Shown here: piece after piece, positions 1-64,000 of the stretch
Layout of the letters: each line of letters starts with the position of its first letter
Position numbering within the stretch: position 1 is the first letter of the stretch
Assembly: GCF_032051675.1 (NCBI RefSeq)
Contig: NZ_CP116968.1
Coordinates: forward strand, 744,001-808,000
From: Candidatus Nitrospira neomarina
GTDB taxonomy: Bacteria; Nitrospirota; Nitrospiria; Nitrospirales; UBA8639
Reading direction: 5' to 3'
DNA: 64,000 nt
Position numbers and translations under genes: made by a program
Notes under the pieces: generated by a model
Database searches by the model: none
The model's input: only the letters and a program-made list of their open reading frames with translations
Told to the model about the DNA's origin: nothing

Positions 1-288
1 ATTCTACCGCTGCTGGATCTTGGTGAAACCTTTCATATTCCTCGGGACCGGACTGATGAGGAATGCTATGTAGTAGTCGTCAAGATCGGGGAACAACAGT
101 TTGGAGTTGTGGTGAATCGATTGCGGGCACAAGAGGAGGTCGTGATTAAATCGTTGGGGGAATTTTTGGCAAACGTGAAGTGCGTGGCGGGAGCTACCAT
201 TACCGGGGATGGCAAAGTGGTGTTGATTCTGGATATGGCCGATTTAGTGCGGGAAGTGCAGGCGTCAACGTATACCGGTATGCGCTAA
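1..288 (+). CDS. cheA: Chemotaxis histidine kinase CheA, C-terminal fragment
   Basis: The window opens inside this gene; only the last 95 codons and the TAA stop are present. The visible part matches the C-terminal CheW-like (P5) regulatory domain of CheA: an 'LPLLDLGE' strand, 'VVNRLRAQEEVVIKSL', and the closing 'AGATITGDGKVVLILD' seen at the end of most CheA proteins. In the family this domain docks CheW and the receptor tips so that receptors control kinase activity. The next gene is cheV, which supports a chemotaxis operon. A stand-alone CheW cannot be fully excluded because the N-terminus is missing, but the ending motif favours CheA. Confidence 0.85.
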   Translation: MLPLLDLGETFHIPRDRTDEECYVVVVKIGEQQFGVVVNRLRAQEEVVIKSLGEFLANVKCVAGATITGDGKVVLILDMADLVREVQASTYTGMR

Positions 289-414
289 TCCGTCAGGCGT
301 GAATTGGATCTGAGTGGTCAGAGAAATTTTGTAGACGGACGGGCAATCGACTCAAAAGATAAAGATTGGACGAATGATACCTCCTGTGGTGAATGGAGGT
401 CTGAGGAGACCGTA

Positions 415-1350
415 ATGGCAAAATGGATGGCCGAAATTGACCAACGTACCGGACTTGCCGGTGCCAATAAGATGGAACTATTAATGTTTCATTTTGGGAC
501 GAGTGAAACCTACGGAATAAATGTGTTTAAGATTCGAGAAGTCATGAAGCTCCCACCCGTGGTGAAAATTCCCGATTCCGATCCTCGAATTCTGGGCCTG
601 GTGAATCTTCGTGGAGAAAATATTGCCTTAGTGGATTTGAAGCAGGCGATTGGACTTGGACCGTTGGATCCTGTTGGTGCGAAGTTGATCATTGCGGAGT
701 ATAACGATAACAAACAAGGATTTTTGGTCGCGGGTGTTGATCGGATCATCCGTATGTCGTGGGAACGTATTCAAATACCTCCGCCGATGGTCCAATCGAG
801 CCGGCAGGGGGCAGTCACGGCTATTACCAAATTAGAAGATGGCCGTATGGTGTTAATTTTGGATGTGGAAAAGGTCTTGGCCGAACTGCATCCACGAAGT
901 GAGGAAGAAGTTTTCGTTGGCATTGAACCGCACGAGGAATTAGCCGGGAAACGTGTCTTAGTTGCCGATGACTCGCTTGTGGCCAGAAAGCAAATTACCA
1001 AAACGTTAGAACGATTGGGAATGAAATACGAAGAAACACAAACGGGAAGAGAGGCGCTCACCCGTTTACGACAGTATGCGGAGTTGAGTGTCAAAACGGA
1101 GCGAACCATTTTTGATTTTGTCGTGGGTGTGATTACCGATATCGAAATGCCGGAAATGGATGGGTTTTCCCTGACGAAGGCTATCCGTGAAGATCCCCGA
1201 TTACAGGGTCTTCCGATTTTGATGCATTCTTCTTTGTCCGGCCAGTGCAATGTGGATAAGGGCAAGGCTTTGGGTGTGACAGATTATGTGACCAAATTTC
1301 ATCCAACGGACCTTCGTGACAAATTGGTTGAACATCTTGGAACGCCGTAG
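415..1350 (+). CDS. cheV: Chemotaxis coupling protein CheV (CheW domain plus receiver)
   Basis: A 311-residue protein with an N-terminal CheW-like domain (about residues 15-165, with 'VVKIPDSDPRILGLVNLRGE') and a C-terminal response-regulator receiver (about 180-311, with the acidic 'ADDS' cluster, the phospho-acceptor region 'ITDIEMPEMDG' and a late lysine in 'YVTKFHP'). CheV couples receptors to CheA and adapts through phosphorylation of its receiver. I chose the ATG at 415 because GAGGAG lies just upstream. An in-frame TTG at 304 would add 37 residues unlike the family and has no clear ribosome-binding site. The gene lies between cheA and a chemoreceptor gene, as expected for an array operon. 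Confidence 0.92.
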   Translation: MAKWMAEIDQRTGLAGANKMELLMFHFGTSETYGINVFKIREVMKLPPVVKIPDSDPRILGLVNLRGENIALVDLKQAIGLGPLDPVGAKLIIAEYNDNKQGFLVAGVDRIIRMSWERIQIPPPMVQSSRQGAVTAITKLEDGRMVLILDVEKVLAELHPRSEEEVFVGIEPHEELAGKRVLVADDSLVARKQITKTLERLGMKYEETQTGREALTRLRQYAELSVKTERTIFDFVVGVITDIEMPEMDGFSLTKAIREDPRLQGLPILMHSSLSGQCNVDKGKALGVTDYVTKFHPTDLRDKLVEHLGTP

Positions 1351-1455
1351 TGATTCGTGGTGCGGTTTCACAGGGAAAACGCATCGTTGGAGGGGATGAA
1401 AAAAATTTTACTGCCATAGGACGAGACACATGAAACGTGTATTAAGAGGATACCA

Positions 1456-3561
1456 ATGATGAAGGCGACGTGGAATGTAGGCATTACAACAAAGTTAGTC
1501 TGGATCCTTCTGTTTTTTTCGTTGATTCCTCTGAGTGTTCAGGTCTATTCATTGTTTCAGACTGCAGAGGTTTTGAAAAAGGAGGTTGGAGTCCAATACC
1601 AAGAGCTGGCGGAAGTGATTGTTGAAAAAATTCACCTCTATCTCGCTGAACGGGCCGCAGATGCTCAAATTCTGAGTCGGAGTACGTTTTCTGGCGTTCC
1701 GGAGCATCTGGGACAAGGTGTGAGTCCCTCATACGAATTAGTGCAGGTCTTGAATTCGTATGTTCAGATAACCGGGATGTACTCTCTGGTTCAAGTGGTA
1801 GATCTGGATGGGAATTTGATCGCTGTGAATGATCATGATGCAGAAGGCGTGCCTCTTCAGACGGAGAAATTGTATGGAAAAAATTATCGATCGACTCCGT
1901 GGTTTCGGGCCCTCCGAGGGGCCGGAGAGAGGGCCAGCCCGACAGATCCTTCTTCAAGAAGCGATGTGAGCCGAGAGGTCTTTGTGGAAAGCGTCATGCT
2001 AGATCCGGATGTGCAGGCACTCTTTCCCCGAGAGAGTGGTTTGACGATTGGGCTCTCTGTTCCTCTCTATGCTCATGGCCGAGTGGTTGGGTATGGGAGC
2101 CATCGTATGAAGTTTTCAAAGATTGAAGCTTTTTTTAAAGATGCATACCAGGATTTAAAGAAAGCCGGGTTTTCCCATGCGGACCTTATCCTGCAGGATG
2201 ACCAAGGTATGACGCTGCTGGAATATGCTCCGGCTGTCAATGGAACCGAAGAAGTGACTCACGATTTCGACAATGTGGTGTTTAAGGCAAATCTGGCTCA
2301 GTTGGGACTTGAAGCCGCACAATCCGCTGTTCAGGGCCAATCCGGAAACGCCAGGAATTTTCATCCCGGAACACAAACGAATCAAGTCATTGGTTTTAGT
2401 CCGATGTCCGGGGGAGCCCGATCTTTAGGACTGCATTGGTCGGTATTGGTGCAAGTTCCGGAGGATCAAGCGTTCAGTCATGTCAGCAGCCTGACGAACA
2501 AAACTTTGTTGGAGATGCTGGTGGGCCTTCTCGTGGTGGTCCCCATTGGGATTCTGATGGGAAGGAAAGTCGTGAGCCGATTGAAACCCGTGTGGGAAGT
2601 GGCGGCGAAAGCCTCGAAGGGGGATTTGACCCACCGGGTTCCCGTAAAGACTCAAGACGAACTCGGACAAATGGGTTTAGCTCTGAATAACTTGTTGGAT
2701 GAATTAAGTCGGATGCTCCTGCAAACCCGGAACGTCGCTCACTCCCTGTCTCAAGCGTCGGTCCAGTTGTCTTCGGTTGGCCATCAGGTCGTTCAGGCCA
2801 GCCAATCACAAGTTCACCAAGCCACTCAGGTGGCTGCAGCGGTGGAAGAAATGTCTGCCACGGCTATTGATATGGCCCGTCATACGCAGGCCCTGGCTTC
2901 GACGGCTACAGGAGTCAATGATTCAGCCGTCCGGGGTGGAGATGTGGTCGTCTCTTCTATTCATGGGATGGAATCGGTTTCAAGCCGCATACAGGAATCC
3001 GCCGGCCGTATTCAGAAATTAGGGCAACGCTCCAAAGATATCGGGGACATTATTGGAGTCATTGAAGATATTGCGGAACAGACGAATCTGTTGGCGCTCA
3101 ATGCTGCCATTGAAGCTGCCAGGGCAGGAGATCAGGGCCGAGGGTTTGCTGTGGTCGCAGATGAGGTTCGGAAGCTAGCCGAGCGAACGGGGAAGGCGAC
3201 AAAGGAAATTGCGATGGTCATCGAATCGGTACAGGCTGGAACTCACGAAGCGGTTCGTTCGATGGAAGCGGGTACGGAGGAAGCGCATTCCGGAATGGCC
3301 CTGGCCAGAGAAGCCGGAAATCGATTGACGGAGATTGTGCAAGGGGTTCAACGGGTGGTGGATATGATTCAACATTTTGCTGAATCGACGAAACAACAGT
3401 CTTCGGTCTCCGGACAAATCTCTTCGAGTATTCAACAGGTGGCGCAACTCAGTCAGGATAATGAAAGCCACATTCAGGGAGTGGCGACGGCCACCAAGCA
3501 GTTTGCGGCATTGGCGGACGACCTTCAAACATCCCTTAGTCGCTTTACGCTAAAAAGGTGA
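1456..3561 (+). CDS. Methyl-accepting chemotaxis protein with a large periplasmic sensor domain
   Basis: A 701-residue transmembrane chemoreceptor. A first membrane helix (about residues 12-35) is followed by a periplasmic region of about 310 residues that looks like a double-Cache sensor ('[20 protein letters not shown]', '[19 protein letters not shown]'). A second membrane helix (about 348-368) leads to a HAMP linker and then the long cytoplasmic coiled coil with the conserved tip '[20 protein letters not shown]' and '[18 protein letters not shown]'. Receptors of this type sense small molecules such as amino or organic acids and control CheA; the ligand cannot be read from the sequence. AAGAGGA precedes the tandem ATG ATG start. 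No pentapeptide tether for CheR/CheB is visible at the C-terminus. Confidence 0.93.
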
Positions 3562-3601
3562 AGACATTTTTTGTTCGATGTGTCTCTCGTGAAAGAAGTG
3601 T

Positions 3602-5278
3602 ATGCAGCGTTTAAGGATTGGTCCAAAATTCGTTGTAAATCTGGGTGCGCTAGCCGTCGGATTAATTGTCTGTAGTCTAGGGGTGATTTATCAACTAGAG
3701 TTTGGCCGGTTGCAGATGATTTTGGAAGAACAAGGAAAGATTATTCAAGCCCAATTTGAAGTCACGAGAGCCTATATTGCCAAAAATTATGTGGGAAAAA
3801 TAAAACAATCGTCCATGGGTCCCAACCTGCATGTGTCTCGTGATCATGAGGAAGATTCCGATGCCATCCCTTTTCCCGCCACTGCCATACAGGAAATCGG
3901 CCAGAATTTGGGGGTGGGGGGAGTGTATCAGGCACGGCTCGTCAGCGATCAGCCGATGAATCCCGACAATGCACCGAAAGATACCTTTGAACAACAGGCT
4001 CTTGAGCGAATAAAGAATGGAGCGAAAATTTTCAGCAAAATTGAGTCGATCAACGGGGTTCCCACCTTTCGACGGGCGAGCGCAGATGTGGCTACCGTCG
4101 AAGCTTGTATAGGTTGTCATGGCGGGAAAACATTGGGAGATGTGCTTGGCGTGTTGTCCCTTTCAATTCCGATAACGCAGGCCAAAGAGGCGATGATCAG
4201 TTCGGTCCTCCAATCGGGGATGTTGATGATCGGGATCATCATCATTTTTCTGGGTGCGGTGTACTGGCTGGTTTACCGGCTTGTCCTGAAACCTCTTCAC
4301 ACCCTAATGGGCATCTCTCGTGCCATTGCACAGGGCGAAGGTGATCTGACGAAGCGAGTGTCAGTTGGAAAGGGATCTGATGAATTCGTGGAACTCAGTT
4401 ACGATCTCAATACGTTTATTGAAAAAATGCGGTTGGCGTTGTCATCCGTCAAGCATGTGACAAACCGCCTTGTGGGTTCCACTATGCAGCTTTCCACGAC
4501 GGCGGATGAAGTGGTTCAGGCTGCTGAAGGGCAAAATTCTCGTGTGATTCAGTCAGTTTCCACCGTGGAAGAAGTGTCAAGAACTGCGGGAGAAGTGGAG
4601 CAAAGTTCCACAGAAGCTGCACGCATTGCTCAGGAAACCGCCAAAGCTGCGCGAGGCGGACAGGAAGAGATGAACCAAACCGTGATGGGTATGCAACAGA
4701 TTTCTCATGCGGTGGTGCAGGCCGCAAATACTATTACTGCACTCGGGCGGTCTTCGGACCAAATTGGAAAAATCGTAAGTGTGATTGAAGATATTGCGGA
4801 TCAGACCAATTTATTGGCACTCAATGCGGCCATTGAGGCTGCGAGGGCGGGTGAACAGGGGCGAGGGTTCGCTGTGGTTGCCGATGAAGTGCGGAAATTA
4901 GCAGAACGGACAACCAAGGCGACTAAAGAAATTGGAGATATGATCCGGCAGATTCAGAAGGATACGCGAAGTGCTGTTTCATCAATGGATCAAGGTACAA
5001 GCCAGGTCGGCCTTGGGGTGGCCTTAGCCAATAAAACCGGAGGGGCCTTGGCAAACATTCATTCTATGATCAACGCGACGGTGGAGAAGATTCAACGAAT
5101 TGCCAATGCTACAAAAGAGCAATCCATGGCAACGCGACAAATTGCCAGCGATTTAGAATTTATGACCCAAACAACCCGTCAGACAACCAGTGGAGTTTTT
5201 CAGTCCGCCAAAGCTTGTCATGATTTGCGACTGTTGGCCGGGGATCTTCAGAAGTTGGTCGGATCAATTAAAGTGTAA
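3602..5278 (+). CDS. Methyl-accepting chemotaxis protein with haem-c-binding Tll0287-like sensor
   Basis: A 558-residue chemoreceptor. A first membrane helix (about residues 10-34) precedes a periplasmic domain of about 160 residues with '[20 protein letters not shown]', resembling the DUF3365/Tll0287-like domain. Its CxxCH motif (C169, C172, H173) is the signature for covalent haem c. A second helix (about 200-225), a HAMP segment and a full signalling coiled coil ('[20 protein letters not shown]') follow. The family pattern suggests sensing of redox state, oxygen, NO or another haem ligand; this is inference. It directly follows another receptor gene, with a purine-rich GAAAGAAG before the ATG. 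It probably belongs to the same chemotaxis operon. Confidence 0.9.
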
Positions 5279-5316
5279 CTCAAGGATCCCCATGCCCGGT
5301 GAATGGTCAAAGAGCC

Positions 5317-5604
5317 CTAATGGGTGGAAGGGGGGTTCTGGTTGATCGAATCGTTGAACCCCGGTGACTGGTCGGTTGAGATCGAAGGAGGTAATTTCTT
5401 CTTGTCGACAACCTGTTCGAGCATGTTGACGGAGTCTTTGAGTAAATCCGCCGCGCAGGCCAAGGTGACATGTAATTGTTTCCAGGCCTCATCCCAGCGG
5501 CCCTCAAGTTGAAGGTCCTGGAAACGTCGATGTTGGTCTTGCAAAATGGCTTTTTTTGCATCAAGGAGTAACCGATCGGCTTGTGAGCTGGCGAGTCTGT
5601 CCAT
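5317..5604 (-). CDS. Small hypothetical protein next to chemoreceptors
   Basis: A 95-residue protein on the opposite strand to its neighbours. The first 65 residues are predicted helical and heptad-like ('RLLLDAKKAILQDQHRRFQD', 'DLLKDSVNMLEQVVDKKKLP'); the tail is rich in Pro, Ser and Asn. AAAGGA lies nine bases before the ATG, a good ribosome-binding site. It converges with the haem-type chemoreceptor gene, its 3' end lying 38 bases from that gene's stop. I do not recognise a family. The helical character and location suggest a small partner of the chemotaxis or flagellar machinery, but this is a guess from context. It could be a chance reading frame. Confidence 0.55.
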   Translation of the reverse strand: MDRLASSQADRLLLDAKKAILQDQHRRFQDLQLEGRWDEAWKQLHVTLACAADLLKDSVNMLEQVVDKKKLPPSISTDQSPGFNDSINQNPPSTH

Positions 5605-5831
5605 GTAATGAATCCTTTATTTAGAGACATGCTAATGAAGTAATAATGCTGTTCACCCTATCAGAGCCGTTCTTGAAGCCTCAAGGCTTGTACATTAAAC
5701 GTTGGTGGACAATGCGATGAATTATGTGAGATTGCTGTAGATTCTTACCTGCCTCTAAGGGAATCTAATAACTGTTAATGGAAAACAATGGAAATCATTG
5801 ACGCTCATGTAGGACATTTCGTGGCGGATGG

Positions 5832-6029
5832 ATGAATATGATCGAACTGTGGGGAATGGCATCGATCAAAAAGGAACTGTCTGTGGGGAGGAAAGTGATG
5901 CTGCGGAAAGCGGGGTCAGTCAGGCGGTTGGTTGCGTGGATGGGCCAGGTATTTGAAGGGCTTGGAGAAACCAAAAGCCCTGGCGATGTTGGGTGGCATC
6001 GGCTCTCACAGGGTAGGAACGGGGCATGA
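5832..6029 (+). CDS. Possible small protein upstream of cheW
   Basis: A 65-residue basic reading frame ending in an ATGA overlap with the first ATG of the following cheW, which would allow translational coupling. A weak GGCGGATGG precedes the first ATG, and a second in-frame ATG lies six bases later. The sequence is rich in Lys, Arg, Gly and Trp and I recognise no domain. The overlap is the main argument for a real gene; low complexity and short length argue against. It may simply be the transcribed leader of cheW. Confidence 0.3.
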   Translation: MNMIELWGMASIKKELSVGRKVMLRKAGSVRRLVAWMGQVFEGLGETKSPGDVGWHRLSQGRNGA

Positions 6030-6553
6030 GAGAGGCTCTTGACGCGTGTGGAGGGACACAAGGCATGCAGAAAACTTTGACGAAGGTATTACCTCATGAT
6101 GATTTTGAGGAGGACAGTGGAGTGGTTCTCCAAATGGTCAGTTTTCAGTTGGGGGACGAAGTCTTTGCTATTGATATCTTGGTGGTTCAGGAAATTATTC
6201 GTCTGCTGGATATTACCCAGGTTCCCAATGCCCCTCATTTTGTGGAAGGGGTAGTCAATCTGCGTGGAAAAGTCATTCCCATTATTAATCTTCGGGTTCG
6301 CTTTGGTCTGGCCGGGACTGAACCCACCAAGGATACCCGGATTGTGGTCGTGGAAATCGCGGATATGATTTTAGGATTTATCGTTGATTCTGTTGAAGAA
6401 GTCTTACGGCTGTCCGAAGAATGTATTGAACCCCCGCCCCCTACTAGTCGAGGAGGTGCTGAAGAATGTCATAAAGGGGTAGGGCGGGTGAATGGGTGCC
6501 TCGTGTTGTTGCTGGACCTTGAACGGTTGTTTAGTCATCGGTCCTTTGCATAA
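6026..6553 (+). CDS. cheW: Chemotaxis coupling protein CheW
   Basis: A single-domain CheW of 175 residues with an N-terminal tail of about 30 residues. The core has 'VSFQLGDEVFAIDILVVQEI', 'ITQVPNAPHFVEGVVNLRGK' and 'VIPIINLRVRFGL', the conserved CheW strands and the 'NLRG' turn that contacts CheA and receptors. It bridges chemoreceptors to CheA in the cytoplasmic array. Two starts are possible: ATG 6026 (AGGA upstream) and ATG 6065 (GGAGGG nine bases upstream); both leave the domain intact. motA starts 17 bases after the stop, so cheW, motA and motB are probably co-transcribed. Confidence 0.92.
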   Translation: MREALDACGGTQGMQKTLTKVLPHDDFEEDSGVVLQMVSFQLGDEVFAIDILVVQEIIRLLDITQVPNAPHFVEGVVNLRGKVIPIINLRVRFGLAGTEPTKDTRIVVVEIADMILGFIVDSVEEVLRLSEECIEPPPPTSRGGAEECHKGVGRVNGCLVLLLDLERLFSHRSFA

Positions 6554-6569
6554 GGAAGAATGGTCCATC

Positions 6570-7331
6570 ATGGATATTTTATCGGTATTGGGTATCCTGC
6601 TTTCGCTGGGCGCCATTGTAGGCGGACAACATTTGGAGGGCGGGCATTTAAGCTCCATTCTCCAAGGGACAGCCTTTTTGATTGTGATGGGAGGCACGTT
6701 GGGCGCGGTGATGCTGCAATTCCCTCTTCCAATTTTTCTGAAAGCTCTTTCCAGTGCCAGCATGGTGTTTGGAAATGTGAGCGTGGATATGAAGGGCATT
6801 ATTGCCAAAATTGTGGAGTTATCCAATATCAGCAGAAAACAGGGACTTTTGGCTTTGGAAGGGCAAATTAAAACATTGACGGATCCGTTAATGGCCAAAG
6901 GGGTGCAACTGGTGGTCGATGGGACGGAGCCGCACAAAATAAAGGAAATCCTGGAAGTGGAAGTCGAAATTTTTGAAGAAGAATTTGGAACGACGAGCAA
7001 GGTCTATGAAGCGTTTGGCGGATATGCGCCGTGTGTGGGGATTATTGGCGCCGTACTTGGTCTGATTCATGTGATGGAAAACTTGGCCGATCCTTCAGCA
7101 TTGGGTGGCGGGATCGCGGTGGCATTTGTAGCCACGGTCTATGGGGTGGGAGCTGCCAACCTCTTGTTTCTTCCTATGGGTAATAAAATTAAGTTAAAGG
7201 CTAAGACTTTGATCATCGCGAAAATAATGGTGATTGAAGGCCTTGTGTCCGTGGCCCAAGGGGAAAATCCACGAATGATTGAGGAGAAGCTGAGTGGATT
7301 TCTGTCCTCGGCGGAGAAAAATAAAAAGTAA
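6570..7331 (+). CDS. motA: Flagellar motor stator protein MotA
   Basis: A 253-residue inner-membrane protein with four predicted membrane helices, two near the N-terminus ('LGILLSLGAIVGGQ', 'TAFLIVMGGTLGAVML') and two after a large cytoplasmic loop. The signature 'YAPCVGIIGAVLGLIHVME' and the second conserved proline in 'FLPMGNKIKLKAK' mark the MotA/ExbB-type stator fold. Together with MotB it forms the ion channel that drives rotation. I chose ATG 6570, with AAGGAAG about 12 bases upstream; an earlier in-frame ATG at 6492 lies inside cheW and would add non-family residues. motB follows within 36 bases. Confidence 0.93.
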   Translation: MDILSVLGILLSLGAIVGGQHLEGGHLSSILQGTAFLIVMGGTLGAVMLQFPLPIFLKALSSASMVFGNVSVDMKGIIAKIVELSNISRKQGLLALEGQIKTLTDPLMAKGVQLVVDGTEPHKIKEILEVEVEIFEEEFGTTSKVYEAFGGYAPCVGIIGAVLGLIHVMENLADPSALGGGIAVAFVATVYGVGAANLLFLPMGNKIKLKAKTLIIAKIMVIEGLVSVAQGENPRMIEEKLSGFLSSAEKNKK

Positions 7332-7366
7332 AACGCTGACGGCCGGACGATCGGGGTGAGGGGCGT

Positions 7367-8107
7367 GTGAAGAAAAAACACGAGGAACATGAAAACCATG
7401 AACGATGGCTGGTTTCGTATGCAGATTTTATTACGTTACTGTTTGCTTTTTTTGTGGTGATGTATTCAGTCTCATCTGTCAATGAAGGGAAGTTCAAGGT
7501 CCTCAGCGAATCACTGGTGAGCTCCTTTAACAACAAAAAGACAGTAGGGGAACTTTCAATCGTGAATCTTCCCATAAATAAAAATATCCCCACTCAGGTT
7601 AAAGCGAAATCTTCTCCAGCGGAAAATGCCGGGGCCTTCCTAAGCGTGGCCAATGCCATTACTGCCGCGAACATTCCTCAAGGGGTGCAAATCACTACGA
7701 CGGAACGTGGGTTGAATATTCGGATCAAAGACGATGCGCTATTTCAAAGTGGAAGTGCCAGGCTGAATCCACAAATTATCGAATTTATCGATCTCCTTGC
7801 CGGACTCGTCAAAGAGTTGCCCAACCATATTTCCGTTGAAGGGCATACGGACAATCAGCCGATTCGATCGTCTCTCTATCCCTCGAATTGGGATCTTTCT
7901 ACTGCCAGGGCCAATACCCTGGTCCGCTATTTGATCGACCAGCATCATCTTGCTGATGAACGATTGTCTTCAACCGGCTATGCAGGGACCCGGCCTGTTG
8001 AGTTGAATGACACACCACAGGGTCAAGCCTCTAACCGTCGAGTAGAACTCATTGTGCTGAGGGGTACCCATTCCGACACCGAATTTTCACACCCCTACCT
8101 TCCCTAG
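7367..8107 (+). CDS. motB: Flagellar motor stator protein MotB
   Basis: A 246-residue protein starting at GTG, with a GAGGGG stretch just upstream. The short charged N-terminus and single membrane helix 'SYADFITLLFAFFVVMYS' carry the ion-binding aspartate D20. A plug/linker region follows, then an OmpA/MotB peptidoglycan-binding domain (about residues 125-235) with 'VEGHTDNQPI' and 'NWDLSTARA'. MotB anchors the stator to the cell wall and supplies the ion-binding carboxylate. The helix alone does not settle whether the motor uses H+ or Na+. Confidence 0.94.
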   Translation: MKKKHEEHENHERWLVSYADFITLLFAFFVVMYSVSSVNEGKFKVLSESLVSSFNNKKTVGELSIVNLPINKNIPTQVKAKSSPAENAGAFLSVANAITAANIPQGVQITTTERGLNIRIKDDALFQSGSARLNPQIIEFIDLLAGLVKELPNHISVEGHTDNQPIRSSLYPSNWDLSTARANTLVRYLIDQHHLADERLSSTGYAGTRPVELNDTPQGQASNRRVELIVLRGTHSDTEFSHPYLP

Positions 8108-8436
8108 AAAATATTCCACGATTCGACCGCAATTTCAGAACATCAGTTGATCCAATTTCGGCTTTTCGCTAGGCAGGATCTGGCCTATAAGGAAAGTAAT
8201 GCCGATAGGTGCCGCGTGGTGTCCGGGATTCCAATGCCTGGTAGTTTTAGATTTGAAGAGTTCAATAGGCAACAATTGCCAGTTCGAGCTCACGGGTGCC
8301 GGGTTTAAGGACTGAATGCTACCCCTCCGTAGAAAAACTTTCCATTCCGGTCTCTCTTCCGATCAAAATCCGTCTCTGTCTCTTATTGGCACATGCGTTG
8401 CAGAATTTCTCAGGTATTCACGTCAAGGAGGAAGCC
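8108..8436. other. Intergenic region between motB and flgF
   Basis: This 329-base stretch holds no convincing gene. Its right end carries the sigma-54-type promoter and the flgF ribosome-binding site (AAGGAGG-like, ending about four bases before the ATG). An upstream GCCGATAG at 8201-8208 resembles a sigma-28 -10 box but has no matching -35. I see no strong terminator after motB. Confidence 0.6.
8386..8402 (+). promoter_or_regulatory. Sigma-54 promoter for the flgF operon
   Basis: TTGGCAC-N4-GTTGCA has the invariant GG and GC dinucleotides separated by exactly ten bases and matches TGGCAC(N5)TTGC with no mismatch in the core. It lies 35 bases before the flgF ATG, and the predicted start site near 8414 leaves a short leader containing the ribosome-binding site. 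In many polar-flagellate bacteria RpoN with a FleQ/FlrC-type activator drives rod and ring genes; neither gene is in this window. Confidence 0.75.
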
Positions 8437-9156
8437 ATGAACCGAGGTATCTATCCGCCCTTAGCCGGGGCGATTACGCTTGAACACCGCATGGAAGTCC
8501 TTTCTCATAATATCGGGAATGTGCATACGACGGGATTTAAAAAAGACAAGCCGGTCTTCGCAACCATCCTGGGACAAACCTCAGGGCCTTCCGTGGCCGG
8601 AATAGATTTGTTTCCCCTGATGGATGCGCTTCCCCCTGATCGATCGCAAGGCACCTTGTATCAGACCGGGGAACCGTTAGATATAGGGTTGGAAGGCGAG
8701 GGGTTTTTGGTCGCCCAAACATCAGATGGATTGCGGTACTACCGTGGTGGAAAATTGTATCGGAATGCAAACGGAAACTTAGTGACCCATACCGGTGATC
8801 CACTTATGGGAAAGAAAGGGCCCATTACCCTTCCTCCTGGCGAGGTCGTGATTGGCGCTGATGGATCACTTTCCGTCAATAATCAGGTTGTAGACAGGTT
8901 ACGGTTGGAGAGGATTGCGGATGGACAAGAAACGGCCAAGGTGGGCAATTTGTTCTGGACCGTTCCAGCTCAGATCGTTCCGGATAAGCAGACAACGGTG
9001 CATCAAGGCATGTTGGAACAATCCAATGTCAATCCGTCCCTGGATATGGTTGAGTTGATCAAAGTGACCAGAGAATACGAACAAATGCAAAAAGCGATTA
9101 AAGCCATGGATGAACTAGCCGCCCAAGCCATACAGGCAGGCCGGGTTCAAGGGTAA
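8437..9156 (+). CDS. flgF: Flagellar basal-body proximal rod protein FlgF
   Basis: A 239-residue rod protein of the FlgF/FlgG family. It has the N-terminal rod motif ('LEHRMEVLSHNIGNVHTTGF'), a central region with 'PLDIGLEGEGFLVAQTSDG', and the C-terminal coiled segment 'NPSLDMVELIKVTREYEQMQ'. The shorter length and first position in the operon distinguish it from the next gene, flgG. I chose ATG 8437 because a strong AAGGAGG-type site lies directly upstream; an upstream in-frame start would extend through the sigma-54 promoter. It is exported by the flagellar type III system and builds the rod between MS ring and hook. Confidence 0.9.
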   Translation: MNRGIYPPLAGAITLEHRMEVLSHNIGNVHTTGFKKDKPVFATILGQTSGPSVAGIDLFPLMDALPPDRSQGTLYQTGEPLDIGLEGEGFLVAQTSDGLRYYRGGKLYRNANGNLVTHTGDPLMGKKGPITLPPGEVVIGADGSLSVNNQVVDRLRLERIADGQETAKVGNLFWTVPAQIVPDKQTTVHQGMLEQSNVNPSLDMVELIKVTREYEQMQKAIKAMDELAAQAIQAGRVQG

Positions 9157-9251
9157 TCCGAAACAGGGATGAGAAATGATCCAGGACCCTTTTGCTGTAT
9201 GAACAGTTTCTCGGGGCCAGCGAACACAGATAAAAAGGGGGAGCAACCACA

Positions 9252-10043
9252 ATGATTCGAGCGATGCATACCGCATCCACAGGCATGTTTGCCCAACAAC
9301 TGAATATTGACACGATTGCGAATAATCTCGCCAATGTGAATACGACAGGGTTTAAACGAAGTCGCGCAGAATTTGCGGATCTTCTTTATCAAATTTCCCG
9401 TTTGCCTGGAGCGAGTGCTTCGAATGTTGGGGTCTTTCCTGTGGGGATGCAGGTCGGATTAGGTGTGAGGCCGGTAACCGTGGCGAAGGAGTATGTCCAA
9501 GGAAGTCTCAAGCAAACCACGAATCCGTTGGATTTGGCGATAGAAGGAGTGGGATTTTTTCAAGTCACACGCCCGGATGGGACCACGATGTATACGCGGG
9601 CTGGATCCTTTAAGCAAGACAGTACGGGTAATGTGGTTTCAGGTGACGGCGATCAGCTCATTCCGAGCATTACCATTCCGTCCGGAGCACTCCAAGTGGA
9701 TATTGGGCAGGATGGAACGGTGTCCGCGTTGCTTCCCGGGGTGTCTCAAGCCACTCAGGTTGGGCAAATTCAGTTGGTGCGATTTGATAATCCGTCCGGT
9801 TTGATTGCGCAGGGCAATAATTTATTTTCAGAGAGTTCCTCCTCAGGTCCTGCACAGCAGGGGACACCAGGCTTTTCAACCGGATTTGGAAATATACAGC
9901 AAGGATTCCTGGAAATATCTAATGTGAATATTGCCGATGAAATGGTCAATATGATCATTGCCCAACGGGCCTATGAACTGAATGCGAAAGCCATTCAGGC
10001 ATCGGACGATATGATGCAGGTTGTTAACGGACTCAGACGTTAG
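9252..10043 (+). CDS. flgG: Flagellar distal rod protein FlgG
   Basis: A 263-residue protein, the usual size for FlgG. It shows the N-terminal rod signature 'LNIDTIANNLANVNTTGFKR', the middle motif 'NPLDLAIEGVGFFQV' with 'TMYTRAGSFKQDSTGNVV', and the C-terminal 'EMVNMIIAQRAYELNAKAIQ'. FlgG forms the distal rod that passes through the P and L rings encoded just downstream. GGGGAG lies nine bases before the ATG. It sits second in the flgFGAHIJ operon. Confidence 0.95.
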   Translation: MIRAMHTASTGMFAQQLNIDTIANNLANVNTTGFKRSRAEFADLLYQISRLPGASASNVGVFPVGMQVGLGVRPVTVAKEYVQGSLKQTTNPLDLAIEGVGFFQVTRPDGTTMYTRAGSFKQDSTGNVVSGDGDQLIPSITIPSGALQVDIGQDGTVSALLPGVSQATQVGQIQLVRFDNPSGLIAQGNNLFSESSSSGPAQQGTPGFSTGFGNIQQGFLEISNVNIADEMVNMIIAQRAYELNAKAIQASDDMMQVVNGLRR

Positions 10044-10054
10044 AGGATAAGATT

Positions 10055-10810
10055 TTGAAGATCATCATAATATTTTTGGGATTGTTCCTGTGCGGGAATG
10101 GATGGGGGACACTTGGAGGAATATCCTGGGCGGAAGTATCAGTTTTATCAACACCTGTTCGTCCGGATAGTCAGTCGTTGGACGGAAAAGATTTTGAACG
10201 GGTGATCCTGGCGGAACTGAAGCGCCGGTATGGACGATCGCAGCACCAGGTGTCGTTTCGGGTATTGTTTCCCAAGCAAGGGGTTGAGGTTCCCAAGGGG
10301 AAAATCCACCTTGAGATTGGAGATTGGTCAGGGGGAGGGAGAACAGGACGACGTGCCTTTCGAGTTGGCATTTTTGTGAATCAGCAATTTCTCCGAACGG
10401 TGAATGTTGTGGGGGAGGTGAAGGCCCAAGTCGAAGTGGCGACACCAATACGCTGGTTGAAACCCAAAGAGGTGGTGACCGGTGAGGATCTGTCTGTGAT
10501 GTTGGTGGATGCCCCTTCACTGACCCATGATTTTATTCTTGATCTTGACGAAGTGATAGGGAAACAGGTCTTACGTCCATTGCCACCAAGACAACCGATT
10601 CGAAAAATCATGTTGGACTATCCGCCGATGATTCATAAAGGCGACCGGGTGATGATTGAAGTCAGGAGTGATGGTTTGCTGGTTCAGACCGTGGGAATAG
10701 CCAAAGCGGCTGGTAAAAAAGGAGAAACCATTCCTGTCAAAAATCAGACATCGGGCCGGGAGGTGTTGGGTACCGTGTTGGCATCGGGACTCGTGGAGGT
10801 TGGATTTTGA
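10055..10810 (+). CDS. flgA: P-ring assembly chaperone FlgA
   Basis: A 251-residue exported protein with a Sec signal peptide (hydrophobic residues about 2-25, ending near 'GGISWA'). The C-terminal half holds the SAF-type domain typical of FlgA ('TPIRWLKPKEVVTGEDL', 'RPLPPRQPIRKIML', 'KNQTSGREVLGTVLASGLVE'). FlgA is a periplasmic chaperone for assembly of FlgI around the rod. Translation appears to start at TTG 10055, with AGAGGA seven bases upstream and the flgG stop just before. Its last bases overlap the start of flgH. Confidence 0.9.
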   Translation: MKIIIIFLGLFLCGNGWGTLGGISWAEVSVLSTPVRPDSQSLDGKDFERVILAELKRRYGRSQHQVSFRVLFPKQGVEVPKGKIHLEIGDWSGGGRTGRRAFRVGIFVNQQFLRTVNVVGEVKAQVEVATPIRWLKPKEVVTGEDLSVMLVDAPSLTHDFILDLDEVIGKQVLRPLPPRQPIRKIMLDYPPMIHKGDRVMIEVRSDGLLVQTVGIAKAAGKKGETIPVKNQTSGREVLGTVLASGLVEVGF

Positions 10811-11508
10811 GCAATGATCTGTTGAGGGCGAAGTCTTGGGTATGGGGAGTCCTGCTGCTGGCGGTCCTGTTTGGGGGGGTCGGATGCGCCAAGGAAAAGA
10901 CGATGAGACAGGTCGAAGCTGAGTCGAATGTTCTGGAAAAGAGTCCGGCATCCTCCATGGGGTCCCTCTGGGACCCGGGGAACGGCCGAGCGTACATGTT
11001 TGAAGATAGGCGAGCGGGGCGAATCGGAGACATTGTCGTCGTGCAAATTGTCGAACAACACAAGGGTTCCAAAAAAGCCAACACGAAAGCAGACCGGGAT
11101 TCCAACCTGTCAGCTGGAGTAAGTGGGGGACTCTTTGGGATTAACACCCTCAGCCAGAAGTTTGCAGAATATTTTAATATTGATGCTGGGACTTCTCATG
11201 AATTTGAGGGCGACGGATCGACGAGCCGGGAAGATACCCTGACGGGCACCATTGCCGCCAATGTCATTGAAGTCTTTCCCAACGGTGACCTCCGGATTCG
11301 GGGGAAACGGGAGGTCACGGTTAATAGTGAAAAGCAAACCATGACCATTAAGGGCATCGTCCGCCGGATCGATCTGGATACGCAGAACATGGTGTTGTCA
11401 TCCAAAGTCGCCGATGCAGAAATTTCTTATACCGGATTAGGAGTGGTGGATGATGTTCAGAGGCCGGGATGGGCTACAAGGATTTTTGACTGGTTGACGC
11501 CGTTTTAA
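10807..11508 (+). CDS. flgH: Flagellar L-ring lipoprotein FlgH
   Basis: A 233-residue lipoprotein. A signal peptide ends in a lipobox-like 'GVGC', so the mature protein would be lipid-anchored to the outer membrane. Family motifs follow: 'SLWDPGNGRAYMFEDRRAGR', 'GDIVVVQIVE', the 'NVIEVFPNGDLRIRGKREV' strand, and 'GIVRRIDLDTQN'. FlgH forms the L ring, the outer-membrane bushing of the rod. The start is TTG 10807, overlapping the flgA stop, with GGAGG seven bases upstream, so translation is probably coupled. Confidence 0.93.
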   Translation: MSNDLLRAKSWVWGVLLLAVLFGGVGCAKEKTMRQVEAESNVLEKSPASSMGSLWDPGNGRAYMFEDRRAGRIGDIVVVQIVEQHKGSKKANTKADRDSNLSAGVSGGLFGINTLSQKFAEYFNIDAGTSHEFEGDGSTSREDTLTGTIAANVIEVFPNGDLRIRGKREVTVNSEKQTMTIKGIVRRIDLDTQNMVLSSKVADAEISYTGLGVVDDVQRPGWATRIFDWLTPF

Positions 11509-11557
11509 ATTATTTGGGGATGAGTTCATATTTTATTTTGATCTAATGGGAGAATGT

Positions 11558-12772
11558 GTGATTCGTCCATCATCTTTTAGAAATGGTAGAAAACCTTCAA
11601 GGAAATCCGGACGAGCATGGGTTTCGGGATGGGGTGTAGTCTTAGTTTTAATCGGCGGATGCCTCATGGTCAGTGCCAGTGCGGTCATTTTACCGGGAGA
11701 AATTCAGGCGGCCCGCATCAAAGATATCGCCTCCATTGAAGGCGTGCGGGAAAACCAGTTAGTCGGGTATGGCTTGATTGTTGGGCTGGACCGGACGGGT
11801 GATTCCGTCGTCGGTGGGCAATTTACGGCGCAAGCCATTATTTCCATGTTGAATACCATGGGGCTCAAACTCAATATTGATCCCATTCAATTGTTAACAA
11901 AAAATACCGCGTCGGTGATGGTGACCGCCAAATTGCCGCCGTTCGCGAGACCCGGCATGAAATTGGATGTGCAGGTCTCCTCCATGGCCAATGCCAAAAG
12001 TTTGCGAGGGGGAACGTTGTTGTTGACCCCGCTGAAAGCAGCCAATCAACAGGTATATGCTGTCGCCCAAGGGCCGCTCTCCACCTCGGGATTTGAAGCT
12101 GGTGCTGGAGGGACCACCGTGAAGAAAAATCAACAATCCGGGGGGATTATTCCTGGTGGAGCGATTGTCGAACGAGCGGTGGATGTGGACATGCAAGCGT
12201 GGGAGAAATTTTCGTTGACCATGCATCAGGCCGATTTCATCACGGCATTGCGGGTGTCTGAAGCCATTAATGCTCATCTTGGGGATGGTGTGGCCTCGGC
12301 TGTCAATTCCGGACAGATTCACGTGGGGATTCCCGAACGGTTCCAGGGCAAGATCGTCCAAATGATTGCTGCGGTTGAAGGGCTGGATGTGAATGTGGAC
12401 GTCCTGGCCAAGGTTGTGGTGAACGAACGAACGGGAACGATTGTCATGGGGGAACATGTCCGGTTGGCGAGGATGGCCATTTCTCATGGCGATCTCACGA
12501 TCAAGGTGGGAACGCAGTTTAATGTCTCTCAACCAGAGAATGGCTTTATTGGGCGGGGAGCACAGGGTGCCGGTAGAACGGTCGTGACTCCTGATGTCCA
12601 AACCGATGTGCAAGAAGAGGATGGTCGAGTCATTCAAGTAGACAGTTCCGTGACGCTTGGGGATTTGGTAAAGGCGTTGAATTCATTGGGTGTGACTCCT
12701 CTCGATTTGGTCGCCGTCCTAACGGCGGCTAAGGCTGCCGGTGCCCTTCAGGCCGACTTGGAGTTGATCTAG
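11558..12772 (+). CDS. flgI: Flagellar P-ring protein FlgI
   Basis: A roughly 404-residue periplasmic P-ring protein. A long basic n-region precedes a signal peptide core ('GVVLVLIGGCLMVSASAV'). The mature part has the highly conserved 'RIKDIASIEGVRENQLVGYG' and 'VGLDRTGDS', then 'VNERTGTIVMGEHVRL' and the closing 'SLGVTPLDLVAVLTAAKAAG'. FlgI subunits form the ring in the peptidoglycan layer with help from FlgA. I favour GTG 11558 because GGGAG lies about five bases upstream; an ATG 12 bases earlier (11546) has no purine-rich site and would add only four residues. flgJ follows. Confidence 0.93.
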   Translation: MIRPSSFRNGRKPSRKSGRAWVSGWGVVLVLIGGCLMVSASAVILPGEIQAARIKDIASIEGVRENQLVGYGLIVGLDRTGDSVVGGQFTAQAIISMLNTMGLKLNIDPIQLLTKNTASVMVTAKLPPFARPGMKLDVQVSSMANAKSLRGGTLLLTPLKAANQQVYAVAQGPLSTSGFEAGAGGTTVKKNQQSGGIIPGGAIVERAVDVDMQAWEKFSLTMHQADFITALRVSEAINAHLGDGVASAVNSGQIHVGIPERFQGKIVQMIAAVEGLDVNVDVLAKVVVNERTGTIVMGEHVRLARMAISHGDLTIKVGTQFNVSQPENGFIGRGAQGAGRTVVTPDVQTDVQEEDGRVIQVDSSVTLGDLVKALNSLGVTPLDLVAVLTAAKAAGALQADLELI

Positions 12773-12829
12773 ACCAGGATCTGAAGAGGACACGGTGAGC
12801 ATGCCTGTCTGGCGGAAAGGATATGGTTT

Positions 12830-13186
12830 ATGAGTGCTGACATGTTCCCTATGGATATGACGGGTCTCTCACACTCCGTCACCACCGGGAGGATAGATAA
12901 GGTGGAAGATTCCGTTCGTCGAGGAGAATTGCGGCGTGCGAGTCAGGAATTCGAATCCTATTTTTTGTCCTATCTGATGAAGGTGATGCGAGAGACGGTC
13001 CCCAAGGGCGAGTTCACAGCCAACCCAATGGGGGAAATGTATTATTCATTTTATGACGAAGAAATTGGCAAGCGTGCCGCTCAAGCGGGAGGGATTGGCC
13101 TTTCTGCGTATGTGTTAGACACGGTGGCCAGAAATGAAGATCTCACGCGTTCTCCCACCTCTGGTCCCCCTTTTTCGAAATCTTAA
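12830..13186 (+). CDS. flgJ: FlgJ rod-capping protein, rod-binding domain only
   Basis: A 118-residue protein corresponding to the N-terminal rod-binding domain of FlgJ ('LRRASQEFESYFLSYLMKVM', 'MGEMYYSFYDEEIGKRAAQA', 'GGIGLSAYVLD'). The muramidase half found in enteric FlgJ is absent, as in many other phyla, so a separate peptidoglycan hydrolase would be needed to let the rod cross the cell wall; none is visible here. AAGGAT precedes the ATG. It closes the flgFGAHIJ operon before a new promoter. Confidence 0.88.
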   Translation: MSADMFPMDMTGLSHSVTTGRIDKVEDSVRRGELRRASQEFESYFLSYLMKVMRETVPKGEFTANPMGEMYYSFYDEEIGKRAAQAGGIGLSAYVLDTVARNEDLTRSPTSGPPFSKS

Positions 13187-13195
13187 GAGGTTCTG

Positions 13196-13223
13196 TAAAG
13201 TTTAACGGCGTTGCTTCCGATAC
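13196..13223 (+). promoter_or_regulatory. Sigma-28 (FliA)-type promoter for flgMNKL
   Basis: TAAAGTTT at 13196-13203 is identical to the enteric sigma-28 -35 box. It is followed after 12 bases by TCCGATAC (13216-13223), close to the GCCGATAA -10 box; spacing is one base longer than the enteric ideal. It lies about 25 bases before the flgM ATG. A FliA promoter on flgM is common and allows late autoregulation. The same -10 core plus CATAC downstream recurs at the flagellin promoter in this window. Confidence 0.65.
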
Positions 13224-13247
13224 ATACAGAGAAGGAGGCAAGAAGCC

Positions 13248-13568
13248 ATGACCATACGGGGCCTTGATCCCAGTGGAGAGCTGGGGAAACTATTTTTTCA
13301 CGTCCAAGCTAAAAACCTTCAAACGCAGGAATCCAGCCCGCCAAACGCCACCCAGCGTCCTTCGTCCGCTGACCCTGTCGATCTTTCCGTTTTGGCCCAG
13401 GAAATACGCGACTATTCCACTCGGGTGGCGCAGGTTCCTGAGCTGAGAGAGGAGAAAATCAGGCGTATTAAGGAGGTATTGGAAGCGGGGGCACAATTGG
13501 CGACCTCAAGTCAGGTGGCTGATGCCTTGACCCGAGAGACGATTCTTAACGAGCTGGGCTTGAAATAA
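13248..13568 (+). CDS. flgM: Anti-sigma-28 factor FlgM
   Basis: A 106-residue protein with a disordered, polar N-terminal half and a C-terminal sigma-binding region ('REEKIRRIKEVLEAGAQL' followed by 'QVADALTRETILNEL'), the usual FlgM pattern of 'KI..IK..I..G' and 'VA..LL'. FlgM holds FliA inactive until the hook is finished and FlgM is exported. AAGGAGG lies about ten bases before the ATG. Position directly before flgN, flgK and flgL fits the standard late-gene operon. Confidence 0.88.
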   Translation: MTIRGLDPSGELGKLFFHVQAKNLQTQESSPPNATQRPSSADPVDLSVLAQEIRDYSTRVAQVPELREEKIRRIKEVLEAGAQLATSSQVADALTRETILNELGLK

Positions 13569-13601
13569 ACACCTGATGCTCAGAAGAGAAATGGCTGACC
13601 G

Positions 13602-14099
13602 ATGATTCATTCCCAATCGGCAACGTGGGAACGATTGCTGGAAATGCTGGCTGAAGCCCAATCGGTGTTTCAGCGGTATGGTGTGTTGCTTTTTCAAGAA
13701 GCCCACAGCCTCCGGATTATGGATCGGCCTAAATTGGTCGAGGTCAACGGTCAGAAGGAACAGGCGCTGGAGACGATGTGTCAGTTGGAACAGCAGGTAG
13801 AGCGTGAGCTTCACCGGTTGGCCGGGTCCGCCGCGTACGAGTCAATTTGGAGTTGGTTGAAAACCGTTCCGGACCCACGGGCACAATTGGCACAAGGAAT
13901 GTTGACGGACCTTCTTCGGCTGGCACATTTGATCCAGGAACAAGGGAAAAAGAATGAAGCCCTGATTCGCCCAATCTATCAAAGGGTCCGTGAGGCAGTT
14001 CAGGTTATGTATACAGGGTTAGGTACCGGACCGGTGTATCAGGGATCCGGAATATTACAGTTTCCTTCGGTTCCGGGCTCGGTCCATCTCCGGGGATAG
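13602..14099 (+). CDS. flgN: FlgN-family chaperone for hook-filament junction proteins
   Basis: A 165-residue helical protein between flgM and flgK, the standard place of flgN. It has a long helix with 'LLEMLAEAQSVFQRYGVLL', a glutamine-rich coiled coil 'VNGQKEQALETMCQLEQQVE' matching the FlgN pattern, and a helical C-terminus. FlgN keeps FlgK and FlgL unfolded and delivers them to the export gate. No strong ribosome-binding site is seen before the ATG. Sequence identity in this family is weak, so the call rests partly on context. Confidence 0.8.
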   Translation: MIHSQSATWERLLEMLAEAQSVFQRYGVLLFQEAHSLRIMDRPKLVEVNGQKEQALETMCQLEQQVERELHRLAGSAAYESIWSWLKTVPDPRAQLAQGMLTDLLRLAHLIQEQGKKNEALIRPIYQRVREAVQVMYTGLGTGPVYQGSGILQFPSVPGSVHLRG

Positions 14100-14106
14100 G
14101 AGTCTT

Positions 14107-15753
14107 ATGGCGGGCATCAGTGACATTTTCAATATCGCGCGTTCCGGAATTCGTGCCAACCAACAAGGGCTCGCCACCACGTCACATAACATCGCCAATA
14201 TTAATACCAAAGGCTATTCCAGACAGGAAGTCGTTCTTGAGACTGCGCGGCCGGCTGAAGGCACGATTGGGAGCGGAGTCCGGGTTGCCGCTATTCGTCA
14301 GTCCGTCGATGATTTCCTGGAAAACCAGTTGACCTCTGTCAATGAGGACCTTGGATCGATAACCGCCAGGAATCATTACTTGGTTCAAGCGGATGGAATT
14401 TTTACCGAAACGGATAATTCCGGACTGTCGTTTAGTCTGACAGAGTTTTTTAATGCGGCTCGGGATTTGGCGACGAATCCGGAAAGTACCATACAGCGGA
14501 CAGTCCTGTTGGCGAAGGGGCAATCCCTCACGGACCAATTTGTGACGGCGGCCCAAGGATTACATCAAATCCGCATGGATGCCGATGGGGAGATTGCCAG
14601 GCATGTCGATACTATTAATGGGTTGGCCACAAAGATTGCCTCTCTGAATGATGTCATTTTTAAGACGGAATCCAGTGGACGTGATGCGCTGGATTTAATG
14701 GATCAACGAAGGGTCCTCATTAATGATTTGGCTGGTTTGGTCAATATTGAGCAGGTGCCTCTGAACGATGGCATCGGCATTAATGTTGGAGGTCAACTCT
14801 TGGTAGCGGGTAATCATGCCAATACGTTGTCGACCGAATCCGACCCGGACAATCCTCCGATGCATGATGTGACATTTGTGCGCAGTGACGGGAGTGAGTT
14901 TTCAATCTCTCACAATATTCATGGAGGACAAATCGGCGGATTACTCGCCCAACGTGATGGGGATATCGTGAAATTTCAAGACCAGGTGGATCGATTGGCC
15001 GCCGTTTTGGTTAATGAATTTAATCAACAGCATCAGGCCGGGTATGGCCTGGATGGCACCACGAATAATAATTTCTTCTCCGCCTTAAATCCTCAAGCTC
15101 CTCTGGCCCATGACCGGAATACGGGAAGTGCTTCCGGCGGTTCGGTCACGATTGCAGATCCTACGCTGGCGACCTTTCAGGAGTATGAGGTGCAGTTTTC
15201 CGGAGCCTCTGCCTATTCAGTGGTCAATACGGCGACGGGTGCGACTGTGACGTCTGGTGTGTATACCTCCGGATCGCCCCTGAGTTTTGATGGGTTAGAT
15301 GTCGTGATCAGCGGCACGCCGGCTGCGGGGGATGTGTTTTATGTCAATGCTCAAAAAGGCGCGGCTCAGCAATTTGGTGTCGCCCTCTCGGATACGGATA
15401 AGATCGCGGCTGCTTCTACGGTCGCAGGGATTCCCGGTAATAACACCAATGCATTGAATCTGGTGGCTATTCATACGAATCGGCACGTGGACCTTGGGAA
15501 TGTGACACTCAATGATTACCACACGATTACGATTGGAGATGTCGGGAGCGCCACCCAGCAATCGACACAGGCGATGCGGAGTAAACAGCTTGAAATTGAT
15601 CAATTGACGGCCCTACGAGAAAGTGTCTCCGGGGTCTCATTGGATGAGGAATTGACCAATCTCCTTAGTTTCCAGCGCTCATTCGAAGCCTCAGCCCGGA
15701 TGATAACGGTAGCGGATGAATTGATGCAGACGATGCTGGCGATGGGTCGCTAA
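14107..15753 (+). CDS. flgK: Hook-filament junction protein FlgK (HAP1)
   Basis: A 548-residue FlgK. The N-terminus has the export and coiled-coil region 'FNIARSGIRANQQGLATTSH' with 'NIANINTKGYSRQ', and the C-terminus has 'EELTNLLSFQRSFEASARMI'. FlgK is the first junction protein on the hook. Residues of about 358-415 form an extra beta-rich module ('SFDGLDVVISGTPAAGDVF') that also occurs in FlgL of this cluster. A purine-rich GGGGATAGGAG precedes the ATG. Confidence 0.95.
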   Translation: MAGISDIFNIARSGIRANQQGLATTSHNIANINTKGYSRQEVVLETARPAEGTIGSGVRVAAIRQSVDDFLENQLTSVNEDLGSITARNHYLVQADGIFTETDNSGLSFSLTEFFNAARDLATNPESTIQRTVLLAKGQSLTDQFVTAAQGLHQIRMDADGEIARHVDTINGLATKIASLNDVIFKTESSGRDALDLMDQRRVLINDLAGLVNIEQVPLNDGIGINVGGQLLVAGNHANTLSTESDPDNPPMHDVTFVRSDGSEFSISHNIHGGQIGGLLAQRDGDIVKFQDQVDRLAAVLVNEFNQQHQAGYGLDGTTNNNFFSALNPQAPLAHDRNTGSASGGSVTIADPTLATFQEYEVQFSGASAYSVVNTATGATVTSGVYTSGSPLSFDGLDVVISGTPAAGDVFYVNAQKGAAQQFGVALSDTDKIAAASTVAGIPGNNTNALNLVAIHTNRHVDLGNVTLNDYHTITIGDVGSATQQSTQAMRSKQLEIDQLTALRESVSGVSLDEELTNLLSFQRSFEASARMITVADELMQTMLAMGR

Positions 15754-15834
15754 CTGTCTTGATGAGGCAACCATCTAAGGGTAAGTCATCATTGATGACC
15801 GGTCGAAGACGGTCGGATAAGGACGAACAATCGT

Positions 15835-16986
15835 ATGCGTGTGACTGATCGTCAACAGGTTGATGCGCTGCTAAGGGCGATTCAAGGTATTCAGCGTAAT
15901 ATCGGGGAACGCCAGGAACAAATTTCTTCGGGAAAGCGGGTGAATCGCCCATCTGATGATCCTGCGGCATCCGAACGGATTAATCAGTTTCGAAATGTTC
16001 TACGGACCACTGAACATCGCTTGAACACGGTCAATGAAGGAATGGGCCGGCTCAATTTATCCGATAGCGTTCTGGAGCAGGCTGGCAATACCGTCCAGCG
16101 GGCGAAAGAACTGGCGTTGAATATGGCGAGCGACACGAATACGTCCGTGGAGCGACGAAATGCGGCTCAGGAAGTTCAGCAACTGATCCTGGGCTTGGCC
16201 GGCATTGCCAATACGCAACTTAATGGACGATTTGTGTTTGCCGGCAGTCAAACAAAAACCGAACCGTTTGTTCCGGGTTCGGCCACGGGATCCGCCGGTA
16301 TCGCCAATGGAGGAGGTGCCAGTGTTGGGGTATCTGTGGCGTCTGCGCCGGCCTTACAACCGGATGCCTATCAAATCCAGTTTACCTCCTCGACACAATT
16401 TGATGTGCTGAATCTGACAACGAATCAGACTGTCTCCTCAGGGAATACTTATGCATCCGGCGCGCCATTCTCGTTTGATGGGTTGGATGTCACCATTTCG
16501 GATGGTGGCGGGCCCCCTGCCACTGGCGATCAATTTTTTGTACGAGTCGGCTATACCTATCAAGGCGATGGTGCGGGGGTGGAGGTGGAAGTTGGTGATG
16601 GTCGGACCGTGGAAAGTAATGTCCCTGGAGACCAAATCTTTTCGGGTCCGACGGTGGATCTATTTCAAAATCTTCAGGATTTTCATCAGGCCTTGGTGAC
16701 CAATGATGTGTCGGGTATTCGAGCGGCCATCGGTCAGTTTGATCCGGCTCTCTCCCAAGTAAACGATGCCAGGGCTACGATCGGTGCCAGAGTCAATCGA
16801 TTGGATACCATCAAAGAGGGTTTAGATCTGTTGAGTGTGAATACGCAAACTCTTCGATCCAATTTTGAGGATGCCGATATCGCCCAGGTGGCTTCTGATT
16901 TGGCTACGCTACAAAACACGCTTGAAGCGTCGATGAGCACACTGGCACGGCAATTTCAGACGAATTTATTAGATTTTATTAAGTAG
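15835..16986 (+). CDS. flgL: Hook-filament junction protein FlgL (HAP3)
   Basis: A 383-residue flagellin-like junction protein. The N-terminus ('RNIGERQEQISSGKRVNRPS', 'DDPAASERI') and C-terminus ('FEDADIAQVASDLATLQNTL', 'LARQFQTNLLDFIK') are typical of FlgL. It carries an inserted module at about residues 176-235 that resembles one in FlgK ('SFDGLDVTIS', 'PATGDQFFVRV'). AAGGACG lies upstream of the ATG. A weak T-rich terminator overlaps the stop, so the flgMNKL transcript probably ends here. Confidence 0.93.
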   Translation: MRVTDRQQVDALLRAIQGIQRNIGERQEQISSGKRVNRPSDDPAASERINQFRNVLRTTEHRLNTVNEGMGRLNLSDSVLEQAGNTVQRAKELALNMASDTNTSVERRNAAQEVQQLILGLAGIANTQLNGRFVFAGSQTKTEPFVPGSATGSAGIANGGGASVGVSVASAPALQPDAYQIQFTSSTQFDVLNLTTNQTVSSGNTYASGAPFSFDGLDVTISDGGGPPATGDQFFVRVGYTYQGDGAGVEVEVGDGRTVESNVPGDQIFSGPTVDLFQNLQDFHQALVTNDVSGIRAAIGQFDPALSQVNDARATIGARVNRLDTIKEGLDLLSVNTQTLRSNFEDADIAQVASDLATLQNTLEASMSTLARQFQTNLLDFIK

Positions 16987-17009
16987 GCCGTGAAGGTCTC
17001 TTTTTTTTT
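16985..17009 (+). terminator. Possible intrinsic terminator after flgL
   Basis: A five-pair stem (16985-16989 with 16995-16999, including one G-U pair) with a five-base loop is followed by nine consecutive T at 17001-17009. The stem is short, so efficiency may be modest, but the T tract is the longest in the neighbourhood and lies exactly at the end of flgL. Confidence 0.45.
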
Positions 17010-17058
17010 ATTGGACTCAATAGTGTCACCCCCGTAATTGAATAGGTACGAAATCTTT

Positions 17059-18030
17059 ATGCGAATTCTTGTTGTTGATGATGATCCTCTCACATTACAT
17101 ATGGTGGTGTATCGATTACGGCAATGGGGCCATGATGTCACTTCCTGCACTGACGGGGATTCGGCATGGAAGGTGTTGGCACGAGGATCCGTGCCGAATG
17201 TGGCGATTGTCGATTGGATCATGCCGGGGCTCAATGGCCCTGAACTGTGTCAAAAAATCCGTGGGAGAACCGATTGTCCCTATGTGTATATTGTCATGTT
17301 GACGGGGCGGAACAATCCTGAGGATCTCATTGCCGGATTGGACGCGGGAGCGGATGATTATCTCACAAAGCCTTTCCATTTAGGTGAATTGGATGCACGG
17401 TTACGAGCAGGGAAGCGAATTGTCGATTTGCAAAATGAATTGATTTCGGCTCGAGAAACCCTTCGGATTCAGGCCATGCAAGATCCCTTGACGCAAATCC
17501 TGAATCATGGCGCCATTGTGGATTCGTTGATGCGGGAAATAGATCGGGCCCATCGGGAGCAGCAACCCTTGAGTCTCATTCTGGCTGATTTGGATGGATT
17601 TAAGAATGTGAATGATTCCTATGGGCATGTTGCGGGGGATCAGGTGCTGATTGAGGTCGCTAGACGGATGCGTTTTTGTTTGCGTTCTTATGATGCTATT
17701 GGCCGATATGGGGGAGAGGAATTTCTCATGGTGTTGCCCAATAGTGATGCGGCCCAGGCCGTGCGGCTCGCTGAACGGATTCGAGTGGCGATTTCCCAGA
17801 AACCCTTTCGCGTTCACAATTCAGATCTAACGGTGACGGTCAGTCAGGGGGTCACGACGTGGACCGATCCCTGTCCAATTCCCATTGATCATTTAATCCA
17901 ATCTGCAGATGGTGTCCTCTATTTAGTCAAAAATAGCGGTCGAAATGGGGTGGAGTTTGCGCAATTTCATGGGCATGCGGATGAGACCTTTTCCCGACTC
18001 ACGAGTTCCCCAACTTCAATAAAGCAATGA
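17059..18030 (+). CDS. Response regulator with diguanylate cyclase (GGDEF) output
   Basis: A 323-residue PleD-like protein. The receiver domain (about 1-120) has 'VDDDP', phospho-acceptor D52 in 'VDWIMPG' and the conserved lysine in 'DYLTKPF'. The GGDEF domain (about 150-315) has 'DLDGFKNVNDSYGHVAGD' and an intact active-site loop GGEEF at 218-222. RSYD at 209-212, five residues upstream, is the RxxD inhibitory I-site, so c-di-GMP feedback is likely. I chose the ATG at 17059; an in-frame TTG at 17038 is possible. It overlaps the next gene, a hybrid kinase, by four bases. The PilZ-like protein near 52 kb could be one receptor for its product. Confidence 0.92.
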   Translation: MRILVVDDDPLTLHMVVYRLRQWGHDVTSCTDGDSAWKVLARGSVPNVAIVDWIMPGLNGPELCQKIRGRTDCPYVYIVMLTGRNNPEDLIAGLDAGADDYLTKPFHLGELDARLRAGKRIVDLQNELISARETLRIQAMQDPLTQILNHGAIVDSLMREIDRAHREQQPLSLILADLDGFKNVNDSYGHVAGDQVLIEVARRMRFCLRSYDAIGRYGGEEFLMVLPNSDAAQAVRLAERIRVAISQKPFRVHNSDLTVTVSQGVTTWTDPCPIPIDHLIQSADGVLYLVKNSGRNGVEFAQFHGHADETFSRLTSSPTSIKQ

Positions 18031-20393
18031 TTATGGCTTCCATTCTTGTGATTAATGATGATCCGGTCCAACTCCATCTTCTAGCGAGTTGGCTTGAGAA
18101 GGATTACTTTGCGGTCCATCGTTTTGTCTGTTCCGAAGAGGCCTGGCAGTGGCTCCAAGAAGGTAATGTGCCGGATGTCATTGTTCTTGATCTTCATATG
18201 CCGGGAATTAGCGGATGGCGGTTCTGTGAATTATTGCATTCGTTCTTCGGGTCCACACAGGCGGTGCCGTCTGTCCTTGCCGTTTCCGCCACGTATACCG
18301 GAATCGATGCTCAAGACATTTTAAAGGATCTTGGGGCCTCCGCCTTTCTTGCCCTCCCGACGGATCCGCAACGCTTTCGTCAGCAGGTACGACAGCTGGT
18401 GGAAAGTCCTCCAAGTCCCCTGCGTCCACAGATCTGGATGGTTTCGGCTGACCATTCGGCTATTCAAGGGATTCATCACCTCTTTGTTGAACGGGGGTGG
18501 CGTGTGGTGGAATGGGAAGCGGGCAAGCAGGTTCAGGTGGCGGTGAATCTTGTGGATCCGGATATTATCCTCATTGACGATCCCCTGCCGGATGCGACAA
18601 GCGATGAGTTCGGGATCTGGTGCAAAGGCCAATTTCCTCAGGCCATGTGTATACTCCTTGGGAACGAATCTATGGCAGAAAGATCCCTTCCTGAGGCGAT
18701 CCATGTAGATGCGTATCTACCAAAAGCCTGCGATCCATTCAATATCATCTCTTTGTGTGAAAAAGGGCGGTGGGAACGCGCATTCTCTCGAGTGGAACAT
18801 TTACTGGACATCCGCACTGATGATTTACGCGAATCTGAAGCTCAATTTAGGGAGCTGTTCGAAACGCTCCCGGATATATTGGTGATTTATGATCATCGCG
18901 GAATGATCACCCACGTGAATTCTCTCGGAGCACAACAATTAGGATATCGCCCCCCGGTCCTGATGGGGAAAGCGTTTTCAGTAATCAAACCTGAGTCAGC
19001 TGACGCGGAATCCAGTCCTACGGCGCCAAACCCTGCCCGTGGGGGCCGGAGATGGGAGGAAACGTTTCTTCGTCAAAAAAACGGCAGCAATCTTCCCGTT
19101 GAGATGATGGAACGAACAGTTCAATTTCAAGGCCAACGCCAAACTCTTTTCATTGCCCGCGATTTGACGGCAAGAAAGCACATGGAGGAAGAGAAATCTG
19201 CCCTTGAACATCAGTTGCGGCAGGTTCAAAAAATGGAAGCCATCGGTCGACTGGCCTCAGGGGTTGCCCACGACATGAATAATACATTAACGGCCATTAT
19301 GGCCCATGCAAGTTTGTTGAAGATACAGGATAAAGCTGACACCCCCTTGTGGGCAGCGGGTGATGTCATCGAGAAAGCCGTTCGTCGTGGAAAGGAATTG
19401 ACTTCCCAGCTCCTTGGGTATGCCAGGCAGGGCAAACATCATCATGTCACGGTGGATACCCATGAAGTGATTCAGGAAGTAATGAATCTGCTCGGGAGGA
19501 CAATCCATAAAATGATCACATTTCGCGCGGATCTGTCGGCAATGAGGCCTCATGTGGTGGGGGATCCTAACCAACTCTATCAGATTCTCATGAATTTAAG
19601 TGTCAATGCCTGTGATGCCATGGGAGAACGTGGGGAATTGCTTATACAGACTTCGAATGAAACGGTCACACCCGAATATGCCTCACGTGTCCCGGGATTG
19701 TGCGCAGGTGATTATGTGGTGATTCGGGTTACGGATACCGGGACGGGAATGTCATTAGAGACGCAACGACATATTTTTGAGCCATTTTTTACCACCAAAG
19801 AGCAGGGGCAGGGAACGGGAATGGGATTGGCGATGGTGTATGGTATCGTCAAAAATCATTACGGCTATATCGGGGTGACGAGTTCCCCTGGGTGTGGAAC
19901 GACCATGCGTGTCTATCTTCCGGATGCACCGTGTGCGACTCTCATGACCAGATCGACTCAGAAGACAGAGCCTTCTCACGGGACCGGTCATATTTTAGTG
20001 GTGGATGATGAGAAGGATGTGGGAGAAGCTGCTCAGGCCATACTGGAATTTCTCGGCTATCAGGTGACAGTAGTGTTGAATGGGAAGGACGCCGTCGCCA
20101 TCTGCCAGGACCCGACAACTCCTGTAGATGTTGTGCTGTTGGATATGGTGATGCCGGTAATGTCCGGGGCGGCATGTTTTGAAGAATTGCGAAGGATTCG
20201 ACCAGATCTCAGGGTCATTCTCTGCACGGGTTATGACCGGAACCATGCTGTACAAGATTTATTGAATCAAGGTGTGATCGGGTTTATTCAAAAACCGTAT
20301 GATGTCGACGAATTGGCTCATGCCTGTCAGGTTGTTCTGACAAATGACAACCGGGTCGAACCCTGTGGTACGGGGAGAACGTGCCAAGCATAG
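18027..20393 (+). CDS. Hybrid sensor histidine kinase with three receiver-type domains
   Basis: A 788-residue cytoplasmic kinase without membrane helices. Order: N-terminal receiver (about 3-115, 'LDLHMPGISGW'), in which the conserved late lysine is replaced ('FLALPTD'); a second, divergent receiver-like domain (about 135-255, 'DIILIDDPLPD'); PAS (about 275-385); dimerisation domain with phospho-accepting H415 in 'GVAHDMNNTLTAI'; an ATPase domain with N-box 'LSVNACDAMG', 'DTGTGMS' and 'GTGMGLAMVYGIV'; and a canonical C-terminal receiver (about 655-775, 'LLDMVMPVMSG', 'IQKPYD'). It overlaps the diguanylate cyclase gene by ATGA-type coupling, so the two probably form a phosphorelay. The input signal is unknown. 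Confidence 0.92.
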   Translation: MIMASILVINDDPVQLHLLASWLEKDYFAVHRFVCSEEAWQWLQEGNVPDVIVLDLHMPGISGWRFCELLHSFFGSTQAVPSVLAVSATYTGIDAQDILKDLGASAFLALPTDPQRFRQQVRQLVESPPSPLRPQIWMVSADHSAIQGIHHLFVERGWRVVEWEAGKQVQVAVNLVDPDIILIDDPLPDATSDEFGIWCKGQFPQAMCILLGNESMAERSLPEAIHVDAYLPKACDPFNIISLCEKGRWERAFSRVEHLLDIRTDDLRESEAQFRELFETLPDILVIYDHRGMITHVNSLGAQQLGYRPPVLMGKAFSVIKPESADAESSPTAPNPARGGRRWEETFLRQKNGSNLPVEMMERTVQFQGQRQTLFIARDLTARKHMEEEKSALEHQLRQVQKMEAIGRLASGVAHDMNNTLTAIMAHASLLKIQDKADTPLWAAGDVIEKAVRRGKELTSQLLGYARQGKHHHVTVDTHEVIQEVMNLLGRTIHKMITFRADLSAMRPHVVGDPNQLYQILMNLSVNACDAMGERGELLIQTSNETVTPEYASRVPGLCAGDYVVIRVTDTGTGMSLETQRHIFEPFFTTKEQGQGTGMGLAMVYGIVKNHYGYIGVTSSPGCGTTMRVYLPDAPCATLMTRSTQKTEPSHGTGHILVVDDEKDVGEAAQAILEFLGYQVTVVLNGKDAVAICQDPTTPVDVVLLDMVMPVMSGAACFEELRRIRPDLRVILCTGYDRNHAVQDLLNQGVIGFIQKPYDVDELAHACQVVLTNDNRVEPCGTGRTCQA

Positions 20394-20469
20394 ATTTTTC
20401 GAGAGGGAACTCATGGGCACGCTCACTTCAGCATGAAGATGACAACCCCTATTTGGAGAACAGACCAAC

Positions 20470-20946
20470 ATGAAAATTCAGACTAGTCGCTTCGGTATGC
20501 TGGATGTGTCCGATGACACGCTTTTAACCTTTCCCTTTGGCCTCGTAGGGTTCCCAGCTTTCCGACGGTATGTGGTGCTCGACCCCCCAGAGGATGCCGA
20601 TTATCGGTGGTTTCAGTCCGTGGATGAACCAAGCTTAGCTTTGGTGATTATGGACGTGCATCTTTTGCAGCCGGATTTTCGCACCAACCTATCCGAAGAA
20701 GGACTGGCGGAACTCGGCATGACTCCGACCGATTCCATTTCCATCATGGCCGTCGTCACGATTCCCTCTGATCAGCCCGATCAGGCCACGGCGAATCTTC
20801 GTGCCCCTCTTGTCGTGAATGAACGAACAAGACAGGGGAAACAACTGATTCTCCATGAATCAATCCCCTTGCGTTATCCATTATTTCAAGATTCTATTCA
20901 GGGCCAAACTTACTCCGGGGCGGCGAGAGAGGCCGCATCGGTGTAA
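20470..20946 (+). CDS. fliW: Flagellar assembly factor FliW
   Basis: A 158-residue FliW with the family core 'DDTLLTFPFGLVGFPAFRRY', 'FQSVDEPSLALVIMDV', 'ISIMAVVTIP', 'ATANLRAPLVVNERTRQGKQ' and a C-terminal 'YPLF'. In the studied bacteria FliW binds either flagellin or CsrA; free flagellin releases FliW, which otherwise antagonises CsrA and so permits flagellin translation. csrA is the next gene and a CsrA-type leader is seen before flagellin in this window, so the whole three-part switch is present. GGAG lies about 10 bases before the ATG. Confidence 0.94.
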   Translation: MKIQTSRFGMLDVSDDTLLTFPFGLVGFPAFRRYVVLDPPEDADYRWFQSVDEPSLALVIMDVHLLQPDFRTNLSEEGLAELGMTPTDSISIMAVVTIPSDQPDQATANLRAPLVVNERTRQGKQLILHESIPLRYPLFQDSIQGQTYSGAAREAASV

Positions 20947-20995
20947 GGGATGCACACACACCATCGGGGAACAGGGCCAACCGGCTTAGTGCGTG

Positions 20996-21001
20996 TATAA
21001 T
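20996..21001 (+). promoter_or_regulatory. Possible sigma-70 -10 box upstream of csrA
   Basis: A perfect TATAAT lies about 50 bases before the csrA ATG. No good TTGACA is found 16-18 bases upstream, so this would be a weak or activator-dependent promoter. It could give csrA transcription independent of fliW. Confidence 0.35.
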
Positions 21002-21051
21002 GGCAGGAATTTTTTACCCGTGAATTTTACCTCAAAGCCAAGGAAGGCACC

Positions 21052-21297
21052 ATGCTCATACTTACCAGAAAAATTGATGAAGCCATTCGTTTAGGGGATG
21101 ACATTCGCATTGTCCTGGTCCAAATTAAAGGAGGGCAAGTGCGACTCGGAATTGAATGTCCGTCGCATGTCCGTGTACTTCGTGAAGAATTATATGAAGC
21201 CGTCCGTCAGGAAAATCTGAATGCTGTATCCTCGGATCCGAAGCATTTGGCTCACCTCCCCAGACCGAAAAAGCCGCCGGTTAAACCTACCGAATAA
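21052..21297 (+). CDS. csrA: Carbon storage regulator CsrA
   Basis: An 81-residue CsrA/RsmA RNA-binding dimer subunit. The core starts 'MLILTRKIDEAIRLGDDIRI' and contains 'GGQVRLGIECPSHVRVLREE', with the arginine in 'VLREELY' that contacts GGA in RNA. It is followed by a Pro/Lys-rich tail of about 20 residues. CsrA blocks ribosome binding at GGA-containing sites. It lies directly downstream of fliW, its usual antagonist partner. AAGGAAGG lies just upstream of the ATG. Confidence 0.96.
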   Translation: MLILTRKIDEAIRLGDDIRIVLVQIKGGQVRLGIECPSHVRVLREELYEAVRQENLNAVSSDPKHLAHLPRPKKPPVKPTE

Positions 21298-22021
21298 ACC
21301 GAATTAGATCAGGCTTGTGTTCTTCGTCATGTGTGGCGATTCCTCATTGGGTCAATCCAGTTCATTCTGAGCTCCGCCTAAACATATACATCCTGCCATT
21401 GTGGCAGGGACCGGCAAAACCGGTGCTTCAGTGGGCTCGGTTAAGAGGGGGGGCATCCCGGGGAATATCATCCTCAACCGAGACCGTGGTTATTGAGATA
21501 CCCATCTGCGGGCGCCCGATGAGCGAATCTATTCGCATCGCCTGCAGCGCATGTGCTATTGGGGCTTCGCGAAAACGTGATTTGCGGCCGTCTTTCAGGC
21601 GGGACCATTTCCCCTGAGGCGCTTGCGTATCCTCGAAACTGAGATGCTGCCCGTCCTACCCCAGAAAGATCTTCACGGATTTCATCGCCCAAGGAGGGAA
21701 AAACTCTCTCAGTCTTGGAGATTGTGCTAATCCACCGGCAGCCCAGTACGGGGAGGGGTTCTCCTTAGGCCTTGATTGAAAGAAGATTGAGGATCATCGA
21801 CGCACGAGTAGGCCATATTCGGTTTTATTCCATAGTGCCATAAAGGCCATGCCTCAATGTGGTCTCACCGGTTTCTTCAGTCCTGCAGTTAATTAGCGTT
21901 TCTCTTGCTAGGCAAAAAATTCCGAGTTTGTCAGCAATGAATTCCTAGTAGGTAAAGGTTTTTCGATTGACCTGGAATTTGCCAGCATTGGGAGCTGGAT
22001 CCCGGCTGTTGTAACTTGAAC

Positions 22022-22036
22022 TGCATGGCATAAAAC
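22022..22036. repeat. 15-base repeat, copy 1
   Basis: The 15-mer TGCATGGCATAAAAC recurs exactly at 55950-55964. Both copies lie in non-coding DNA upstream of or between genes. Significance unknown. Confidence 0.4.
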
Positions 22037-22041
22037 TTGAA

Positions 22042-22081
22042 CTTCTTTACATCGTATAAAGAAGTCGTGAAGCTCTTCACG
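22042..22081. promoter_or_regulatory. Two adjacent inverted repeats before the glycan island
   Basis: The first palindrome (22042-22064) has perfect eight-base arms CTTCTTTA/TAAAGAAG around seven bases. The second (22066-22081) has perfect seven-base arms CGTGAAG/CTTCACG around two bases. They lie 58 bases before the ATG of the first island gene. They could be operator sites or leader hairpins. No clear promoter elements are placed with confidence. Confidence 0.45.
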
Positions 22082-22138
22082 GTCTGTGAGGCATGTTCTG
22101 AAACCGGTGATCGAGGCAGAGATATAGTCGCAAAGAAA

Positions 22139-23068
22139 ATGGAAAATTCTCAAAAATTTTGTGAATTGTTCTTTCAGGCTCTTCGTATACGCCTGGTGGA
22201 AGAACGGATCATTGAATTATATCCTAGCGATGGTATTCAAAGTCCGGTGCATTTATCGATTGGACAGGAGGCTGTTGCTGTAGGGGCATGTCGGGATTTG
22301 AAAAAAACAGATCTGGTCTTTTGTACCTATCGTAGCCATGCTTTTTATCTGGCTAAAGGGGGAAGTTTGGCGGAAATGTTTGCCGAACTGTATGGCAAAG
22401 TTACCGGGTGTGCGCGAGGAAAGGCCGGTTCGATGCATTTAGCGGCACCCGAGGTAGGGTTGATGGGTGCCTCGGCTGTGGTGGCCAGTACAATTCCTCA
22501 TGCCGTGGGAGCGGCTCTGGCGGCGAAACGGTTAGGCCATGATCAGGTGGTGGTTGGTGTGTTCGGAGACGGAGCCACGGAAGAAGGCGTCTATCACGAA
22601 TCATTGAACTTCGCGGTTCTTCACCGCTTACCCGTGATATTTCTATGTGAGAATAACGGATTAGCCGTGCATTCATCACAAAAATCCAGACAGGGGTACG
22701 ATATTCTTGACCATGCACGATCATATGGTCTTCCGGTGTACCACATTGCCGAGGGATATGATTTTGTGAAGGTGGCGGACACGATGTCGGACATTATTCG
22801 ACGTGTTCGGTTAAACCGAGAACCGGTATTTGTGGAGATTCGGACTTATCGGTACAAAGAGCATGTCGGGCCTGGCGAAGACTTCATGTGTGGCTATCGC
22901 CAACCTGAAGAGTGGTTGGCTTGGAAACGACAGGACCCTCTCGAACACTATGGGGACCTAGTCGAAACGTTTCGCCCAGCTATCCTGAATGAAATAGACG
23001 AAGCGGTACATTTCGCCATGAGCAGTCCATTTCCCTCCGTGGAGGAATTACTTCGCGATGTTGTGTAA
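22139..23068 (+). CDS. Pyruvate dehydrogenase E1 alpha-like subunit (ThDP enzyme) in sugar cluster
   Basis: A 309-residue E1-alpha-type subunit. It has 'SPVHLSIGQEAVAVGACRDL', 'RGKAGSMHL', and the thiamine-diphosphate/Mg motif beginning 'VFGDGATEEGVYHESLNF' and ending 'CENNGLA'. Such subunits decarboxylate a 2-keto acid and pass the two-carbon unit to the beta partner reaction; here the acceptor could be a nucleotide sugar rather than lipoamide, because no E2 or E3 gene follows. In avilamycin biosynthesis an alpha/beta pair of this family makes a two-carbon sugar branch. I chose ATG 22139 over an in-frame TTG at 22037 that would read through the inverted repeats. The beta subunit follows. Confidence 0.88.
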   Translation: MENSQKFCELFFQALRIRLVEERIIELYPSDGIQSPVHLSIGQEAVAVGACRDLKKTDLVFCTYRSHAFYLAKGGSLAEMFAELYGKVTGCARGKAGSMHLAAPEVGLMGASAVVASTIPHAVGAALAAKRLGHDQVVVGVFGDGATEEGVYHESLNFAVLHRLPVIFLCENNGLAVHSSQKSRQGYDILDHARSYGLPVYHIAEGYDFVKVADTMSDIIRRVRLNREPVFVEIRTYRYKEHVGPGEDFMCGYRQPEEWLAWKRQDPLEHYGDLVETFRPAILNEIDEAVHFAMSSPFPSVEELLRDVV

Positions 23069-23138
23069 TGCGGCGGTCACATCCCGTGTGAACGGTCAGG
23101 CCGCGTCGGCTCTTCGTGCCAAGGAAGGCACGGAGATC

Positions 23139-24194
23139 ATGAGCTATCGGGACGCGCTGCATTGGACCATGCATGACGCCTTACAGCGGCATGATGCCGT
23201 TCTTATCCTGGGCCAGGGGGTGGATGATCACAAAGGGATTTTTGGTTCCACCACCGGATTGAGTCAAGCGTTTGGGCCGGATCGAGTGATGGATACGCCG
23301 CTTGCCGAAGAAGGCATGACAGGGGTAGCCATTGGGGCCGCGTTAAACGGGCTGTATCCGATTCAGACCCATATTCGTGCCGATTTTTCCCTGTTAGCCA
23401 TGAATCAGATCATTAATTTAGCTGCCAAATACAAATATATGTTCGGTGGCCGGTTTGACGTGCCCATGTTGATTCGCATGATCGTGGGACGAAGTTGGGG
23501 GCAAGGTGCGCAACATTCACAAAGCCTCCAATCTCTTTTTGCACATATCCCCGGGTTGCAGATTGTGATGCCCTCGAGTTCGCAATCGATTCTCGACACC
23601 TATCCCGCGGTGATTGACCGCTACCGGGGTCCCGTCATCTCATTCGAGCACCGGTTGATGTACGATCTGCAATTTTATGTGGCGTCTCCATCCACGCGAC
23701 AGGAGACCGAGCCCTTTGGGTCCCGGTTAGTGCGGCCAGGTGAGGAGGTCACCATTGTGGCCACCTCCATCATGGTGTTGGAAGCCATGAGAGCAGCAGA
23801 ACACTTGGCCCTGGTGTCCGATATTCAATGCGAGGTCATTGATTTGCATTGCGTGTCCAGTCCTGACTGGGATTTGGTCATGCACAGTGTTGAAAAAACG
23901 GGACGGTTGGTCGTGGCGGATACGAGTTGGCGGGAATATGGCGTATGCGCGGAGGTGTGCCGTGTGGTCGCCGAACGCAATCCCGGATGTTTGAAGGCAC
24001 CGGTGGTGACCTTGGGAATGCAGCCCGCTCCCTGTCCTACGGCCAAGTGTTTGGAAGATCTTTTTTATCCCGATTTGCGCCAATTAGTGGATGCGTTGGC
24101 TGTCCTCGTCACCGGGAAGAAGAGCCATGGGTTGCCCTTGCCCGATACCCAATCGATGGCAGATGTGTATAAACGGTTCAAAGGCCCTTTTTAA
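23139..24194 (+). CDS. Pyruvate dehydrogenase E1 beta-like subunit (ThDP enzyme) in sugar cluster
   Basis: A 351-residue E1-beta/transketolase-C-type subunit that partners the preceding gene. It has 'MSYRDALHWTMHDALQRHDA', 'DTPLAEEGMTGVAIGAALNG' (the acidic residue that activates ThDP) and 'FGGRFDVPMLIRMIVG'. The C-terminal domain includes 'RPGEEVTIVATSIMVLEAM'. The ATG at 23139 gives the usual family start and has AAGGAAGG and GGAG upstream; an ATG at 23058 overlapping the alpha gene would add 27 unrelated residues. With no lipoyl-carrier genes nearby, a role in carbon-branch addition to a sugar is inferred. Confidence 0.87.
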   Translation: MSYRDALHWTMHDALQRHDAVLILGQGVDDHKGIFGSTTGLSQAFGPDRVMDTPLAEEGMTGVAIGAALNGLYPIQTHIRADFSLLAMNQIINLAAKYKYMFGGRFDVPMLIRMIVGRSWGQGAQHSQSLQSLFAHIPGLQIVMPSSSQSILDTYPAVIDRYRGPVISFEHRLMYDLQFYVASPSTRQETEPFGSRLVRPGEEVTIVATSIMVLEAMRAAEHLALVSDIQCEVIDLHCVSSPDWDLVMHSVEKTGRLVVADTSWREYGVCAEVCRVVAERNPGCLKAPVVTLGMQPAPCPTAKCLEDLFYPDLRQLVDALAVLVTGKKSHGLPLPDTQSMADVYKRFKGPF

Positions 24195-24232
24195 GCAGGA
24201 TTGTCGGATCACCTCATCAAAGGAATGCGAAG

Positions 24233-25210
24233 ATGAAAGTGCTCATTACGGGAATTTCAGGAATGGTGGGCAGTCACTTAGCGGAGTATATCCTTGCGGA
24301 TCACCCGGACGTGGACCTTCATGGACTCATTCGATGGCGAACACCTCTTGATCATCTTGTGGCCATCAAAGATCGCATTGCCCTGCATTATGGTGATCTT
24401 CGGGACTTGAATTCCCTCATTGTGGTGATCAAAAAAATCCAACCCGATTGGATCTTTCATTTGGCGGCACAATCCTTTGTCACGACAAGTTTTGACGCGC
24501 CGGTCGACACGCTGTCCACCAATGTGCTGGGGACGACCAATTTGCTCGACGCGCTCCGCATTACCGGAGTCGATGCCAAGGTGCATGTCTGCAGTTCATC
24601 TGAAGTCTACGGACAGGTGTTGGCAGATGAAGTCCCGATCACTGAGGCGAATCCCTTTAGGCCGGCCAGCCCGTATGCGGTGTCAAAAGTCGGGGAAGAC
24701 ATGATTGCCTTTCAATATTTTTTGTCCTATGGCATTCGAACCGTCCGTACCAGGATGTTTACCCATACCGGCCCACGGCGAGGGGATGTCTTTGCAGAAA
24801 GTGCCTATGCCAAGCAAATCGTCGAGGTGGAATATGGGCTCCGGAAAAATCCGATCCGCGTCGGAAATTTGGACAGTATTCGGACTTTTGCAGATGTCCG
24901 CGATGCCGTCAGAGCTTACTGGGTGTTGATGGAAAAGTGTCCGGCCGGGGAAGTTTATAATATCGGAGGAAACCGTACGATGACACTGCGGGACATGCTC
25001 GAGATTCTCAAAGGCATGGCCACCTGTCGCATTGAGCATGTGGTGGATCCTGCATTGTTGCGACCGTCGGATGTCACCCTGCAGATTCCCGATACGTCGA
25101 AGTTCAAAGCGGCGACCGGGTGGGAACCACGCATCCCCTTTGAAGAAACCTTACAAGGTATTCTGGATTTTTATCGAAGGCGTTACCACAAGAGGAGCAA
25201 AGCTGCGTGA
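24233..25210 (+). CDS. GDP-mannose 4,6-dehydratase-like NAD-dependent enzyme
   Basis: A 325-residue extended short-chain dehydrogenase. It shows the nucleotide motif 'ITGISGMVGSHLAEYIL', 'HLAAQSFVTTSFD' and 'CSSSEVYGQV'. The catalytic YAVSK (Y-x3-K) is intact, and the 'MFTHTGPRRGDVFAESAYAK' stretch is typical of the GDP-mannose 4,6-dehydratase branch. Enzymes of this branch make 4-keto-6-deoxy sugars from GDP-mannose or GDP-heptose. The next gene encodes a heptose-kinase-like protein and overlaps it by four bases, which favours a GDP-manno-heptose substrate, though GDP-mannose remains possible. Confidence 0.86.
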   Translation: MKVLITGISGMVGSHLAEYILADHPDVDLHGLIRWRTPLDHLVAIKDRIALHYGDLRDLNSLIVVIKKIQPDWIFHLAAQSFVTTSFDAPVDTLSTNVLGTTNLLDALRITGVDAKVHVCSSSEVYGQVLADEVPITEANPFRPASPYAVSKVGEDMIAFQYFLSYGIRTVRTRMFTHTGPRRGDVFAESAYAKQIVEVEYGLRKNPIRVGNLDSIRTFADVRDAVRAYWVLMEKCPAGEVYNIGGNRTMTLRDMLEILKGMATCRIEHVVDPALLRPSDVTLQIPDTSKFKAATGWEPRIPFEETLQGILDFYRRRYHKRSKAA

Positions 25211-26328
25211 TTATCTCTCGGACTCCCTATCGGTTGTCGTTTTTCGGAGGAGGCACGGACTATCCTCAATGGTATCTTCGGGAAGAGGGCGCTGTTCTTT
25301 CCACCACAATTGACAAGTACTGCTATGTGAGTTGTCGATACCTTCCTCCATTTTTCAATATTAAACACCGGATTGTCTGGTCGCATATTGAAACGGTATC
25401 GACTATTGGAGAGATTCTCCATCCTGCCGTTCGAGAAGGCCTGCGATTTTTAGGTTTTGATGATTCTCAGGGGGTGGAAATTCAGCATCAGGGTGATCTG
25501 CCGGCCCGTTCAGGCATTGGATCCAGCTCTTCATTTTCGGTTGGTCTGGTGAAAGCGCTCACCGGGTTGAAAGGGGAGATGTTGGGGAAAATGGATCTGG
25601 CTCGCCAGGCGTTCACGTTAGAGCAAGATATCTTAAAAGAAACAGTTGGCTCCCAGGATCAAGTCGCCGCCGCCTTCGGCGGATTTAATGTTATTCGTTT
25701 TCTACGAGACGGCCAGATTCAAGTCGAACCGCTCACCTTATCATTGGGGCGATTGGCTGAACTGGAGCAAAATCTCGTACTACTGTATACCGGCACCAGT
25801 CGCTTAGGTTCAGACATTGCAAAAAGTGTCACCGAAAACTTTTCCCTCAGGTCTGCCGAACTGAAAACCATGCGTGTAATGGTGGACAGAGGGTTGGGTA
25901 TTTTGAGTGGAACGAGTTCGTTGGAGGAGTTCGGGAAATTGCTTCATGAAAGCTGGATGCTGAAGCGGGCACTTTCCCATGAGGTTTCCAATTCCACAAT
26001 TGATGAAATTTATCAAAAAGCCCTGGGCAATGGGGCGATTGGTGGAAAGCTTTCCGGGGCAGGAGGCAGTGGATTCATGTTGTTTTATGTTCCGATTTCC
26101 AAGCAGGCACATTTTCTTTCAGCGATGCATCCCTATATTTGTGTGCCGTTTTCTTTCTCACAATCAGGAAGCAGCATAATTTACTACGATGGGCCTGATA
26201 GAAGGGTATCCGGCGGATATTCTTCCGAGGGAGAAGGGGCCCATAAGGAAATGGAAAGAAGGCGGCTTCCCTCTCTCAAGACCCCTAAAAAAGCAAAAGA
26301 TAAAATTCTTGTTGGACATCGATCCTGA
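25207..26328 (+). CDS. GHMP-family kinase, heptose-7-phosphate kinase (HddA)-like
   Basis: A 373-residue sugar kinase. Motif 1 'SRTPYRLSFFGGGTDYPQWY', the ATP loop 'LPARSGIGSSSSFSVGLVKA' and motif 3 'GGKLSGAGGSGFMLFYVP' define the GHMP superfamily. 'GGGTDYP' is characteristic of the D-glycero-D-manno-heptose-7-phosphate 1-kinase/HddA group and related fucokinase-like proteins. The family core ends near 'SGSSIIYYD'; about 45 extra basic residues follow. The start (GTG 25207) overlaps the previous gene. GmhA and HddC homologues, needed for a full GDP-heptose route, are not in the window. Confidence 0.82.
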   Translation: MIISRTPYRLSFFGGGTDYPQWYLREEGAVLSTTIDKYCYVSCRYLPPFFNIKHRIVWSHIETVSTIGEILHPAVREGLRFLGFDDSQGVEIQHQGDLPARSGIGSSSSFSVGLVKALTGLKGEMLGKMDLARQAFTLEQDILKETVGSQDQVAAAFGGFNVIRFLRDGQIQVEPLTLSLGRLAELEQNLVLLYTGTSRLGSDIAKSVTENFSLRSAELKTMRVMVDRGLGILSGTSSLEEFGKLLHESWMLKRALSHEVSNSTIDEIYQKALGNGAIGGKLSGAGGSGFMLFYVPISKQAHFLSAMHPYICVPFSFSQSGSSIIYYDGPDRRVSGGYSSEGEGAHKEMERRRLPSLKTPKKAKDKILVGHRS

Positions 26329-26341
26329 GGGGCATGACCAC

Positions 26342-26902
26342 ATGCCGTCACTAACTTCCGTTCCGCCACAAATGGGTATGACCAGGGAGGTATTCGGGTG
26401 TCCGTGGTTTCGGGTACATGAAGAAGCATGGGATGACTTTTCTGAATTGGACCGTCAACCGTTTTATCGTATTGAAAGCTCAAATGGTGTCTTAGTGTTA
26501 GCCATGACCAAAAAGGAAGAGATTATTCTGGTGCGTCAATTTCGACAGGCGTTGCGCAGGAACACCATTGAATTTCCTGCTGGGAGTATTGAGGACGGTG
26601 AGTCTCCCGAAGAGGCCGCGGCGCGGGAACTACTTGAAGAAACGCGATATCGAGCCGGAACCCTTCGTCTGTTAGGGAGCGGACATATCATGATGAATCG
26701 GTACAGTGCGAGAGATTTTTTATTCATGGCTCAAGATTGCGAGGTGCTTTCCCAAACTCCCGAAGTTGCGGACCAAGACGTGCTTCTGGTTTCACCCCCG
26801 GAGTTTAAAGCCCTGGTGACATCCGGAGATTTTGAGCATATTCCTGCGTTATCCCTTTTCAGCCTTGTGGAGTGGCAATTCGGTTCGCGTTTGGTGGTAT
26901 GA
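26342..26902 (+). CDS. Nudix hydrolase (ADP-sugar pyrophosphatase-like)
   Basis: A 186-residue Nudix protein. The Nudix box starts in 'FPAGSIEDGESPEEAAAREL' and continues 'LEETRYRAG', with the catalytic REL-LEE glutamates intact; Thr replaces the usual Gly after the last Glu. Upstream, 'IRLVRQFRQ'-like and 'PAG' segments resemble ADP-ribose/ADP-sugar pyrophosphatases. It may recycle or police nucleotide sugars of the island. ATG 26342 has GAGGGG upstream; a longer frame starting inside the kinase gene is less likely. It abuts the transketolase gene. Confidence 0.82.
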   Translation: MPSLTSVPPQMGMTREVFGCPWFRVHEEAWDDFSELDRQPFYRIESSNGVLVLAMTKKEEIILVRQFRQALRRNTIEFPAGSIEDGESPEEAAARELLEETRYRAGTLRLLGSGHIMMNRYSARDFLFMAQDCEVLSQTPEVADQDVLLVSPPEFKALVTSGDFEHIPALSLFSLVEWQFGSRLVV

Positions 26903-26903
26903 C

Positions 26904-27770
26904 ATGAACGTTCAGGCCCTTGAAAACAAAGCCGCAGAGCTGAGACTTCATATTCTCAGGGCCGCGTTAAAAGCCGGGAAAGGTCATGTTCCCCCAGCAT
27001 TTTCCTGGGTGGAAATTGGTGTGGCGTTGTTTTATGGGGGACACCTGAACCTTCGGCCCCATGATCCAAAATGGGAAAACAGGGATCGATTCATTCTGAG
27101 TAAGGGGCATGGATGTTTGACCTTGTATGCGATGTTGGCCGATTTGGGGTTTTTCCCCAAAACCGAGTTAGACAATTTTTGCGGACCGGGAAGTCTCCTG
27201 GCCGGTCACCCCGATACCCAAATTCCGGGAGTGGAGGGGATTTCGGGGTCACTTGGGCATGGGTTAGGCCTGAGTGCTGGATTGGCCTTGGGAGCTAAAC
27301 TTCATTCATACCCTTGGAAAGTTGTGACGGTCATGGGGGATGGGGAATGTCAGGAGGGATCGGTATGGGAAGCGGCGATGTTTGCGAGCCATCACCAACT
27401 CCATAATCTGGTGGCGATCATTGATCGGAATGGGTTAGGTGCAACCAACTATACCGAAAAAAATGTAGCATTGGAGCCCTTCGTCAGCAAATGGAAGGCT
27501 TTTGGATGGGAGGTGGTATCCATCAATGGGCATTCATTTCAAGAAATAAATAAGGTCTTGGAAGGTTTTCGTCAAAGAAGTTCGCTGAAGCCTCTAATGA
27601 TTTTGGCTCAAACGGTGAAGGGAAAAGGGGTGTCATTTATGGAGGCCTCAGTCGATTGGCATCACAGGATTCCGAAGGGTGAGGAAGTGGAAGAGGCCAT
27701 TCGGCAATTGATGGGTACAATTTCCTCTTTCGGTTCCGCGGTCACGATGGAGTTGGCTCATGGTGCATGA
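26904..27770 (+). CDS. Transketolase N-terminal subunit (split enzyme)
   Basis: A 288-residue ThDP-binding half of transketolase. Motifs: 'LSKGHGCLTLYAMLADLGFF', 'PGVEGISGSLGHGLGLSAGL', and the ThDP motif 'MGDGECQEGSVWEAAMFASH' ending in 'IDRNGLG'. The pyrimidine-binding half is the next gene. Split transketolases are common in secondary pathways and surface-sugar clusters as well as in central metabolism. It overlaps its partner by 11 bases. A weak GGTGG precedes the ATG at 26904. The likely job here is transfer of a ketol unit in making an unusual sugar, by context only. Confidence 0.88.
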   Translation: MNVQALENKAAELRLHILRAALKAGKGHVPPAFSWVEIGVALFYGGHLNLRPHDPKWENRDRFILSKGHGCLTLYAMLADLGFFPKTELDNFCGPGSLLAGHPDTQIPGVEGISGSLGHGLGLSAGLALGAKLHSYPWKVVTVMGDGECQEGSVWEAAMFASHHQLHNLVAIIDRNGLGATNYTEKNVALEPFVSKWKAFGWEVVSINGHSFQEINKVLEGFRQRSSLKPLMILAQTVKGKGVSFMEASVDWHHRIPKGEEVEEAIRQLMGTISSFGSAVTMELAHGA

Positions 27771-28704
27771 TTTTCGTGATGCGGTCTTTGAGAGTGTTTT
27801 ACAGATTGTGGCCAAAAACCCCCGCACAATTGTCCTCACCAATGATATGGGAGCCATGGGATTAAGCCAGATTCAAGAATTGTATCCTCGGCAAGTTTTA
27901 AATGTGGGAATTAGTGAGCAAAATATGATGAGTGTGGCGGCCGGAATGGCACTTTCCGGGTATGTGGTTTTTGTCTATGGAATTGCCTCTCATATCACGA
28001 CGCGGTGTTATGAACAGTTGAAATTGGATGTGTGTGCCTTAAAGGTTCCGGTCATCCTTCTGGGAATGGGGCCCGGCTTGTCATACGGGATGGATGGACC
28101 CACCCATCATGCGACACATGACTGTGCTCTCCTCCAAACACTATCAGGCATGACCATTTATCTGCCTGCAGATGGCGTAGCCATCAAGGCCATGGTAGAG
28201 CAGGCCTACCAGAGTGGAACGCCCGCCTATATCCGGATCGATAAGGACCCCTATGAACCGATATATGCCCCCAATGAACATGATTTCAGTTTAGGACTGG
28301 AAACGATTCAACAGGGGGAATCCCTTTGTGTGGTGACCAACGGAATCATGGTTGCCAGGGTGCGAGAAGCGGCAAGAGAATTGCTGGAAGAAGGTATCGA
28401 AGTCGCTCTTGTGGATTTATATCGAATGAATCCTTGCAACGAGGCCAGACTCTGGGAAGCGTGTCGAAGCGCTCAAGCCATTGTGACGGTGGAGGAACAT
28501 GGTCGGACCGGAGGGATTGGAAGTTTGGTTGGGAGACTGTTAAGTGAGCGGGGCCACGCTATTCCTTTCTGCGGGCTTTCGCTGGGTGATGAAATGTTGT
28601 TTGGTTCCGCGAGTCGAACCTGGGCCTATGGGCAATATGGCTTGGAAAAGGAAAGCCTGAAAAACACGTTTCGGCAAATGGCCCTGTTACCCACGACGGT
28701 CTGA
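27760..28704 (+). CDS. Transketolase C-terminal subunit (split enzyme)
   Basis: A 314-residue pyrimidine-binding and C-terminal half of transketolase. Motifs: 'QVLNVGISEQNMMSVAAGMA' (activating Glu), 'GMGPGLSYGMDGPTHHATHD', and a C-terminal domain with 'VALVDLYRMNPCNEARLWEA' and 'TVEEHGRTGGIGSLVGRLLS'. It forms a heterotetramer with the preceding subunit. Its start overlaps the end of the N-terminal subunit gene, so translation is coupled. A 35-base gap and a GTG-started epimerase-like gene follow. Confidence 0.88.
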   Translation: MVHDFRDAVFESVLQIVAKNPRTIVLTNDMGAMGLSQIQELYPRQVLNVGISEQNMMSVAAGMALSGYVVFVYGIASHITTRCYEQLKLDVCALKVPVILLGMGPGLSYGMDGPTHHATHDCALLQTLSGMTIYLPADGVAIKAMVEQAYQSGTPAYIRIDKDPYEPIYAPNEHDFSLGLETIQQGESLCVVTNGIMVARVREAARELLEEGIEVALVDLYRMNPCNEARLWEACRSAQAIVTVEEHGRTGGIGSLVGRLLSERGHAIPFCGLSLGDEMLFGSASRTWAYGQYGLEKESLKNTFRQMALLPTTV

Positions 28705-28739
28705 TTTTTCTTCTATCGATTGAAGTAAGGATATTCATA

Positions 28740-29747
28740 GTGAAGCCGAGTTCCTCCTTTTATTTCGGAAAACGGGTTCTGGTTTCTGGAGGCACGGGGA
28801 TGATCGGTATTCCCCTTGTTCGAGCCTTGTTGGAACTGGGGGCTCAGGTGACCGTGGTGTCCCTGGAGCAGGAAGGTTATGCGAGAGCCGTATTAGGCCC
28901 TTCAGTTGCCTTCTTTAGGGGCGATCTGACTTGTTATGACACATGCGAAAAAGCTGTGAAAGGACAGGATTATGTTTTTAATTTGGTTGGAATCAAAGGG
29001 TCCGTCGGTATAGGGGTGAAACGAGCAGCCAGTTATTTTGTGCCCATGCTTCGATACCAATCCAATCTATTAGAAGCCGCATTTCGAGAAGGAGTCTCCC
29101 GGTATCTTTTTGTGAGCAGTATTTGCGCCTATCCACCAGCGACAATTCATGTGGAGGACAACGTCTGGAATGGTCTTCCAAAACAAAATGACCGGTACGC
29201 CGGAATTGCGAAACGGATCGGCGAACTTGAAGCCGAAACCTACCTGCACGAATATAATTGGGAGGCGGTCCGAGTGGTCCGGCCCTCAAATGTGTATGGT
29301 CCGCTTGATGACTTTAATCCAGCTACGGGACAGGTGATTCCGGCTCTCATTCGGAGAGTAATGGATGGAGAGTCTCCCGTTCGTATTTGGGGAGATGGAT
29401 CTGCCATACGAGATTTTATTTTTGTCGAAGATGTAGTTGAGGGATTTTTGCAGGGAATGGAGCATGCTCCGCCATGTTTTCCTATTAATTTGGGTAGTGG
29501 CGTTCCGACCACTATCAGACAATTAGCTGAAACCATTGTGGCTGAAAGTCGGGTCTCCACTGAAATTGAGTGGGATCCCTCAAAACCGTCCGGTGACCCT
29601 GTCCGGTTGTTATCGATGGAACGGGCGGAAGTCACCATTGGATTCCATCCAAAAATCTCTCTCAGAGAAGGGATTCGTCAAACTATTCACTGGTATAGAG
29701 AAAATCGGGAACTCGCCCATGAGCGGAAAAACCTTCTTAGCGCCTAA
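28740..29747 (+). CDS. Extended SDR (epimerase/dehydratase-like), paralogue 1, no canonical catalytic Tyr
   Basis: A 335-residue WcaG-type protein beginning at GTG, with AAGGA ten bases upstream. The NAD(P) motif 'VSGGTGMIGIPLVRALLELG', the serine strand 'LFVSSICAYPP' and the substrate-side 'RPSNVYGPLDDFNPATGQVI' with 'IWGDGSAIRDFIFVEDV' are intact. The usual Y-x3-K is altered: before K in 'YAGIAKRIGELEAE' the expected Tyr position is Ala, and the Tyr lies one residue further back. Two similar genes (33098 and 34636) share this. It may modify a nucleotide-linked sugar. Its end overlaps the next gene. Confidence 0.82.
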   Translation: MKPSSSFYFGKRVLVSGGTGMIGIPLVRALLELGAQVTVVSLEQEGYARAVLGPSVAFFRGDLTCYDTCEKAVKGQDYVFNLVGIKGSVGIGVKRAASYFVPMLRYQSNLLEAAFREGVSRYLFVSSICAYPPATIHVEDNVWNGLPKQNDRYAGIAKRIGELEAETYLHEYNWEAVRVVRPSNVYGPLDDFNPATGQVIPALIRRVMDGESPVRIWGDGSAIRDFIFVEDVVEGFLQGMEHAPPCFPINLGSGVPTTIRQLAETIVAESRVSTEIEWDPSKPSGDPVRLLSMERAEVTIGFHPKISLREGIRQTIHWYRENRELAHERKNLLSA

Positions 29748-30186
29748 AAACAGGAAGCGGAAAACCGAAGGACTTTCCAAGCCTCGATTTGTACCCGGGT
29801 TGGGAGATCTGGTTGATCGTTTAACCGTAGATCAACTGAAGGAAGCGTTCCATGAATCGATTCGGACAGCGGTCAGAATCGAAATCGCTGATTTGGAACA
29901 TGATATTGATGGATGGGCTGATCGACATCAGATCAAATTGTCAGGGCGGAACGTCCGGATCATCATTGTGCTTGCCCAAATCAATTATGAAATCTGGATG
30001 TGTAAAGAAGGCATGATGGCCGAACCCAAACGATACGATCAGTGGTTGAAACGGGCTCATCAATTAAATGGCATCAGAAATCAGATGAAAAATCTTCTTT
30101 TAGCCGGGGTGAAATCGGGAACCAGAGTGTGTCCGGCGAGTAATGTCTCGGTGGATGATTTAAAAGATTGGAATATCCAGCTATAA
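29719..30186 (+). CDS. Hypothetical helical protein in glycan island
   Basis: A 155-residue protein starting 29 bases before the end of the previous gene. The first 30 residues are basic and probably disordered; the rest is mainly helical ('LVDRLTVDQLKEAFHESIRT', 'RIIIVLAQINYEIWMCKEGM', 'LNGIRNQMKNLLLAGVK'). I recognise no domain and no catalytic motif. The tight overlap upstream and 15-base gap before an aldo/keto reductase suggest a true operon member, perhaps a partner protein. Confidence 0.7.
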   Translation: MSGKTFLAPKNRKRKTEGLSKPRFVPGLGDLVDRLTVDQLKEAFHESIRTAVRIEIADLEHDIDGWADRHQIKLSGRNVRIIIVLAQINYEIWMCKEGMMAEPKRYDQWLKRAHQLNGIRNQMKNLLLAGVKSGTRVCPASNVSVDDLKDWNIQL

Positions 30187-30201
30187 CCATAGGCTTGCAC
30201 G

Positions 30202-31317
30202 ATGCTTTTAAAAAAATTAGGCCAATCTGACATAGAAATTTCCGCTATCGGTCAAGGGACCGGGATTCATCATTCCCTGACAAACCGGGAAGCACATCGG
30301 CAACTTGAATCCACGATCCGGGCCGGAATTGATATGGGATTAACTTTTATTGATACGGCGCCTGTGTATGGTGATGGAGAGTCTGAAGCGGTAATTGGTA
30401 AGGCCTTGAAGGGGATTCGGAATCGTGCGGTGCTGGCGACAAAGGTCTCTCCTGAGAACTTATCTTCAAAAGGCATTAAATCCTCGGTTCAGGAGAGTCT
30501 CAGGCGTTTGCAAACAGACCGGATTGACCTTCTCCAAATCCACTGGCCCAATCCTCAAATCCCCATCTCGGATACACTGGTGGGTTTGGAGAAAACGGTA
30601 CAGGAGGGTTTGGTCCGAAATGTGGGAATTTGCAATTTTTCATTCAATGACACTTTAGAGATACATCACCGATTAACTCCAAACCTTCTGGCTTCTGTTC
30701 AGGTCGAATATAACTTGTTCGATCGAAGTATTGAACGGGAATTCCTCCAATATGGGGAACGAGTTGGAATCAGCATTATCGCCTATAGTCCTCTTCATTG
30801 TGGACGTTTTGTAGCAAATCGGAAGCAGTATGCTGTTCTTCAGGAGATAGCGAATAAATACCATAAAACTCCAGCTCAAATTGTTTTGAGGTGGTTAATT
30901 GGGCATCGCCCAGTTGTGGTGATTCCGAATACCACGAATTGTCAACGAATGAAGGAAAACGCGGAAAGTATAAATTTTAATCTAAAAGACGAGGATGCCC
31001 GATATCTTGAAGGACAATGTACCGGACATTTTCTAAAGATTCCTCCTAGATCCATACAAGTCGCTGATGACTCAGGACGTTCGGTCTATCGAACCCTCGA
31101 AGACGCTCTTAAAAATGCCATGAATTGCGTACCTAGTCCGCAAGAATTGGCCCAACAAATTTCGGCAGGGGATTTTTTGAAACCGGTTCGTCTTCGCCCG
31201 GCTAGTTCTTCCCATGACCGGTTTGAGCTCTTGGAAGGCCGAATCCGGTATTGGGCATGGGTCATTGCCCACGGTTTCGAAAAGCCCCTACCCGCGCTGG
31301 TGGAAGATTTCTCCTGA
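30202..31317 (+). CDS. Aldo/keto reductase fused to a ParB-like C-terminal domain
   Basis: A 371-residue protein. Residues 1-280 form an aldo/keto reductase with the catalytic tetrad D51, Y56, K81 and H114 ('FIDTAPVYGDGES', 'LATKVSP', 'LQIHWPNP') and a complete barrel through 'PVVVIPNTTNC'. Residues of about 282-370 are not part of that family: 'VPSPQELAQQI', 'FLKPVRLRP' and 'FELLEGRIRYWAWVIAHG' followed by 'PLPALVE' resemble the ParB/sulfiredoxin N-terminal fold, including its G-x-x-R box (G346, R349). An NAD(P)H-dependent sugar reduction is likely for the first part; the role of the second is unknown. A second, more divergent copy lies at 35703. Confidence 0.82.
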   Translation: MLLKKLGQSDIEISAIGQGTGIHHSLTNREAHRQLESTIRAGIDMGLTFIDTAPVYGDGESEAVIGKALKGIRNRAVLATKVSPENLSSKGIKSSVQESLRRLQTDRIDLLQIHWPNPQIPISDTLVGLEKTVQEGLVRNVGICNFSFNDTLEIHHRLTPNLLASVQVEYNLFDRSIEREFLQYGERVGISIIAYSPLHCGRFVANRKQYAVLQEIANKYHKTPAQIVLRWLIGHRPVVVIPNTTNCQRMKENAESINFNLKDEDARYLEGQCTGHFLKIPPRSIQVADDSGRSVYRTLEDALKNAMNCVPSPQELAQQISAGDFLKPVRLRPASSSHDRFELLEGRIRYWAWVIAHGFEKPLPALVEDFS

Positions 31318-31335
31318 TAGCCTTGTGAGGAATTT

Positions 31336-32307
31336 ATGATTGCCACTCTTCCACTCACGCAGAATCACAAGCACCATGGGATCCTTCATCAAGAAGATTT
31401 TGAAGCCCTATTTGGGGAGGCGCCCGGAACGCTCTTTCAGGAATGTCAGGAATTGGTAGGACATCATGATTTGCGTTATGACGTTTTACAGGGGGCTTCC
31501 CGTGATCAGGTTTTGCTTCGAGTGTTGAATACCCTTGACCAGGATCTGGAAGTCGCAGGGAAGCATCGTAAGCAGCGTTGGGAAGATGGATGGGCAGAGA
31601 ATCTGATGGATTTCCAACGCACAGGATATGATTTAGCTGCATTAATCCCAAAATTTGTGAGACCCCAGGAAATCATCCGATTAAAGGGTGAGTATGTCCG
31701 ACCGGTTTCCTCTCATTTCGAAACCAGTTTTGTCGAAATTCTACGCCACTGGATGTTTAAAAAATGGTTTCATGACGTTGACCATATTTACGAGTTTGGT
31801 TGTGGAACCGGCCATAATTTAGTCGATGCAGCTTTCATGTTTCCAGGCCGTCCCTTGTATGGGTTGGATTGGTCCCAATCCTCTCAAGCGATTCTTCTCC
31901 TGTTGAGAGAAAAGCATGGATTTAATGTCGTTGGTCGGGAATTTAACATGTTGGAACCTGATGAATCGTTTGATCTGTATCCTCGGAGCGGGGTGTTCAC
32001 CGTTGGCGCCATGGAGCAATTGGGCTGTCAGTACCATGCTTTCGTGAACTATCTTCTTAGGCAACGCCCTTCTATTTGCATACACGTGGAAACCCTGTAT
32101 GAGCTCTACGATCAGAACGTCCTGTTTGATTACGTCGCAGCTAAGTATCTGGAGAAAAGAAAGTATTTGCAAGGATTACTCGGAACTTTGAAGACTTTTG
32201 AGCAGGAGGGCCGGGTGGAAATTCTTGGAACAATCCGAACTTTTGGCTCACTATACCATGATGGCTATTCTATGGTGATCTGGAAGCCGGTAGAGGAGAA
32301 GATGTGA
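31336..32307 (+). CDS. SAM-dependent methyltransferase
   Basis: A 323-residue protein. The C-terminal two thirds form a class I methyltransferase with SAM motif I 'IYEFGCGTGHNLVDAAF' and a 'YGLDWSQSSQAILLLL' strand. The N-terminal part (about 1-140) is helical and may bind the acceptor ('LQECQELVGHHDLRYD'-like region). Many such enzymes in surface-glycan clusters methylate sugars or their amino groups. A TGATG overlap couples it to a second methyltransferase gene. The methyl acceptor cannot be told from sequence. Confidence 0.8.
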   Translation: MIATLPLTQNHKHHGILHQEDFEALFGEAPGTLFQECQELVGHHDLRYDVLQGASRDQVLLRVLNTLDQDLEVAGKHRKQRWEDGWAENLMDFQRTGYDLAALIPKFVRPQEIIRLKGEYVRPVSSHFETSFVEILRHWMFKKWFHDVDHIYEFGCGTGHNLVDAAFMFPGRPLYGLDWSQSSQAILLLLREKHGFNVVGREFNMLEPDESFDLYPRSGVFTVGAMEQLGCQYHAFVNYLLRQRPSICIHVETLYELYDQNVLFDYVAAKYLEKRKYLQGLLGTLKTFEQEGRVEILGTIRTFGSLYHDGYSMVIWKPVEEKM

Positions 32308-33068
32308 TGGTGAACGCGGAGCAATTACAGATTAAAACTTATGCGAATTCGAGTGAGCAAGCGGCTCGGCAACAGATGGGGAATTTGCTCTTTCAAAATC
32401 CGATTCCCCCGGACCAATTGCTATCGAATCTTGGACTATTTCTAGAATCCAAGCATTTGGCTCGCCTGTTATTCATGGACTTCTTGTACCGTCAGATCAT
32501 TGCCGTTCAAGGTGTCGTCATGGAGTTTGGAGTACGGTGGGGGCAAAATCTTGCCTTATTTTCCGCATTGCGAGGGATCTATGAACCCTTTAACCGGCAT
32601 CGAAAAATTGTCGGCTTTGATACGTTTTCCGGATTCCCATCTATCCATGAAAAGGATGGAAAGTCCAATATGATGGTGAATGGCCAATTGGCCGTCTCTC
32701 CACACTATGCAGAAAGCCTTCAAGAGCTGCTCAGTCTTCACGAGACACTTAATCCGTTAAACCATATTAAAAAACATGAACTGTGCGTCGGAGATGTGGT
32801 GGAGGAGTTGCCTCGATATCTGGCCAGATGCCCGGAAACCATCGTGGCTATGGCCTATTTTGATTTAGATTTGTACCAACCGACGGTCAAGTGTCTTGAG
32901 CTACTTCGTCCCCGAATGACCAAGGGCACTATTCTGGGGTTTGATGAATTGAATGATCCTGATTCCCCGGGAGAGACCCTCGCCTTGATGGAGGTCTTTG
33001 GATTGAACCATTTAAAGATTCAGCGGTTTCCCTTTGCCTCTCGAGTGTCGTATGTAGTGCTGGAATAA
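32307..33068 (+). CDS. TylF/MycF-like sugar O-methyltransferase
   Basis: A 253-residue class I methyltransferase resembling the macrocin O-methyltransferase (TylF/MycF) family: 'GVVMEFGVRWGQNLALFSAL', 'KIVGFDTFSGFP', and the metal-binding acidic region 'MAYFDLDLYQPTVKCLELLR' followed by 'ILGFDELNDPDSPGE'. These enzymes add methyl groups to hydroxyls of deoxy sugars. I chose ATG 32307, which overlaps the previous stop and has AGAGGAG upstream; a GTG three bases earlier is possible. It supports a methylated-sugar end product. Confidence 0.83.
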   Translation: MVNAEQLQIKTYANSSEQAARQQMGNLLFQNPIPPDQLLSNLGLFLESKHLARLLFMDFLYRQIIAVQGVVMEFGVRWGQNLALFSALRGIYEPFNRHRKIVGFDTFSGFPSIHEKDGKSNMMVNGQLAVSPHYAESLQELLSLHETLNPLNHIKKHELCVGDVVEELPRYLARCPETIVAMAYFDLDLYQPTVKCLELLRPRMTKGTILGFDELNDPDSPGETLALMEVFGLNHLKIQRFPFASRVSYVVLE

Positions 33069-33097
33069 GGGGCTATCACGCACTAAGGAGAGAGTCC

Positions 33098-34126
33098 GTG
33101 CCTCAAACAATAACTGAACAATTAGGAAAAGGCATGATACCTGATTCCATTATGCAGTTCTTTTATGGGAAAAATATTGTCGTGACCGGGGGAAGCGGCT
33201 TGATCGGACGGAAAATTGTGAGTCGGTTGATCGAGGCTGGCGCCTCCGTTCGAAGTGTGTCCCTTGATGAGATCCAGGTTGAAGATACGGTGGAGTATGT
33301 GAAAGGCGATTTGTGTGATTTTGAATTTTGTAAACGTACGGTGAAGGGCATGGATTGTGTTTTTCATGTGGCGGGAATCAAGGGTTCCATTGAAGTCACG
33401 AAATCCAAGCCGGCAAGTTTTTTCGTCCCGTTGTTGATGATGAATACCAATATGTTGGAGGCCTGTCGTCTGAATAAGGTTCATCGGGTGGTCTATACCT
33501 CATCTATTGGAGCATACCCGAGTGCCGAAATTTTCAAGGAACAGGAAGGAGAAGATGAAGGGCCACCAATGGATATGTTCCCTGGATGGGCCAAACGAAT
33601 GGCTGAATTGCAAGTTCGTGCTTACCAAATACAGTACGGTCTGACGCACTATGCCGTGGTGCGTCCCTGCAATGTGTATGGACCAGGAGATAATTTCGAT
33701 CCGGACAATGCCATGGTCATTCCCACCCTCATGCGACGCATATTTTCAAAAGAAGATCCGGTCGTGATTTGGGGAGATGGCACCGCCATTCGGGATTTTG
33801 CCTTTAGTGGTGATGTGGCTGATGGAGTGATTCTTGCTTTGTACTATGGAACGGGTGGGCGGTACGTGAATCTAGGCAGTGGTATCGGCTATACCATCAA
33901 AGAATTAGTAGAAGCTCTTCAATCGGTTGTGCCGTTCCGGGCCCAATTTGATCATACGAAACCCGCCGGGTTTCCCCGGCGTGTGATGGATATTTCTTTG
34001 GCCAGGAAGCTTCTCGGGTACGACCCACAAGTGAGTCTTCAGGAGGGGTTACAGCATACATGGGATTGGTATCTGGAGCATCATGATGAATATCTTCAAC
34101 GGCAAAATTACTTCGCCGCCTCATAA
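33098..34126 (+). CDS. Extended SDR (epimerase/dehydratase-like), paralogue 2, no canonical catalytic Tyr
   Basis: A 342-residue WcaG-type protein starting at GTG with AAGGAG seven bases upstream. 'VVTGGSGLIGRKIVSRLIEA', 'VVYTSSIGAYPSAE', 'RPCNVYGPGDNFDPDNAMVI' and 'IWGDGTAIRDFAFSGDV' show the full fold. In the catalytic helix the Tyr of Y-x3-K is replaced by Pro ('DMFPGWAKRMAE'), and there is no Tyr nearby. It is clearly related to the proteins at 28740 and 34636. Substrate and reaction are unknown. It overlaps the following RmlC-like gene by 44 bases. Confidence 0.82.
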   Translation: MPQTITEQLGKGMIPDSIMQFFYGKNIVVTGGSGLIGRKIVSRLIEAGASVRSVSLDEIQVEDTVEYVKGDLCDFEFCKRTVKGMDCVFHVAGIKGSIEVTKSKPASFFVPLLMMNTNMLEACRLNKVHRVVYTSSIGAYPSAEIFKEQEGEDEGPPMDMFPGWAKRMAELQVRAYQIQYGLTHYAVVRPCNVYGPGDNFDPDNAMVIPTLMRRIFSKEDPVVIWGDGTAIRDFAFSGDVADGVILALYYGTGGRYVNLGSGIGYTIKELVEALQSVVPFRAQFDHTKPAGFPRRVMDISLARKLLGYDPQVSLQEGLQHTWDWYLEHHDEYLQRQNYFAAS

Positions 34127-34643
34127 GTTACAGATCTCTCCCTGCCGCCTGGAAGGCGTGAGATTGGTTACCCCACCGACGATTTTTGAAGATTTTCGGG
34201 GAACCTACGTTGAAACGTTTAACGAGGCCCTGTACCGGCAAGCTGGAATTGATATGCCATTCGTGCAGGACGATATCTCCGTGTCTGGCAGGTATGTGCT
34301 ACGAGGCATCCATGGAGACCAAGAGACCTGGAAGCTGGTGTCATGTTTATGGGGGAGGTTTTATTTGGTCGTCGTCAATTGGGATCCCACCTCTCCACAG
34401 TTTCAACAGTGGGAATCGTTTACGCTATCAGATGGCAATCGATGCCAAGTCTTGATTCCACCGAAGTTCGGAAACGCCCATCTGGTGCTGTCTGAGCAAG
34501 CGATCTTTCACTATAAGCAAACGACCAATTATAACCGGGAAGGGCAATTTACGGTACCTTGGAATGATCCAACTTTGGGAATCTGGTGGCCGGTTAAACA
34601 GCCGATTGTTTCCCAACGGGATGAAGGAGTGACTCATGTTTAA
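34083..34643 (+). CDS. RmlC-type 3,5-epimerase-like protein (cupin)
   Basis: A 186-residue protein of the dTDP-4-dehydrorhamnose 3,5-epimerase fold. 'FEDFRGTYVETFNEAL', 'FVQDDISVS' and 'VLRGIHGDQETWKLVSCLWG' contain the catalytic His (H77) and the following Lys; 'IPPKFGNAHLVLSE' and 'FHYKQTTNYNRE' match the later strands. It likely epimerises a 4-keto sugar made in this island. GGAG lies five bases before the tandem ATG ATG inside the end of the previous gene. It overlaps the next gene by eight bases. Confidence 0.87.
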   Translation: MMNIFNGKITSPPHKLQISPCRLEGVRLVTPPTIFEDFRGTYVETFNEALYRQAGIDMPFVQDDISVSGRYVLRGIHGDQETWKLVSCLWGRFYLVVVNWDPTSPQFQQWESFTLSDGNRCQVLIPPKFGNAHLVLSEQAIFHYKQTTNYNREGQFTVPWNDPTLGIWWPVKQPIVSQRDEGVTHV

Positions 34644-35628
34644 GGGTAGTAAAGTATTAGTGACAGGAGCGGGAGGATTTCTGGGAACCAACATGGCTAA
34701 GCGTTTGGTGGAAGAGGGGAGCTATGTACGTGGCACATTGCATACACGTAGGCCGCAATTCGAGCACCAGGATTTGGAATATGTCAAAGCCGATTTAACG
34801 AATATGGAAGAGTGTCGTCGGGTCGTAGAGGGCATGGACTATGTCTTCATGTGTGCAGCGAATACCTCAGGAGCGGCAGTCATGGCGACTCAGCCATTAG
34901 CGCACGTGACGCCGAATGTGGTGATGAACGCCCAGATGTTGGAAGCTTCCTATCAGGCAAAGGTAAAGAAGTTTCTCTTTATCAGTAGTAGCGCCGCCTA
35001 TCCACCCAGTGGGGAGCGGGCCATCTCTGAGGAGGAAATGTTTGCGGGGGATCCGTATGAGGCTTATTACAGTGTGGGATGGATGAAACGGTATGGGGAG
35101 GTGCTGTGCCGTATTTATTCCGAAAAAATTAAGGATCCGATGAGCACGGTGGTCGTGAGGCCATCTAATGTCTATGGGCCATATGACAAATTTGATTTTG
35201 AGCGTTCCCATGTGACCGCGGCACTTATCCGCAAAGTGATTGAGCGTCACGATCCTCTAGAGGTGTGGGGAACAGGTGAAGATGTTCGAGACTTAATTTT
35301 TGTAGATGATTTCATTGACGCCGTGATGTTAGCAATGGCTAGGCTAGATCGGTTCGACCCAGTGAATATTGGATATGGAAAAGGGTGTCGAGTTCGGGAT
35401 GTGTTGAATACCCTTTTGGAGGTTGATGGGTTCCAGAGTGCTCAGGTGGTCGTGAATCCAACGAAACCATCTATGATTCCAATCCGTTTGATTGATGTGG
35501 GTCAAGCCAAAGTCCTTCTCAATTTTACCGCTCAGACCGGCCTTGTTACGGGTTTAAAGAAAACCATCGCCTGGTATCGGGAAAACCACGGGGCAAAAGA
35601 ACTGCTAAGAACCGCCCACGCGGTTTAG
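34636..35628 (+). CDS. Extended SDR (epimerase/dehydratase-like), paralogue 3, no canonical catalytic Tyr
   Basis: A 330-residue protein with 'VLVTGAGGFLGTNMAKRLVE', 'LFISSSAAYPPSGE', 'RPSNVYGPYDKFDFERSHVT' and 'VWGTGEDVRDLIFVDDFIDA'. In 'EAYYSVGWMKRYGEV' the position four residues before the Lys is Val, not Tyr; two Tyr lie further back. It is the third related member after those at 28740 and 33098. AAGGAG precedes the ATG, which overlaps the rmlC-like gene. It probably works on the same nucleotide sugar series. A 74-base gap separates it from the second aldo/keto reductase. Confidence 0.82.
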   Translation: MFKGSKVLVTGAGGFLGTNMAKRLVEEGSYVRGTLHTRRPQFEHQDLEYVKADLTNMEECRRVVEGMDYVFMCAANTSGAAVMATQPLAHVTPNVVMNAQMLEASYQAKVKKFLFISSSAAYPPSGERAISEEEMFAGDPYEAYYSVGWMKRYGEVLCRIYSEKIKDPMSTVVVRPSNVYGPYDKFDFERSHVTAALIRKVIERHDPLEVWGTGEDVRDLIFVDDFIDAVMLAMARLDRFDPVNIGYGKGCRVRDVLNTLLEVDGFQSAQVVVNPTKPSMIPIRLIDVGQAKVLLNFTAQTGLVTGLKKTIAWYRENHGAKELLRTAHAV

Positions 35629-35702
35629 AACAAGCGGTCCTTGTAAAGCCAGATATAATTTGGCAAGTCTCAGGGAAAAACCTTGTCGGAGTGAAACTTT
35701 AG

Positions 35703-36854
35703 ATGCAAAGTAAACAATTCGGGGAGACAGGAGTCAGCGTTGCATCGATCGGTCAAGGTACGACAGGGATGGGGACGAAGAATCATTTCCCCAAGGAATA
35801 TATTCAGGAAAGAATTAAAGCTCTACGATTGGGAATCGACCTAGGGATGACTTTTGTGGATACAGCTAGCTTGTATGGAAATGGGTTTTCAGAAGAAGTT
35901 GTTGGACATGCTCTAAAGGGGATTCGGGACAAATGTTTTCTTTCTACTAAATTTTACCCACATGAAAAAATGAGTTCGGAAGACATCGGTTTAGCCGTAG
36001 AAGCCAGCCTAAAAAACCTTCAAACCCCGTGGGTAGACCTTTACCAAATTCACTGGCCGAATCCTCGCGTGCATTTAGAAAAAATTTTTGAGGTTTTGGA
36101 AAAATATCAGAAACGTGGAATAATTAGATTTTTTGGAATTTGTAATTTTTCCCCGCAAGAAGTTTGTGCTCTTGAGCAATCCATACCTCATATTCCGTTG
36201 TCGTCAAATGAAATTGAATTTAATTTGCAAGCCAAAAGATTGGGAAATGAATTTTTGGGGTTGAGTTCATTTAAAGGAGCCATCCTGGCCTATAGTCCCT
36301 TAAACAAGGGAAGAATTGTTGGGACTGAATTTCAAGCCGACCTTATTAGAGGCTTAGCAGAAAGATATCAAGCCACTCCTTCTCAGATAGTTTTGGCATG
36401 GATTCTCTCATTTAAGAGAGTTTTTCCAATTGTAAAGGCAGCCACTCAGAAACATGTTAAAGAAAATGCTGGGGCAATGTCTCTTGCTTTGTCCAGTGAG
36501 GACATCCAACGGGTAAATGATTCCTGGGAAGAGCATATCTATGAGGCAAAACCTGAGAGCATTAAACTTCGAGGGACTCAACAGAGAAAACCTTATCTCA
36601 CTTTAGAAGAAGCGATAGAAAATCCTCTCGATTTGGTGCCAAGTCCCGTAGCGTTAGCTGAATCAATTGTCCAGTATGACCTAAAAATGCCCATTCAAGT
36701 CGTTCCTCTTTGTGGAAATAACGATTCCTATGAATATGAAGTCGATCCCTACGATCCCTTTGATCAAATAAAAAAGTATTGGGCCTGGAAGATTGCGTTT
36801 CCGGGGAAATTGATTCCGGTTTGTATCTCGAGAACAATGCCCTTGAACTATTGA
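35703..36854 (+). CDS. Aldo/keto reductase with divergent ParB-like C-terminal domain
   Basis: A 383-residue paralogue of the protein at 30202. The reductase tetrad is D53, Y58, K83 and H117 ('FVDTASLYGNG', 'LSTKFYP', 'YQIHWPNP'). The C-terminal 90 residues align with the ParB-like tail of the first copy ('VPSPVALAESIVQ', 'MPIQVVPL', 'QIKKYWAWKIAFPGKLIPVC'), but the G-x-x-R box is changed to D-Q-I-K-K. The gene is visibly AT-richer than its neighbours: 65 of 180 bases at 36121-36300 are G or C, against 32 of 60 at 34681-34740. This suggests separate acquisition or relaxed constraint. Confidence 0.8.
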   Translation: MQSKQFGETGVSVASIGQGTTGMGTKNHFPKEYIQERIKALRLGIDLGMTFVDTASLYGNGFSEEVVGHALKGIRDKCFLSTKFYPHEKMSSEDIGLAVEASLKNLQTPWVDLYQIHWPNPRVHLEKIFEVLEKYQKRGIIRFFGICNFSPQEVCALEQSIPHIPLSSNEIEFNLQAKRLGNEFLGLSSFKGAILAYSPLNKGRIVGTEFQADLIRGLAERYQATPSQIVLAWILSFKRVFPIVKAATQKHVKENAGAMSLALSSEDIQRVNDSWEEHIYEAKPESIKLRGTQQRKPYLTLEEAIENPLDLVPSPVALAESIVQYDLKMPIQVVPLCGNNDSYEYEVDPYDPFDQIKKYWAWKIAFPGKLIPVCISRTMPLNY

Positions 36855-37015
36855 ATTTTAAATTGAATAGGAAGATTTTGATGATATACGTGCCGAGGTA
36901 AATATTTCCTACCAACTGCAAAATCCTATGAAGCGAGCATGGCGGGCGGTTTGGAATTGTTCTTGCCTCTGTAAAACTGGGCTCCTAAGAATTTCACTTT
37001 TAACGAGAGCACATA

Positions 37016-40000
37016 ATGCACACATTTCCTGAAAGTTCCTTGGCACATAAATGGCTTGATGGCCTTTCGGGTTTGGAAATCGGTGCTTCTACCCACAATC
37101 CCTATGGATTGAAAACCCGAAATGTTGGATTAGGTGGGGATGGGTATGATCAAGAACAATTATCCTTGGCCGGAGAGGTTGCTCCGATTGATATCTGTGC
37201 TGAGGCCAGTGCGATACCCCTTTCCAGTGAAACAGAAGATTTCATCTTAGCGTCCCACGTCATAGAGCATTGTCCGGATGTTATTAAGACTTTACTGGAG
37301 TGGTATCGAATTGTGAAACCCGATGGGTACCTTTTTTTGGTGGTCCCACATCGGGATGCGGCCCCTTCTGACCGAGGAAAGCCTCTTACCGAATGGGAGC
37401 ATGTGGTTCAGGATTATATGAGACACGCTACACCAGAATCGGAGCCGGAAGGAAAAAGTTTCCTGTACTGTCATTATCATGTCTTTTCCCCCTCTTCCAT
37501 GAAAAACTTTATTTCTAGAATTTTTGGTTGTCGTCTGGCGCTGATGGAAGAACAAGATCCGGATGATAAGGTGGGGAACGGGTTTTCATTAGTATATCGA
37601 AAGACCAAGTCAATTCAACAAGCATTTCCATGGGGATTTCAGGGAGGAGGGTATTCCATAAATGTTTCAAGGCCGGCAGATTTTTATCAAAACAAAAAGG
37701 AAGAGGAAATGATTCCTCTCATGAAACCCCGTCAGGTAACTCTTTCTTGTAGCCAAAAAGGGGAATTTCCGGTAGAGGACCTGGGGCGTTCTCAAGAAAA
37801 AATGGGGAAATTCAAAGGTATGCTCGTTTCTGTCATTGTGGCCGCTTATAACTCAGAACGATTTATGCGGGGGTTGTTGGAAAATTTAGAAGCACAGACC
37901 ATCGCGGACCAGATGGAAATTATTATCGTGGAAACCGGCTCAGAAACCCAGGAAATCGATATTGTCCGAGAGTTTCAACAACGTTTTGCAAATATTACTT
38001 ATGTCAGGACATCTGAACGAATTAGTGCTGTTGCGGCAACAAATCAAGGCGTTCGCATGGCAAAGGGGATTTACATTACTCTACTGCCCACAGATGACCG
38101 GTTGCGTTGTGATGCCTTGGAAGTGATGGCCCGTGAACTTGAACAACATCCAGAATCCGGAACGGTATATGCCGATGTGTTTATGACCCAGTTTGAGAAC
38201 CAGACATTTCATCGTTTCATACGAGGCGGCTATTCCATTCGTTTCGATTTTAGTCCTGATATGATGTTGACCGGCTATCCTATGGGACCTTTGTTCATGT
38301 GGAGGAAAAAGGTTCACGAAGACGTTGGATTATTTGACGAAAAATTTCTTTGTGCCGCCGATTATGACTTCCATTGCCGTGTCGCGCGAAAGTATCCCAT
38401 GCGTCATATCTCGGAGTTTCTTGGCTTATATTTGCAAAATCCAAAAGGGGTGGTGAATTCCAATCCCCAAATTAGCCAGGCAGAATTTCGAGCTATTATT
38501 CAGGCGAACCGGTCGTATTTTCCAGCACCTATTCAGAAACCCCTGACCATCCTTCAATACGAGAAACCCGTCTTCCCTGGTCAATATGTCAATATTGGTA
38601 TGGTGACATTTAATCGGCTGGAATTTACGAAGCAGGCTATCGCTGCGCTTTTCCAGCATACCTGTTTCCCCCATGTCATCACGGTTGTGGATAACGGAAG
38701 TACAGACGGCACGCCACAGTATTTGCAAACGCTTCTCAATCAGGGATTTATTACCAATCTGATTTTGTTGCCAGATAATGTTGGAATTGCCAAGGCTTCA
38801 AATTTGGCATGGAGTCAGGAGCCTGAAGCTGAATATTACCTCAAGCTGGACAATGACATTGTTATCCAAAAGCCCGGCTGGTTATCCAGAATGGTTGAGG
38901 TCATCGACCGTATCCCTGAATTGGGCGCTATTGCCTATAACTTCGAACAAGAGAGCTATCCCGTCCGTGAGATTCGAGGCTTGTCTGTTCGGCCCAAAAT
39001 TGGAAATTTAAACGGGGCTTGTACCCTTATCCCCAAAAGAACTCATCAAACATTGGGATTTTGGTGTGAGGATTATGGATTGTACGGGGAAGAGGATGCG
39101 GATTATGGGATGAGAATTCATTTGCAGGGTTTGCAAAATGCCTATATGGAGGATGATAAAGTGGGATTGCATCTACCTGCCGGAAGGGCAGCCCACATCG
39201 ACGCACAGACGTTTAAGGCCACTGATGGAATTGAAGAAGAGACCCATGCGGAGTACCGGGCATTCAAAGATGAATGGAGGCGAAGAAATGTTCAGGACAT
39301 CGCGAAAAAAAATTGGGAGGATTACCAGACAGGTGTGAAATCGCTGTTTTGTTCGTCTCCCTTCGTGAAGGGATTCCATAAAGATCGAGATCAACCTGAA
39401 GGATCTGACGTACTCACTCGCCGACGGATTCAGACTGACGAAATACCGAAGGAAGCGATGCTTGAAAGGCCACGAGATTCTTCTCCAAAGCGCTGGCGAA
39501 CCGTTTCTGTCATTGCGTCTGATTATATCTGCGGTCGTATTCGACTCCTTCAACCACTCCTGGCTGGTGAAGGGATATGGGAAAAAGGCTCCATTGTTGC
39601 TGATGCCAACATCTATTTAAATGACACCATATTTCCCCCGATGGGGTTGGGACAGGTTTGGGCTATTCAGCGTAATTGTAGACTGTCAGAAGAAACTTTA
39701 AAGGAAGCGCAAAACCAAGGTACTCGAATTGTTTACGACTGTGACGATTTGCTCTGGAAAATTCCTCTCGATAATCCAAATCATGGATACTTTACTCCTG
39801 AATATCTTCAAAGAATGTTCGGTCTTATGTATACGGCGGATTGTGTGACGGTGTCTACGGAACCTATTCAAACCGATTTGAAGCAACGAGGAATCGAATC
39901 GACTGTTCTTCTGAATTGCTTGTTGCGTCAGGAATGGGAGGATTTCAACCCTCGACGTCGAGCGGGTTCCCGTCCTCGAGTTGGATGGGCAGGACAAGCG

Positions 40001-42217
40001 AATGTGCACAAAGGCGATACCGCCATTTTTGAAACGATTGTGGAGGCTCTCAAGGACGAGGTGGAATGGGTGTTTTTGGGAGACGCCCCACCGATGGTCA
40101 ATAGCCCAGGGGTGATCAGCGAAACATTTTCCATGGTAGACGTGGCGCAGTATCCGAAAAAATTGGCGAGTCTCAATCTTGATCTTGCATTGGCGCCATT
40201 GGTGCCAAACCCATTCAATGAAGCCAAAAGTGATATCAGAATTTTACAGTATGGAATATTAGGTTATCCGGTTATTGGCACGGATATTTTTCCCCATCAA
40301 CATGCCCCCATCCTCCGTTTGCCTCATGAACCACAAGTCTGGATCAAGGCGATTCGCGAACGAATTCATGATTTAGGTGCCTTAGAAAGGGAAGGAGATC
40401 ATCTCCGAGCCTGGGTATTGAATCATCGTCTTATGGAACATGTGCTTCCTCAGTATGAACAAGCCTGGTTGGGCCGTGACGTCAAATCCTCAAACGGGGT
40501 ACCTCAGTCGAAAATACAGAGTTCCACAGTGCCCTCTTATTCCCCAATCAACCATGCCAAGTATTCCTTTGATTGTTCAATCATTATTCCAGTTTGGAAT
40601 AAAGTGGCATTGACCCGGCAGTGCTTGACTCACTTGGCTGAGGTCACGGATGGCTGTTCGTATGAAGTCATTGTCGTCGATAATGCATCCACCGATGAGA
40701 CCCCGGCATTTCTGTCCTCTTTGAGTGGGGATATTCAGGTCATCACGAATCCGGCCAATTATGGGTTTGCCAAAGCCTGCAACCAAGGGGCCGCTTCTGC
40801 CAAGGGGCGTTTTCTGGTCTTTTTGAATAACGATACGATTCCGAAGCCAGGATGGTTGCGGGCTTTATTGAATGAAGTGGAGAGTCATCAGGATGTTGCC
40901 ATTGTCGGAAGCAAGCTGCTTTATCCGAATAATACTATTCAACATGCCGGCGTGGTTTTCGCCAAACATTGTTTGACGCCCTACCATATATTCCGTGGTG
41001 CTCCAGGAGACCTGCGTGCGGCCAATGTTCGTCAAGAGTTTCAGGTTGTCACTGCGGCTTGTATGCTCATTCGCCGTGAGGAATTTAATGCGGTGGGGCA
41101 ATTTGACGAGATCTATCAGAACGGGTTCGAGGATGTGGACTTGTGCCTCAAAGTGGGCAAACGGGGCAAGAAAGTCATCTATCAACCGGAAAGTGTGCTC
41201 TATCATTTGGAACATCAAACTCCCGGAAGGAAGGATCCTGAGGCCGAACGGCACAATGGTATTGTGCTCATGGAACGGTGGGCTTCCTCCATTGTGGTCG
41301 ATGAGGATTTCCATACGGTTCCGGCAGGCTATGCCAACCGGTATTCCATGCGTGACGGACGGCTTCAGCCCTCGCTCCAGGCACTGCAGGGCGATAGGGA
41401 AATCACGCAGTGGCAACGCGTTCAACGGGTGCAGGAGTTCCTATTACGTCAGCGGCATGCCGCAGACGAGGGCTTGAATAGCCAGGACGACGGTGAATTG
41501 CATGGTCTCCTTTCCGAGTATCGAGATTGGCCGGATGATGGTGAAGTGCTTAGATGGGCGGCCAAGCTTTGCCAATCGTTGCAGCTATTGGATGGGGAGC
41601 GGGCATTTTTGAACCGGATACTGAGTAGGGGAGAAGATCGAGCGGCACGGGAACGACTCGCTAAGCTGGCTCTCAGCGGGAAGGATCTGTCCGGGGCGAC
41701 TGACCATATCCAGGCGATCCTACAATCTGATCCCAACAATGGGTCGGGTCACTGGTTGCAGGGAATTCTGTTGATGCAATCCCAGCAATGTGGTGAGGCG
41801 GCCCTGTCATTTCGTCGCGCTCTGCAATGTGGCGCAGATTCTCGAAAATCCCGTATCGGTTTGGGAATGGCGTGTATGGGAATGGGAGATTTGGAAGAAG
41901 CCTGGAAGATTTTTGAACAGGTGATGATCGATCATCCCGATGATGTCGAAGCCATGAATGGGTTGATCCAGGCCGGAACATCCCTGGAACGATGGAAAGA
42001 CTTGGGGGAACGGCTTGCACGGTATGTCGAACGAAACCCCGCAGACTGCGATATGCGCTTTGCTCTGGCCGGGGTGGAATTTCGGGGGAGTCGACTCGAT
42101 GTGGCCAAGCAACAATTTGAGATGTTAAGCCTCTTAAAGCCCGACTATGAGGGATTACACGATTTAGAGGTTCTCCTTCAGACGGCACCTCTTGACCGCC
42201 ATGCCCTCGCAACTTAA
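37016..42217 (+). CDS. Giant multi-domain glycosyltransferase with methyltransferase and TPR parts
   Basis: A 1733-residue protein. Order: methyltransferase-like domain (about 1-200, 'LEIGASTHNPYGL', 'ASHVIEHCPDVIKTLLEWYR'); GT2 domain A (about 270-520, 'VSVIVAAYNSERFMRGLLEN', 'LPTDDRL'); GT2 domain B (about 525-760, 'VNIGMVTFNRLEFTKQAIAA', 'LKLDNDIV'); a GT-B/GT4-like domain C (about 827-1150, 'VYDCDDLLW', 'RPRVGWAGQANVHKGD'); GT2 domain D (about 1187-1400, 'CSIIIPVWNKVALTRQCLTH', 'FLNNDTIPKPGW', 'FEDVDLC'); and a TPR-like helical tail (about 1490-1733). Four transferase modules in one chain suggest assembly of a whole oligosaccharide. It heads the transferase block upstream of flagellin. 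No strong ribosome-binding site is seen. Confidence 0.88.
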   Translation: MHTFPESSLAHKWLDGLSGLEIGASTHNPYGLKTRNVGLGGDGYDQEQLSLAGEVAPIDICAEASAIPLSSETEDFILASHVIEHCPDVIKTLLEWYRIVKPDGYLFLVVPHRDAAPSDRGKPLTEWEHVVQDYMRHATPESEPEGKSFLYCHYHVFSPSSMKNFISRIFGCRLALMEEQDPDDKVGNGFSLVYRKTKSIQQAFPWGFQGGGYSINVSRPADFYQNKKEEEMIPLMKPRQVTLSCSQKGEFPVEDLGRSQEKMGKFKGMLVSVIVAAYNSERFMRGLLENLEAQTIADQMEIIIVETGSETQEIDIVREFQQRFANITYVRTSERISAVAATNQGVRMAKGIYITLLPTDDRLRCDALEVMARELEQHPESGTVYADVFMTQFENQTFHRFIRGGYSIRFDFSPDMMLTGYPMGPLFMWRKKVHEDVGLFDEKFLCAADYDFHCRVARKYPMRHISEFLGLYLQNPKGVVNSNPQISQAEFRAIIQANRSYFPAPIQKPLTILQYEKPVFPGQYVNIGMVTFNRLEFTKQAIAALFQHTCFPHVITVVDNGSTDGTPQYLQTLLNQGFITNLILLPDNVGIAKASNLAWSQEPEAEYYLKLDNDIVIQKPGWLSRMVEVIDRIPELGAIAYNFEQESYPVREIRGLSVRPKIGNLNGACTLIPKRTHQTLGFWCEDYGLYGEEDADYGMRIHLQGLQNAYMEDDKVGLHLPAGRAAHIDAQTFKATDGIEEETHAEYRAFKDEWRRRNVQDIAKKNWEDYQTGVKSLFCSSPFVKGFHKDRDQPEGSDVLTRRRIQTDEIPKEAMLERPRDSSPKRWRTVSVIASDYICGRIRLLQPLLAGEGIWEKGSIVADANIYLNDTIFPPMGLGQVWAIQRNCRLSEETLKEAQNQGTRIVYDCDDLLWKIPLDNPNHGYFTPEYLQRMFGLMYTADCVTVSTEPIQTDLKQRGIESTVLLNCLLRQEWEDFNPRRRAGSRPRVGWAGQANVHKGDTAIFETIVEALKDEVEWVFLGDAPPMVNSPGVISETFSMVDVAQYPKKLASLNLDLALAPLVPNPFNEAKSDIRILQYGILGYPVIGTDIFPHQHAPILRLPHEPQVWIKAIRERIHDLGALEREGDHLRAWVLNHRLMEHVLPQYEQAWLGRDVKSSNGVPQSKIQSSTVPSYSPINHAKYSFDCSIIIPVWNKVALTRQCLTHLAEVTDGCSYEVIVVDNASTDETPAFLSSLSGDIQVITNPANYGFAKACNQGAASAKGRFLVFLNNDTIPKPGWLRALLNEVESHQDVAIVGSKLLYPNNTIQHAGVVFAKHCLTPYHIFRGAPGDLRAANVRQEFQVVTAACMLIRREEFNAVGQFDEIYQNGFEDVDLCLKVGKRGKKVIYQPESVLYHLEHQTPGRKDPEAERHNGIVLMERWASSIVVDEDFHTVPAGYANRYSMRDGRLQPSLQALQGDREITQWQRVQRVQEFLLRQRHAADEGLNSQDDGELHGLLSEYRDWPDDGEVLRWAAKLCQSLQLLDGERAFLNRILSRGEDRAARERLAKLALSGKDLSGATDHIQAILQSDPNNGSGHWLQGILLMQSQQCGEAALSFRRALQCGADSRKSRIGLGMACMGMGDLEEAWKIFEQVMIDHPDDVEAMNGLIQAGTSLERWKDLGERLARYVERNPADCDMRFALAGVEFRGSRLDVAKQQFEMLSLLKPDYEGLHDLEVLLQTAPLDRHALAT

Positions 42218-42250
42218 ATAGAAGAACTTTTTGCCTAGTCAAGTTAGCCT

Positions 42251-43486
42251 ATGTCCCGAGCCCTCTTAATACAATTAGCTCGGCTGGGTGATCTGGTCCA
42301 ATCTCTTCCTGTTTTGACTGCTCTGCAAACCGCCTATCCTGAGCGACCTCTTGATCTCCTTTGCCCTTCGCCCCTGGTGGCGCTTGGAGAACTTTTCCCT
42401 TGTGTGGACAGGGTTTTCCCTTGGAATGGGGAACAATGGCATGAATTCGCCACGACCAAGATGACGGATTGTGATCAACAACTTGCCCGAGCCACTCGCT
42501 ATTTGGCTGACTGCGCCTTTCCCCCGTATGCATTGGCCTATAATTTGAATAACCATCCTCGCGGGATACTTGCTGCCCATGTATTGAGTGGTCTGGTTGT
42601 CGGTCCTGGCGAGTATGGACCATTGAATCAGTCGCTTCCGGCATGGGCGGGATATTTACGTCAAATTGCTCGAGATCGAGGGAGCAACCGGGTGCATTTA
42701 GCGGATGCGTTTTGCGGGTTGTGTCAGGTTTCTCCGCCCTTGGACGTTCCCTACTTACAGGCCCCGGAGGTGCCCTTGCCCTTTGAGCTGGAACTGCCGG
42801 TGAATGGTGAACCTTTAACTCTCATCGGAATTGTTCTTGGTGCGGGAGATGCCGACCGGCGAGTTCCCCTTTCTGCATGGCAAGACCTGATTGCTGCATG
42901 CGCTGAGCACATTCCTCAGTGCTACCTGCTTTTGGTTGGTGGTGCGGGAGAACGGGAAGCGGCATTGGCCTTGGAGCATCGCCTTCCCGCTAAATACCTC
43001 AATCGGGTCGTGAATGGGTGTGGCCGGACCTCGTTGCCCCAGCTTGTGGCTCTTCTTAATCGGTGTCAGTGGGTGGTCGGATCGGATACGGGACCATTGC
43101 ATCTCGGAGCGATGTGTGGGGCTCGGGCGATCGGCTGGTATTTCTCCCAGGCCAGAGTTCATGAAACGGGCCCCTATGGGATTGGTCATTATGTGTGGCA
43201 ACGCACGGGAGCGAAACTTCGGGAGAGCCTGGATGTCCGTGAAATAAGCGCTGCTGAGTCATCCTCTGCCTATTGGCCTGTGATGGAAACCGTCAATTTA
43301 ATGCAGGAAGGCACGGTGAATGCCACAACAGATGGGTGGGATCTCTGGACCAGCAATAGAGATGAGTGGGGAGCGTTTTATACCAGGGATGGCATCCCTG
43401 ACGAGGCTGTCCTCCGGCGAAAAGATACGTGGAAGGCGCTGTCTCAGCTGGCGAATCAAGGTATTCGGATGGAAGTCGCGAAGTAG
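42251..43486 (+). CDS. GT9 family glycosyltransferase (heptosyltransferase-like)
   Basis: A 411-residue protein of the ADP-heptose:LPS heptosyltransferase family: 'LLIQLARLGDLVQSLPVLTA' at the N-terminus, 'LIGIVLGAGD' in place of the usual 'hPGa' strand, and the donor-binding 'SLPQLVALLNRCQWVVGSDT' followed by 'GPLHLGAMCG'. About 70 residues beyond the GT9 core close the protein. The flagellar context suggests transfer of a heptose-type sugar to the flagellar glycan, but an LPS role is possible. No clear ribosome-binding site precedes the ATG. Confidence 0.86.
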   Translation: MSRALLIQLARLGDLVQSLPVLTALQTAYPERPLDLLCPSPLVALGELFPCVDRVFPWNGEQWHEFATTKMTDCDQQLARATRYLADCAFPPYALAYNLNNHPRGILAAHVLSGLVVGPGEYGPLNQSLPAWAGYLRQIARDRGSNRVHLADAFCGLCQVSPPLDVPYLQAPEVPLPFELELPVNGEPLTLIGIVLGAGDADRRVPLSAWQDLIAACAEHIPQCYLLLVGGAGEREAALALEHRLPAKYLNRVVNGCGRTSLPQLVALLNRCQWVVGSDTGPLHLGAMCGARAIGWYFSQARVHETGPYGIGHYVWQRTGAKLRESLDVREISAAESSSAYWPVMETVNLMQEGTVNATTDGWDLWTSNRDEWGAFYTRDGIPDEAVLRRKDTWKALSQLANQGIRMEVAK

Positions 43487-43555
43487 TCGGGAAGGCTCCC
43501 GGGAGGTTTAAGGCAGGGGGCGGTGTTTCCAGGGCAATCAACCAGGAACAGATAA

Positions 43556-45373
43556 ATGGACGTGTTGAAACAAAATATCGGTATTCTTCGCGACCAGGAT
43601 CCGATACTTGCCGCTCAGATCCTCCAGGTAACAGGAGGGACCCTGTCGATCCAACCAGCTAAATCTGGAATGCCCACCGCGCTTGTCGACTCCCGATATC
43701 TCCATAGTGCGTATGATCCGGTTCGCGAGGCGGAGCGATGGGCTGAAGAACGCGTGAAAGAGTGTCAAGCAGAGGAAACTATTGTCCTCCTTGGCGTGGG
43801 ACTGCTCTACCATGTGCAAGCCTTGCGTCAGATGTTGCCCCATGACCAGGTCGTAATGGTCGTCGTGCCGGATCTTTCTGAATTTGCGGATTGTGTCTCG
43901 GTCCGGGCGCTGGAAGGGTGGGGGGAAGGGGTGATATGGCTGACGGGTTCCATTCCTGATATGGCTGTCCAAGTGACACAGGAAGCCAAGCGGGTGCGTG
44001 TTCTGAGTTACGAACCTGCGGTCACGGTTCATCGTGAGGCCTATGAACACTTTCGACTGCAACTTCGTGAGCATCTCGCTCAACAATTAAGCGGGGCGCT
44101 TCACATCATGGTGGTCGGACCTATTTATGGCGGGTCGTTGCCGATCGCCCGATATGTGGTCAATGCCTTGGAAGGTCTTGGACATCGTGTAAGTTGGGTG
44201 GATCATAGTCCTCATTACGCGGGATATCAGAATTTGGAAACGATCCGTGATCACCGGTTGCGGCTCACCGTCCAGCAACGGATGAGTGAAATGCTGGCGG
44301 TGATAAGCCTTGCTCATGTGGCAGAAGATCCCCCGGATCTCGTGTTAGCTTTGTCCCAGGCGCCATTGACCATGGCCGTTTTAGAGCAAATGCGTCGAAA
44401 GAAGGTGTTAACGGCCATGTGGTTTGTGGAAAATTTTCGGCATTTAACCTATTGGCAGCAGATGGTGACGGGGTATGACTTTTGGTTTGTGATGCAAGAA
44501 GCCGCATGCTTGGACGCTTTCAGAAAAGCCGGCGCCAAACACGTCTCGTATCTTCCCTTAGCTGCTGATCCGTCCATTCATCAACCTAGGACCTTCACCG
44601 AAGAAGAGCGACAGCAGTTTGGTGCAGACGTCTCGTTTTTAGGAGCAGGGTATAGAAATCGGCGACATATCCTCCCATCCCTGGTTGGCCATGAGTGGAC
44701 ATTTAAATTGTGGGGGAATGAATGGGACAACCCGGGGGCGTTAGCGTCGGTTCTTCAGAGAGGGGGCGCACGTATTGATACCTCCACCAGTGTAAAAATT
44801 TTCAATGCCACCTCGGTCAATATTAATTTGCATTCGTATACGGGAGACGGATTCGATCCGGAGGGAGATGGGGTGAATCCCAGGACATTTGAATTAGCCA
44901 GTTGCGGGGCGTTTCAAGTGGTTGATACTCGAACCTTGCTCCCGGCCCTCTTTGATGAATCGATGATGGCCATAATCAACAATCCGGATCAGCTCCTCCC
45001 AACCGTCCAAACCTATCTGCACGAACCAGCCAGGCGAGTGGCCATGGCTGAATTGTCCCGGAAGCGCCTATTAGAAGCGCATACGTACGAACATCGGATG
45101 AAAACCTTCTTAGGCGCCGTGGGTATGGCGAGTCCTGACCGGTTAGGAGCTATCCTTCAGGGGGACCGTCATGCTGAATCCTTAGTGGCGCGAAGTGGGA
45201 AGACTCCGGAACTGATTCCCATGCTGAAGCAGTTTCCTCCAACCGATCGTGTGGAGTTAGTGGATGTGGCGAAAAGTATTCGGAATAAGGGGCCTGAAGC
45301 CCGGTTGAACCGTGAGGAACTACTGATTCTGATGATGGATGAATACCGCCAGGAAAAACGGGATTTTCTTTGA
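43556..45373 (+). CDS. CgeB-like glycosyltransferase
   Basis: A 605-residue protein. The N-terminal third has a Rossmann-like region ('IVLLGVGLLYHVQAL') similar to motility-associated-factor-type segments. The middle and C-terminal parts match the CgeB/DUF3880 plus GT family 1 architecture ('AMWFVENFRHLTYWQQM', 'DVSFLGAGYRNRRHILPSL', 'WGNEWDNPG', 'SVNINLHSYTGDGFDPEGDG', 'NPRTFELASCGAFQVVD'). Such proteins are frequent near flagellin genes. It sits between two GT9 genes. The acceptor is not known. Confidence 0.85.
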   Translation: MDVLKQNIGILRDQDPILAAQILQVTGGTLSIQPAKSGMPTALVDSRYLHSAYDPVREAERWAEERVKECQAEETIVLLGVGLLYHVQALRQMLPHDQVVMVVVPDLSEFADCVSVRALEGWGEGVIWLTGSIPDMAVQVTQEAKRVRVLSYEPAVTVHREAYEHFRLQLREHLAQQLSGALHIMVVGPIYGGSLPIARYVVNALEGLGHRVSWVDHSPHYAGYQNLETIRDHRLRLTVQQRMSEMLAVISLAHVAEDPPDLVLALSQAPLTMAVLEQMRRKKVLTAMWFVENFRHLTYWQQMVTGYDFWFVMQEAACLDAFRKAGAKHVSYLPLAADPSIHQPRTFTEEERQQFGADVSFLGAGYRNRRHILPSLVGHEWTFKLWGNEWDNPGALASVLQRGGARIDTSTSVKIFNATSVNINLHSYTGDGFDPEGDGVNPRTFELASCGAFQVVDTRTLLPALFDESMMAIINNPDQLLPTVQTYLHEPARRVAMAELSRKRLLEAHTYEHRMKTFLGAVGMASPDRLGAILQGDRHAESLVARSGKTPELIPMLKQFPPTDRVELVDVAKSIRNKGPEARLNREELLILMMDEYRQEKRDFL

Positions 45374-45412
45374 ACCTGTGATGGGATAATTTCCCGCTAC
45401 CGCCAATTATTG

Positions 45413-47068
45413 ATGAATAAACAAGTCCTCATTATTAATATTACCCGGATGGGTGATTTAATTCAGATGGTGCCCCTTCTTTCACGGTTAGAGGAAGAAT
45501 GGCCGGGTGTGGCCATTGATCTGATTGTTGATAAAGAATTTGCGCATGTCGCCAGCCTGATTCCTGGGATTCGACAGGTGTTGATGTTTGACTTTCAGCT
45601 GCTGATGGATGAAAGCCGGGTGCGAGCGCGAGACGTGGTTTCTCTCTACCGGGAACTTGCCGGTTGGGTCCAACCGTTACTTCAGGTTGGGTACGATCGT
45701 GTGGTGAACCTGACCTTTAATCGCCGCAGTGCGTTTCTGATGAAATATTTCGGGTGTGCAGATGAGCGAGGAATGACCACGACCCAGGATGGGAGTTTCG
45801 TGGTGAAAAATCCTTGGATGAAATATTTCGTGGATTTCCATGTGTATCGACAATTGAATCGGTTCAATATCGTGGATCTTTTTTCGCTTGGTGGGAGCGG
45901 GCCAGGTTCGTTTTCTCCCCTTCGCTTATCTGTTCCCCAGCACATGAAAGAATGGGCACGGACCTATGTGAGACAAGCAGGAACGGCTGATGAGTGGATT
46001 GGCATTCAAGTCGGCGCCAGTGATCCGATGAAAGCCTGGCGACCGGAGTACTTTGGACAAATGATGGCGTGTCTCAGCCAAAAACAGCCGGTCGGATTTG
46101 TGTTGATTGGCACGAAGAAAGAAGAGGCGGAGGTTCAGGAGGCTATTCGGTGTTACCGGCAGGCGGGAGGATTGGGGAACATCTGTGAAGCCGTTGGCCA
46201 AACCACTGTCCCGCAACTGGTGGCCTTACTTGAACATTGTGTCTTGATGGTGACCAATGACACGGGGCCCATGCATATGGCTGTGGGAGTGAATACGCCG
46301 GTTCTGAACGTGTCGGTGGGTCATGTGAATTTTTGGGAAACCGGACCGTTTGGACCAGGGCATTGGGTGGTTCAACCCGAGATCATGTGTGGCCCATGCG
46401 GATTCGATAAGGTCTGCCCTCACCATGCCTGTAAAGACCAGATCATTCCTCAAGAGGTGGCTGAGCTCTGCTTACATCTCTTGGGTAATCGTCCCTTTCC
46501 ATCGTTTTCGTCCAAGATTCGAGTATATGAAGGTGGCGTCAATGAAGATCATTTAGGGACATTTATAATAAGAGCGGGAACGGAAGAGCCACGCATCTCC
46601 TGGTACGCGGAGTATTGGCGGCAATACTGGTATAAATCCTTTACCGGTACCCCTAGCCTGGTCCCTTTTTTCCCAACGCCTCCACCGGATTTTTCAGACT
46701 GCGAGCAGGTATGGCGTCGCTTGGCTTCCCAGCTCGATCAGTTGTGTATTCAGGCAGACACCGTAGTGGATATGTGTCGTCAAAGGCCGATTCCGGTTAA
46801 CCGGTTAAAAACGTGCCAGTACCAACTTAAAGTTGACACACTCACGATGCAACAGATCGCCAGGCCGTCATTGGCCTTTGGTCCTTTAGCGATGGCTTTT
46901 TTCCGAGATACCTTTAGCTTGGAGGCCTTGACCCTTAGCGGCATGGCCGAAGAACATGCCCGAGCGTATCATATATTTCGCACTCGAGGGGAAGAAAATT
47001 TTAGGCGGTTGGAAGGAATGCTTTCTCATGATCCAAGGGGGATTTTGTATGCACGTACAATTGGATGA
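45413..47068 (+). CDS. GT9 family glycosyltransferase with C-terminal extension
   Basis: A 551-residue protein. Residues of about 1-360 form a GT9 heptosyltransferase-like enzyme ('LIINITRMGDLIQMVPLLSR', 'IGIQVGASDPMKAWRPEYFG', 'TVPQLVALLEHCVLMVTNDT', 'GPMHMAVGVNTPV') ending in a cysteine-rich 'CGPCGFDKVCPHHAC' typical of this branch. About 190 further residues are unassigned. The start is ATG 45413, with an in-frame TTG just before. The gene ends overlapping the next by 20 bases, so it is in the same operon. Confidence 0.85.
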   Translation: MNKQVLIINITRMGDLIQMVPLLSRLEEEWPGVAIDLIVDKEFAHVASLIPGIRQVLMFDFQLLMDESRVRARDVVSLYRELAGWVQPLLQVGYDRVVNLTFNRRSAFLMKYFGCADERGMTTTQDGSFVVKNPWMKYFVDFHVYRQLNRFNIVDLFSLGGSGPGSFSPLRLSVPQHMKEWARTYVRQAGTADEWIGIQVGASDPMKAWRPEYFGQMMACLSQKQPVGFVLIGTKKEEAEVQEAIRCYRQAGGLGNICEAVGQTTVPQLVALLEHCVLMVTNDTGPMHMAVGVNTPVLNVSVGHVNFWETGPFGPGHWVVQPEIMCGPCGFDKVCPHHACKDQIIPQEVAELCLHLLGNRPFPSFSSKIRVYEGGVNEDHLGTFIIRAGTEEPRISWYAEYWRQYWYKSFTGTPSLVPFFPTPPPDFSDCEQVWRRLASQLDQLCIQADTVVDMCRQRPIPVNRLKTCQYQLKVDTLTMQQIARPSLAFGPLAMAFFRDTFSLEALTLSGMAEEHARAYHIFRTRGEENFRRLEGMLSHDPRGILYARTIG

Positions 47069-47597
47069 AGAAATCTGGGAAGTGGGTGATCGTGTTCAGC
47101 TAGGGGAGGTTCTGGCCAATTTGAGTGATCGCGCTCAGGCCAAAGGGTGCTTGGTGACCGAATTAATAGTTGGTAATCGGAAGATGACGGATCGGGAGTT
47201 AGTGCCTCCCACCCTGGCCAAAGTGGCGAGCTCGTTTGGATCGATAGCGGCCGTGAGCAAACAGGTGGAAACCATCGTGCAGTATTCCGAACAAACGGGT
47301 CAAAAATTCGGAGCACAGTTACGCGATCAAGGACAGAAGTTTGTTGATGCTTTCCGGCAAGGGAAGGGAAAATACCGCCAGCTAGACCAATGGTTCGGCC
47401 AAATAGCCGATTACCTTGAATGGCTACAGGTTCATGAATCTATGGGTCTTAAAAAGCCTGAGGTCATTAATGACCTATCCTTCTGGGTCAAAGAATTACT
47501 GAATGCTCGAGAAAACGAAGATGGCGTTCGAATCGCAGACATGTTGGAGTATGAAGTGATTCCTTGTCTTTCTCGAAACATTACCCATCTCCCGTGA
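47049..47597 (+). CDS. Hypothetical protein immediately upstream of flagellin
   Basis: A 182-residue soluble protein with AAGGGG eight bases before its ATG. The first 65 residues look beta-rich ('MHVQLDEEIWEVGDRVQLGE', 'CLVTELIVGNRKMTDREL'); the rest is helical with a coiled-coil-like 'AAVSKQVETIVQYSEQ' stretch. I know no matching family. It overlaps the GT9 gene and is the last island gene before the flagellin promoter, so a role in flagellin handling or glycosylation is possible but unproved. Confidence 0.75.
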   Translation: MHVQLDEEIWEVGDRVQLGEVLANLSDRAQAKGCLVTELIVGNRKMTDRELVPPTLAKVASSFGSIAAVSKQVETIVQYSEQTGQKFGAQLRDQGQKFVDAFRQGKGKYRQLDQWFGQIADYLEWLQVHESMGLKKPEVINDLSFWVKELLNARENEDGVRIADMLEYEVIPCLSRNITHLP

Positions 47598-47747
47598 CAC
47601 CAAGTTTTCTCGCCCTTCCATTCTTGTGGCATCCTATGAAGTTACCACTGAAGGCTATGGAATGGCGTTGCCTCTGTTTACCCCGTCAGGTTACTGCCTG
47701 GATTCTCAGTGGGGTTCTGGTAGGACACAAGTGATTGGCTAGCCTCC

Positions 47748-47774
47748 TCAAGTTTTCCTCCTGGTGGTCGATAC
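47748..47774 (+). promoter_or_regulatory. Sigma-28 (FliA) promoter of flagellin
   Basis: TCAAGTTT (47748-47755), eleven bases, then GTCGATAC (47767-47774) compares with the consensus TAAAGTTT-N11-GCCGATAA, with exact spacing. The -10 plus the following ATACC resembles the flgM promoter of this window. The predicted start near 47781 leaves a leader of about 115 bases before the flagellin ATG. Confidence 0.75.
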
Positions 47775-47850
47775 ATACCGGTAGAAGTGGGAATTGGTTC
47801 ATTTCACAACTATCGAGGAGGCCAATCGGCTCAACTCATTTATTGTCTTC

Positions 47851-47892
47851 CTCAAGGGACGGATCCTTTGAGGTGCAGCCATCAAGGAGGAA
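47851..47892 (+). promoter_or_regulatory. Flagellin leader hairpin and ribosome-binding site, candidate CsrA target
   Basis: Arms CTCAAGG (47851-47857) and CCTTTGAG (47865-47872, one bulged T) enclose the loop GACGGAT, which exposes an ACGGA of the CsrA type. Twelve bases downstream the ribosome-binding site AAGGAGG (47884-47890) supplies a second GGA. Paired GGA sites, one in a hairpin loop and one on the ribosome-binding site, are how CsrA represses flagellin in Bacillus subtilis. csrA and fliW are both in this window. Confidence 0.6.
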
Positions 47893-47895
47893 AGT

Positions 47896-48723
47896 ATGGC
47901 ACTTGTCGTTAACAACAACATCGCATCGCTCAACGCTCAACGGAATTTGGGCGTGTCCAGTTCTCAATTGGAAGGATCGGTCGCCCGTCTTTCTTCGGGT
48001 TTGCGAATTACCCGAGCTGCAGACGATGCTGCAGGTTTAGGAATTTCCGAAACCTTGCGGGCTCAGATTCGTAGTATTAATCAAGCGGTCAGAAATTCCA
48101 ACGACGGCATCAGTTTACTCCAAATTGCTGACGGTGGTGCGGAAGGCATCGGCAATCTATTAGGCCGCCTTCGGGAACTAGCCGAGCAATCAGCCAGTGG
48201 AATCCTTGGCTCGAATGAACGATCCTTCCTTGATCAGGAATTTGTGGCCCTTCGCTCTGAAATCGATCGAATCTCTTCTGTGACAGAGTTTAACGGAGTG
48301 AAATTGTTAAGTGGAACCGATAACGACTCCTTGAGTATCCAAATTGGTTTCCGGAGTTCAGCGAATGATACGCTTTCCTTGTCACTCAATGACTTGAATA
48401 CAAGTACATTAAACCTCGCCTCGACCAATGTGTCGACTTCCGGCAATGCGTTAGACGCATTGTCTAACATTGATAGCGCCATTAGTGCCGTGGCGTCTGC
48501 TCGTGCAAATATCGGGTCCTTGCAAAACAGGATTGATGCTGCTGTCGGCAATCTGCAAGTTGCCGGTGAGAATATCACCGCTGCTGAATCACGGATTCGT
48601 GATGCTGATATTGCCTTTGAGTCAGCGAAGTTCGTCAGGAACCAAATATTAGTTCAGGCCGGTACCTCAATATTGGCTCAAGCCAATACGTTGCCTCAGC
48701 AAGCCCTCGCCTTGCTGCAGTAA
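47896..48723 (+). CDS. fliC: Flagellin
   Basis: A 275-residue short flagellin consisting almost only of the conserved D0/D1 ends: 'NNNIASLNAQRNLGVSSSQL', 'RLSSGLRITRAADDAAGLGI', and the C-terminal 'ITAAESRIRDADIAFESAKF' with 'ILAQANTLPQQALALLQ'. The surface-variable D2/D3 domains are absent. The middle (about 125-190) is rich in Ser, Thr and Asn ('NDLNTSTLNLASTNVSTSGN') and could carry O-glycans made by the neighbouring island. Its own sigma-28 promoter, strong ribosome-binding site and strong terminator mark a highly expressed monocistron. Confidence 0.97.
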   Translation: MALVVNNNIASLNAQRNLGVSSSQLEGSVARLSSGLRITRAADDAAGLGISETLRAQIRSINQAVRNSNDGISLLQIADGGAEGIGNLLGRLRELAEQSASGILGSNERSFLDQEFVALRSEIDRISSVTEFNGVKLLSGTDNDSLSIQIGFRSSANDTLSLSLNDLNTSTLNLASTNVSTSGNALDALSNIDSAISAVASARANIGSLQNRIDAAVGNLQVAGENITAAESRIRDADIAFESAKFVRNQILVQAGTSILAQANTLPQQALALLQ

Positions 48724-48731
48724 TCCGTTAT

Positions 48732-48766
48732 AAGGAGAAACCGGGGCTAAGTCCCGGTTTCTCCTT
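48732..48766 (+). terminator. Strong hairpin terminator after flagellin
   Basis: Two perfect 14-base arms (48732-48745 and 48753-48766, AAGGAGAAACCGGG and its complement) enclose a seven-base loop, followed by a short TTT-A tail, nine bases after the flagellin stop. The U tract is short, so it may work as a partial terminator or RNA-stabilising 3' end. Confidence 0.8.
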
Positions 48767-48790
48767 TAAGAAAGTTGGGGTTAACCCATT

Positions 48791-49189
48791 ATGATTTCAA
48801 CACTTTCTGACAGCGTCTCTTTCATAAATATCTCAGTTGGAAATGAGATTCGCGTGCGGGATGGACAGAAGCCCAGCACGGGGGATATTCAGCGCAAATC
48901 AGAGACAAAACAGCCAGTTTATGACCCAGACTTTACTGAGGAATTAACGGCCAATGAACCATTGACGGCGGAACAGGTCCAAGCAACAGTGGCTCGGCTT
49001 CAAGAAACGGTGAAGCAGGTTGATCCCCGGATTGAGATTTCTTTGGAAAAGGATATTAATCAGGTGATTTTTCGAGTCGTGGATAAAGAATCAGGTGACC
49101 TTATCCGACAAATACCTTCAGAACAGATAGTAGATCTTGCGCGGTTATTTTCCGGACAGTCAGGTTTGTTTGTAGAAGAGAACATTTAG
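48791..49189 (+). CDS. flaG: FlaG-family protein
   Basis: A 132-residue FlaG protein with a variable N-terminus and the conserved C-terminal domain 'QATVARLQETVKQVDPRIEI', 'LEKDINQVIFRVVDKESGDL', 'IRQIPSEQIVDLARLF'. FlaG influences filament length in several polar flagellates. It lies between flagellin and fliD, its usual place. No strong ribosome-binding site is seen; a palindromic GGGTTAACCC lies just before the start. Confidence 0.9.
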   Translation: MISTLSDSVSFINISVGNEIRVRDGQKPSTGDIQRKSETKQPVYDPDFTEELTANEPLTAEQVQATVARLQETVKQVDPRIEISLEKDINQVIFRVVDKESGDLIRQIPSEQIVDLARLFSGQSGLFVEENI

Positions 49190-49319
49190 TCGACGTTTCA
49201 ACTCATTTGCAGTTTATGATCCCCAAGTCCCTGCCCCTGAAAGATCGTGTTCTCGTGATACAATGGAGAACCGTTAAGCATTTCGTCATGTTATAGAGAA
49301 TGACGAAAGGAATATTCGG

Positions 49320-50735
49320 ATGGCTATTAGTTTCGGTGGGCTTGGAAATGGCGTTGATTTTGGACCGGTTATCGATGCGCTAGTTCAGGCAGAACGCCTT
49401 CCCATTGATGGCCTGACCCAGAAAAAGCTTCAGGCCCAAAAAAAACAAACCGAATTGGGTCTGTTAGGGGCTAAACTACTCAGCTTTCAAGGTCTGGCGA
49501 GCGGTCTCCGCAATCGAGTCAGTTTTAATAAAAATCAAGTTAATGTCGCCTCACCTAGTGCCCAAACCCCATTATTGGCTACTGTTTCGTCGTCTGCGGC
49601 CCCAGGCACCTATCAGGTAACAGTAAATCAGTTGGCCTCCGCACATCAAATTATTTCTAAGGCTTCCACGGCAGTTTCCCAAACTGATGCGGATATTGTT
49701 GGTGGCGCATCCGGGACGTTTCAATTTCAAGTGGGCACCGGCTCGATTCAAACGGTGAATTTAGAGGCCACGGGTACCTTGGATGATTTACGAGTCGCAA
49801 TAAATGATCTGGGAGCCGGAGTGAGTGCTTCAATTCTGAATACCGGGAGTGAAGCTTCACCCCAATTTCGTCTCGTGTTGTCAGCGAATGAGACTGGGCT
49901 CGACCAGGCCATCACAATTGTGGCTGACGATACAACATTAGATACGGCGACGACTGGAGTGGATACGTTTCAAGCCGCTCAGGATTCCGAAGTCGTATTG
50001 GGGGTAACGGATGCCGGAGCCGGGACCACGGCCATTACGATCACCCGTTCGACCAATACACTCACTGACGTCGTTGCAGGCCTTACTCTCAATCTTCAAG
50101 CGGTGGATGCCACCAATCCTGTCACGATCTCGGTGAGTCAGGATAATGGAGCTGTCAAAGAAGCAATCTCAGATTTTGTGAATAGTTACAATGAGATCGT
50201 CACATTTGTCAATGAGCGAACTTTTTATAATACTGAAACGAAAGAAAGAGGGATTTTTGTTGGAGAGAGTTTAGCTCGAACCGTTCTTGATCGAATTAGG
50301 GGATCAGTTTTTTCCCAAATCAGCGGATTGACGACATACTCAGGCGCTTCACAAATTGGGTTTGAGACACAAACTGCCGATGGGACGATTAAGCTGAACG
50401 AAACAACATTAGATTCGGCCTTGAGTACCAACTTTTCCGCTGTACGTGATTTGTTCGTTAAGAATACCACCACCGGCACCAATGGGATTGCGGATTTGAC
50501 CGTGAATGCCATTGATGGATTGGATGATATCGACACGGGCTCTCTCACGCGTCGCCAAAATGCCTTAACGAAACAAGTGAATGATTTTACGAATCAAATT
50601 TCTTTGAAGGAAGAAGCCTTGGCCCGTTTTGAGGAGCAACAACGTTTAAAGTTTGCCAATTTGGATGGATTATTGGCCTCGTTGCAAAGTCAATTGAAAC
50701 AGTTACAGAACGCATTCCCGTTGAGTAATGGCTAA
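49320..50735 (+). CDS. fliD: Flagellar filament cap protein FliD (HAP2)
   Basis: A 471-residue cap protein. N-terminal 'ISFGGLGNGVDFGPVIDALV', mid-region 'TVNQLASAHQIIS' and the paired strands 'NLEATGTLDDLRVAINDLGA' (FliD_N), and C-terminal 'VNSYNEIVTFVNERTFYNTE' with 'LTRRQNALTKQVNDFTNQIS' (FliD_C coiled coil) define the family. FliD caps the growing filament and helps flagellin fold. AAAGGA lies about nine bases before the ATG. fliS follows after 14 bases. Confidence 0.95.
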   Translation: MAISFGGLGNGVDFGPVIDALVQAERLPIDGLTQKKLQAQKKQTELGLLGAKLLSFQGLASGLRNRVSFNKNQVNVASPSAQTPLLATVSSSAAPGTYQVTVNQLASAHQIISKASTAVSQTDADIVGGASGTFQFQVGTGSIQTVNLEATGTLDDLRVAINDLGAGVSASILNTGSEASPQFRLVLSANETGLDQAITIVADDTTLDTATTGVDTFQAAQDSEVVLGVTDAGAGTTAITITRSTNTLTDVVAGLTLNLQAVDATNPVTISVSQDNGAVKEAISDFVNSYNEIVTFVNERTFYNTETKERGIFVGESLARTVLDRIRGSVFSQISGLTTYSGASQIGFETQTADGTIKLNETTLDSALSTNFSAVRDLFVKNTTTGTNGIADLTVNAIDGLDDIDTGSLTRRQNALTKQVNDFTNQISLKEEALARFEEQQRLKFANLDGLLASLQSQLKQLQNAFPLSNG

Positions 50736-50749
50736 AGAGAGGAAATCGT

Positions 50750-51142
50750 ATGATGGTTGGTGCTCAGGCTTATGCAAACACGCAAATTCAAACTGCGTCT
50801 AACGTTCAAGTGATTGTGTTGCTATATGATGGGGCCATTTCTTCCATGAAACTTGCACAAGAGGGAATGTCCACCTTGAATTATCAGGATAAGGCCCGAT
50901 TTCTTGATCGTGCCCTTCGTGTGATCGGGGAATTGTCCGCTTCCCTCAATATGGAGGAGGGCGGGGGGATCGCAAAAGACCTCCGCCGTATGTATGAGTA
51001 CATGCAATTTGAATTGACGCAAGCCAACCTGAAAAACGAACCCCGGCGCTTAGAAGGCCCTATCCGTTGTCTGTCTCTCTTACGAGAGGCCTGGGTGGAT
51101 TTGGCCGTTCAAGAAACCAAGCCACAGGCAGTTGGGATATAA
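50750..51142 (+). CDS. fliS: Flagellin export chaperone FliS
   Basis: A 130-residue FliS with 'AQAYANTQIQTASNVQVIVL', 'LYDGAISSMKLAQEGM', 'DRALRVIGELSASLNMEEGG' and 'LRRMYEYMQFELTQANLKNE'. It binds the C-terminus of flagellin and prevents early polymerisation. GAGAGGAAAT precedes the tandem ATG ATG. It is in the fliD-fliS-fliT order. Confidence 0.94.
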   Translation: MMVGAQAYANTQIQTASNVQVIVLLYDGAISSMKLAQEGMSTLNYQDKARFLDRALRVIGELSASLNMEEGGGIAKDLRRMYEYMQFELTQANLKNEPRRLEGPIRCLSLLREAWVDLAVQETKPQAVGI

Positions 51143-51155
51143 CCCACGGGGTTTT

Positions 51156-51470
51156 ATGTCTGAAGGTAATTATCTGGTAGAGCAGCTTACTCAGAGGGTC
51201 TTAGAGGCCGCTCGACATGGTCAATGGGATCAGGTCATTGTGCTGTATGGTCAGCGACTGTCCCAAGGACCACAACAATCCCTTTCTTTACCTACCATCC
51301 AAGCTCTCATGGAATCCGATCAATGGCTCCTAGCCAGGGTTAAAGAAGTGCAAGCGGCAATCAACCAACAACTGAATGATATTCAGGATCAACGCCGAAA
51401 GTTAGGGGTTCTCAAACGACAGTGGGGAGAAGACCCGACAAGCCCGGTTCGACATCTTCTGACCATTTGA
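51156..51470 (+). CDS. FliT-like flagellar chaperone
   Basis: A 104-residue helical protein directly after fliS. Length, helical character and place in the operon fit the FliT-type chaperone of FliD; sequence identity in this family is always low. The frame can be read upstream from a TTG inside fliS, but the ATG at 51156 gives the usual size. A GGGG lies five bases upstream. Named by context and shape rather than by a motif. Confidence 0.65.
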   Translation: MSEGNYLVEQLTQRVLEAARHGQWDQVIVLYGQRLSQGPQQSLSLPTIQALMESDQWLLARVKEVQAAINQQLNDIQDQRRKLGVLKRQWGEDPTSPVRHLLTI

Positions 51471-51790
51471 CTGTGGAGGGAAATGTTGAGAGGTTTTTCA
51501 GGCGCTGCACAATGGGATTCCCCCCAAAGATCAAATTTCAATATTTTTTCCTGACATGACCGAATTTCTCCGTCACAATTTTGACGAAGAGGGTCAAGGT
51601 CCTCCTAATCGATAAAGAAAAATTTTCTCATATTTCCTTCTGCCCTACATTTCTCTGGAAAAACAACCGAAAAGAAAAGTAGGCTGTCCAGGTATGACAA
51701 TTGCGAGATTGCATCCCTTAAGGATGGGATATTCATTTTTAGAGGATGCTGCGGCTGGTTGTTCGGCTCTCTATTTAAAGGTAAAACAGG
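51471..51790. other. Intergenic region downstream of the fliT-like gene
   Basis: This 320-base AT-rich stretch has no convincing gene. Near its right end is a possible sigma-54 site (51690-51705). No terminator with a clear T tract is seen. Confidence 0.5.
51690..51705 (+). promoter_or_regulatory. Possible sigma-54 promoter
   Basis: AGGTATG-ACAA-TTGCG has GG and GC ten bases apart and an intact TTGC, but the TGGCAC half matches poorly. It would direct transcription of the 82-residue protein gene starting 86 bases downstream. Confidence 0.3.
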
Positions 51791-52039
51791 ATGACTCAAC
51801 AATCGGCATCATGTGCAAACTCTTTGTCAGTATTGACTGATAATTCTGTACAAAACGGGAAATTATTACATTCGCTCTCCAATAAATTATTGCCTATTGT
51901 GGTATTTTCCCAGTTAGCGCTGCGTCGGTGTGAAGATGAACAGCTGAAGCAACAATTGGAAAAAATTCATGGAGCTGCCGAACAAGCCAGGGATATTCTG
52001 GCGGAAATTCGCAGCCTTCACGCTGCGAGGAATCCTTAG
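51791..52039 (+). CDS. Stand-alone histidine-phosphotransfer-like (DHp) protein
   Basis: An 82-residue helical protein resembling an isolated dimerisation/phospho-accepting domain of histidine kinases: 'LLHSLSNKLLPIVVFSQLAL' fits the H-x-L-x-N-x-L box with H27 as candidate phospho-acceptor. It is followed by a second helix 'LEKIHGAAEQARDILAEIRS'. There is no ATPase domain, so it could be a phosphotransfer or dimerisation module, as Spo0B is built. The receiver-rich hybrid kinase at 18 kb is one possible partner. AAAGG lies upstream of the ATG. The assignment rests on one motif and helix pattern. Confidence 0.55.
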   Translation: MTQQSASCANSLSVLTDNSVQNGKLLHSLSNKLLPIVVFSQLALRRCEDEQLKQQLEKIHGAAEQARDILAEIRSLHAARNP

Positions 52040-52124
52040 TATGAAAACAGAGTTTATGGACACCTTAGTGTTGCGATTCCTTTGGTTAGGTGTGCCGACA
52101 GGGCGATTCTTATAAAGGTGGCTT

Positions 52125-52730
52125 ATGGATATTGTGGCTTCTGAGGATCGACGTCAAGATTGTCGTGTAGAGGTGCCTGTATGTCTGTGGGTTGAGATTC
52201 CTCTTGCCTTTTCCTATGAAATGATTGATCTTGATGGGGCAGAATTCAGCCAGTGGCAATGGGATGAGCTGGCGGTCTCACCGGATCTAGTGAAAGCGAT
52301 GGTGGATGAGAAGGATCTTACCATCCGTGATCCTTTGCTCTTGCAAATGGTCACGAGGATTGACTGGATGTTGACATCCATCCTCCGGACTTTGGGAAAA
52401 GATAAAAATCTAAAGGGGGCTATTCCAGAATTAACGAAAGTGAGCCTATGCGGTTCCGGAATTAAATTTTATTCTGAGGACTCATATCCCCTTGGTTCTT
52501 TTCTCGTTCTACGCCTCATTTTGCGGCCATTTATCCCGATTCAGGCTGTTGGGAAAATTGTTAGGGTAGATACTAAAACAAAAGGCAAGGAACAAGGATT
52601 TGAGATCGCGGTGGAGTTCACCAAAATTTCTTCTGATGATCGCGAAGCGATTATTCGACACACACTTCGGTCTCAAGCCACCATGCAACGGCTTCGTCTC
52701 AAGCAACCTGACGATTCCGTCCTTGACTAG
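52125..52730 (+). CDS. PilZ-like domain protein
   Basis: A 201-residue protein. The N-terminus has 'EDRRQDCRVEVPVCLWVEI', where R10-x3-R14 matches the PilZ RxxxR motif for c-di-GMP, and a later strand 'LTKVSLCGSGIKFYSE' corresponds to the (D/N)xSxxG motif with Lys in place of the Asp/Asn. A helical insert of about 90 residues separates the two. The PilZ barrel ends near 'FEIAVEFTKIS'. It would act as a c-di-GMP receptor in motility control; partial loss of the second motif makes binding uncertain. The next gene starts over its stop codon. Confidence 0.68.
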   Translation: MDIVASEDRRQDCRVEVPVCLWVEIPLAFSYEMIDLDGAEFSQWQWDELAVSPDLVKAMVDEKDLTIRDPLLLQMVTRIDWMLTSILRTLGKDKNLKGAIPELTKVSLCGSGIKFYSEDSYPLGSFLVLRLILRPFIPIQAVGKIVRVDTKTKGKEQGFEIAVEFTKISSDDREAIIRHTLRSQATMQRLRLKQPDDSVLD

Positions 52731-54405
52731 GGTTCCAGTAATTTTCCGGTGTCTGGTGTCCTGTCTCGTGCTAATGGCAGGATGTCAGAGACCACCGGAG
52801 ATTCCCGTTTCTCCGACTTCATCATCTTCATCCCCCATTCCCTCTATACCCCGTCGTGTTCTCAATCGACCACATAGCGTCGCTATCCTTCCTTTGGAAA
52901 ATATGAGCCGGCATTCCCATCTAAATTGGCTGGGTCGTGGACTTCAAGAAATGCTGGTCAGTGATTTGGCTCGATGGCCACAACTTGAGGTGGTATCGCG
53001 AGATGCACTGGGTTCGGTCTTAAGGGAGCAATGGCTTCAACAAAGAGGATTTTCTTCAAGTGAAAATCTTGTCGGTCTAGGACAATTAAAAGGAGTACGA
53101 TATCTCATTCAAGGGAGAATTTACCTGCAGCAGCACACTCTCTCCGTGGATCTGCAGATTGTCGACGTAGAGACTGGGGTGGTCGTGAGCTCAGTCAACG
53201 CTCAGGGGATAGAGTCGGATATTCCTGGTTTGGAGCAAGGCCTTGTGACTCACCTCATTGGTGTGTTTGACCCTTCTCTTGATGGAGTTAGCCGATCAAT
53301 GGTTGATAAAAGTTCGGAAGACTCGAAGCCACGCTGGTGGGATTCTGGAGTTGACAAGAATGGGCGACAGGTGATTTCCTCCGGACCAAATTCTTCATCG
53401 ATGGTGTCCCATCTTGATGCATTTCTATCATTGGAAAAGCTCACATATCAGCGCCGGGAAGCGTATCGGTTAGCAGAAACGATTTGGGAGAAGGGATTTG
53501 TTATTGAAATGGGGCAGCCCCTGTATCAGGTTTGGCACTTTTCGATTGATCCCACAAGGTTTTTGCCGGTCATGGCTATTCCTCTTTCATTGTTTTTCTC
53601 TCCACACCGGATTTCCAATATTTTCGACCAAGCGCAAAAGTCAGGAACCGATTCGGGGGGGGATGTAGATTCTGATGGATTTAGCACGACCCTAGATGAG
53701 GGTTCAGGAGCCCGGTCATTATTTATTGAACATTTTCAAAAGCCCCGGCGCGTATTCATCCGTGCTCTTAATGAAAAGCAGGATGTGCTGGCGATTTATT
53801 CCGATTGGGGGTGGCGGACCGAACATAAATTTTCAATGCGAGGTACTCAAGGGGTATCCGTACCTATGTGGCCGAAACCGTTTGTTACCGGGCTCGTCAA
53901 ATTCCCGGTTGATTGGGTTGAGCGGGAAAGGCAGCATGTGACATTTGATAGCGTGGTAGTTCCCGTGCCGGACGAGCACGTTCTTGTTGTGCTGGAGCCC
54001 ATCGGAGAGTTCAAAGCGGAGGAAACCCAGATTTTGCCCCTGGCTGATAGGGAAAACATTCTTCTTCAGAGGTTAGAAACTCTGATTAAATCCAATTGGG
54101 CTCCTGCGATAACGGAAGGGTTGCCAATCCGAGGGTATCTCCCAGGTAACAAACGGACGGCAGTGGGCGTCGTCCATGTGCAAGAGGGGAAAATTCGTGA
54201 CATCCAGTTTCACCATTGGCCTGAGGATCCATTTTTTCTTGAAAGCTTACAAGATCTTCAAATACAGTTATTGGGGGCTTGCCTGGAGTGTCAGGATTCC
54301 GGGATGGTCGTTCCCCATCTCCCCGATCCGGTTAAAACAATTCGTTTACAACTCACACTGGTGAAAGACATTTCCGCCCTCCATCTCGGCAGTCGCTCTC
54401 ACTAA
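52723..54405 (+). CDS. FlgO/CsgG-like lipoprotein
   Basis: A 560-residue predicted outer-membrane lipoprotein. From TTG 52723, which overlaps the previous stop, it has a signal peptide ending in lipobox 'LMAGC' (Cys21), a Ser/Pro linker, and then a domain of about 130 residues like FlgO/CsgG/TolB N-terminal ('VAILPLENMSRHSHLNWLGR', 'GVRYLIQGRIYLQQHTLSVD', 'QIVDVETGVVV'). The C-terminal 350 residues are unassigned. FlgO-type proteins are surface-linked flagellar factors in Vibrio. A longer frame from 52600 would destroy the signal peptide. No ribosome-binding site is visible, so translational coupling is likely. Confidence 0.75.
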   Translation: MTRVPVIFRCLVSCLVLMAGCQRPPEIPVSPTSSSSSPIPSIPRRVLNRPHSVAILPLENMSRHSHLNWLGRGLQEMLVSDLARWPQLEVVSRDALGSVLREQWLQQRGFSSSENLVGLGQLKGVRYLIQGRIYLQQHTLSVDLQIVDVETGVVVSSVNAQGIESDIPGLEQGLVTHLIGVFDPSLDGVSRSMVDKSSEDSKPRWWDSGVDKNGRQVISSGPNSSSMVSHLDAFLSLEKLTYQRREAYRLAETIWEKGFVIEMGQPLYQVWHFSIDPTRFLPVMAIPLSLFFSPHRISNIFDQAQKSGTDSGGDVDSDGFSTTLDEGSGARSLFIEHFQKPRRVFIRALNEKQDVLAIYSDWGWRTEHKFSMRGTQGVSVPMWPKPFVTGLVKFPVDWVERERQHVTFDSVVVPVPDEHVLVVLEPIGEFKAEETQILPLADRENILLQRLETLIKSNWAPAITEGLPIRGYLPGNKRTAVGVVHVQEGKIRDIQFHHWPEDPFFLESLQDLQIQLLGACLECQDSGMVVPHLPDPVKTIRLQLTLVKDISALHLGSRSH

Positions 54406-54460
54406 CCTGGCCTACGATTTTCTCATGTCACTGGAACTATATGTGAGGCAACTGTCCCTG

Positions 54461-55885
54461 TTATAGCACTGAAACCGGTTGAATTAAAGTCGGCCAGTGC
54501 CGTCGTAGGGTTTCCTCGGCAGCTTTGGCTAGGATCTTATCGATGGAATGATCCTGGCTGAATACTCGCAGAGTGATCATCCGGGCTGGAAGATACTGAA
54601 GGTATTTTTGAAGGATGTCCTTTTCGACCGTGCCTTTGGCCGGGTTCCAGACAAATATTTGAAAGTTTCCCATGTTGAGCAAATTAATGGGGCGAGGGTC
54701 CTTATGAGCAAAGTCTACTCGAATATCTTGGTGACGATATTTAGTAGGTAACAATCGACGCATCCGGCTCAGAAAGACCTGAGGTTGAAAGGATGATGAT
54801 GCCGGCTGAATGATGGGCAGCAGCGTGCTGAATGCGGTTTTCCACTTCACGTGTCTTCCGATAATTTGACTCCATTCCATTCCCAGTTGTCGTTTATGCA
54901 TGGATCGAGCGTGCTTCCATGAACGCACCGTTTCGATGACGTGCCAATCGGTTAAATGTAGGTAATGAGGTAAGGATTGGAGAGGATTTTTTTTGCACAG
55001 GATTTCCATGGTGGGTTGAAAAATTTCCTGGAGATGAAAGTCGATCGCCCGCGTGGTGCGATGGTAGTAGACGTTGGCGTAGAGATAGAGGCGCGCGTGT
55101 AAAAACATTTGCAATGCCGGAAGTCCTGATTGGTGGATCGTGAGTCCCTGTGATGAAAAGAAGGTGTAATGAAGGAGTCGTTCAATATCTACAGGGCCAA
55201 TGGCTACTCCGCACATGTAGGAATCCCTGAGGACGTAGTCGCAATTGTCCGGGGTATAAATTCCGCCAAGAAGGGGTTGTAAGGCGATAACCCACGGTGG
55301 GAGATGTTTTGTCGATTTGTGAGGATCCTTGAGAATAAGGAAGGCGATATGTTCCGGATCCAATTGCTCTCCTGGAGCAAATGGCCCGGAGGGACTCCGA
55401 CAGATCTTTTTTATAATTGGCCCCAAATGGTCACGTATAATGTGTTGGCCGACCACTTCATGCGTCAGGTTAAATTTATGCAGGAAATGATGGTCGAAAA
55501 AATGGCAGAAGGGGCCATGTCCGATATCGTGGAGCAGGGCCGTGATACGAATAAATTCTTCCAGAAAATGACGCGATGGTACTTCGGAGACGGTTTGGCA
55601 AAGCGACGGATAGAGGCGAGCCATAAATCGACCTGCCAGGTGCATGGTCCCGAGGGAATGCTGGAAGCGGGTATGTTCGGCGCCCGGATAGACCCAATGC
55701 GCACTCTGAAGTTGGAGAATATACCGAAGTCGTTGAACCCAGGGAGAATCAATCAAATCCTTTTCGGTCTGTTCCGTAGGATGTGGTTCTTGATAGGGAA
55801 CGGTGATGGAAATATAGCCGTGAATAGGGTCGGCCAGAAGCGAGACGCCATCAAATGGGGATGAGAGGGGTTCTAACACGGCCAT
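54461..55885 (-). CDS. HD-domain phosphohydrolase (dGTPase/SAMHD1-like family)
   Basis: A 474-residue cytoplasmic protein. The metal-binding HD signature is complete: His in 'HTRFQHSLGTMHLAGRF', 'ALLHDIGHGPFCHFFDHH', and a later Asp in 'NCDYVLRDSYMCGV'. The beginning 'DPIHGYISI' and 'SPWVQRLRYILQLQ' is typical of this large HD family, some of which hydrolyse nucleotides. The true substrate is unknown. The gene converges with the FlgO-like gene and is apart from the flagellar block. Confidence 0.86.
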   Translation of the reverse strand: MAVLEPLSSPFDGVSLLADPIHGYISITVPYQEPHPTEQTEKDLIDSPWVQRLRYILQLQSAHWVYPGAEHTRFQHSLGTMHLAGRFMARLYPSLCQTVSEVPSRHFLEEFIRITALLHDIGHGPFCHFFDHHFLHKFNLTHEVVGQHIIRDHLGPIIKKICRSPSGPFAPGEQLDPEHIAFLILKDPHKSTKHLPPWVIALQPLLGGIYTPDNCDYVLRDSYMCGVAIGPVDIERLLHYTFFSSQGLTIHQSGLPALQMFLHARLYLYANVYYHRTTRAIDFHLQEIFQPTMEILCKKNPLQSLPHYLHLTDWHVIETVRSWKHARSMHKRQLGMEWSQIIGRHVKWKTAFSTLLPIIQPASSSFQPQVFLSRMRRLLPTKYRHQDIRVDFAHKDPRPINLLNMGNFQIFVWNPAKGTVEKDILQKYLQYLPARMITLRVFSQDHSIDKILAKAAEETLRRHWPTLIQPVSVL

Positions 55886-55949
55886 GGGCTAAGCGTCTTT
55901 CCCTGACCTCAGGCTATCGCCTGATGGAGTGTGCCGGGTTGTCAGAAAA

Positions 55950-55964
55950 TGCATGGCATAAAAC
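55950..55964. repeat. 15-base repeat, copy 2
   Basis: Exact copy of the 15-mer at 22022-22036, in the 124-base gap between the HD gene and the DUF2062 gene. Its role is unknown. Confidence 0.4.
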
Positions 55965-56009
55965 GTATTCACGGTTAGGATCTGCTGGTGCGCCATGTTT
56001 GTTATGTTG

Positions 56010-56459
56010 CTAGGAATTCTTAAGCCCCCGGTATCGGGTGATGACCCATCGCATGACGGGATAGGCGATCAACGATCCGACAATCGCCAGGGCACAGGCC
56101 CCAACGAGAAAAGGAATGAGGTAGGGGGAAAGCATATCAAATATATTGTCCACCCTCATCTGATCCCACTCAATCGTGGCTGATGAGGATGCGCCCATCA
56201 ATAGCATTCCGGTGTAGAGACTGGCAGCTAAGATTGGAATGAGTGTCCAGGGATTGTTGATTAATGACCCCAGAAAGAGCGCTAAAAAATTCAGCCGGAA
56301 GGCCCAGGCGCAGAATACCACGCTGGCGGTGTGGAACAAATAATGTGGTGCGAAGGCGATAAACACACCTAGAGCAAAGGCCATGGCTGTGCGGTGAGGA
56401 GTTTCCCGAAGATGTAAGACATGAGTCAATTGTTGGCGGACAGACTCAAGCGTTACCAT
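56010..56459 (-). CDS. DUF2062 membrane protein
   Basis: A 149-residue inner-membrane protein with about three helices and the DUF2062 pattern 'RTAMAFALGVFIAFAPHYLF' and 'NFLALFLGSLINNPWTLIPI'. The Asn-Asn-Pro-Trp motif is the family hallmark. Function is not established. It lies 21 bases after thiL on the same strand, probably in one transcript. A purine-poor AGG is nine bases before the ATG. Confidence 0.87.
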   Translation of the reverse strand: MVTLESVRQQLTHVLHLRETPHRTAMAFALGVFIAFAPHYLFHTASVVFCAWAFRLNFLALFLGSLINNPWTLIPILAASLYTGMLLMGASSSATIEWDQMRVDNIFDMLSPYLIPFLVGACALAIVGSLIAYPVMRWVITRYRGLKNS

Positions 56460-56480
56460 TGACAGTTGCCTAGCATTCCA

Positions 56481-57524
56481 TTACTTCGAAAAATGCACAT
56501 AACTTTGCGAGACCAATTTTTGAGTTTTGCCGTCTTGATGGGCTATTTGAACTCCCGAACGACGAGGGGTAATGACACCAATGGCGGTGGCAGGAATCCG
56601 TAGTTGATTGACCGCCAATTCCAGGCGATGTTGTTTTTTGGGAGGCACGGTAAACAGTAATTCATATTCTTCTCCTCCATGGAGAGCCCAGGGTAGAGGG
56701 TCTGTACTCATCTTTAACGCGTATGAGATGAGATGAGGTGACAAGGGTAGGCTGTCCTCCTGAATGAGTGCACCCACATGGCTTTGTTGGCACAAATGTT
56801 TGATATCTCCTGAGAGGCCATCAGATAGGTCCAAGGCGGCCGAAGCCAAACGACGGGAAGACAGCAATCGTCCCAATGCAATACGAGGGGTGGGCCTGAG
56901 ATGGCGCCCAACTAAAAACTTCATGGGTTGTCGCAATTTTGAAATCTTTTCTCGTGAAGGGTGATGTGTCAGATAGTCCAATCCTGCAGCTGAGTTCCCT
57001 AACGATCCACTGACATAGATGATATCGCCTTCCTGGGCCCCGCCCCTTGTTAACGCCTGACCGGGTGTAACCTGTCCGAGTATGGTAATTGCCAGAAACA
57101 GCGAGGAGTGTGATGCTGAAGTATCACCACCCACCAGTCGAACTCCATGGGCTTTGCAAGGAACGGAAAGTCCACGATACAGGTCCTTCCAGTCTCCATA
57201 TGTCACATGAGAGGGAAGGGCAACGGCCACCAGGATATATGTGGGAATGGCTCCCATTGCGGCCATGTCGCTGAGATTGGCGACGGCTGCCTTGTAACCA
57301 AGATCAAAAAATGAAGAGGTGTTTTTGGAGAAATGAATGTTTTCAACGAGGAGGTCGGTGGATATGACGAGATGGGCTGATGAGGGGTGGGCCAGAACCG
57401 CTGCATCGTCTCCCATGCCAATGAGGGTACGAGGACCGGGTGCGGAAAATCCACGAGACAGGGCGCGGATAAGTTGAAATTCCCCAATTGTTGACACGGG
57501 CGCCTGGCGGCGGGAAGGGGACAT
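56481..57524 (-). CDS. thiL: Thiamine-monophosphate kinase ThiL
   Basis: A 347-residue AIR-synthase-like enzyme that phosphorylates thiamine monophosphate to thiamine diphosphate. Motifs: 'IGMGDDAAVL', 'STDLLVENIHFS', 'AAVANLSDMAAMGAIPTYI', 'VRLVGGDTSAS', 'ALDLSDGLSGDIKHL' and 'ALHGGEEYELLFTVPP'. ATG 57524 gives the family start 'IGEFQLIRALS' soon after; a longer frame would overlap lon. It lies ten bases after lon. Its product is the cofactor of the two ThDP enzyme pairs in the glycan island, a link by chemistry only. Confidence 0.93.
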   Translation of the reverse strand: MSPSRRQAPVSTIGEFQLIRALSRGFSAPGPRTLIGMGDDAAVLAHPSSAHLVISTDLLVENIHFSKNTSSFFDLGYKAAVANLSDMAAMGAIPTYILVAVALPSHVTYGDWKDLYRGLSVPCKAHGVRLVGGDTSASHSSLFLAITILGQVTPGQALTRGGAQEGDIIYVSGSLGNSAAGLDYLTHHPSREKISKLRQPMKFLVGRHLRPTPRIALGRLLSSRRLASAALDLSDGLSGDIKHLCQQSHVGALIQEDSLPLSPHLISYALKMSTDPLPWALHGGEEYELLFTVPPKKQHRLELAVNQLRIPATAIGVITPRRSGVQIAHQDGKTQKLVSQSYVHFSK

Positions 57525-57534
57525 GATAAAAAAG

Positions 57535-60009
57535 TCAGCGTGTCTTGGTGATGGATTGTCGTAACGGGCGACGGGTGACCGGGGAGGCAACTTTTTTTCG
57601 ACGGCCGGATGAGCTATGTCCATGAGTCAGTGACGAGTTCAAATCGTGTCGATTTTTGGTGCGAAGGGCGACTTTAAGAACTTCCGACATATTCTCCACA
57701 TAGATAAACTCAAGGCCTCGTAGGAGATGTTTGGGAATGTCATCAAGGTCTTTCTGGTTTCTTTTAGGCATCACAATGGTTTTGATATGGGCCCGTTTAG
57801 CGGCTAGAACTTTTTCTTTTAATCCGCCAATGGCCAGTATTCTGCCGCGAAGCGTGACTTCCCCTGTCATCGCCAAGTCTCGTTTGACAGGTTTATTGCT
57901 GAGACAGGATGCAAGGGCCGTCGCCATCGTAATGCCTGCGGACGGTCCGTCTTTGGGAATGGCCCCGGCCGGAACGTGAACGTGAATGTCCTGTTTTGCG
58001 AAAATGTCAGGATTGATTCCCAATGACTTGGCCTGGGAGCGAATATAGGTAAGTGCGGCATGAGCAGATTCTTTCATGACGTCGCCAAGATGCCCTGTCA
58101 AGGTTAAGAGGCCTTTTCCCTTGATGGCCGAAGCCTCGATGTACAAAACATCCCCACCGGTTTCTGTCCATGCGAGTCCAGTTGAGACGCCGACTTCATC
58201 TTTTTCCTGTTCCTGATCCGGCACATATTTAGGAACACCGAGGTAGTGATGGAGGTTTCGGGGAGTGACCTGATAGCGTTTGATCTTTCCTTCGGCAATG
58301 CGTTTCGCCACTTTTCGCATGACATTGGCCAGTTCACGCTCCAGATTGCGAACCCCGGCCTCTTTGGTATATTGAGAAATGATGCGCGCCAGGCACGGAT
58401 CGGTGAGAAGTAAGTGCTCTTGTGTGATTCCGTGTTCCTCCAACTGACGCGGGATCAGGTAGCGTTGAGCAATGCCAAGCTTTTCTTCCTCCGAATACCC
58501 TGGGATTTCAATGATCTCCATTCGGTCCCGTAGTGCGGAGAGAATGGGATCCGTCAAATTTGCGGTCGTAATGAACATGACTTTACTCAGGTCAACGGGG
58601 ACTCCGAGATAGTGATCGACAAACGCATGGTTTTGTTCCGGATCGAGCACTTCCAGTAAGGCAGCCGAGGGATCCCCGCGGAAATCGGTTCCAATTTTAT
58701 CGACTTCATCGAGCATGAACACGGGGTTATTGGTCCCTGCCTGTTTGATCCCTTGGACGATCCTTCCTGGCAGTGCTCCAACATAGGTTCGGCGATGTCC
58801 TCGAATTTCGGCTTCGTCTCGTGTTCCACCTAAACTCATGCGAACGAATTCCCGCCCCATGGCACGAGCTATCGATTTACCTAAAGAAGTTTTGCCGACT
58901 CCAGGAGGCCCCACAAAACACAAGATGGGTCCTTTCATTTTGTCTTTGAGTTTGCGCACGGCGAGATATTCCAGAATTCGTTCCTTGACCCGTTCCAGAT
59001 CGTAGTGATCCTCCTGCAGTACCTGGTTTGCCTGGGGGAGGTCGAGGTTATCCTCAGAATGACGGTTCCAAGGTAATTCAACAAACCATTCCAAGTACGT
59101 GCGGATCGTCCCGGCCTCGGCCGTATCCTGGTGTGTTTTTTCCAGACGTTTCAGTTGTTTCTCCGCTTCTTTCAGGACCTTGTCCGGCATGCTGGCTTCT
59201 TGAATCTTTCGACGAAATTCGGCCACTTCTTCAGATCGGTCATCGAGTTCCCCCAACTCTTTCTGGATCGCTTTGAGTTGTTCGCGAAGGAAGTATTCTC
59301 GTTGCGTCTTATCCATTTCCCCCTTGGCTTCAGCTTGGATTTTCTGTTGCATGGACAAGACGTCCTGCTCACTACTCAGGATTTCATTCACACGCCTCAG
59401 GCGGAGAAGAGGATCGTCAATTTCGAGGACTCCCTGAGTGGTCTCAATATTGAGCCCAAGATTGGAAGAGATAATGTCTGCCAGACGTCCAGGATCGTCA
59501 AGATTTTCAATGACGGTGAGCACATCCGGCATCAACACTTTTCCTAGTCCGACAATTTTTTCCAAGGATTCTCGGGTGGAGCGAACGATGGCTTCTTTCT
59601 CCAAGGAAGGAAGCGCTGTGGGTGATTCGGCCAATGTTTTGATGCGGGCGGAGAAAAATGGATTGGTTTGGGTGAATTCTTGAACCCGGGCTTTTGTGAG
59701 GCCCTGGACGAGTATTTTGATACGGGCATCCGGAAGTTTCAGCATGCGCATGATGACGCCGACTGTGCCTATTTGATAGAGATCTGGGGTCTCTGGCACT
59801 TCCACGTCTTGATTTTTTTGGGTGGTTAAAAAGATTAAGCGGTCGGAGGAGAGAGCGGCTTCAATGGCCTTGATGGACATGTCGCGCCCAACAAAGAGAG
59901 GGAGCACCATATAGGGAAAGACAACAATGTCCCGTACTGGAAGAAGGGGTAATTCTTCTGGGATCTGTTCAATAGACGGTGCGGGAATCTCCGGATAGTC
60001 TTCAGTCAT
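57535..60009 (-). CDS. lon: ATP-dependent Lon protease
   Basis: An 824-residue LonA. The N-terminal LAN domain begins '[20 protein letters not shown]'; the AAA+ domain has Walker A 'GPPGVGKT' at 367-374 and '[11 protein letters not shown]'; the protease domain has the catalytic Ser690 in '[10 protein letters not shown]' and Lys733 in 'GGLKEK', the normal 43-residue spacing. A basic tail of about 40 residues follows. Lon degrades misfolded and regulatory proteins. It is followed by thiL after ten bases. Leader analysis shows a long upstream region with one promoter candidate. Confidence 0.97.
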
Positions 60010-60614
60010 CAGTTTTATTTCTAACGATGAACGAATGGGTTCATCAAAGATTTGGCCAAAGTGGGGAACAGTGTTTCTCTCAATCTTTTCATCGGAAAAG
60101 GGACTTTACCAGACAGAGCAGGGATATCTTCGGACCTATCATGAACGTTACGATGGTCCCGGCTTGCACAGCCAATGCCGAAGATTGTCCGGGGTTAGGA
60201 ATGGGTCTCTAAATGAAATTCCATTATTCGTTGTTTAAGAAAACCTACATGAATTGTATTGATTTTGATACTAGGAGAAGGTGAAAAATGTTGTCAAGGT
60301 TTATGCTTGCTCCCTTCTTGGGATGTTTCTGAGAATAGCGCATGCCTAAGATGTTGCCTTTACAAGGAATCCTATCAAGAATATAATCTGCCACCTTGAT
60401 CCCAATATGATGATTGCCTCCTCATTTCTCAGGCTTCCCCCCATTATCACCAGCATCTCTAAGGTTTAATCGTTGGGGACCAAATTGAAGGGGCAATTCT
60501 GCTGTCCTGCTGACCATACAAATTTTTTGTGATACACCCTTCTGGTTTCCTCCATCGCTTTAGAGATGCCCCATGGATCTAGTGTTGCCTGAGTTACTGG
60601 GTCTTGGGCACAAG
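60010..60614. other. Divergent intergenic region between lon and bamA
   Basis: About 600 bases without a convincing gene. It must hold the promoters of both lon and bamA. Only one good promoter candidate (minus strand) is seen. Short open frames near 59979-60238 lack family features and ribosome-binding sites. Confidence 0.55.
60268..60297 (-). promoter_or_regulatory. Candidate sigma-70 promoter for lon
   Basis: On the minus strand a perfect TTGACA (60292-60297) is followed after 18 bases by TAGTAT (60268-60273), four of six matches to TATAAT. It lies about 260 bases before the lon start, implying a long leader. Confidence 0.4.
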
Positions 60615-62909
60615 ATGAGGCGTTTCGGGATTTCTCTCTTTTCATCTTTCAGCCTTTTTCTCCTTGTTGGTCTGCTTGTGGTAGGAACACTTCCGTTTGG
60701 GAGACCGGTGTTGGCCCAAACTTCCCAGTCCCATATCGAAGGCATCGAAATTGAAGGAAACCAGCATATTGAAGACCTGGCTATTTTAGGGAAATTATCC
60801 ATCAAACCAGGTGATGTATTTACCCAAGAGTCCATTCGGGAACAAATTCAGCTGATATATGGAATGGGGTTTTTTGAAGATGTCGAAGTCTCAACCGAAG
60901 TCAGGGCCAATGGAGTCCTGGTGGTCTTTCGTGTGAAGGAAAAACCGTTTACGATCGAAGTGGTGTTCGATGGAAATGAAGAGTTGTCAGACGACAAGCT
61001 GAACGAAAAAAATACCGTAAAAAATCAGGTGTTTTTGGATAAAGAACAGGTAAAGATTTCTGTAGAAAGTTTTCGATCGTTGTATCACGACAAGGGCTTT
61101 TACCATGTTCAAATTATTCCTATCACCGATATGGTCGAGAACAATCAAGTACGATTGACCTTTTATATCGAAGAGGGGAGTCAGGCCCATATTCGTACGA
61201 TCGTATTTGAAGGCCGTAATGTCATTCGGAAGAAGGAATTGACGTCGTTTATGGCCAATCGCGAATATTCCTGGCCCTGGTCAATTTTTTCGGATGCCGG
61301 CATCCTTCATCGCGATGAGCTTCCGAATGATGTCGAACGGATTAAAGAAGTGTACCTCAATAAAGGCTATTTAGATGTCCAAGTCGGGATGCCTCGAATG
61401 GATTTGGATGAGAAGAAAGAATGGTTTACTCTGGTATTCCCGATTGTCGAAGGAGAGCCCTATGTGGTGAGTCAAATCGAGTATACCGGAAATACGCTCT
61501 TCTCTGATGCCGAATTACGGGAAGGATTGATCATTGAACCTGGTGAAGTGTTTCAGCGTGCAAAAATCCGTGATGAGATTACCCGGTTGACGGATTTATA
61601 TGGCAGTCGGGGTTATGCATTTGCCGAGGCCAATCCTTCCGTAGAGCCTGATCCTCCCACGCGGAGCACTCGTATTGGTTTTTCCATTGAGGAAGGAGAA
61701 ATGGTCAGGATTCAAGATATCCGCATTACCGGGAATAATAAGACGCGGGACAATGTGATCCGGCGTGAATTGCGGGTGGATGAACGGGACATGATCGATT
61801 CCCCGGCAATAAAACGGAGTTTCGAACGTCTTAATAATTTGAATTTTTTTGAAACGGTGGAGATTCTTCCCAAACAGATTGCTCCAGGTGAAGTCGATTT
61901 AGAGGTCAAAGTCAAGGAAAAACCGACCGGCTCCTTCAGCATTGGCGGAGGTTTCAGCACCTTGGATCAATTTACGTTGATTGCGGATATTACCGAGGGG
62001 AATTTATTCGGGCGGGGGTATTTAGCCAGGATCCGGGGGCAGGTAGGAGGACGGCGTACTCTGGGAACTATTACCTTTCGAAATCCGGCTATTTTTGATA
62101 CCTTAACCTCCGGCCAGGCTGATTTGTTCAGCTCGCGAACCAATTTCCTGACGTATCTTGAAAAAAAGCAAGGGGCGAATCTGACGTTTGGTCGGGGCTT
62201 TTCTGAATACCTGACGGGTACCTTTACTCTTGTAGCTGAAAAAATCAAAATTGATGATGTGGAATCTGATGCCAACGATCTCATTAAAGATCAGGAAGGC
62301 ACGCAGTCCACGACCGGGTTCCGTGCCTCTTTATTCAGGGATTCGCGTGATTATTATTTAGACCCCCGTCGTGGCACTCGAATCGGTGTCATCGCGAGTT
62401 TTGGAACGGATGTCCTTGGGGGGTCAAATAATTTTTATAGCATGTCGTTGGATGCCATGAAATTTACCCCCTTGCCCTTTTGGGATTTTCGTCATTCCAT
62501 TCGGGGACGGATTGGATATGGAGACGGATTTAATGGAGAGGAATTCCCTATTCCTGAGTTTTTTTACGTTGGAGGCATCAACACTGTGCGAGGATTTAAA
62601 TTTGGCCGTGCCGGGCCCGTGACCTCCGGCAATGATCCTGAAGGGGGCAATAAACAAATCATTATTAATAATGATTTGATTTTCCCGGTGTTGCCAGATG
62701 CCAAGTTGAACGGGGTCATTTTTTTCGATTATGGAAAAGGATTTTCTGAAGGAGATAGTTTAGATTTTGATCTTCGAATGGCTGCAGGCATGGAGGTGAG
62801 ATGGATTTCACCATTTGGTCCTCTTCGGGCGGCGTATGGCCGTCCTATAGATGGACCAAAGGATGACAGAAAGTGGGTATTTGAGTTTTCCGTGGGATCG
62901 GTCTTTTAG
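60615..62909 (+). CDS. bamA: Outer-membrane protein assembly factor BamA
   Basis: A 764-residue Omp85 protein. A signal peptide (about 1-35, ending 'GRPVLAQ') is followed by five POTRA-type repeats ('IEGIEIEGNQHIEDLAILGK', 'VVFDGNEELSDDKLNEKN', 'IRTIVFEGRNVIRKKELT', 'SQIEYTGNTLFSDAELREGL', 'QDIRITGNNKTRDNVIRREL') and a C-terminal barrel with 'YYLDPRRGTRIGVI', 'VGGINTVRGFKFG' and the last strand 'WVFEFSVGSVF'. It folds and inserts outer-membrane proteins. ATG 60615 places the basic signal start correctly; an ATG at 60573 would add 14 residues. The skp-like gene follows at once. Confidence 0.94.
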   Translation: MRRFGISLFSSFSLFLLVGLLVVGTLPFGRPVLAQTSQSHIEGIEIEGNQHIEDLAILGKLSIKPGDVFTQESIREQIQLIYGMGFFEDVEVSTEVRANGVLVVFRVKEKPFTIEVVFDGNEELSDDKLNEKNTVKNQVFLDKEQVKISVESFRSLYHDKGFYHVQIIPITDMVENNQVRLTFYIEEGSQAHIRTIVFEGRNVIRKKELTSFMANREYSWPWSIFSDAGILHRDELPNDVERIKEVYLNKGYLDVQVGMPRMDLDEKKEWFTLVFPIVEGEPYVVSQIEYTGNTLFSDAELREGLIIEPGEVFQRAKIRDEITRLTDLYGSRGYAFAEANPSVEPDPPTRSTRIGFSIEEGEMVRIQDIRITGNNKTRDNVIRRELRVDERDMIDSPAIKRSFERLNNLNFFETVEILPKQIAPGEVDLEVKVKEKPTGSFSIGGGFSTLDQFTLIADITEGNLFGRGYLARIRGQVGGRRTLGTITFRNPAIFDTLTSGQADLFSSRTNFLTYLEKKQGANLTFGRGFSEYLTGTFTLVAEKIKIDDVESDANDLIKDQEGTQSTTGFRASLFRDSRDYYLDPRRGTRIGVIASFGTDVLGGSNNFYSMSLDAMKFTPLPFWDFRHSIRGRIGYGDGFNGEEFPIPEFFYVGGINTVRGFKFGRAGPVTSGNDPEGGNKQIIINNDLIFPVLPDAKLNGVIFFDYGKGFSEGDSLDFDLRMAAGMEVRWISPFGPLRAAYGRPIDGPKDDRKWVFEFSVGSVF

Positions 62910-62963
62910 ATGGGATTTGCAACAAGACCATGCGTGATGGCGAGGGAGAGGAGAGAACATATA

Positions 62964-63536
62964 ATGAGGAAGATAGGTGTTGGGGGTGTCGGCGGGTGGA
63001 TGACTATGGGAAGTCTGGTTCTGACTTTCGCCTGGGGCTGCACGGCGATAGGGCCAACCAATCCATCGGATCTCCCGGTCGGTGTCGTTGATCCTCAGCG
63101 GATATTGGCTGAAACGGTCAAGGGAAAACGGCTGTCGGATGCGCTGAATGCCTTTATGAAGGATCGGCAGACACTGGTGGAATTAGAGCAAAAGGAATTA
63201 CGTAAGTTGGAAAGTGAATTGATGGCCCAAAGTACGGTGTTGAGTCAGGAGGCCAGAGATCGGAAGGAAGAACAGTTCAGAGAAAAAATGGCCGGATATC
63301 AGCAAAAGGTAGCCGATTTAAACAGAGAAGTCCAAGAAAAACAACGCGAATTGCAAAACGAATTTCGTCTCCAGGTGCAAAAGGTGGTAACGGAAGTTGC
63401 CGGTCAGCGTGGCCTGGGCCTGGTCTTGGAATATGGTGTGAATTCAGGCACGTTGTTTTATCAACCCGGCCTGGATATTTCGACTGAGGTTATTCAGGCA
63501 CTGGATCGGGAGAGCGGAGAAATCCGTATACCCTAG
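62964..63536 (+). CDS. OmpH/Skp-like periplasmic chaperone
   Basis: A 190-residue exported protein. The signal peptide ends in 'FAWGC', a lipobox-like site with an unusual Trp, so it may be lipid-anchored. The mature part starts with a Skp-type strand 'VGVVDPQRILAETVKGKRLS' and continues with a long charged coiled coil ('QEARDRKEEQFREKMAGYQQ') and a closing strand 'GLGLVLEYG'. Skp carries unfolded outer-membrane proteins to BamA, encoded just upstream. GGAGA lies ten bases before the ATG at 62964. Confidence 0.88.
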   Translation: MRKIGVGGVGGWMTMGSLVLTFAWGCTAIGPTNPSDLPVGVVDPQRILAETVKGKRLSDALNAFMKDRQTLVELEQKELRKLESELMAQSTVLSQEARDRKEEQFREKMAGYQQKVADLNREVQEKQRELQNEFRLQVQKVVTEVAGQRGLGLVLEYGVNSGTLFYQPGLDISTEVIQALDRESGEIRIP

Positions 63537-63606
63537 CCAAAGGGTGGCTCATGGTCATTCATAAGGACCAATGGTGTCAGAGTAACATTGAGAGAAAGGG
63601 GTCGGT

Positions 63607-64000
63607 ATGGCTGAGAGCGAGTTAGATATTCTCCAGATTCAGGCATTACTTCCGCACAGGTATCCCTTCTTGTTAGTGGATCGGATCCTTGAATTCGAAG
63701 GTGGGATGCGGATTGTGGGCATTAAAAACGTCACGGCCAATGAACAGTTTTTTCAAGGGCATTTCCCCGGGTACCCCATTATGCCTGGTGTGTTACTTCT
63801 AGAAGTGATGGCACAGGTTGGCGGGGTATTGGCCAGAAAAACGGCGATGGGGACGGGGCGCCCCACCGTTTTTCTCACCGGAATTGAAAAAGCCAAGTTT
63901 CGTCGACCGGTCGTTCCCGGCGATCAATTGCGGGTTGAGGTTGAGGTGATCAGGAGAAAAGATCCATTTTGGAAAATGGCCGGGAAGATCTTGGTCGAAT
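63607..64000 (+). CDS. fabZ: 3-hydroxyacyl-ACP dehydratase FabZ (cut by window end)
   Basis: The first 131 codons are present and the gene runs off the window. The hot-dog fold starts '[13 protein letters not shown]'; the catalytic His52 lies in '[11 protein letters not shown]' and Glu66 in '[11 protein letters not shown]'. FabZ dehydrates hydroxyacyl-ACP for fatty acid and lipid A synthesis. bamA-skp-fabZ order is common in lipid A/outer-membrane operons. AAGGGG lies six bases before the ATG. Confidence 0.94.

Follow-up and report, generated by a model that had tools for sequence, protein, structure and literature searches.

An aldo/keto reductase fused to a ParB/sulfiredoxin-fold domain in a conserved sugar-nucleotide gene neighborhood of Candidatus Nitrospira neomarina and other bacteria

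Results

A sugar gene cluster with two fused reductases

We analyzed a 64,000-nucleotide stretch of the Candidatus Nitrospira neomarina genome (termed the window herein; all coordinates without a locus name are window positions). It holds a cluster of sugar-nucleotide genes, two of which encode an aldo/keto reductase (AKR) that continues into a ParB/sulfiredoxin (Srx)-fold domain, termed AKR-ParB herein (Table 1). The open reading frame of the first, 371 residues in length, matches 30202-31317 on the forward strand exactly. A simple ORF picker supplied the gene calls for the neighborhood, and BLAST was used to compare them.

Table 1. Features of the AKR-ParB cluster in the window
Feature	Position	Strand	Remarks
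Pyruvate-dehydrogenase E1 alpha-like and E1 beta-like	22037-23068 and 23058-24194	+	whole or part in 9 loci
GDP-heptose 4,6-dehydratase-like	24233-25210	+	
Heptose-phosphate kinase-like GHMP kinase, HddA-like	25207-26328	+	
Split transketolase, N part and C part	26832-27770 and 27760-28704	+	Pfam E 1.4e-39 and 7.7e-28/3.5e-17
NAD-dependent epimerase/dehydratase 1	28740-29747	+	
Small C8-family protein	29719-30186	+	about 155 aa from ATG 29719; directly 5' of AKR-ParB
AKR-ParB, A type	30202-31317	+	371 aa; AKR residues 1-~273, ParB/Srx-fold domain ~281-371
ParB/sulfiredoxin-fold domain of AKR-ParB	31030-31314	+	residues 277-371; P-motif-like G346-R-I-R349, then invariant Y-W-A-W
SAM-methyltransferase-like protein, uncharacterized	31336-32307	+	conserved in cluster, many loci; distinct N-terminal region
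CalS11-like sugar-nucleotide O-methyltransferase	32304-33068	+	phmmer to CalS11 E 8e-69
NAD-dependent epimerase/dehydratase 2	33098-34126	+	
RmlC-type nucleotide-sugar 3,5-epimerase homologue	34083-34643	+	Pfam E 4.7e-45
NAD-dependent epimerase/dehydratase 3	34636-35628	+	
AKR-ParB paralogue, B type	35703-36854	+	383 aa; 36% identical along its length; AKR tetrad kept

The cluster is flanked by genes for FliW (20470-20946) and flagellin (47896-48723). FlgI, FlgK, FliD, and a flagellin-like protein are also encoded close by, and 3' of the cluster come a gene for a large multi-domain glycosyltransferase and two that resemble GT9 heptosyltransferase genes. At 37016-42217, a 1733-residue protein combines a methyltransferase with TPR repeats and several glycosyltransferase domains of family 2. 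The gene content of the cluster recalls a GDP-heptose pathway, and the region 20470-48723 as a whole may be an island for the glycosylation of flagellin with heptose-type sugars.

The reductase domain

The Pfam profile for aldo/keto reductases (Aldo_ket_red, PF00248) matched residues 17-270 of AKR-ParB with 201 bits (cut-off 24; E = 2.8e-59), and the catalytic tetrad (D51, Y56, K81, and H114) is unchanged in 21/21 A-type copies, which bears out a first-pass annotation that had recognized a complete AKR with all four catalytic residues. A whole-chain AlphaFold2 model based on a 22-sequence alignment reached a mean pLDDT of 91.4 and a pTM of 0.89, the latter suggesting a fixed relative placement of the two domains.

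In a structure search, residues 1-273 adopted the TIM-barrel AKR fold and matched Thermotoga Tm1743 (5dan) with Z = 37.5 over 269 residues at 35% identity. Tm1743 and related single-domain AKRs (5dan, 6kik) are the nearest solved structures to the barrel, but Tm1743 stops at about residue 274 without a second domain, whereas AKR-ParB has a ParB-fold tail. The mithramycin side-chain ketoreductase MtmW was also among the top matches of the barrel (Z = 35.6). In the AKR family, the region after the last AKR helix leads to a substrate-covering tail, and it is after this helix that the modeled AKR-ParB chain exits the barrel. Alignments with the AKRs 4pmj, 4wgh, 6cia, 3up8, and 1ynp stop at model residues 327-329, end points that hint weakly that the ParB domain may sit where the C-terminal tails of those solved enzymes lie. 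No solved AKR with a ParB-fold tail was among the matches listed by Foldseek and a PDB sequence search.

The ParB/sulfiredoxin-fold tail

The C-terminal domain, modeled in isolation with AlphaFold (pLDDT 90, pTM 0.84), matched Noc in Foldseek (E = 1.7e-5) and gave VIA Z scores of 10.9 to Noc, 10.4 to ParB, 9.4 to sulfiredoxin, and 8.5 to SerK. The best 31 structure matches all belonged to the ParB/Srx superfamily (ParB, Noc, KorB, PadC, Srx, SerK and its uncharacterized homologue, and SbnI), and above Z 2.1 the clearly unrelated structures were limited to two weak entries, plasmid fertility-inhibition and Atu1540, at Z 5-6. By its predicted structure, then, the domain has the ParB/Srx fold, a point that we regard as settled. 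The first-pass annotation had likened the last 90 or so residues to this fold and had named a departure from it in a predicted structure as the finding that would overturn the idea; AlphaFold and the structure search returned the fold itself, and each of the named pieces could be located in the model, namely the ELAQQI helix (residues 313-321), the LKPVRLRP strand (329-333), and G346-x-x-R349 within EGRIRYWAW.

Sequence searches pointed the same way with less force. A single-sequence search yielded weak ParB signals (TIGR03734, E = 7.7e-4; TIGR00180, E = 0.03), and a 27-sequence profile of the domain had only five matches in the PDB, all to the ParB family (Noc, Spo0J, ParB, KorB, and ParB; E = 0.024-0.93), which taken alone would be only suggestive. 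Seventeen of the 27 domain members match ParB_N (PF02195) at E <= 1, the best at 2e-4; AKR-ParB itself scores 14.2 bits, under the gathering score of 26.3, a shortfall that concerns the threshold of the curated profile and not the fold.

The GxxR phosphate motif reads GRIR in 21/21 full-length A-type copies, across phyla, and is followed by an unusual invariant YWAW, while the residue preceding the GRIR glycine varies (E, G, or N). The first-pass annotation had also named a missing nucleotide-binding pocket as a finding that would overturn its idea; the pocket was judged by the GxxR motif, which is retained. The site has neither the catalytic glutamate found in ParB (GERR) nor the catalytic cysteine found in sulfiredoxin (GCHR); the domain is therefore more probably a binder than an NTPase or kinase. 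AKR-ParB also has no helix-turn-helix, dimerization, or DNA-binding part, and the chain stops at residue 371, on the last strand of the fold.

Distribution and paralogues

The first-pass annotation had proposed looking for the same domain pair in other genomes. When genome contigs were scanned once with the domain alignment, 20 further loci emerged, in addition to the duplicate inside the window, and all 20 carry the AKR fusion where upstream sequence is present (L026 is cut by a contig end). The hosts are Nitrospirales, Alphaproteobacteria, Desulfuromonadales and other Deltaproteobacteria, Heliobacterium mobile (A-type copy at L028 7182-8303), Chloroflexi, Planctomycetes, Omnitrophota, and the CPR bacteria Levybacteria and Nealsonbacteria, so that the pair spans at least 8 phylum-level groups with an invariant GRIRYWAW motif. 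Within these 20 genomes, profile matches to the ParB-fold domain were confined to the AKR-ParB loci.

Occurrence is sporadic: high-confidence matches were found in 2/296 sampled genomes of the window's phylum (the window's own included) and in 1/299 sampled genomes of the Heliobacterium phylum. Weaker matches in the window's phylum (E = 8e-4 to 8e-3) were set aside as chance, the two that were opened overlapping lytic-transglycosylase/LysM-like genes. Plasmids, searched with the domain alone, gave just two weak matches, one of them a PRTRC ParB protein.

This genome contains no other convincing copy of the ParB-fold domain beyond the A-type gene and its B-type paralogue, in which GxxR is replaced by QIKK and YWAW is kept. 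A and B types occur together in the window and in L020, L023, L024, L028, and L029. Across B-type copies GxxR is lost or altered in most, and YWAW is kept in most. At L020 12695-13800, either a frame shift splits the B-type gene before its ParB-fold part or the assembly is in error. In an AKR tree with few outgroups, most fused AKRs cluster together and the two types are not firmly separated; that A and B go back to an ancient duplication is therefore no more than suggested.

A conserved gene neighborhood

Listing the gene neighbors, as the first-pass annotation had advised, revealed that a sugar-nucleotide gene set recurs beside AKR-ParB. A CalS11 homologue lies 3' of AKR-ParB in 19/21 loci; in 13 of these the two genes are -11 to +31 bases apart, and in the other six one gene lies between them. 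CalS11, a close homologue of this neighbor and not of AKR-ParB itself, is a TDP-rhamnose 3'-O-methyltransferase that acts at the sugar-nucleotide stage (PMC4760980). In 19/20 informative loci, counting L033 and L030, part of a split transketolase is encoded within the locus or elsewhere on its contig; the remaining one, L027, has an E1 alpha/beta pair instead. A thiamine-diphosphate two-carbon transferase (i.e., a split transketolase or an E1 pair) is therefore found near AKR-ParB in 20/20 informative loci. With related lineages collapsed and a generous three such genes per 3000 assumed, the chance of this association is ~1e-18, a rough figure that leaves aside the tendency of sugar genes to cluster in general.

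The RmlC-type epimerase is likewise common among AKR-ParB loci, and PDB matches of the copy in the window include GDP-4-keto-heptose epimerases. On a single metagenome contig from Omnitrophota (L022 7161-8816), AKR-ParB and an RmlC-type epimerase share one frame of 570 aa; two NDP-hexose 2,3-dehydratase genes lie about 40 kb from the fusion on that contig.

Two further families accompany these enzymes. The methyltransferase-like protein immediately downstream of AKR-ParB matched no NCBIfam model. The C8 family comprises probably helical proteins of about 140-155 aa with an 'AHQLNGIRN..KN' motif, found across phyla and often just upstream of AKR-ParB; relatives lie at L019 6707, L021 11148, L023 5651, L024 5655, L025 6713, L028 3626, L029 4499, and L034 5481, and the Heliobacterium copy had no convincing Pfam or NCBIfam match. 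B12-binding radical SAM proteins, possible C-methylases of the sugar, are encoded in several clusters (L026 1366 and 3272, L028 4133, L029 10140 and 11624, and L034 3013), and a carbamoyltransferase-like protein is encoded at L029 2725.

Discussion

The closest functional precedent for this gene set is paulomycin biosynthesis, in which the AKR Pau7 reduces an acetyl branch to hydroxyethyl and the E1 alpha/beta-like Pau11/Pau12 are the proposed adders of the two-carbon branch (PMC4753412, PMC4425429, PMC4802897); that cluster also holds a CalS11 homologue and a 3,5-epimerase (PMC4425429). Like AKR-ParB, Pau7 (AKR5I, an octose ketoreductase) has the full AKR tetrad and is encoded with thiamine-diphosphate two-carbon enzymes, a CalS11 homologue, and a 3,5-epimerase. 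Because Pau11/Pau12, Pau7, the CalS11 homologue, and the epimerase each have a counterpart here, we propose that AKR-ParB would reduce the carbonyl of a branch. The two systems also differ: Pau7 has 272 aa and no ParB-fold domain, it acts on the assembled antibiotic (PMC4753412), and the paulomycin pathway as described includes no split transketolase, unlike the AKR-ParB loci.

Our preferred reading, to which we give a little under even odds (roughly 0.45), is that AKR-ParB is an NAD(P)H ketoreductase of a nucleotide-activated sugar pathway whose ParB fold grips the nucleotide of the substrate. In the mechanism that we envisage, the split transketolase, or in some loci the E1 alpha/beta pair, would attach a two-carbon branch to a nucleotide-linked keto-sugar, a step suggested by chemistry and precedent. 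The AKR barrel would then reduce a carbonyl, most likely the keto group of the branch. The ParB/Srx fold, rigid against the barrel, would bind nucleotide through GRIR and would most likely hold the sugar-nucleotide by its nucleotide diphosphate, which would bring the sugar to the active site of the barrel. We infer that the substrate is nucleotide-linked, that its branch carbonyl is the group reduced, and that its nucleotide is what the ParB fold binds. The first-pass annotation had leaned away from DNA as the ligand and toward a nucleotide or a nucleotide sugar, a view that sits well with conserved sugar-nucleotide enzymes as neighbors and with a chain that has no DNA-binding part. Two observations speak against the anchor. 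GxxR is wholly or partially lost in B-type copies, and nucleotide binding is therefore not essential to every family member; and since Pau7, which has no ParB domain, acts on the assembled antibiotic, the reduction as such needs no nucleotide anchor.

The other roles that the domain might play differ mainly in what they make of the GRIR motif. It could be structural, a ParB fold without nucleotide binding that serves dimerization, the pairing of A and B types, or docking of the adjacent methyltransferase. YWAW is kept more widely than GxxR, including in most B-type copies, as would be expected of a packing surface; A-B pairs recur in the loci listed above, AKR-ParB is tightly coupled to the methyltransferase gene, and the loss of GxxR favors such a role at least in the B type. 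A pure scaffold, however, would not need the GRIR that A-type copies from all of these phyla keep without exception, and we find this role doubtful. That same invariance, over all 21 full-length A-type copies, would suit an allosteric sensor in which free CTP, ATP, GTP, or GDP, bound by the fold, acts as a switch for the reductase and so couples sugar synthesis to the availability of nucleotides; ParB-fold fusions to an acetyltransferase and to SAM methyltransferases are reported to bind GTP and ATP, respectively (PMC12704722). The residue after the glycine is R and not the catalytic E of the canonical GERR, however, so that hydrolysis-driven switching is improbable, and the chain stops before the second ParB phosphate motif (Box III); we consider a sensor unlikely.

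Readings that change the chemistry fare worse. The order reductase, CalS11-like gene, epimerase recalls pau42-pau43-pau44 (PMC4425429), and the AKR could accordingly be an NDP-4-keto-hexose 2,3-(enoyl) reductase of a 2-deoxysugar pathway, like paulomycin Pau42. A PF03559 search of the 21 AKR-ParB genomes disfavors this, the NDP-hexose 2,3-dehydratase that such a pathway requires being missing from 20 of them, this one included, and we judge it very unlikely. Sulfiredoxin and SerK, which are compact enzymes with the ParB fold, use ATP or ADP, and the fold matches (Z = 9.4 and 8.5, respectively) might suggest that the C-terminal domain is itself catalytic, as a SerK-like small-molecule kinase or in sulfiredoxin-like phosphoryl transfer. 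Those proteins are free-standing or differently fused, the catalytic residues of Srx are not conserved in AKR-ParB, its GCHR cysteine among them, and the residue ahead of the glycine varies among E, G, and N; such catalysis strikes us as highly improbable. A true ParB-type DNA-binding protein has only the fold in its favor. The domain shares that fold with the N-terminal domain of Noc/ParB (7ol9, 6t1f) over 80 residues (Z = 10.4-10.9), together with a GxxR P motif, but unlike Noc/ParB it has no Box III phosphate motif, catalytic E, HTH, or parS role. Because no helix-turn-helix follows the ParB fold, AKR-ParB is not a partition protein, and with a chain that ends with the ParB N-terminal fold, no dimerization domain, and sugar enzymes for neighbors, its domain content makes DNA binding scarcely credible.

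Returning to the ketoreductase with a nucleotide-gripping domain, we suggest, more tentatively than for the enzyme as a whole, that a ParB-CTPase-type fold has been reused as a substrate handle, which would hold the sugar-nucleotide while the fused reductase works on the two-carbon branch. The ParB-CTPase fold has recently been recognized as a versatile nucleotide-binding module. As presented by Kaljevic et al. 2025, in other fusions it binds CTP, ATP, or GTP through the same GxxR arginine (PMC12704722), and the enzymes to which it is joined there as an NTP binder are an acetyltransferase and methyltransferases; the main text of that report names no reductase or sugar enzyme among the fusions (PMC12704722). 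Its survey used PF02195 (PMC12704722), a Pfam model whose threshold the AKR-ParB domain does not reach, which puts the fusion out of sight of ParB-fold surveys made with it. The open-access literature yielded no paper that unites the two domains, apart from one toxin survey that names both in unrelated contexts, in keeping with the first-pass remark that no characterized enzyme is known to have this arrangement. Each fold is familiar by itself; what appears to be new is their combination and the conserved setting in which it occurs.

A natural guess is that the product of the cluster ends up on flagellin in this genome; the other loci, such as those of CPR bacteria and L035 with its ABC exporter-like genes, may differ in this respect. 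The conserved gene set points to a widespread, uncharacterized route to branched, methylated sugars that extends from nitrifiers to CPR. If the proposed role is true, AKR-ParB would represent a cross-phylum family of branched nucleotide-sugar enzymes in bacteria, and the substrate handle would join DNA clamps and small kinases among the uses of the fold. Should the fold indeed anchor a nucleotide sugar, a metabolic role would be added to a fold known from chromosome segregation.

Follow-up and report, generated by a model that had tools for sequence, protein, structure and literature searches.

A modular glycosyltransferase chain with a candidate flagellin-docking TPR tail and recombining front modules upstream of a short flagellin in Nitrospirales

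Introduction

According to the accessible parts of the papers cited here, flagellin transferases that join glycosyltransferase (GT) domains to TPRs are already known. In GmaR of Listeria, a flagellin O-GlcNAc transferase and anti-repressor of 637 aa, the GT is followed by a TPR region that was proposed to recognise flagellin (PMC9638930). Maf-1 is a flagellin nonulosonic acid transferase, and acceptor specificity is conferred by its C-terminal TPR (cited in PMC13317340; PMC4065374). In FlmG of Caulobacter (596 aa, pseudaminic acid), an N-terminal TPR binds flagellin and a single GT-B domain is present (PMC7591256). Fusions of methyltransferase (MT) and GT domains are likewise known from the parts of the literature at hand. 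WsaE of Geobacillus contains an N-terminal methyltransferase and two GT domains, with methylation capping an S-layer glycan that is exported by an ABC system (PMC2943079). The GT2 of Clostridioides difficile type B (CDR20291_0242), encoded near fliC, combines GT2 and methyltransferase domains and has been proposed to transfer two rhamnoses and to methylate, after GT1 has added the first sugar (PMC5207246). Flagellin glycosylation islands in Enterobacteriaceae (PMC4875605) and Clostridium (PMC13317340) hold variable sets of sugar and GT genes between flagellar genes, including MT-GT fusions and GT2 proteins with TPRs that were predicted to be flagellin transferases.

Here we describe a locus in a 64,000-nucleotide stretch of the genome of Candidatus Nitrospira neomarina (the window). 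The order Nitrospirales, to which it belongs, includes major nitrite oxidisers. The locus encodes a 1733-aa chain which, on the evidence below, is likely to be a TPR-docked flagellin glycosyltransferase with swappable extension and capping modules.

The chain and its domains

The chain was encoded by a single open frame with an ATG start in a 4.80 Mb genome consisting of one contig. Relatives matched it over the full length at 84% and 78%, and full-length relatives at 56–75% were found in four further genomes, one of them with an internal stop; the named relatives were a Nitrospiria bin and a Nitrospirales bin. Given these relatives and the single-contig genome, an assembly artefact was ruled out, so the chain is not a set of separate genes joined by assembly error, a concern raised in the initial sequence-only reading. 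The domains proposed there (an N-terminal methyltransferase-like domain, three GT2 modules, one GT-B module and C-terminal TPR-like repeats) were recovered by Pfam and structure modelling, in the order methyltransferase-like region, GT2, GT2, GT-B, GT2 and TPR tail. Pfam served as the basis for all domains except GT-B, and the exact borders were set by us:

37016–42217, + strand: modular glycosyltransferase chain, 1733 aa (open reading frame and relatives)
37016–37615, + strand: methyltransferase-like region, residues 1–200, with a degenerate motif I (Pfam PF08241/PF13489)
37811–38545, + strand: GT2-A, residues 266–510, an exchange block together with the MT region (Pfam, motifs)
38582–39385, + strand: GT2-B, residues 523–790 (Pfam, motifs)
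39467–40519, + strand: GT-B domain of GT4 type, residues 818–1168 (structure model and PDB comparison)
40556–41305, + strand: GT2-C, residues 1181–1430, the conserved catalytic module (Pfam, motifs, relatives)
41483–42181, + strand: TPR tail, residues 1490–1722, a family of its own within the order (Pfam, structure model)

Pfam matched Methyltransf_11 at residues 48–108, GT2 in three stretches (protein-level E 1.7e-62) and TPRs at residues 1548–1652. The predicted TPR helices reached approximately residue 1707, and the border was placed at 1722, close to the protein end at 1733. Among the best 25 of 30 matched NCBIfam families, none reached the cut-off. The fourth GT (residues ~830–1150) had no Pfam match at E ≤ 1, and an 18-sequence profile of this domain had no PDB sequence match below E 0.05. 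Structure prediction, which the sequence-only reading had proposed as a check, succeeded for this domain but not for the front or for GT2-C. The model adopted a GT-B fold resembling that of GT4 enzymes (Z up to 23.6, with an rmsd of 3.8 over 316 aligned residues), with two Rossmann-like lobes of the GT4 type and a pLDDT of at least 70 in 21 of 33 ten-residue blocks (46–66 in the remainder). The top Foldseek match overall for the model was the TPR superhelix of OGT. Folding of residues 1–815 gave a pLDDT of 29 and that model was unused; GT2-C was poorly modelled (pLDDT <50 over fragment residues 355–707) and left uninterpreted.

In the GT2 family, a DXD-like motif serves the donor and metal, and an acidic pair provides the catalytic base. 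Inspection of each GT2 domain for its DXD motif, as the sequence-only reading had recommended, found one in all three: TDD at 359–361 with D449 in GT2-A, D612-N-D614 with E692/E693 in GT2-B, and N-N-D1273 with E1372-D1373 in GT2-C. Across the order, NND was kept in 90 of 93 GT2-C modules and EDxD in all 93. In enzymes with the GT4/GT-B fold, the part of the C-terminal lobe that binds the donor generally contains a glutamate. At this position, 17 of 19 chains had Gln and two had His; among six relatives on viral contigs, five had Glu and the sixth Asp. Motif I of the methyltransferase-like region read LEIGAS, with no GxG, and its Pfam match began only at residue 48. The loss of donor-binding residues, which would have counted against the proposed architecture, was thus not seen in GT2-A, GT2-B or GT2-C, whereas the GT-B glutamate and the MT motif I were noncanonical. 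Since this glutamate is missing and motif I is degenerate, the GT-B and methyltransferase-like domains might be inactive.

A conserved cassette leading to fliC

When 146 genomes of the order were searched with the chain, 105 had a match at E ≤ 1e-20, 87 of these at E < 1e-100. In the phylum as a whole (295 genomes), matches that spanned GT2-C into the TPR tail (E < 1e-180) occurred in 62 genomes, every one within the order, and the next-best match (E 5.5e-76) covered the GT2 part only. Of 101 fetched loci, 90 held a chain, including the window, three variants from genus g5 and one second chain; the latter four were excluded from the tally of gene order, leaving 86 loci. One genome (G078, locus L063), in which the chain was cut at the contig end, was counted among the chain genomes and not among the chain loci. 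The GT and sugar-nucleotide genes of the window sat inside the flagellar cluster beside flagellin. The following genes flank the chain:

15835–16986, + strand: FlgL, hook-filament junction protein, to the left of the sugar gene island
42251–43486, + strand: GT9a, GT9-family glycosyltransferase, fixed neighbour (synteny)
43556–45373, + strand: protein with DUF3880 and Glyco_trans_1_2 (GT-B), fixed neighbour (synteny)
45410–47068, + strand: GT9b, GT9-family glycosyltransferase, fixed neighbour (synteny)
47896–48723, + strand: short flagellin FliC, 275 aa, proposed acceptor (size, conservation)
49320–50735, + strand: short filament cap FliD, 471 aa (size compared with the long kit below)

The chain, GT9a, DUF3880/GT-B, GT9b and fliC followed one another in the same order and on the same strand in all 73 loci that held all five, so that the order sought at other flagellar islands was identical wherever the cassette was complete. 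The remaining 13 of the 86 loci stopped before fliC, at the end of the locus or contig, and were consistent up to that point. Some loci (such as L030, L064, L066 and L071) had extra sequence between members of the block. The block continued past the short flagellin with a short FliD; the cassette FliC measured 256–332 aa (median 275, n = 72) and FliD 459–480 aa (n = 57).

Variants of the chain itself were also encountered. Five of the 86 chains had two or three GT2C-TPR modules, and the longest (L062 of G092, 5618–16105) was a 3496-aa chain with three such modules in one open frame. Genome G102 encoded a second, separate chain (L065, with L064) on the same contig, approximately 37 kb apart. 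In the three g5 genomes (G019, G035 and G040; L070–L072), the TPR tail was kept and GT2-C was unrecognisable; in the g5 variant that was scanned (L070), a GT2 domain and a weak GT4-like match preceded the tail.

Two alternative kits upstream of fliC

Flagellin_N matches were present in 102 of the 146 genomes. Five with a FlgL-like match only (G018, G044, G045, G060 and G068) were dropped, leaving 97 genomes with FliC, of which 87 encoded a short FliC by open frame and 10 a long one (605–643 aa in the fetched loci). The chain was present in 84 of the 87 short-FliC genomes and absent from all 10 with a long FliC, counts that are not independent of ancestry. The other three short-FliC genomes were those of g5, whose chain has the same TPR family, and one of the 84 was G078, with the N-terminal part of the chain followed by the contig end. 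Conversely, three of the 87 chain genomes (G044, G059 and G068) had no clear FliC match; the contig with the chain stopped short of fliC in all three. The link to flagellin suggested by the sequence-only reading was therefore borne out, both by the fixed order up to fliC and by the association of the chain with the short flagellin.

At all 10 long-FliC loci, GT9a, DUF3880 and GT9b were absent from the fetched stretch (6–20 kb). FliD of this kit was 768–787 aa in nine loci, and L099 had a shorter frame. Matches to the Maf domain (PF01973) at E < 1e-30 came from nine of the 10 genomes with a long FliC, whereas the 87 chain genomes had none; in the tenth long-FliC genome (G016, L098), the contig began 286 bases before fliC. 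PF01973 at this threshold also occurred in G011 and G060, both without a clear FliC, and the window's genome had no PF01973 match at E ≤ 1e-5. One weak MptE-like match, to a 231-aa frame on a chain-bearing contig (G068:C19:15819-16256), was the only match among the 87 chain genomes. In the three scanned loci (L090, L091 and L094), the Maf (MptE-like) protein upstream of the long fliC ended in TPRs, and in L094 genes for NeuB, a UDP-GlcNAc-2-epimerase type and Polysacc_synt_2 were also located upstream of fliC. Relatives of these proteins that aligned over almost their entire length were encoded in L092, L093, L095, L096 and L097; L099 had fragments.

Further observations were made on the long-kit genomes. 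The Maf-TPR proteins of L091 and L092 (G071 and G027; 1174–1186 aa) were approximately 300 residues longer at the N-terminus, and in L091 this extension was a methyltransferase domain, so that MT fusion occurred in both kits. FlgL-like frames among the matches listed measured 821–871 aa in three long-kit genomes, compared with 300–693 aa (median 380) in 47 short-kit genomes. Scored against the TPR family of the chain, one Maf among the matches listed reached approximately 10 bits, compared with at least 93 bits for 90 chains. A common origin of the chain TPR and the Maf TPR was unsupported by these scores; the shared C-terminal TPR is therefore treated as an analogy, because the two TPR families differ.

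A tree of rpoB was built from 30 selected genomes (all 10 with long and 20 with short FliC). It required five changes between long and short FliC, all five forced by starred branches; the tree does not separate gains from losses. All five independent pairs on this tree agreed with absence of the chain (sign test p 0.0625), a trait that was coded by hand and with two g5 rows (G019 and G040) omitted. As judged from these genomes, two kits with unrelated catalytic domains, each ending in TPRs, alternate upstream of fliC.

Module exchange and the sugar-donor island

Among 87 chains of 847–3496 aa, approximately 23 N-terminal types were distinguished at 45% identity over 80% of the length; two chains (L022 and L066) were cut at the N-terminus, and the types may be up to two fewer. 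Of the 3741 chain pairs, 3487 had C-terminal modules that aligned across 80% or more, compared with 345 for the N-terminal parts. Ten sampled pieces outside the known domains comprised other methyltransferases, GT4 domains, a radical SAM domain and a TagF-like match under the cut-off (L089). The radical SAM domain (L031 of G123, residues 207–372) was fused ahead of the GT2 domains in the chain.

The chain of L051 was 58–62% identical to that of the window over MT and GT2-A and 85–97% over GT-B, GT2-C and TPR, while its MT and GT2-A block was 77–84% identical to L053 and L055. In approximately unbiased (AU) tests with six sequences, the grouping obtained from one block was rejected for the other in both directions (p 4.5e-55 and 9.3e-63); the groups had been defined after the identities were seen, and L054, with its MT in a separate frame, was excluded. 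GT2-B alone left the exchange unresolved (AU p 0.116 and 0.092), and the crossing point lay near residue 525, between GT2-A and GT2-B. From these alignments, MT and GT2-A are a single exchanged block within the window's type. Another chain, L058, shared 47% (GT-B), 74% (GT2-C) and 87% (TPR) with the window, compared with 85%, 88% and 77% with L059, a pattern that hints at a further crossover between GT2-C and TPR. FliC was 86–100% identical across the compared loci.

Upstream of the chain lies a set of sugar genes:

22037–36854, + strand: sugar-donor island (heptose-type dehydratase, kinase, epimerases, E1/TPP pairs, AKRs, methyltransferases), which goes with the N-terminal modules

Sequence of 2.5 kb or more ahead of the chain was available for 82 loci. 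All seven of these with the window's kind of GT2-A and GT2-B encoded two or more of the window's sugar genes (55% identity or higher), compared with one of the 75 others (L068). None of the window's sugar genes was found in the same-genus loci L058–L061. Common descent of a single island, and not selection, could account for the co-occurrence of modules and sugar genes. The best PDB match of the open reading frame at 24233 was GDP-D-glycero-D-manno-heptose 4,6-dehydratase (E 2.5e-78), the one at 25207 was HddA-like below the cut-off, and the one at 34083 was matched about equally by GDP-keto-heptose epimerases and RmlC. By these similarities the island looks heptose-related, and the donors made here are probably GDP-linked deoxyheptoses. 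The island also held a pyruvate-dehydrogenase-E1-like alpha/beta pair and a transketolase split over two genes (22037–24194 and 26832–28704), a combination that suggests a two-carbon branched sugar. No ABC glycan exporter (wzm/wzt) was detected among the 30 neighbouring open reading frames of the window that were scanned.

The sequence-only reading had interpreted the chain as an assembly line for a defined oligosaccharide. Because the front modules recombine and go with the sugar genes, an assembly line is plausible, but the support stops short of a defined oligosaccharide or of colinearity.

Discussion

In the mechanism that we propose, the chain would act in the cytoplasm, where the C-terminal TPR tail would hold the small flagellin FliC. 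GT2-C, together with GT9a, DUF3880/GT-B and GT9b, would build a conserved inner glycan, which the N-terminal modules (MT-like, GT2, GT2 and GT-B) would extend and cap with strain-specific sugars from the adjacent island, resembling what WsaE (PMC2943079) and, as has been proposed, the C. difficile GT2 (PMC5207246) do for their glycans. The glycan on the short FliC may replace the surface role of the outer domains in the long flagellins of sister species. The sequence basis of this reading covers the module anatomy, the fixed synteny, the association with short flagellin, the lack of the chain in genomes with Maf-TPR and a long flagellin, and recombination close to the border of a module; we infer the binding of flagellin by the TPR tail, the order of action, the enzyme for the first sugar and the glycan itself. 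A broader idea, possible although we hold it doubtful, is that the chain is a glycan counterpart of modular synthases. The docking tail would sit on flagellin, and the number and order of GT, methyltransferase and radical-SAM modules would set the oligosaccharide; strains would rewrite their flagellar surface by swaps within the gene while flagellin stayed near constant, and tandem GT2-TPR modules (up to three, in the 3496-aa chain) would add docked steps.

The alternative that comes closest to the proposed mechanism, and that we consider unlikely, accepts that the chain glycosylates flagellin and takes the TPR tail as a scaffold for GT9a, DUF3880 and GT9b or as a dimerisation element, with flagellin recognised elsewhere. 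The lack of sequence relationship between the TPR tails of the chain and of Maf would fit such a role, and the two or three GT2C-TPR modules in some chains suit a scaffold and repeated docking equally. Docking is favoured by precedent, in that the C-terminal TPR of Maf-1 was reported to determine acceptor and site specificity (cited in PMC13317340, as far as the available text goes) and the TPR of FlmG binds flagellin (PMC7591256), and by the presence of a C-terminal TPR at the end of both kits found here.

Synthesis of a cell-surface polysaccharide or LPS oligosaccharide, with the neighbourhood of fliC serving only as an insertion site for the island, appears improbable. The GT9 neighbours do belong to the family of LPS heptosyltransferases, the sugar genes are of heptose type, and an MT-GT-GT fusion is used in S-layer glycan synthesis (WsaE; PMC2943079, in part). 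Such a product would nevertheless leave unexplained why the chain tracks FliC size, why genomes with a long FliC and no chain have Maf-TPR upstream of fliC, and why the order to fliC is invariant in complete loci; the few chain genomes lacking a clear FliC are those in which the contig ends first. Least credible of all, with hardly any probability left to it, is that the giant frame represents an artefactual fusion or a gene in decay and the mosaic a product of errors in metagenome-bin assembly. Relatives in G049 (a stop) and G115 (a TGA) are interrupted and many others come from draft genomes, but the window's genome is a single contig, long uninterrupted chains also occur in other single-contig genomes (e.g. 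G043, G050, G073, G107, G121 and G123), and the GT2-C donor motifs are kept in nearly all or all modules.

If a TPR-docked flagellin glycosyltransferase with swappable modules is indeed encoded here, the flagellar surface would be varied by recombining the domains of one glycan-building protein and not via flagellin, and the order would have traded the chain kit and the Maf/long-flagellin kit several times. The locus would be a clean case of a glycan taking the place of the outer domains of flagellin, which may affect phages and grazers that use flagella for recognition. With the natural domain swaps, the factors that determine glycan order in glycosyltransferases with several domains could then be tested directly.

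In the literature searched, mostly non-subscription and available in part, we found no description of a constant docking module with recombining front modules in a fixed, order-wide cassette that alternates with Maf-TPR and flagellin size. Titles and abstract openings on flagellin glycosylation in Nitrospira gave no account of such a chain, and titles on domain shuffling and flagellin gave nothing relevant.

Compared with the described systems, as far as the accessible texts describe them, the tail of the chain most resembles GmaR, with a GT2-type domain (residues 1181–1430) followed by TPRs (residues 1490–1722). GmaR, however, has one GT domain and carries a linker and anti-repressor domains after its TPR, whereas the chain has four GTs and ends 11 residues past the TPR border. 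Maf-1 is a flagellin transferase of the type with a C-terminal TPR, and Maf-TPR proteins lie upstream of fliC in the chain-less sister species; its MptE-like catalytic domain is unrelated to the chain, its donor is a nonulosonic acid, and in these genomes it goes with a long flagellin. FlmG, the model chosen in the sequence-only reading, is also modular and combines TPR and GT-B, but it is not the nearest relative in design: its TPR is N-terminal and accompanied by a single GT-B (PMC7591256), while that of the chain is C-terminal and preceded by four GT domains. In WsaE, too, a single polypeptide carries an MT at the N-terminus and two GT domains (motif I being degenerate in the MT of the chain studied here); WsaE serves an S-layer glycan with ABC export, and the available part of its description mentions no TPR. 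The C. difficile GT2 unites GT2 and MT domains in a single flagellin-glycan enzyme near fliC, but a separate GT1 adds the first sugar, and one GT2 Pfam domain and one MT are named in the text at hand. For the tail, the GT-then-TPR proteins GmaR and Maf-1 are thus closer than FlmG, and for the front the MT-GT fusions WsaE and the C. difficile GT2 are closer. Known islands, in the sources available, vary by gene content, whereas this chain varies inside one gene, with its C-terminal module constant across the order.
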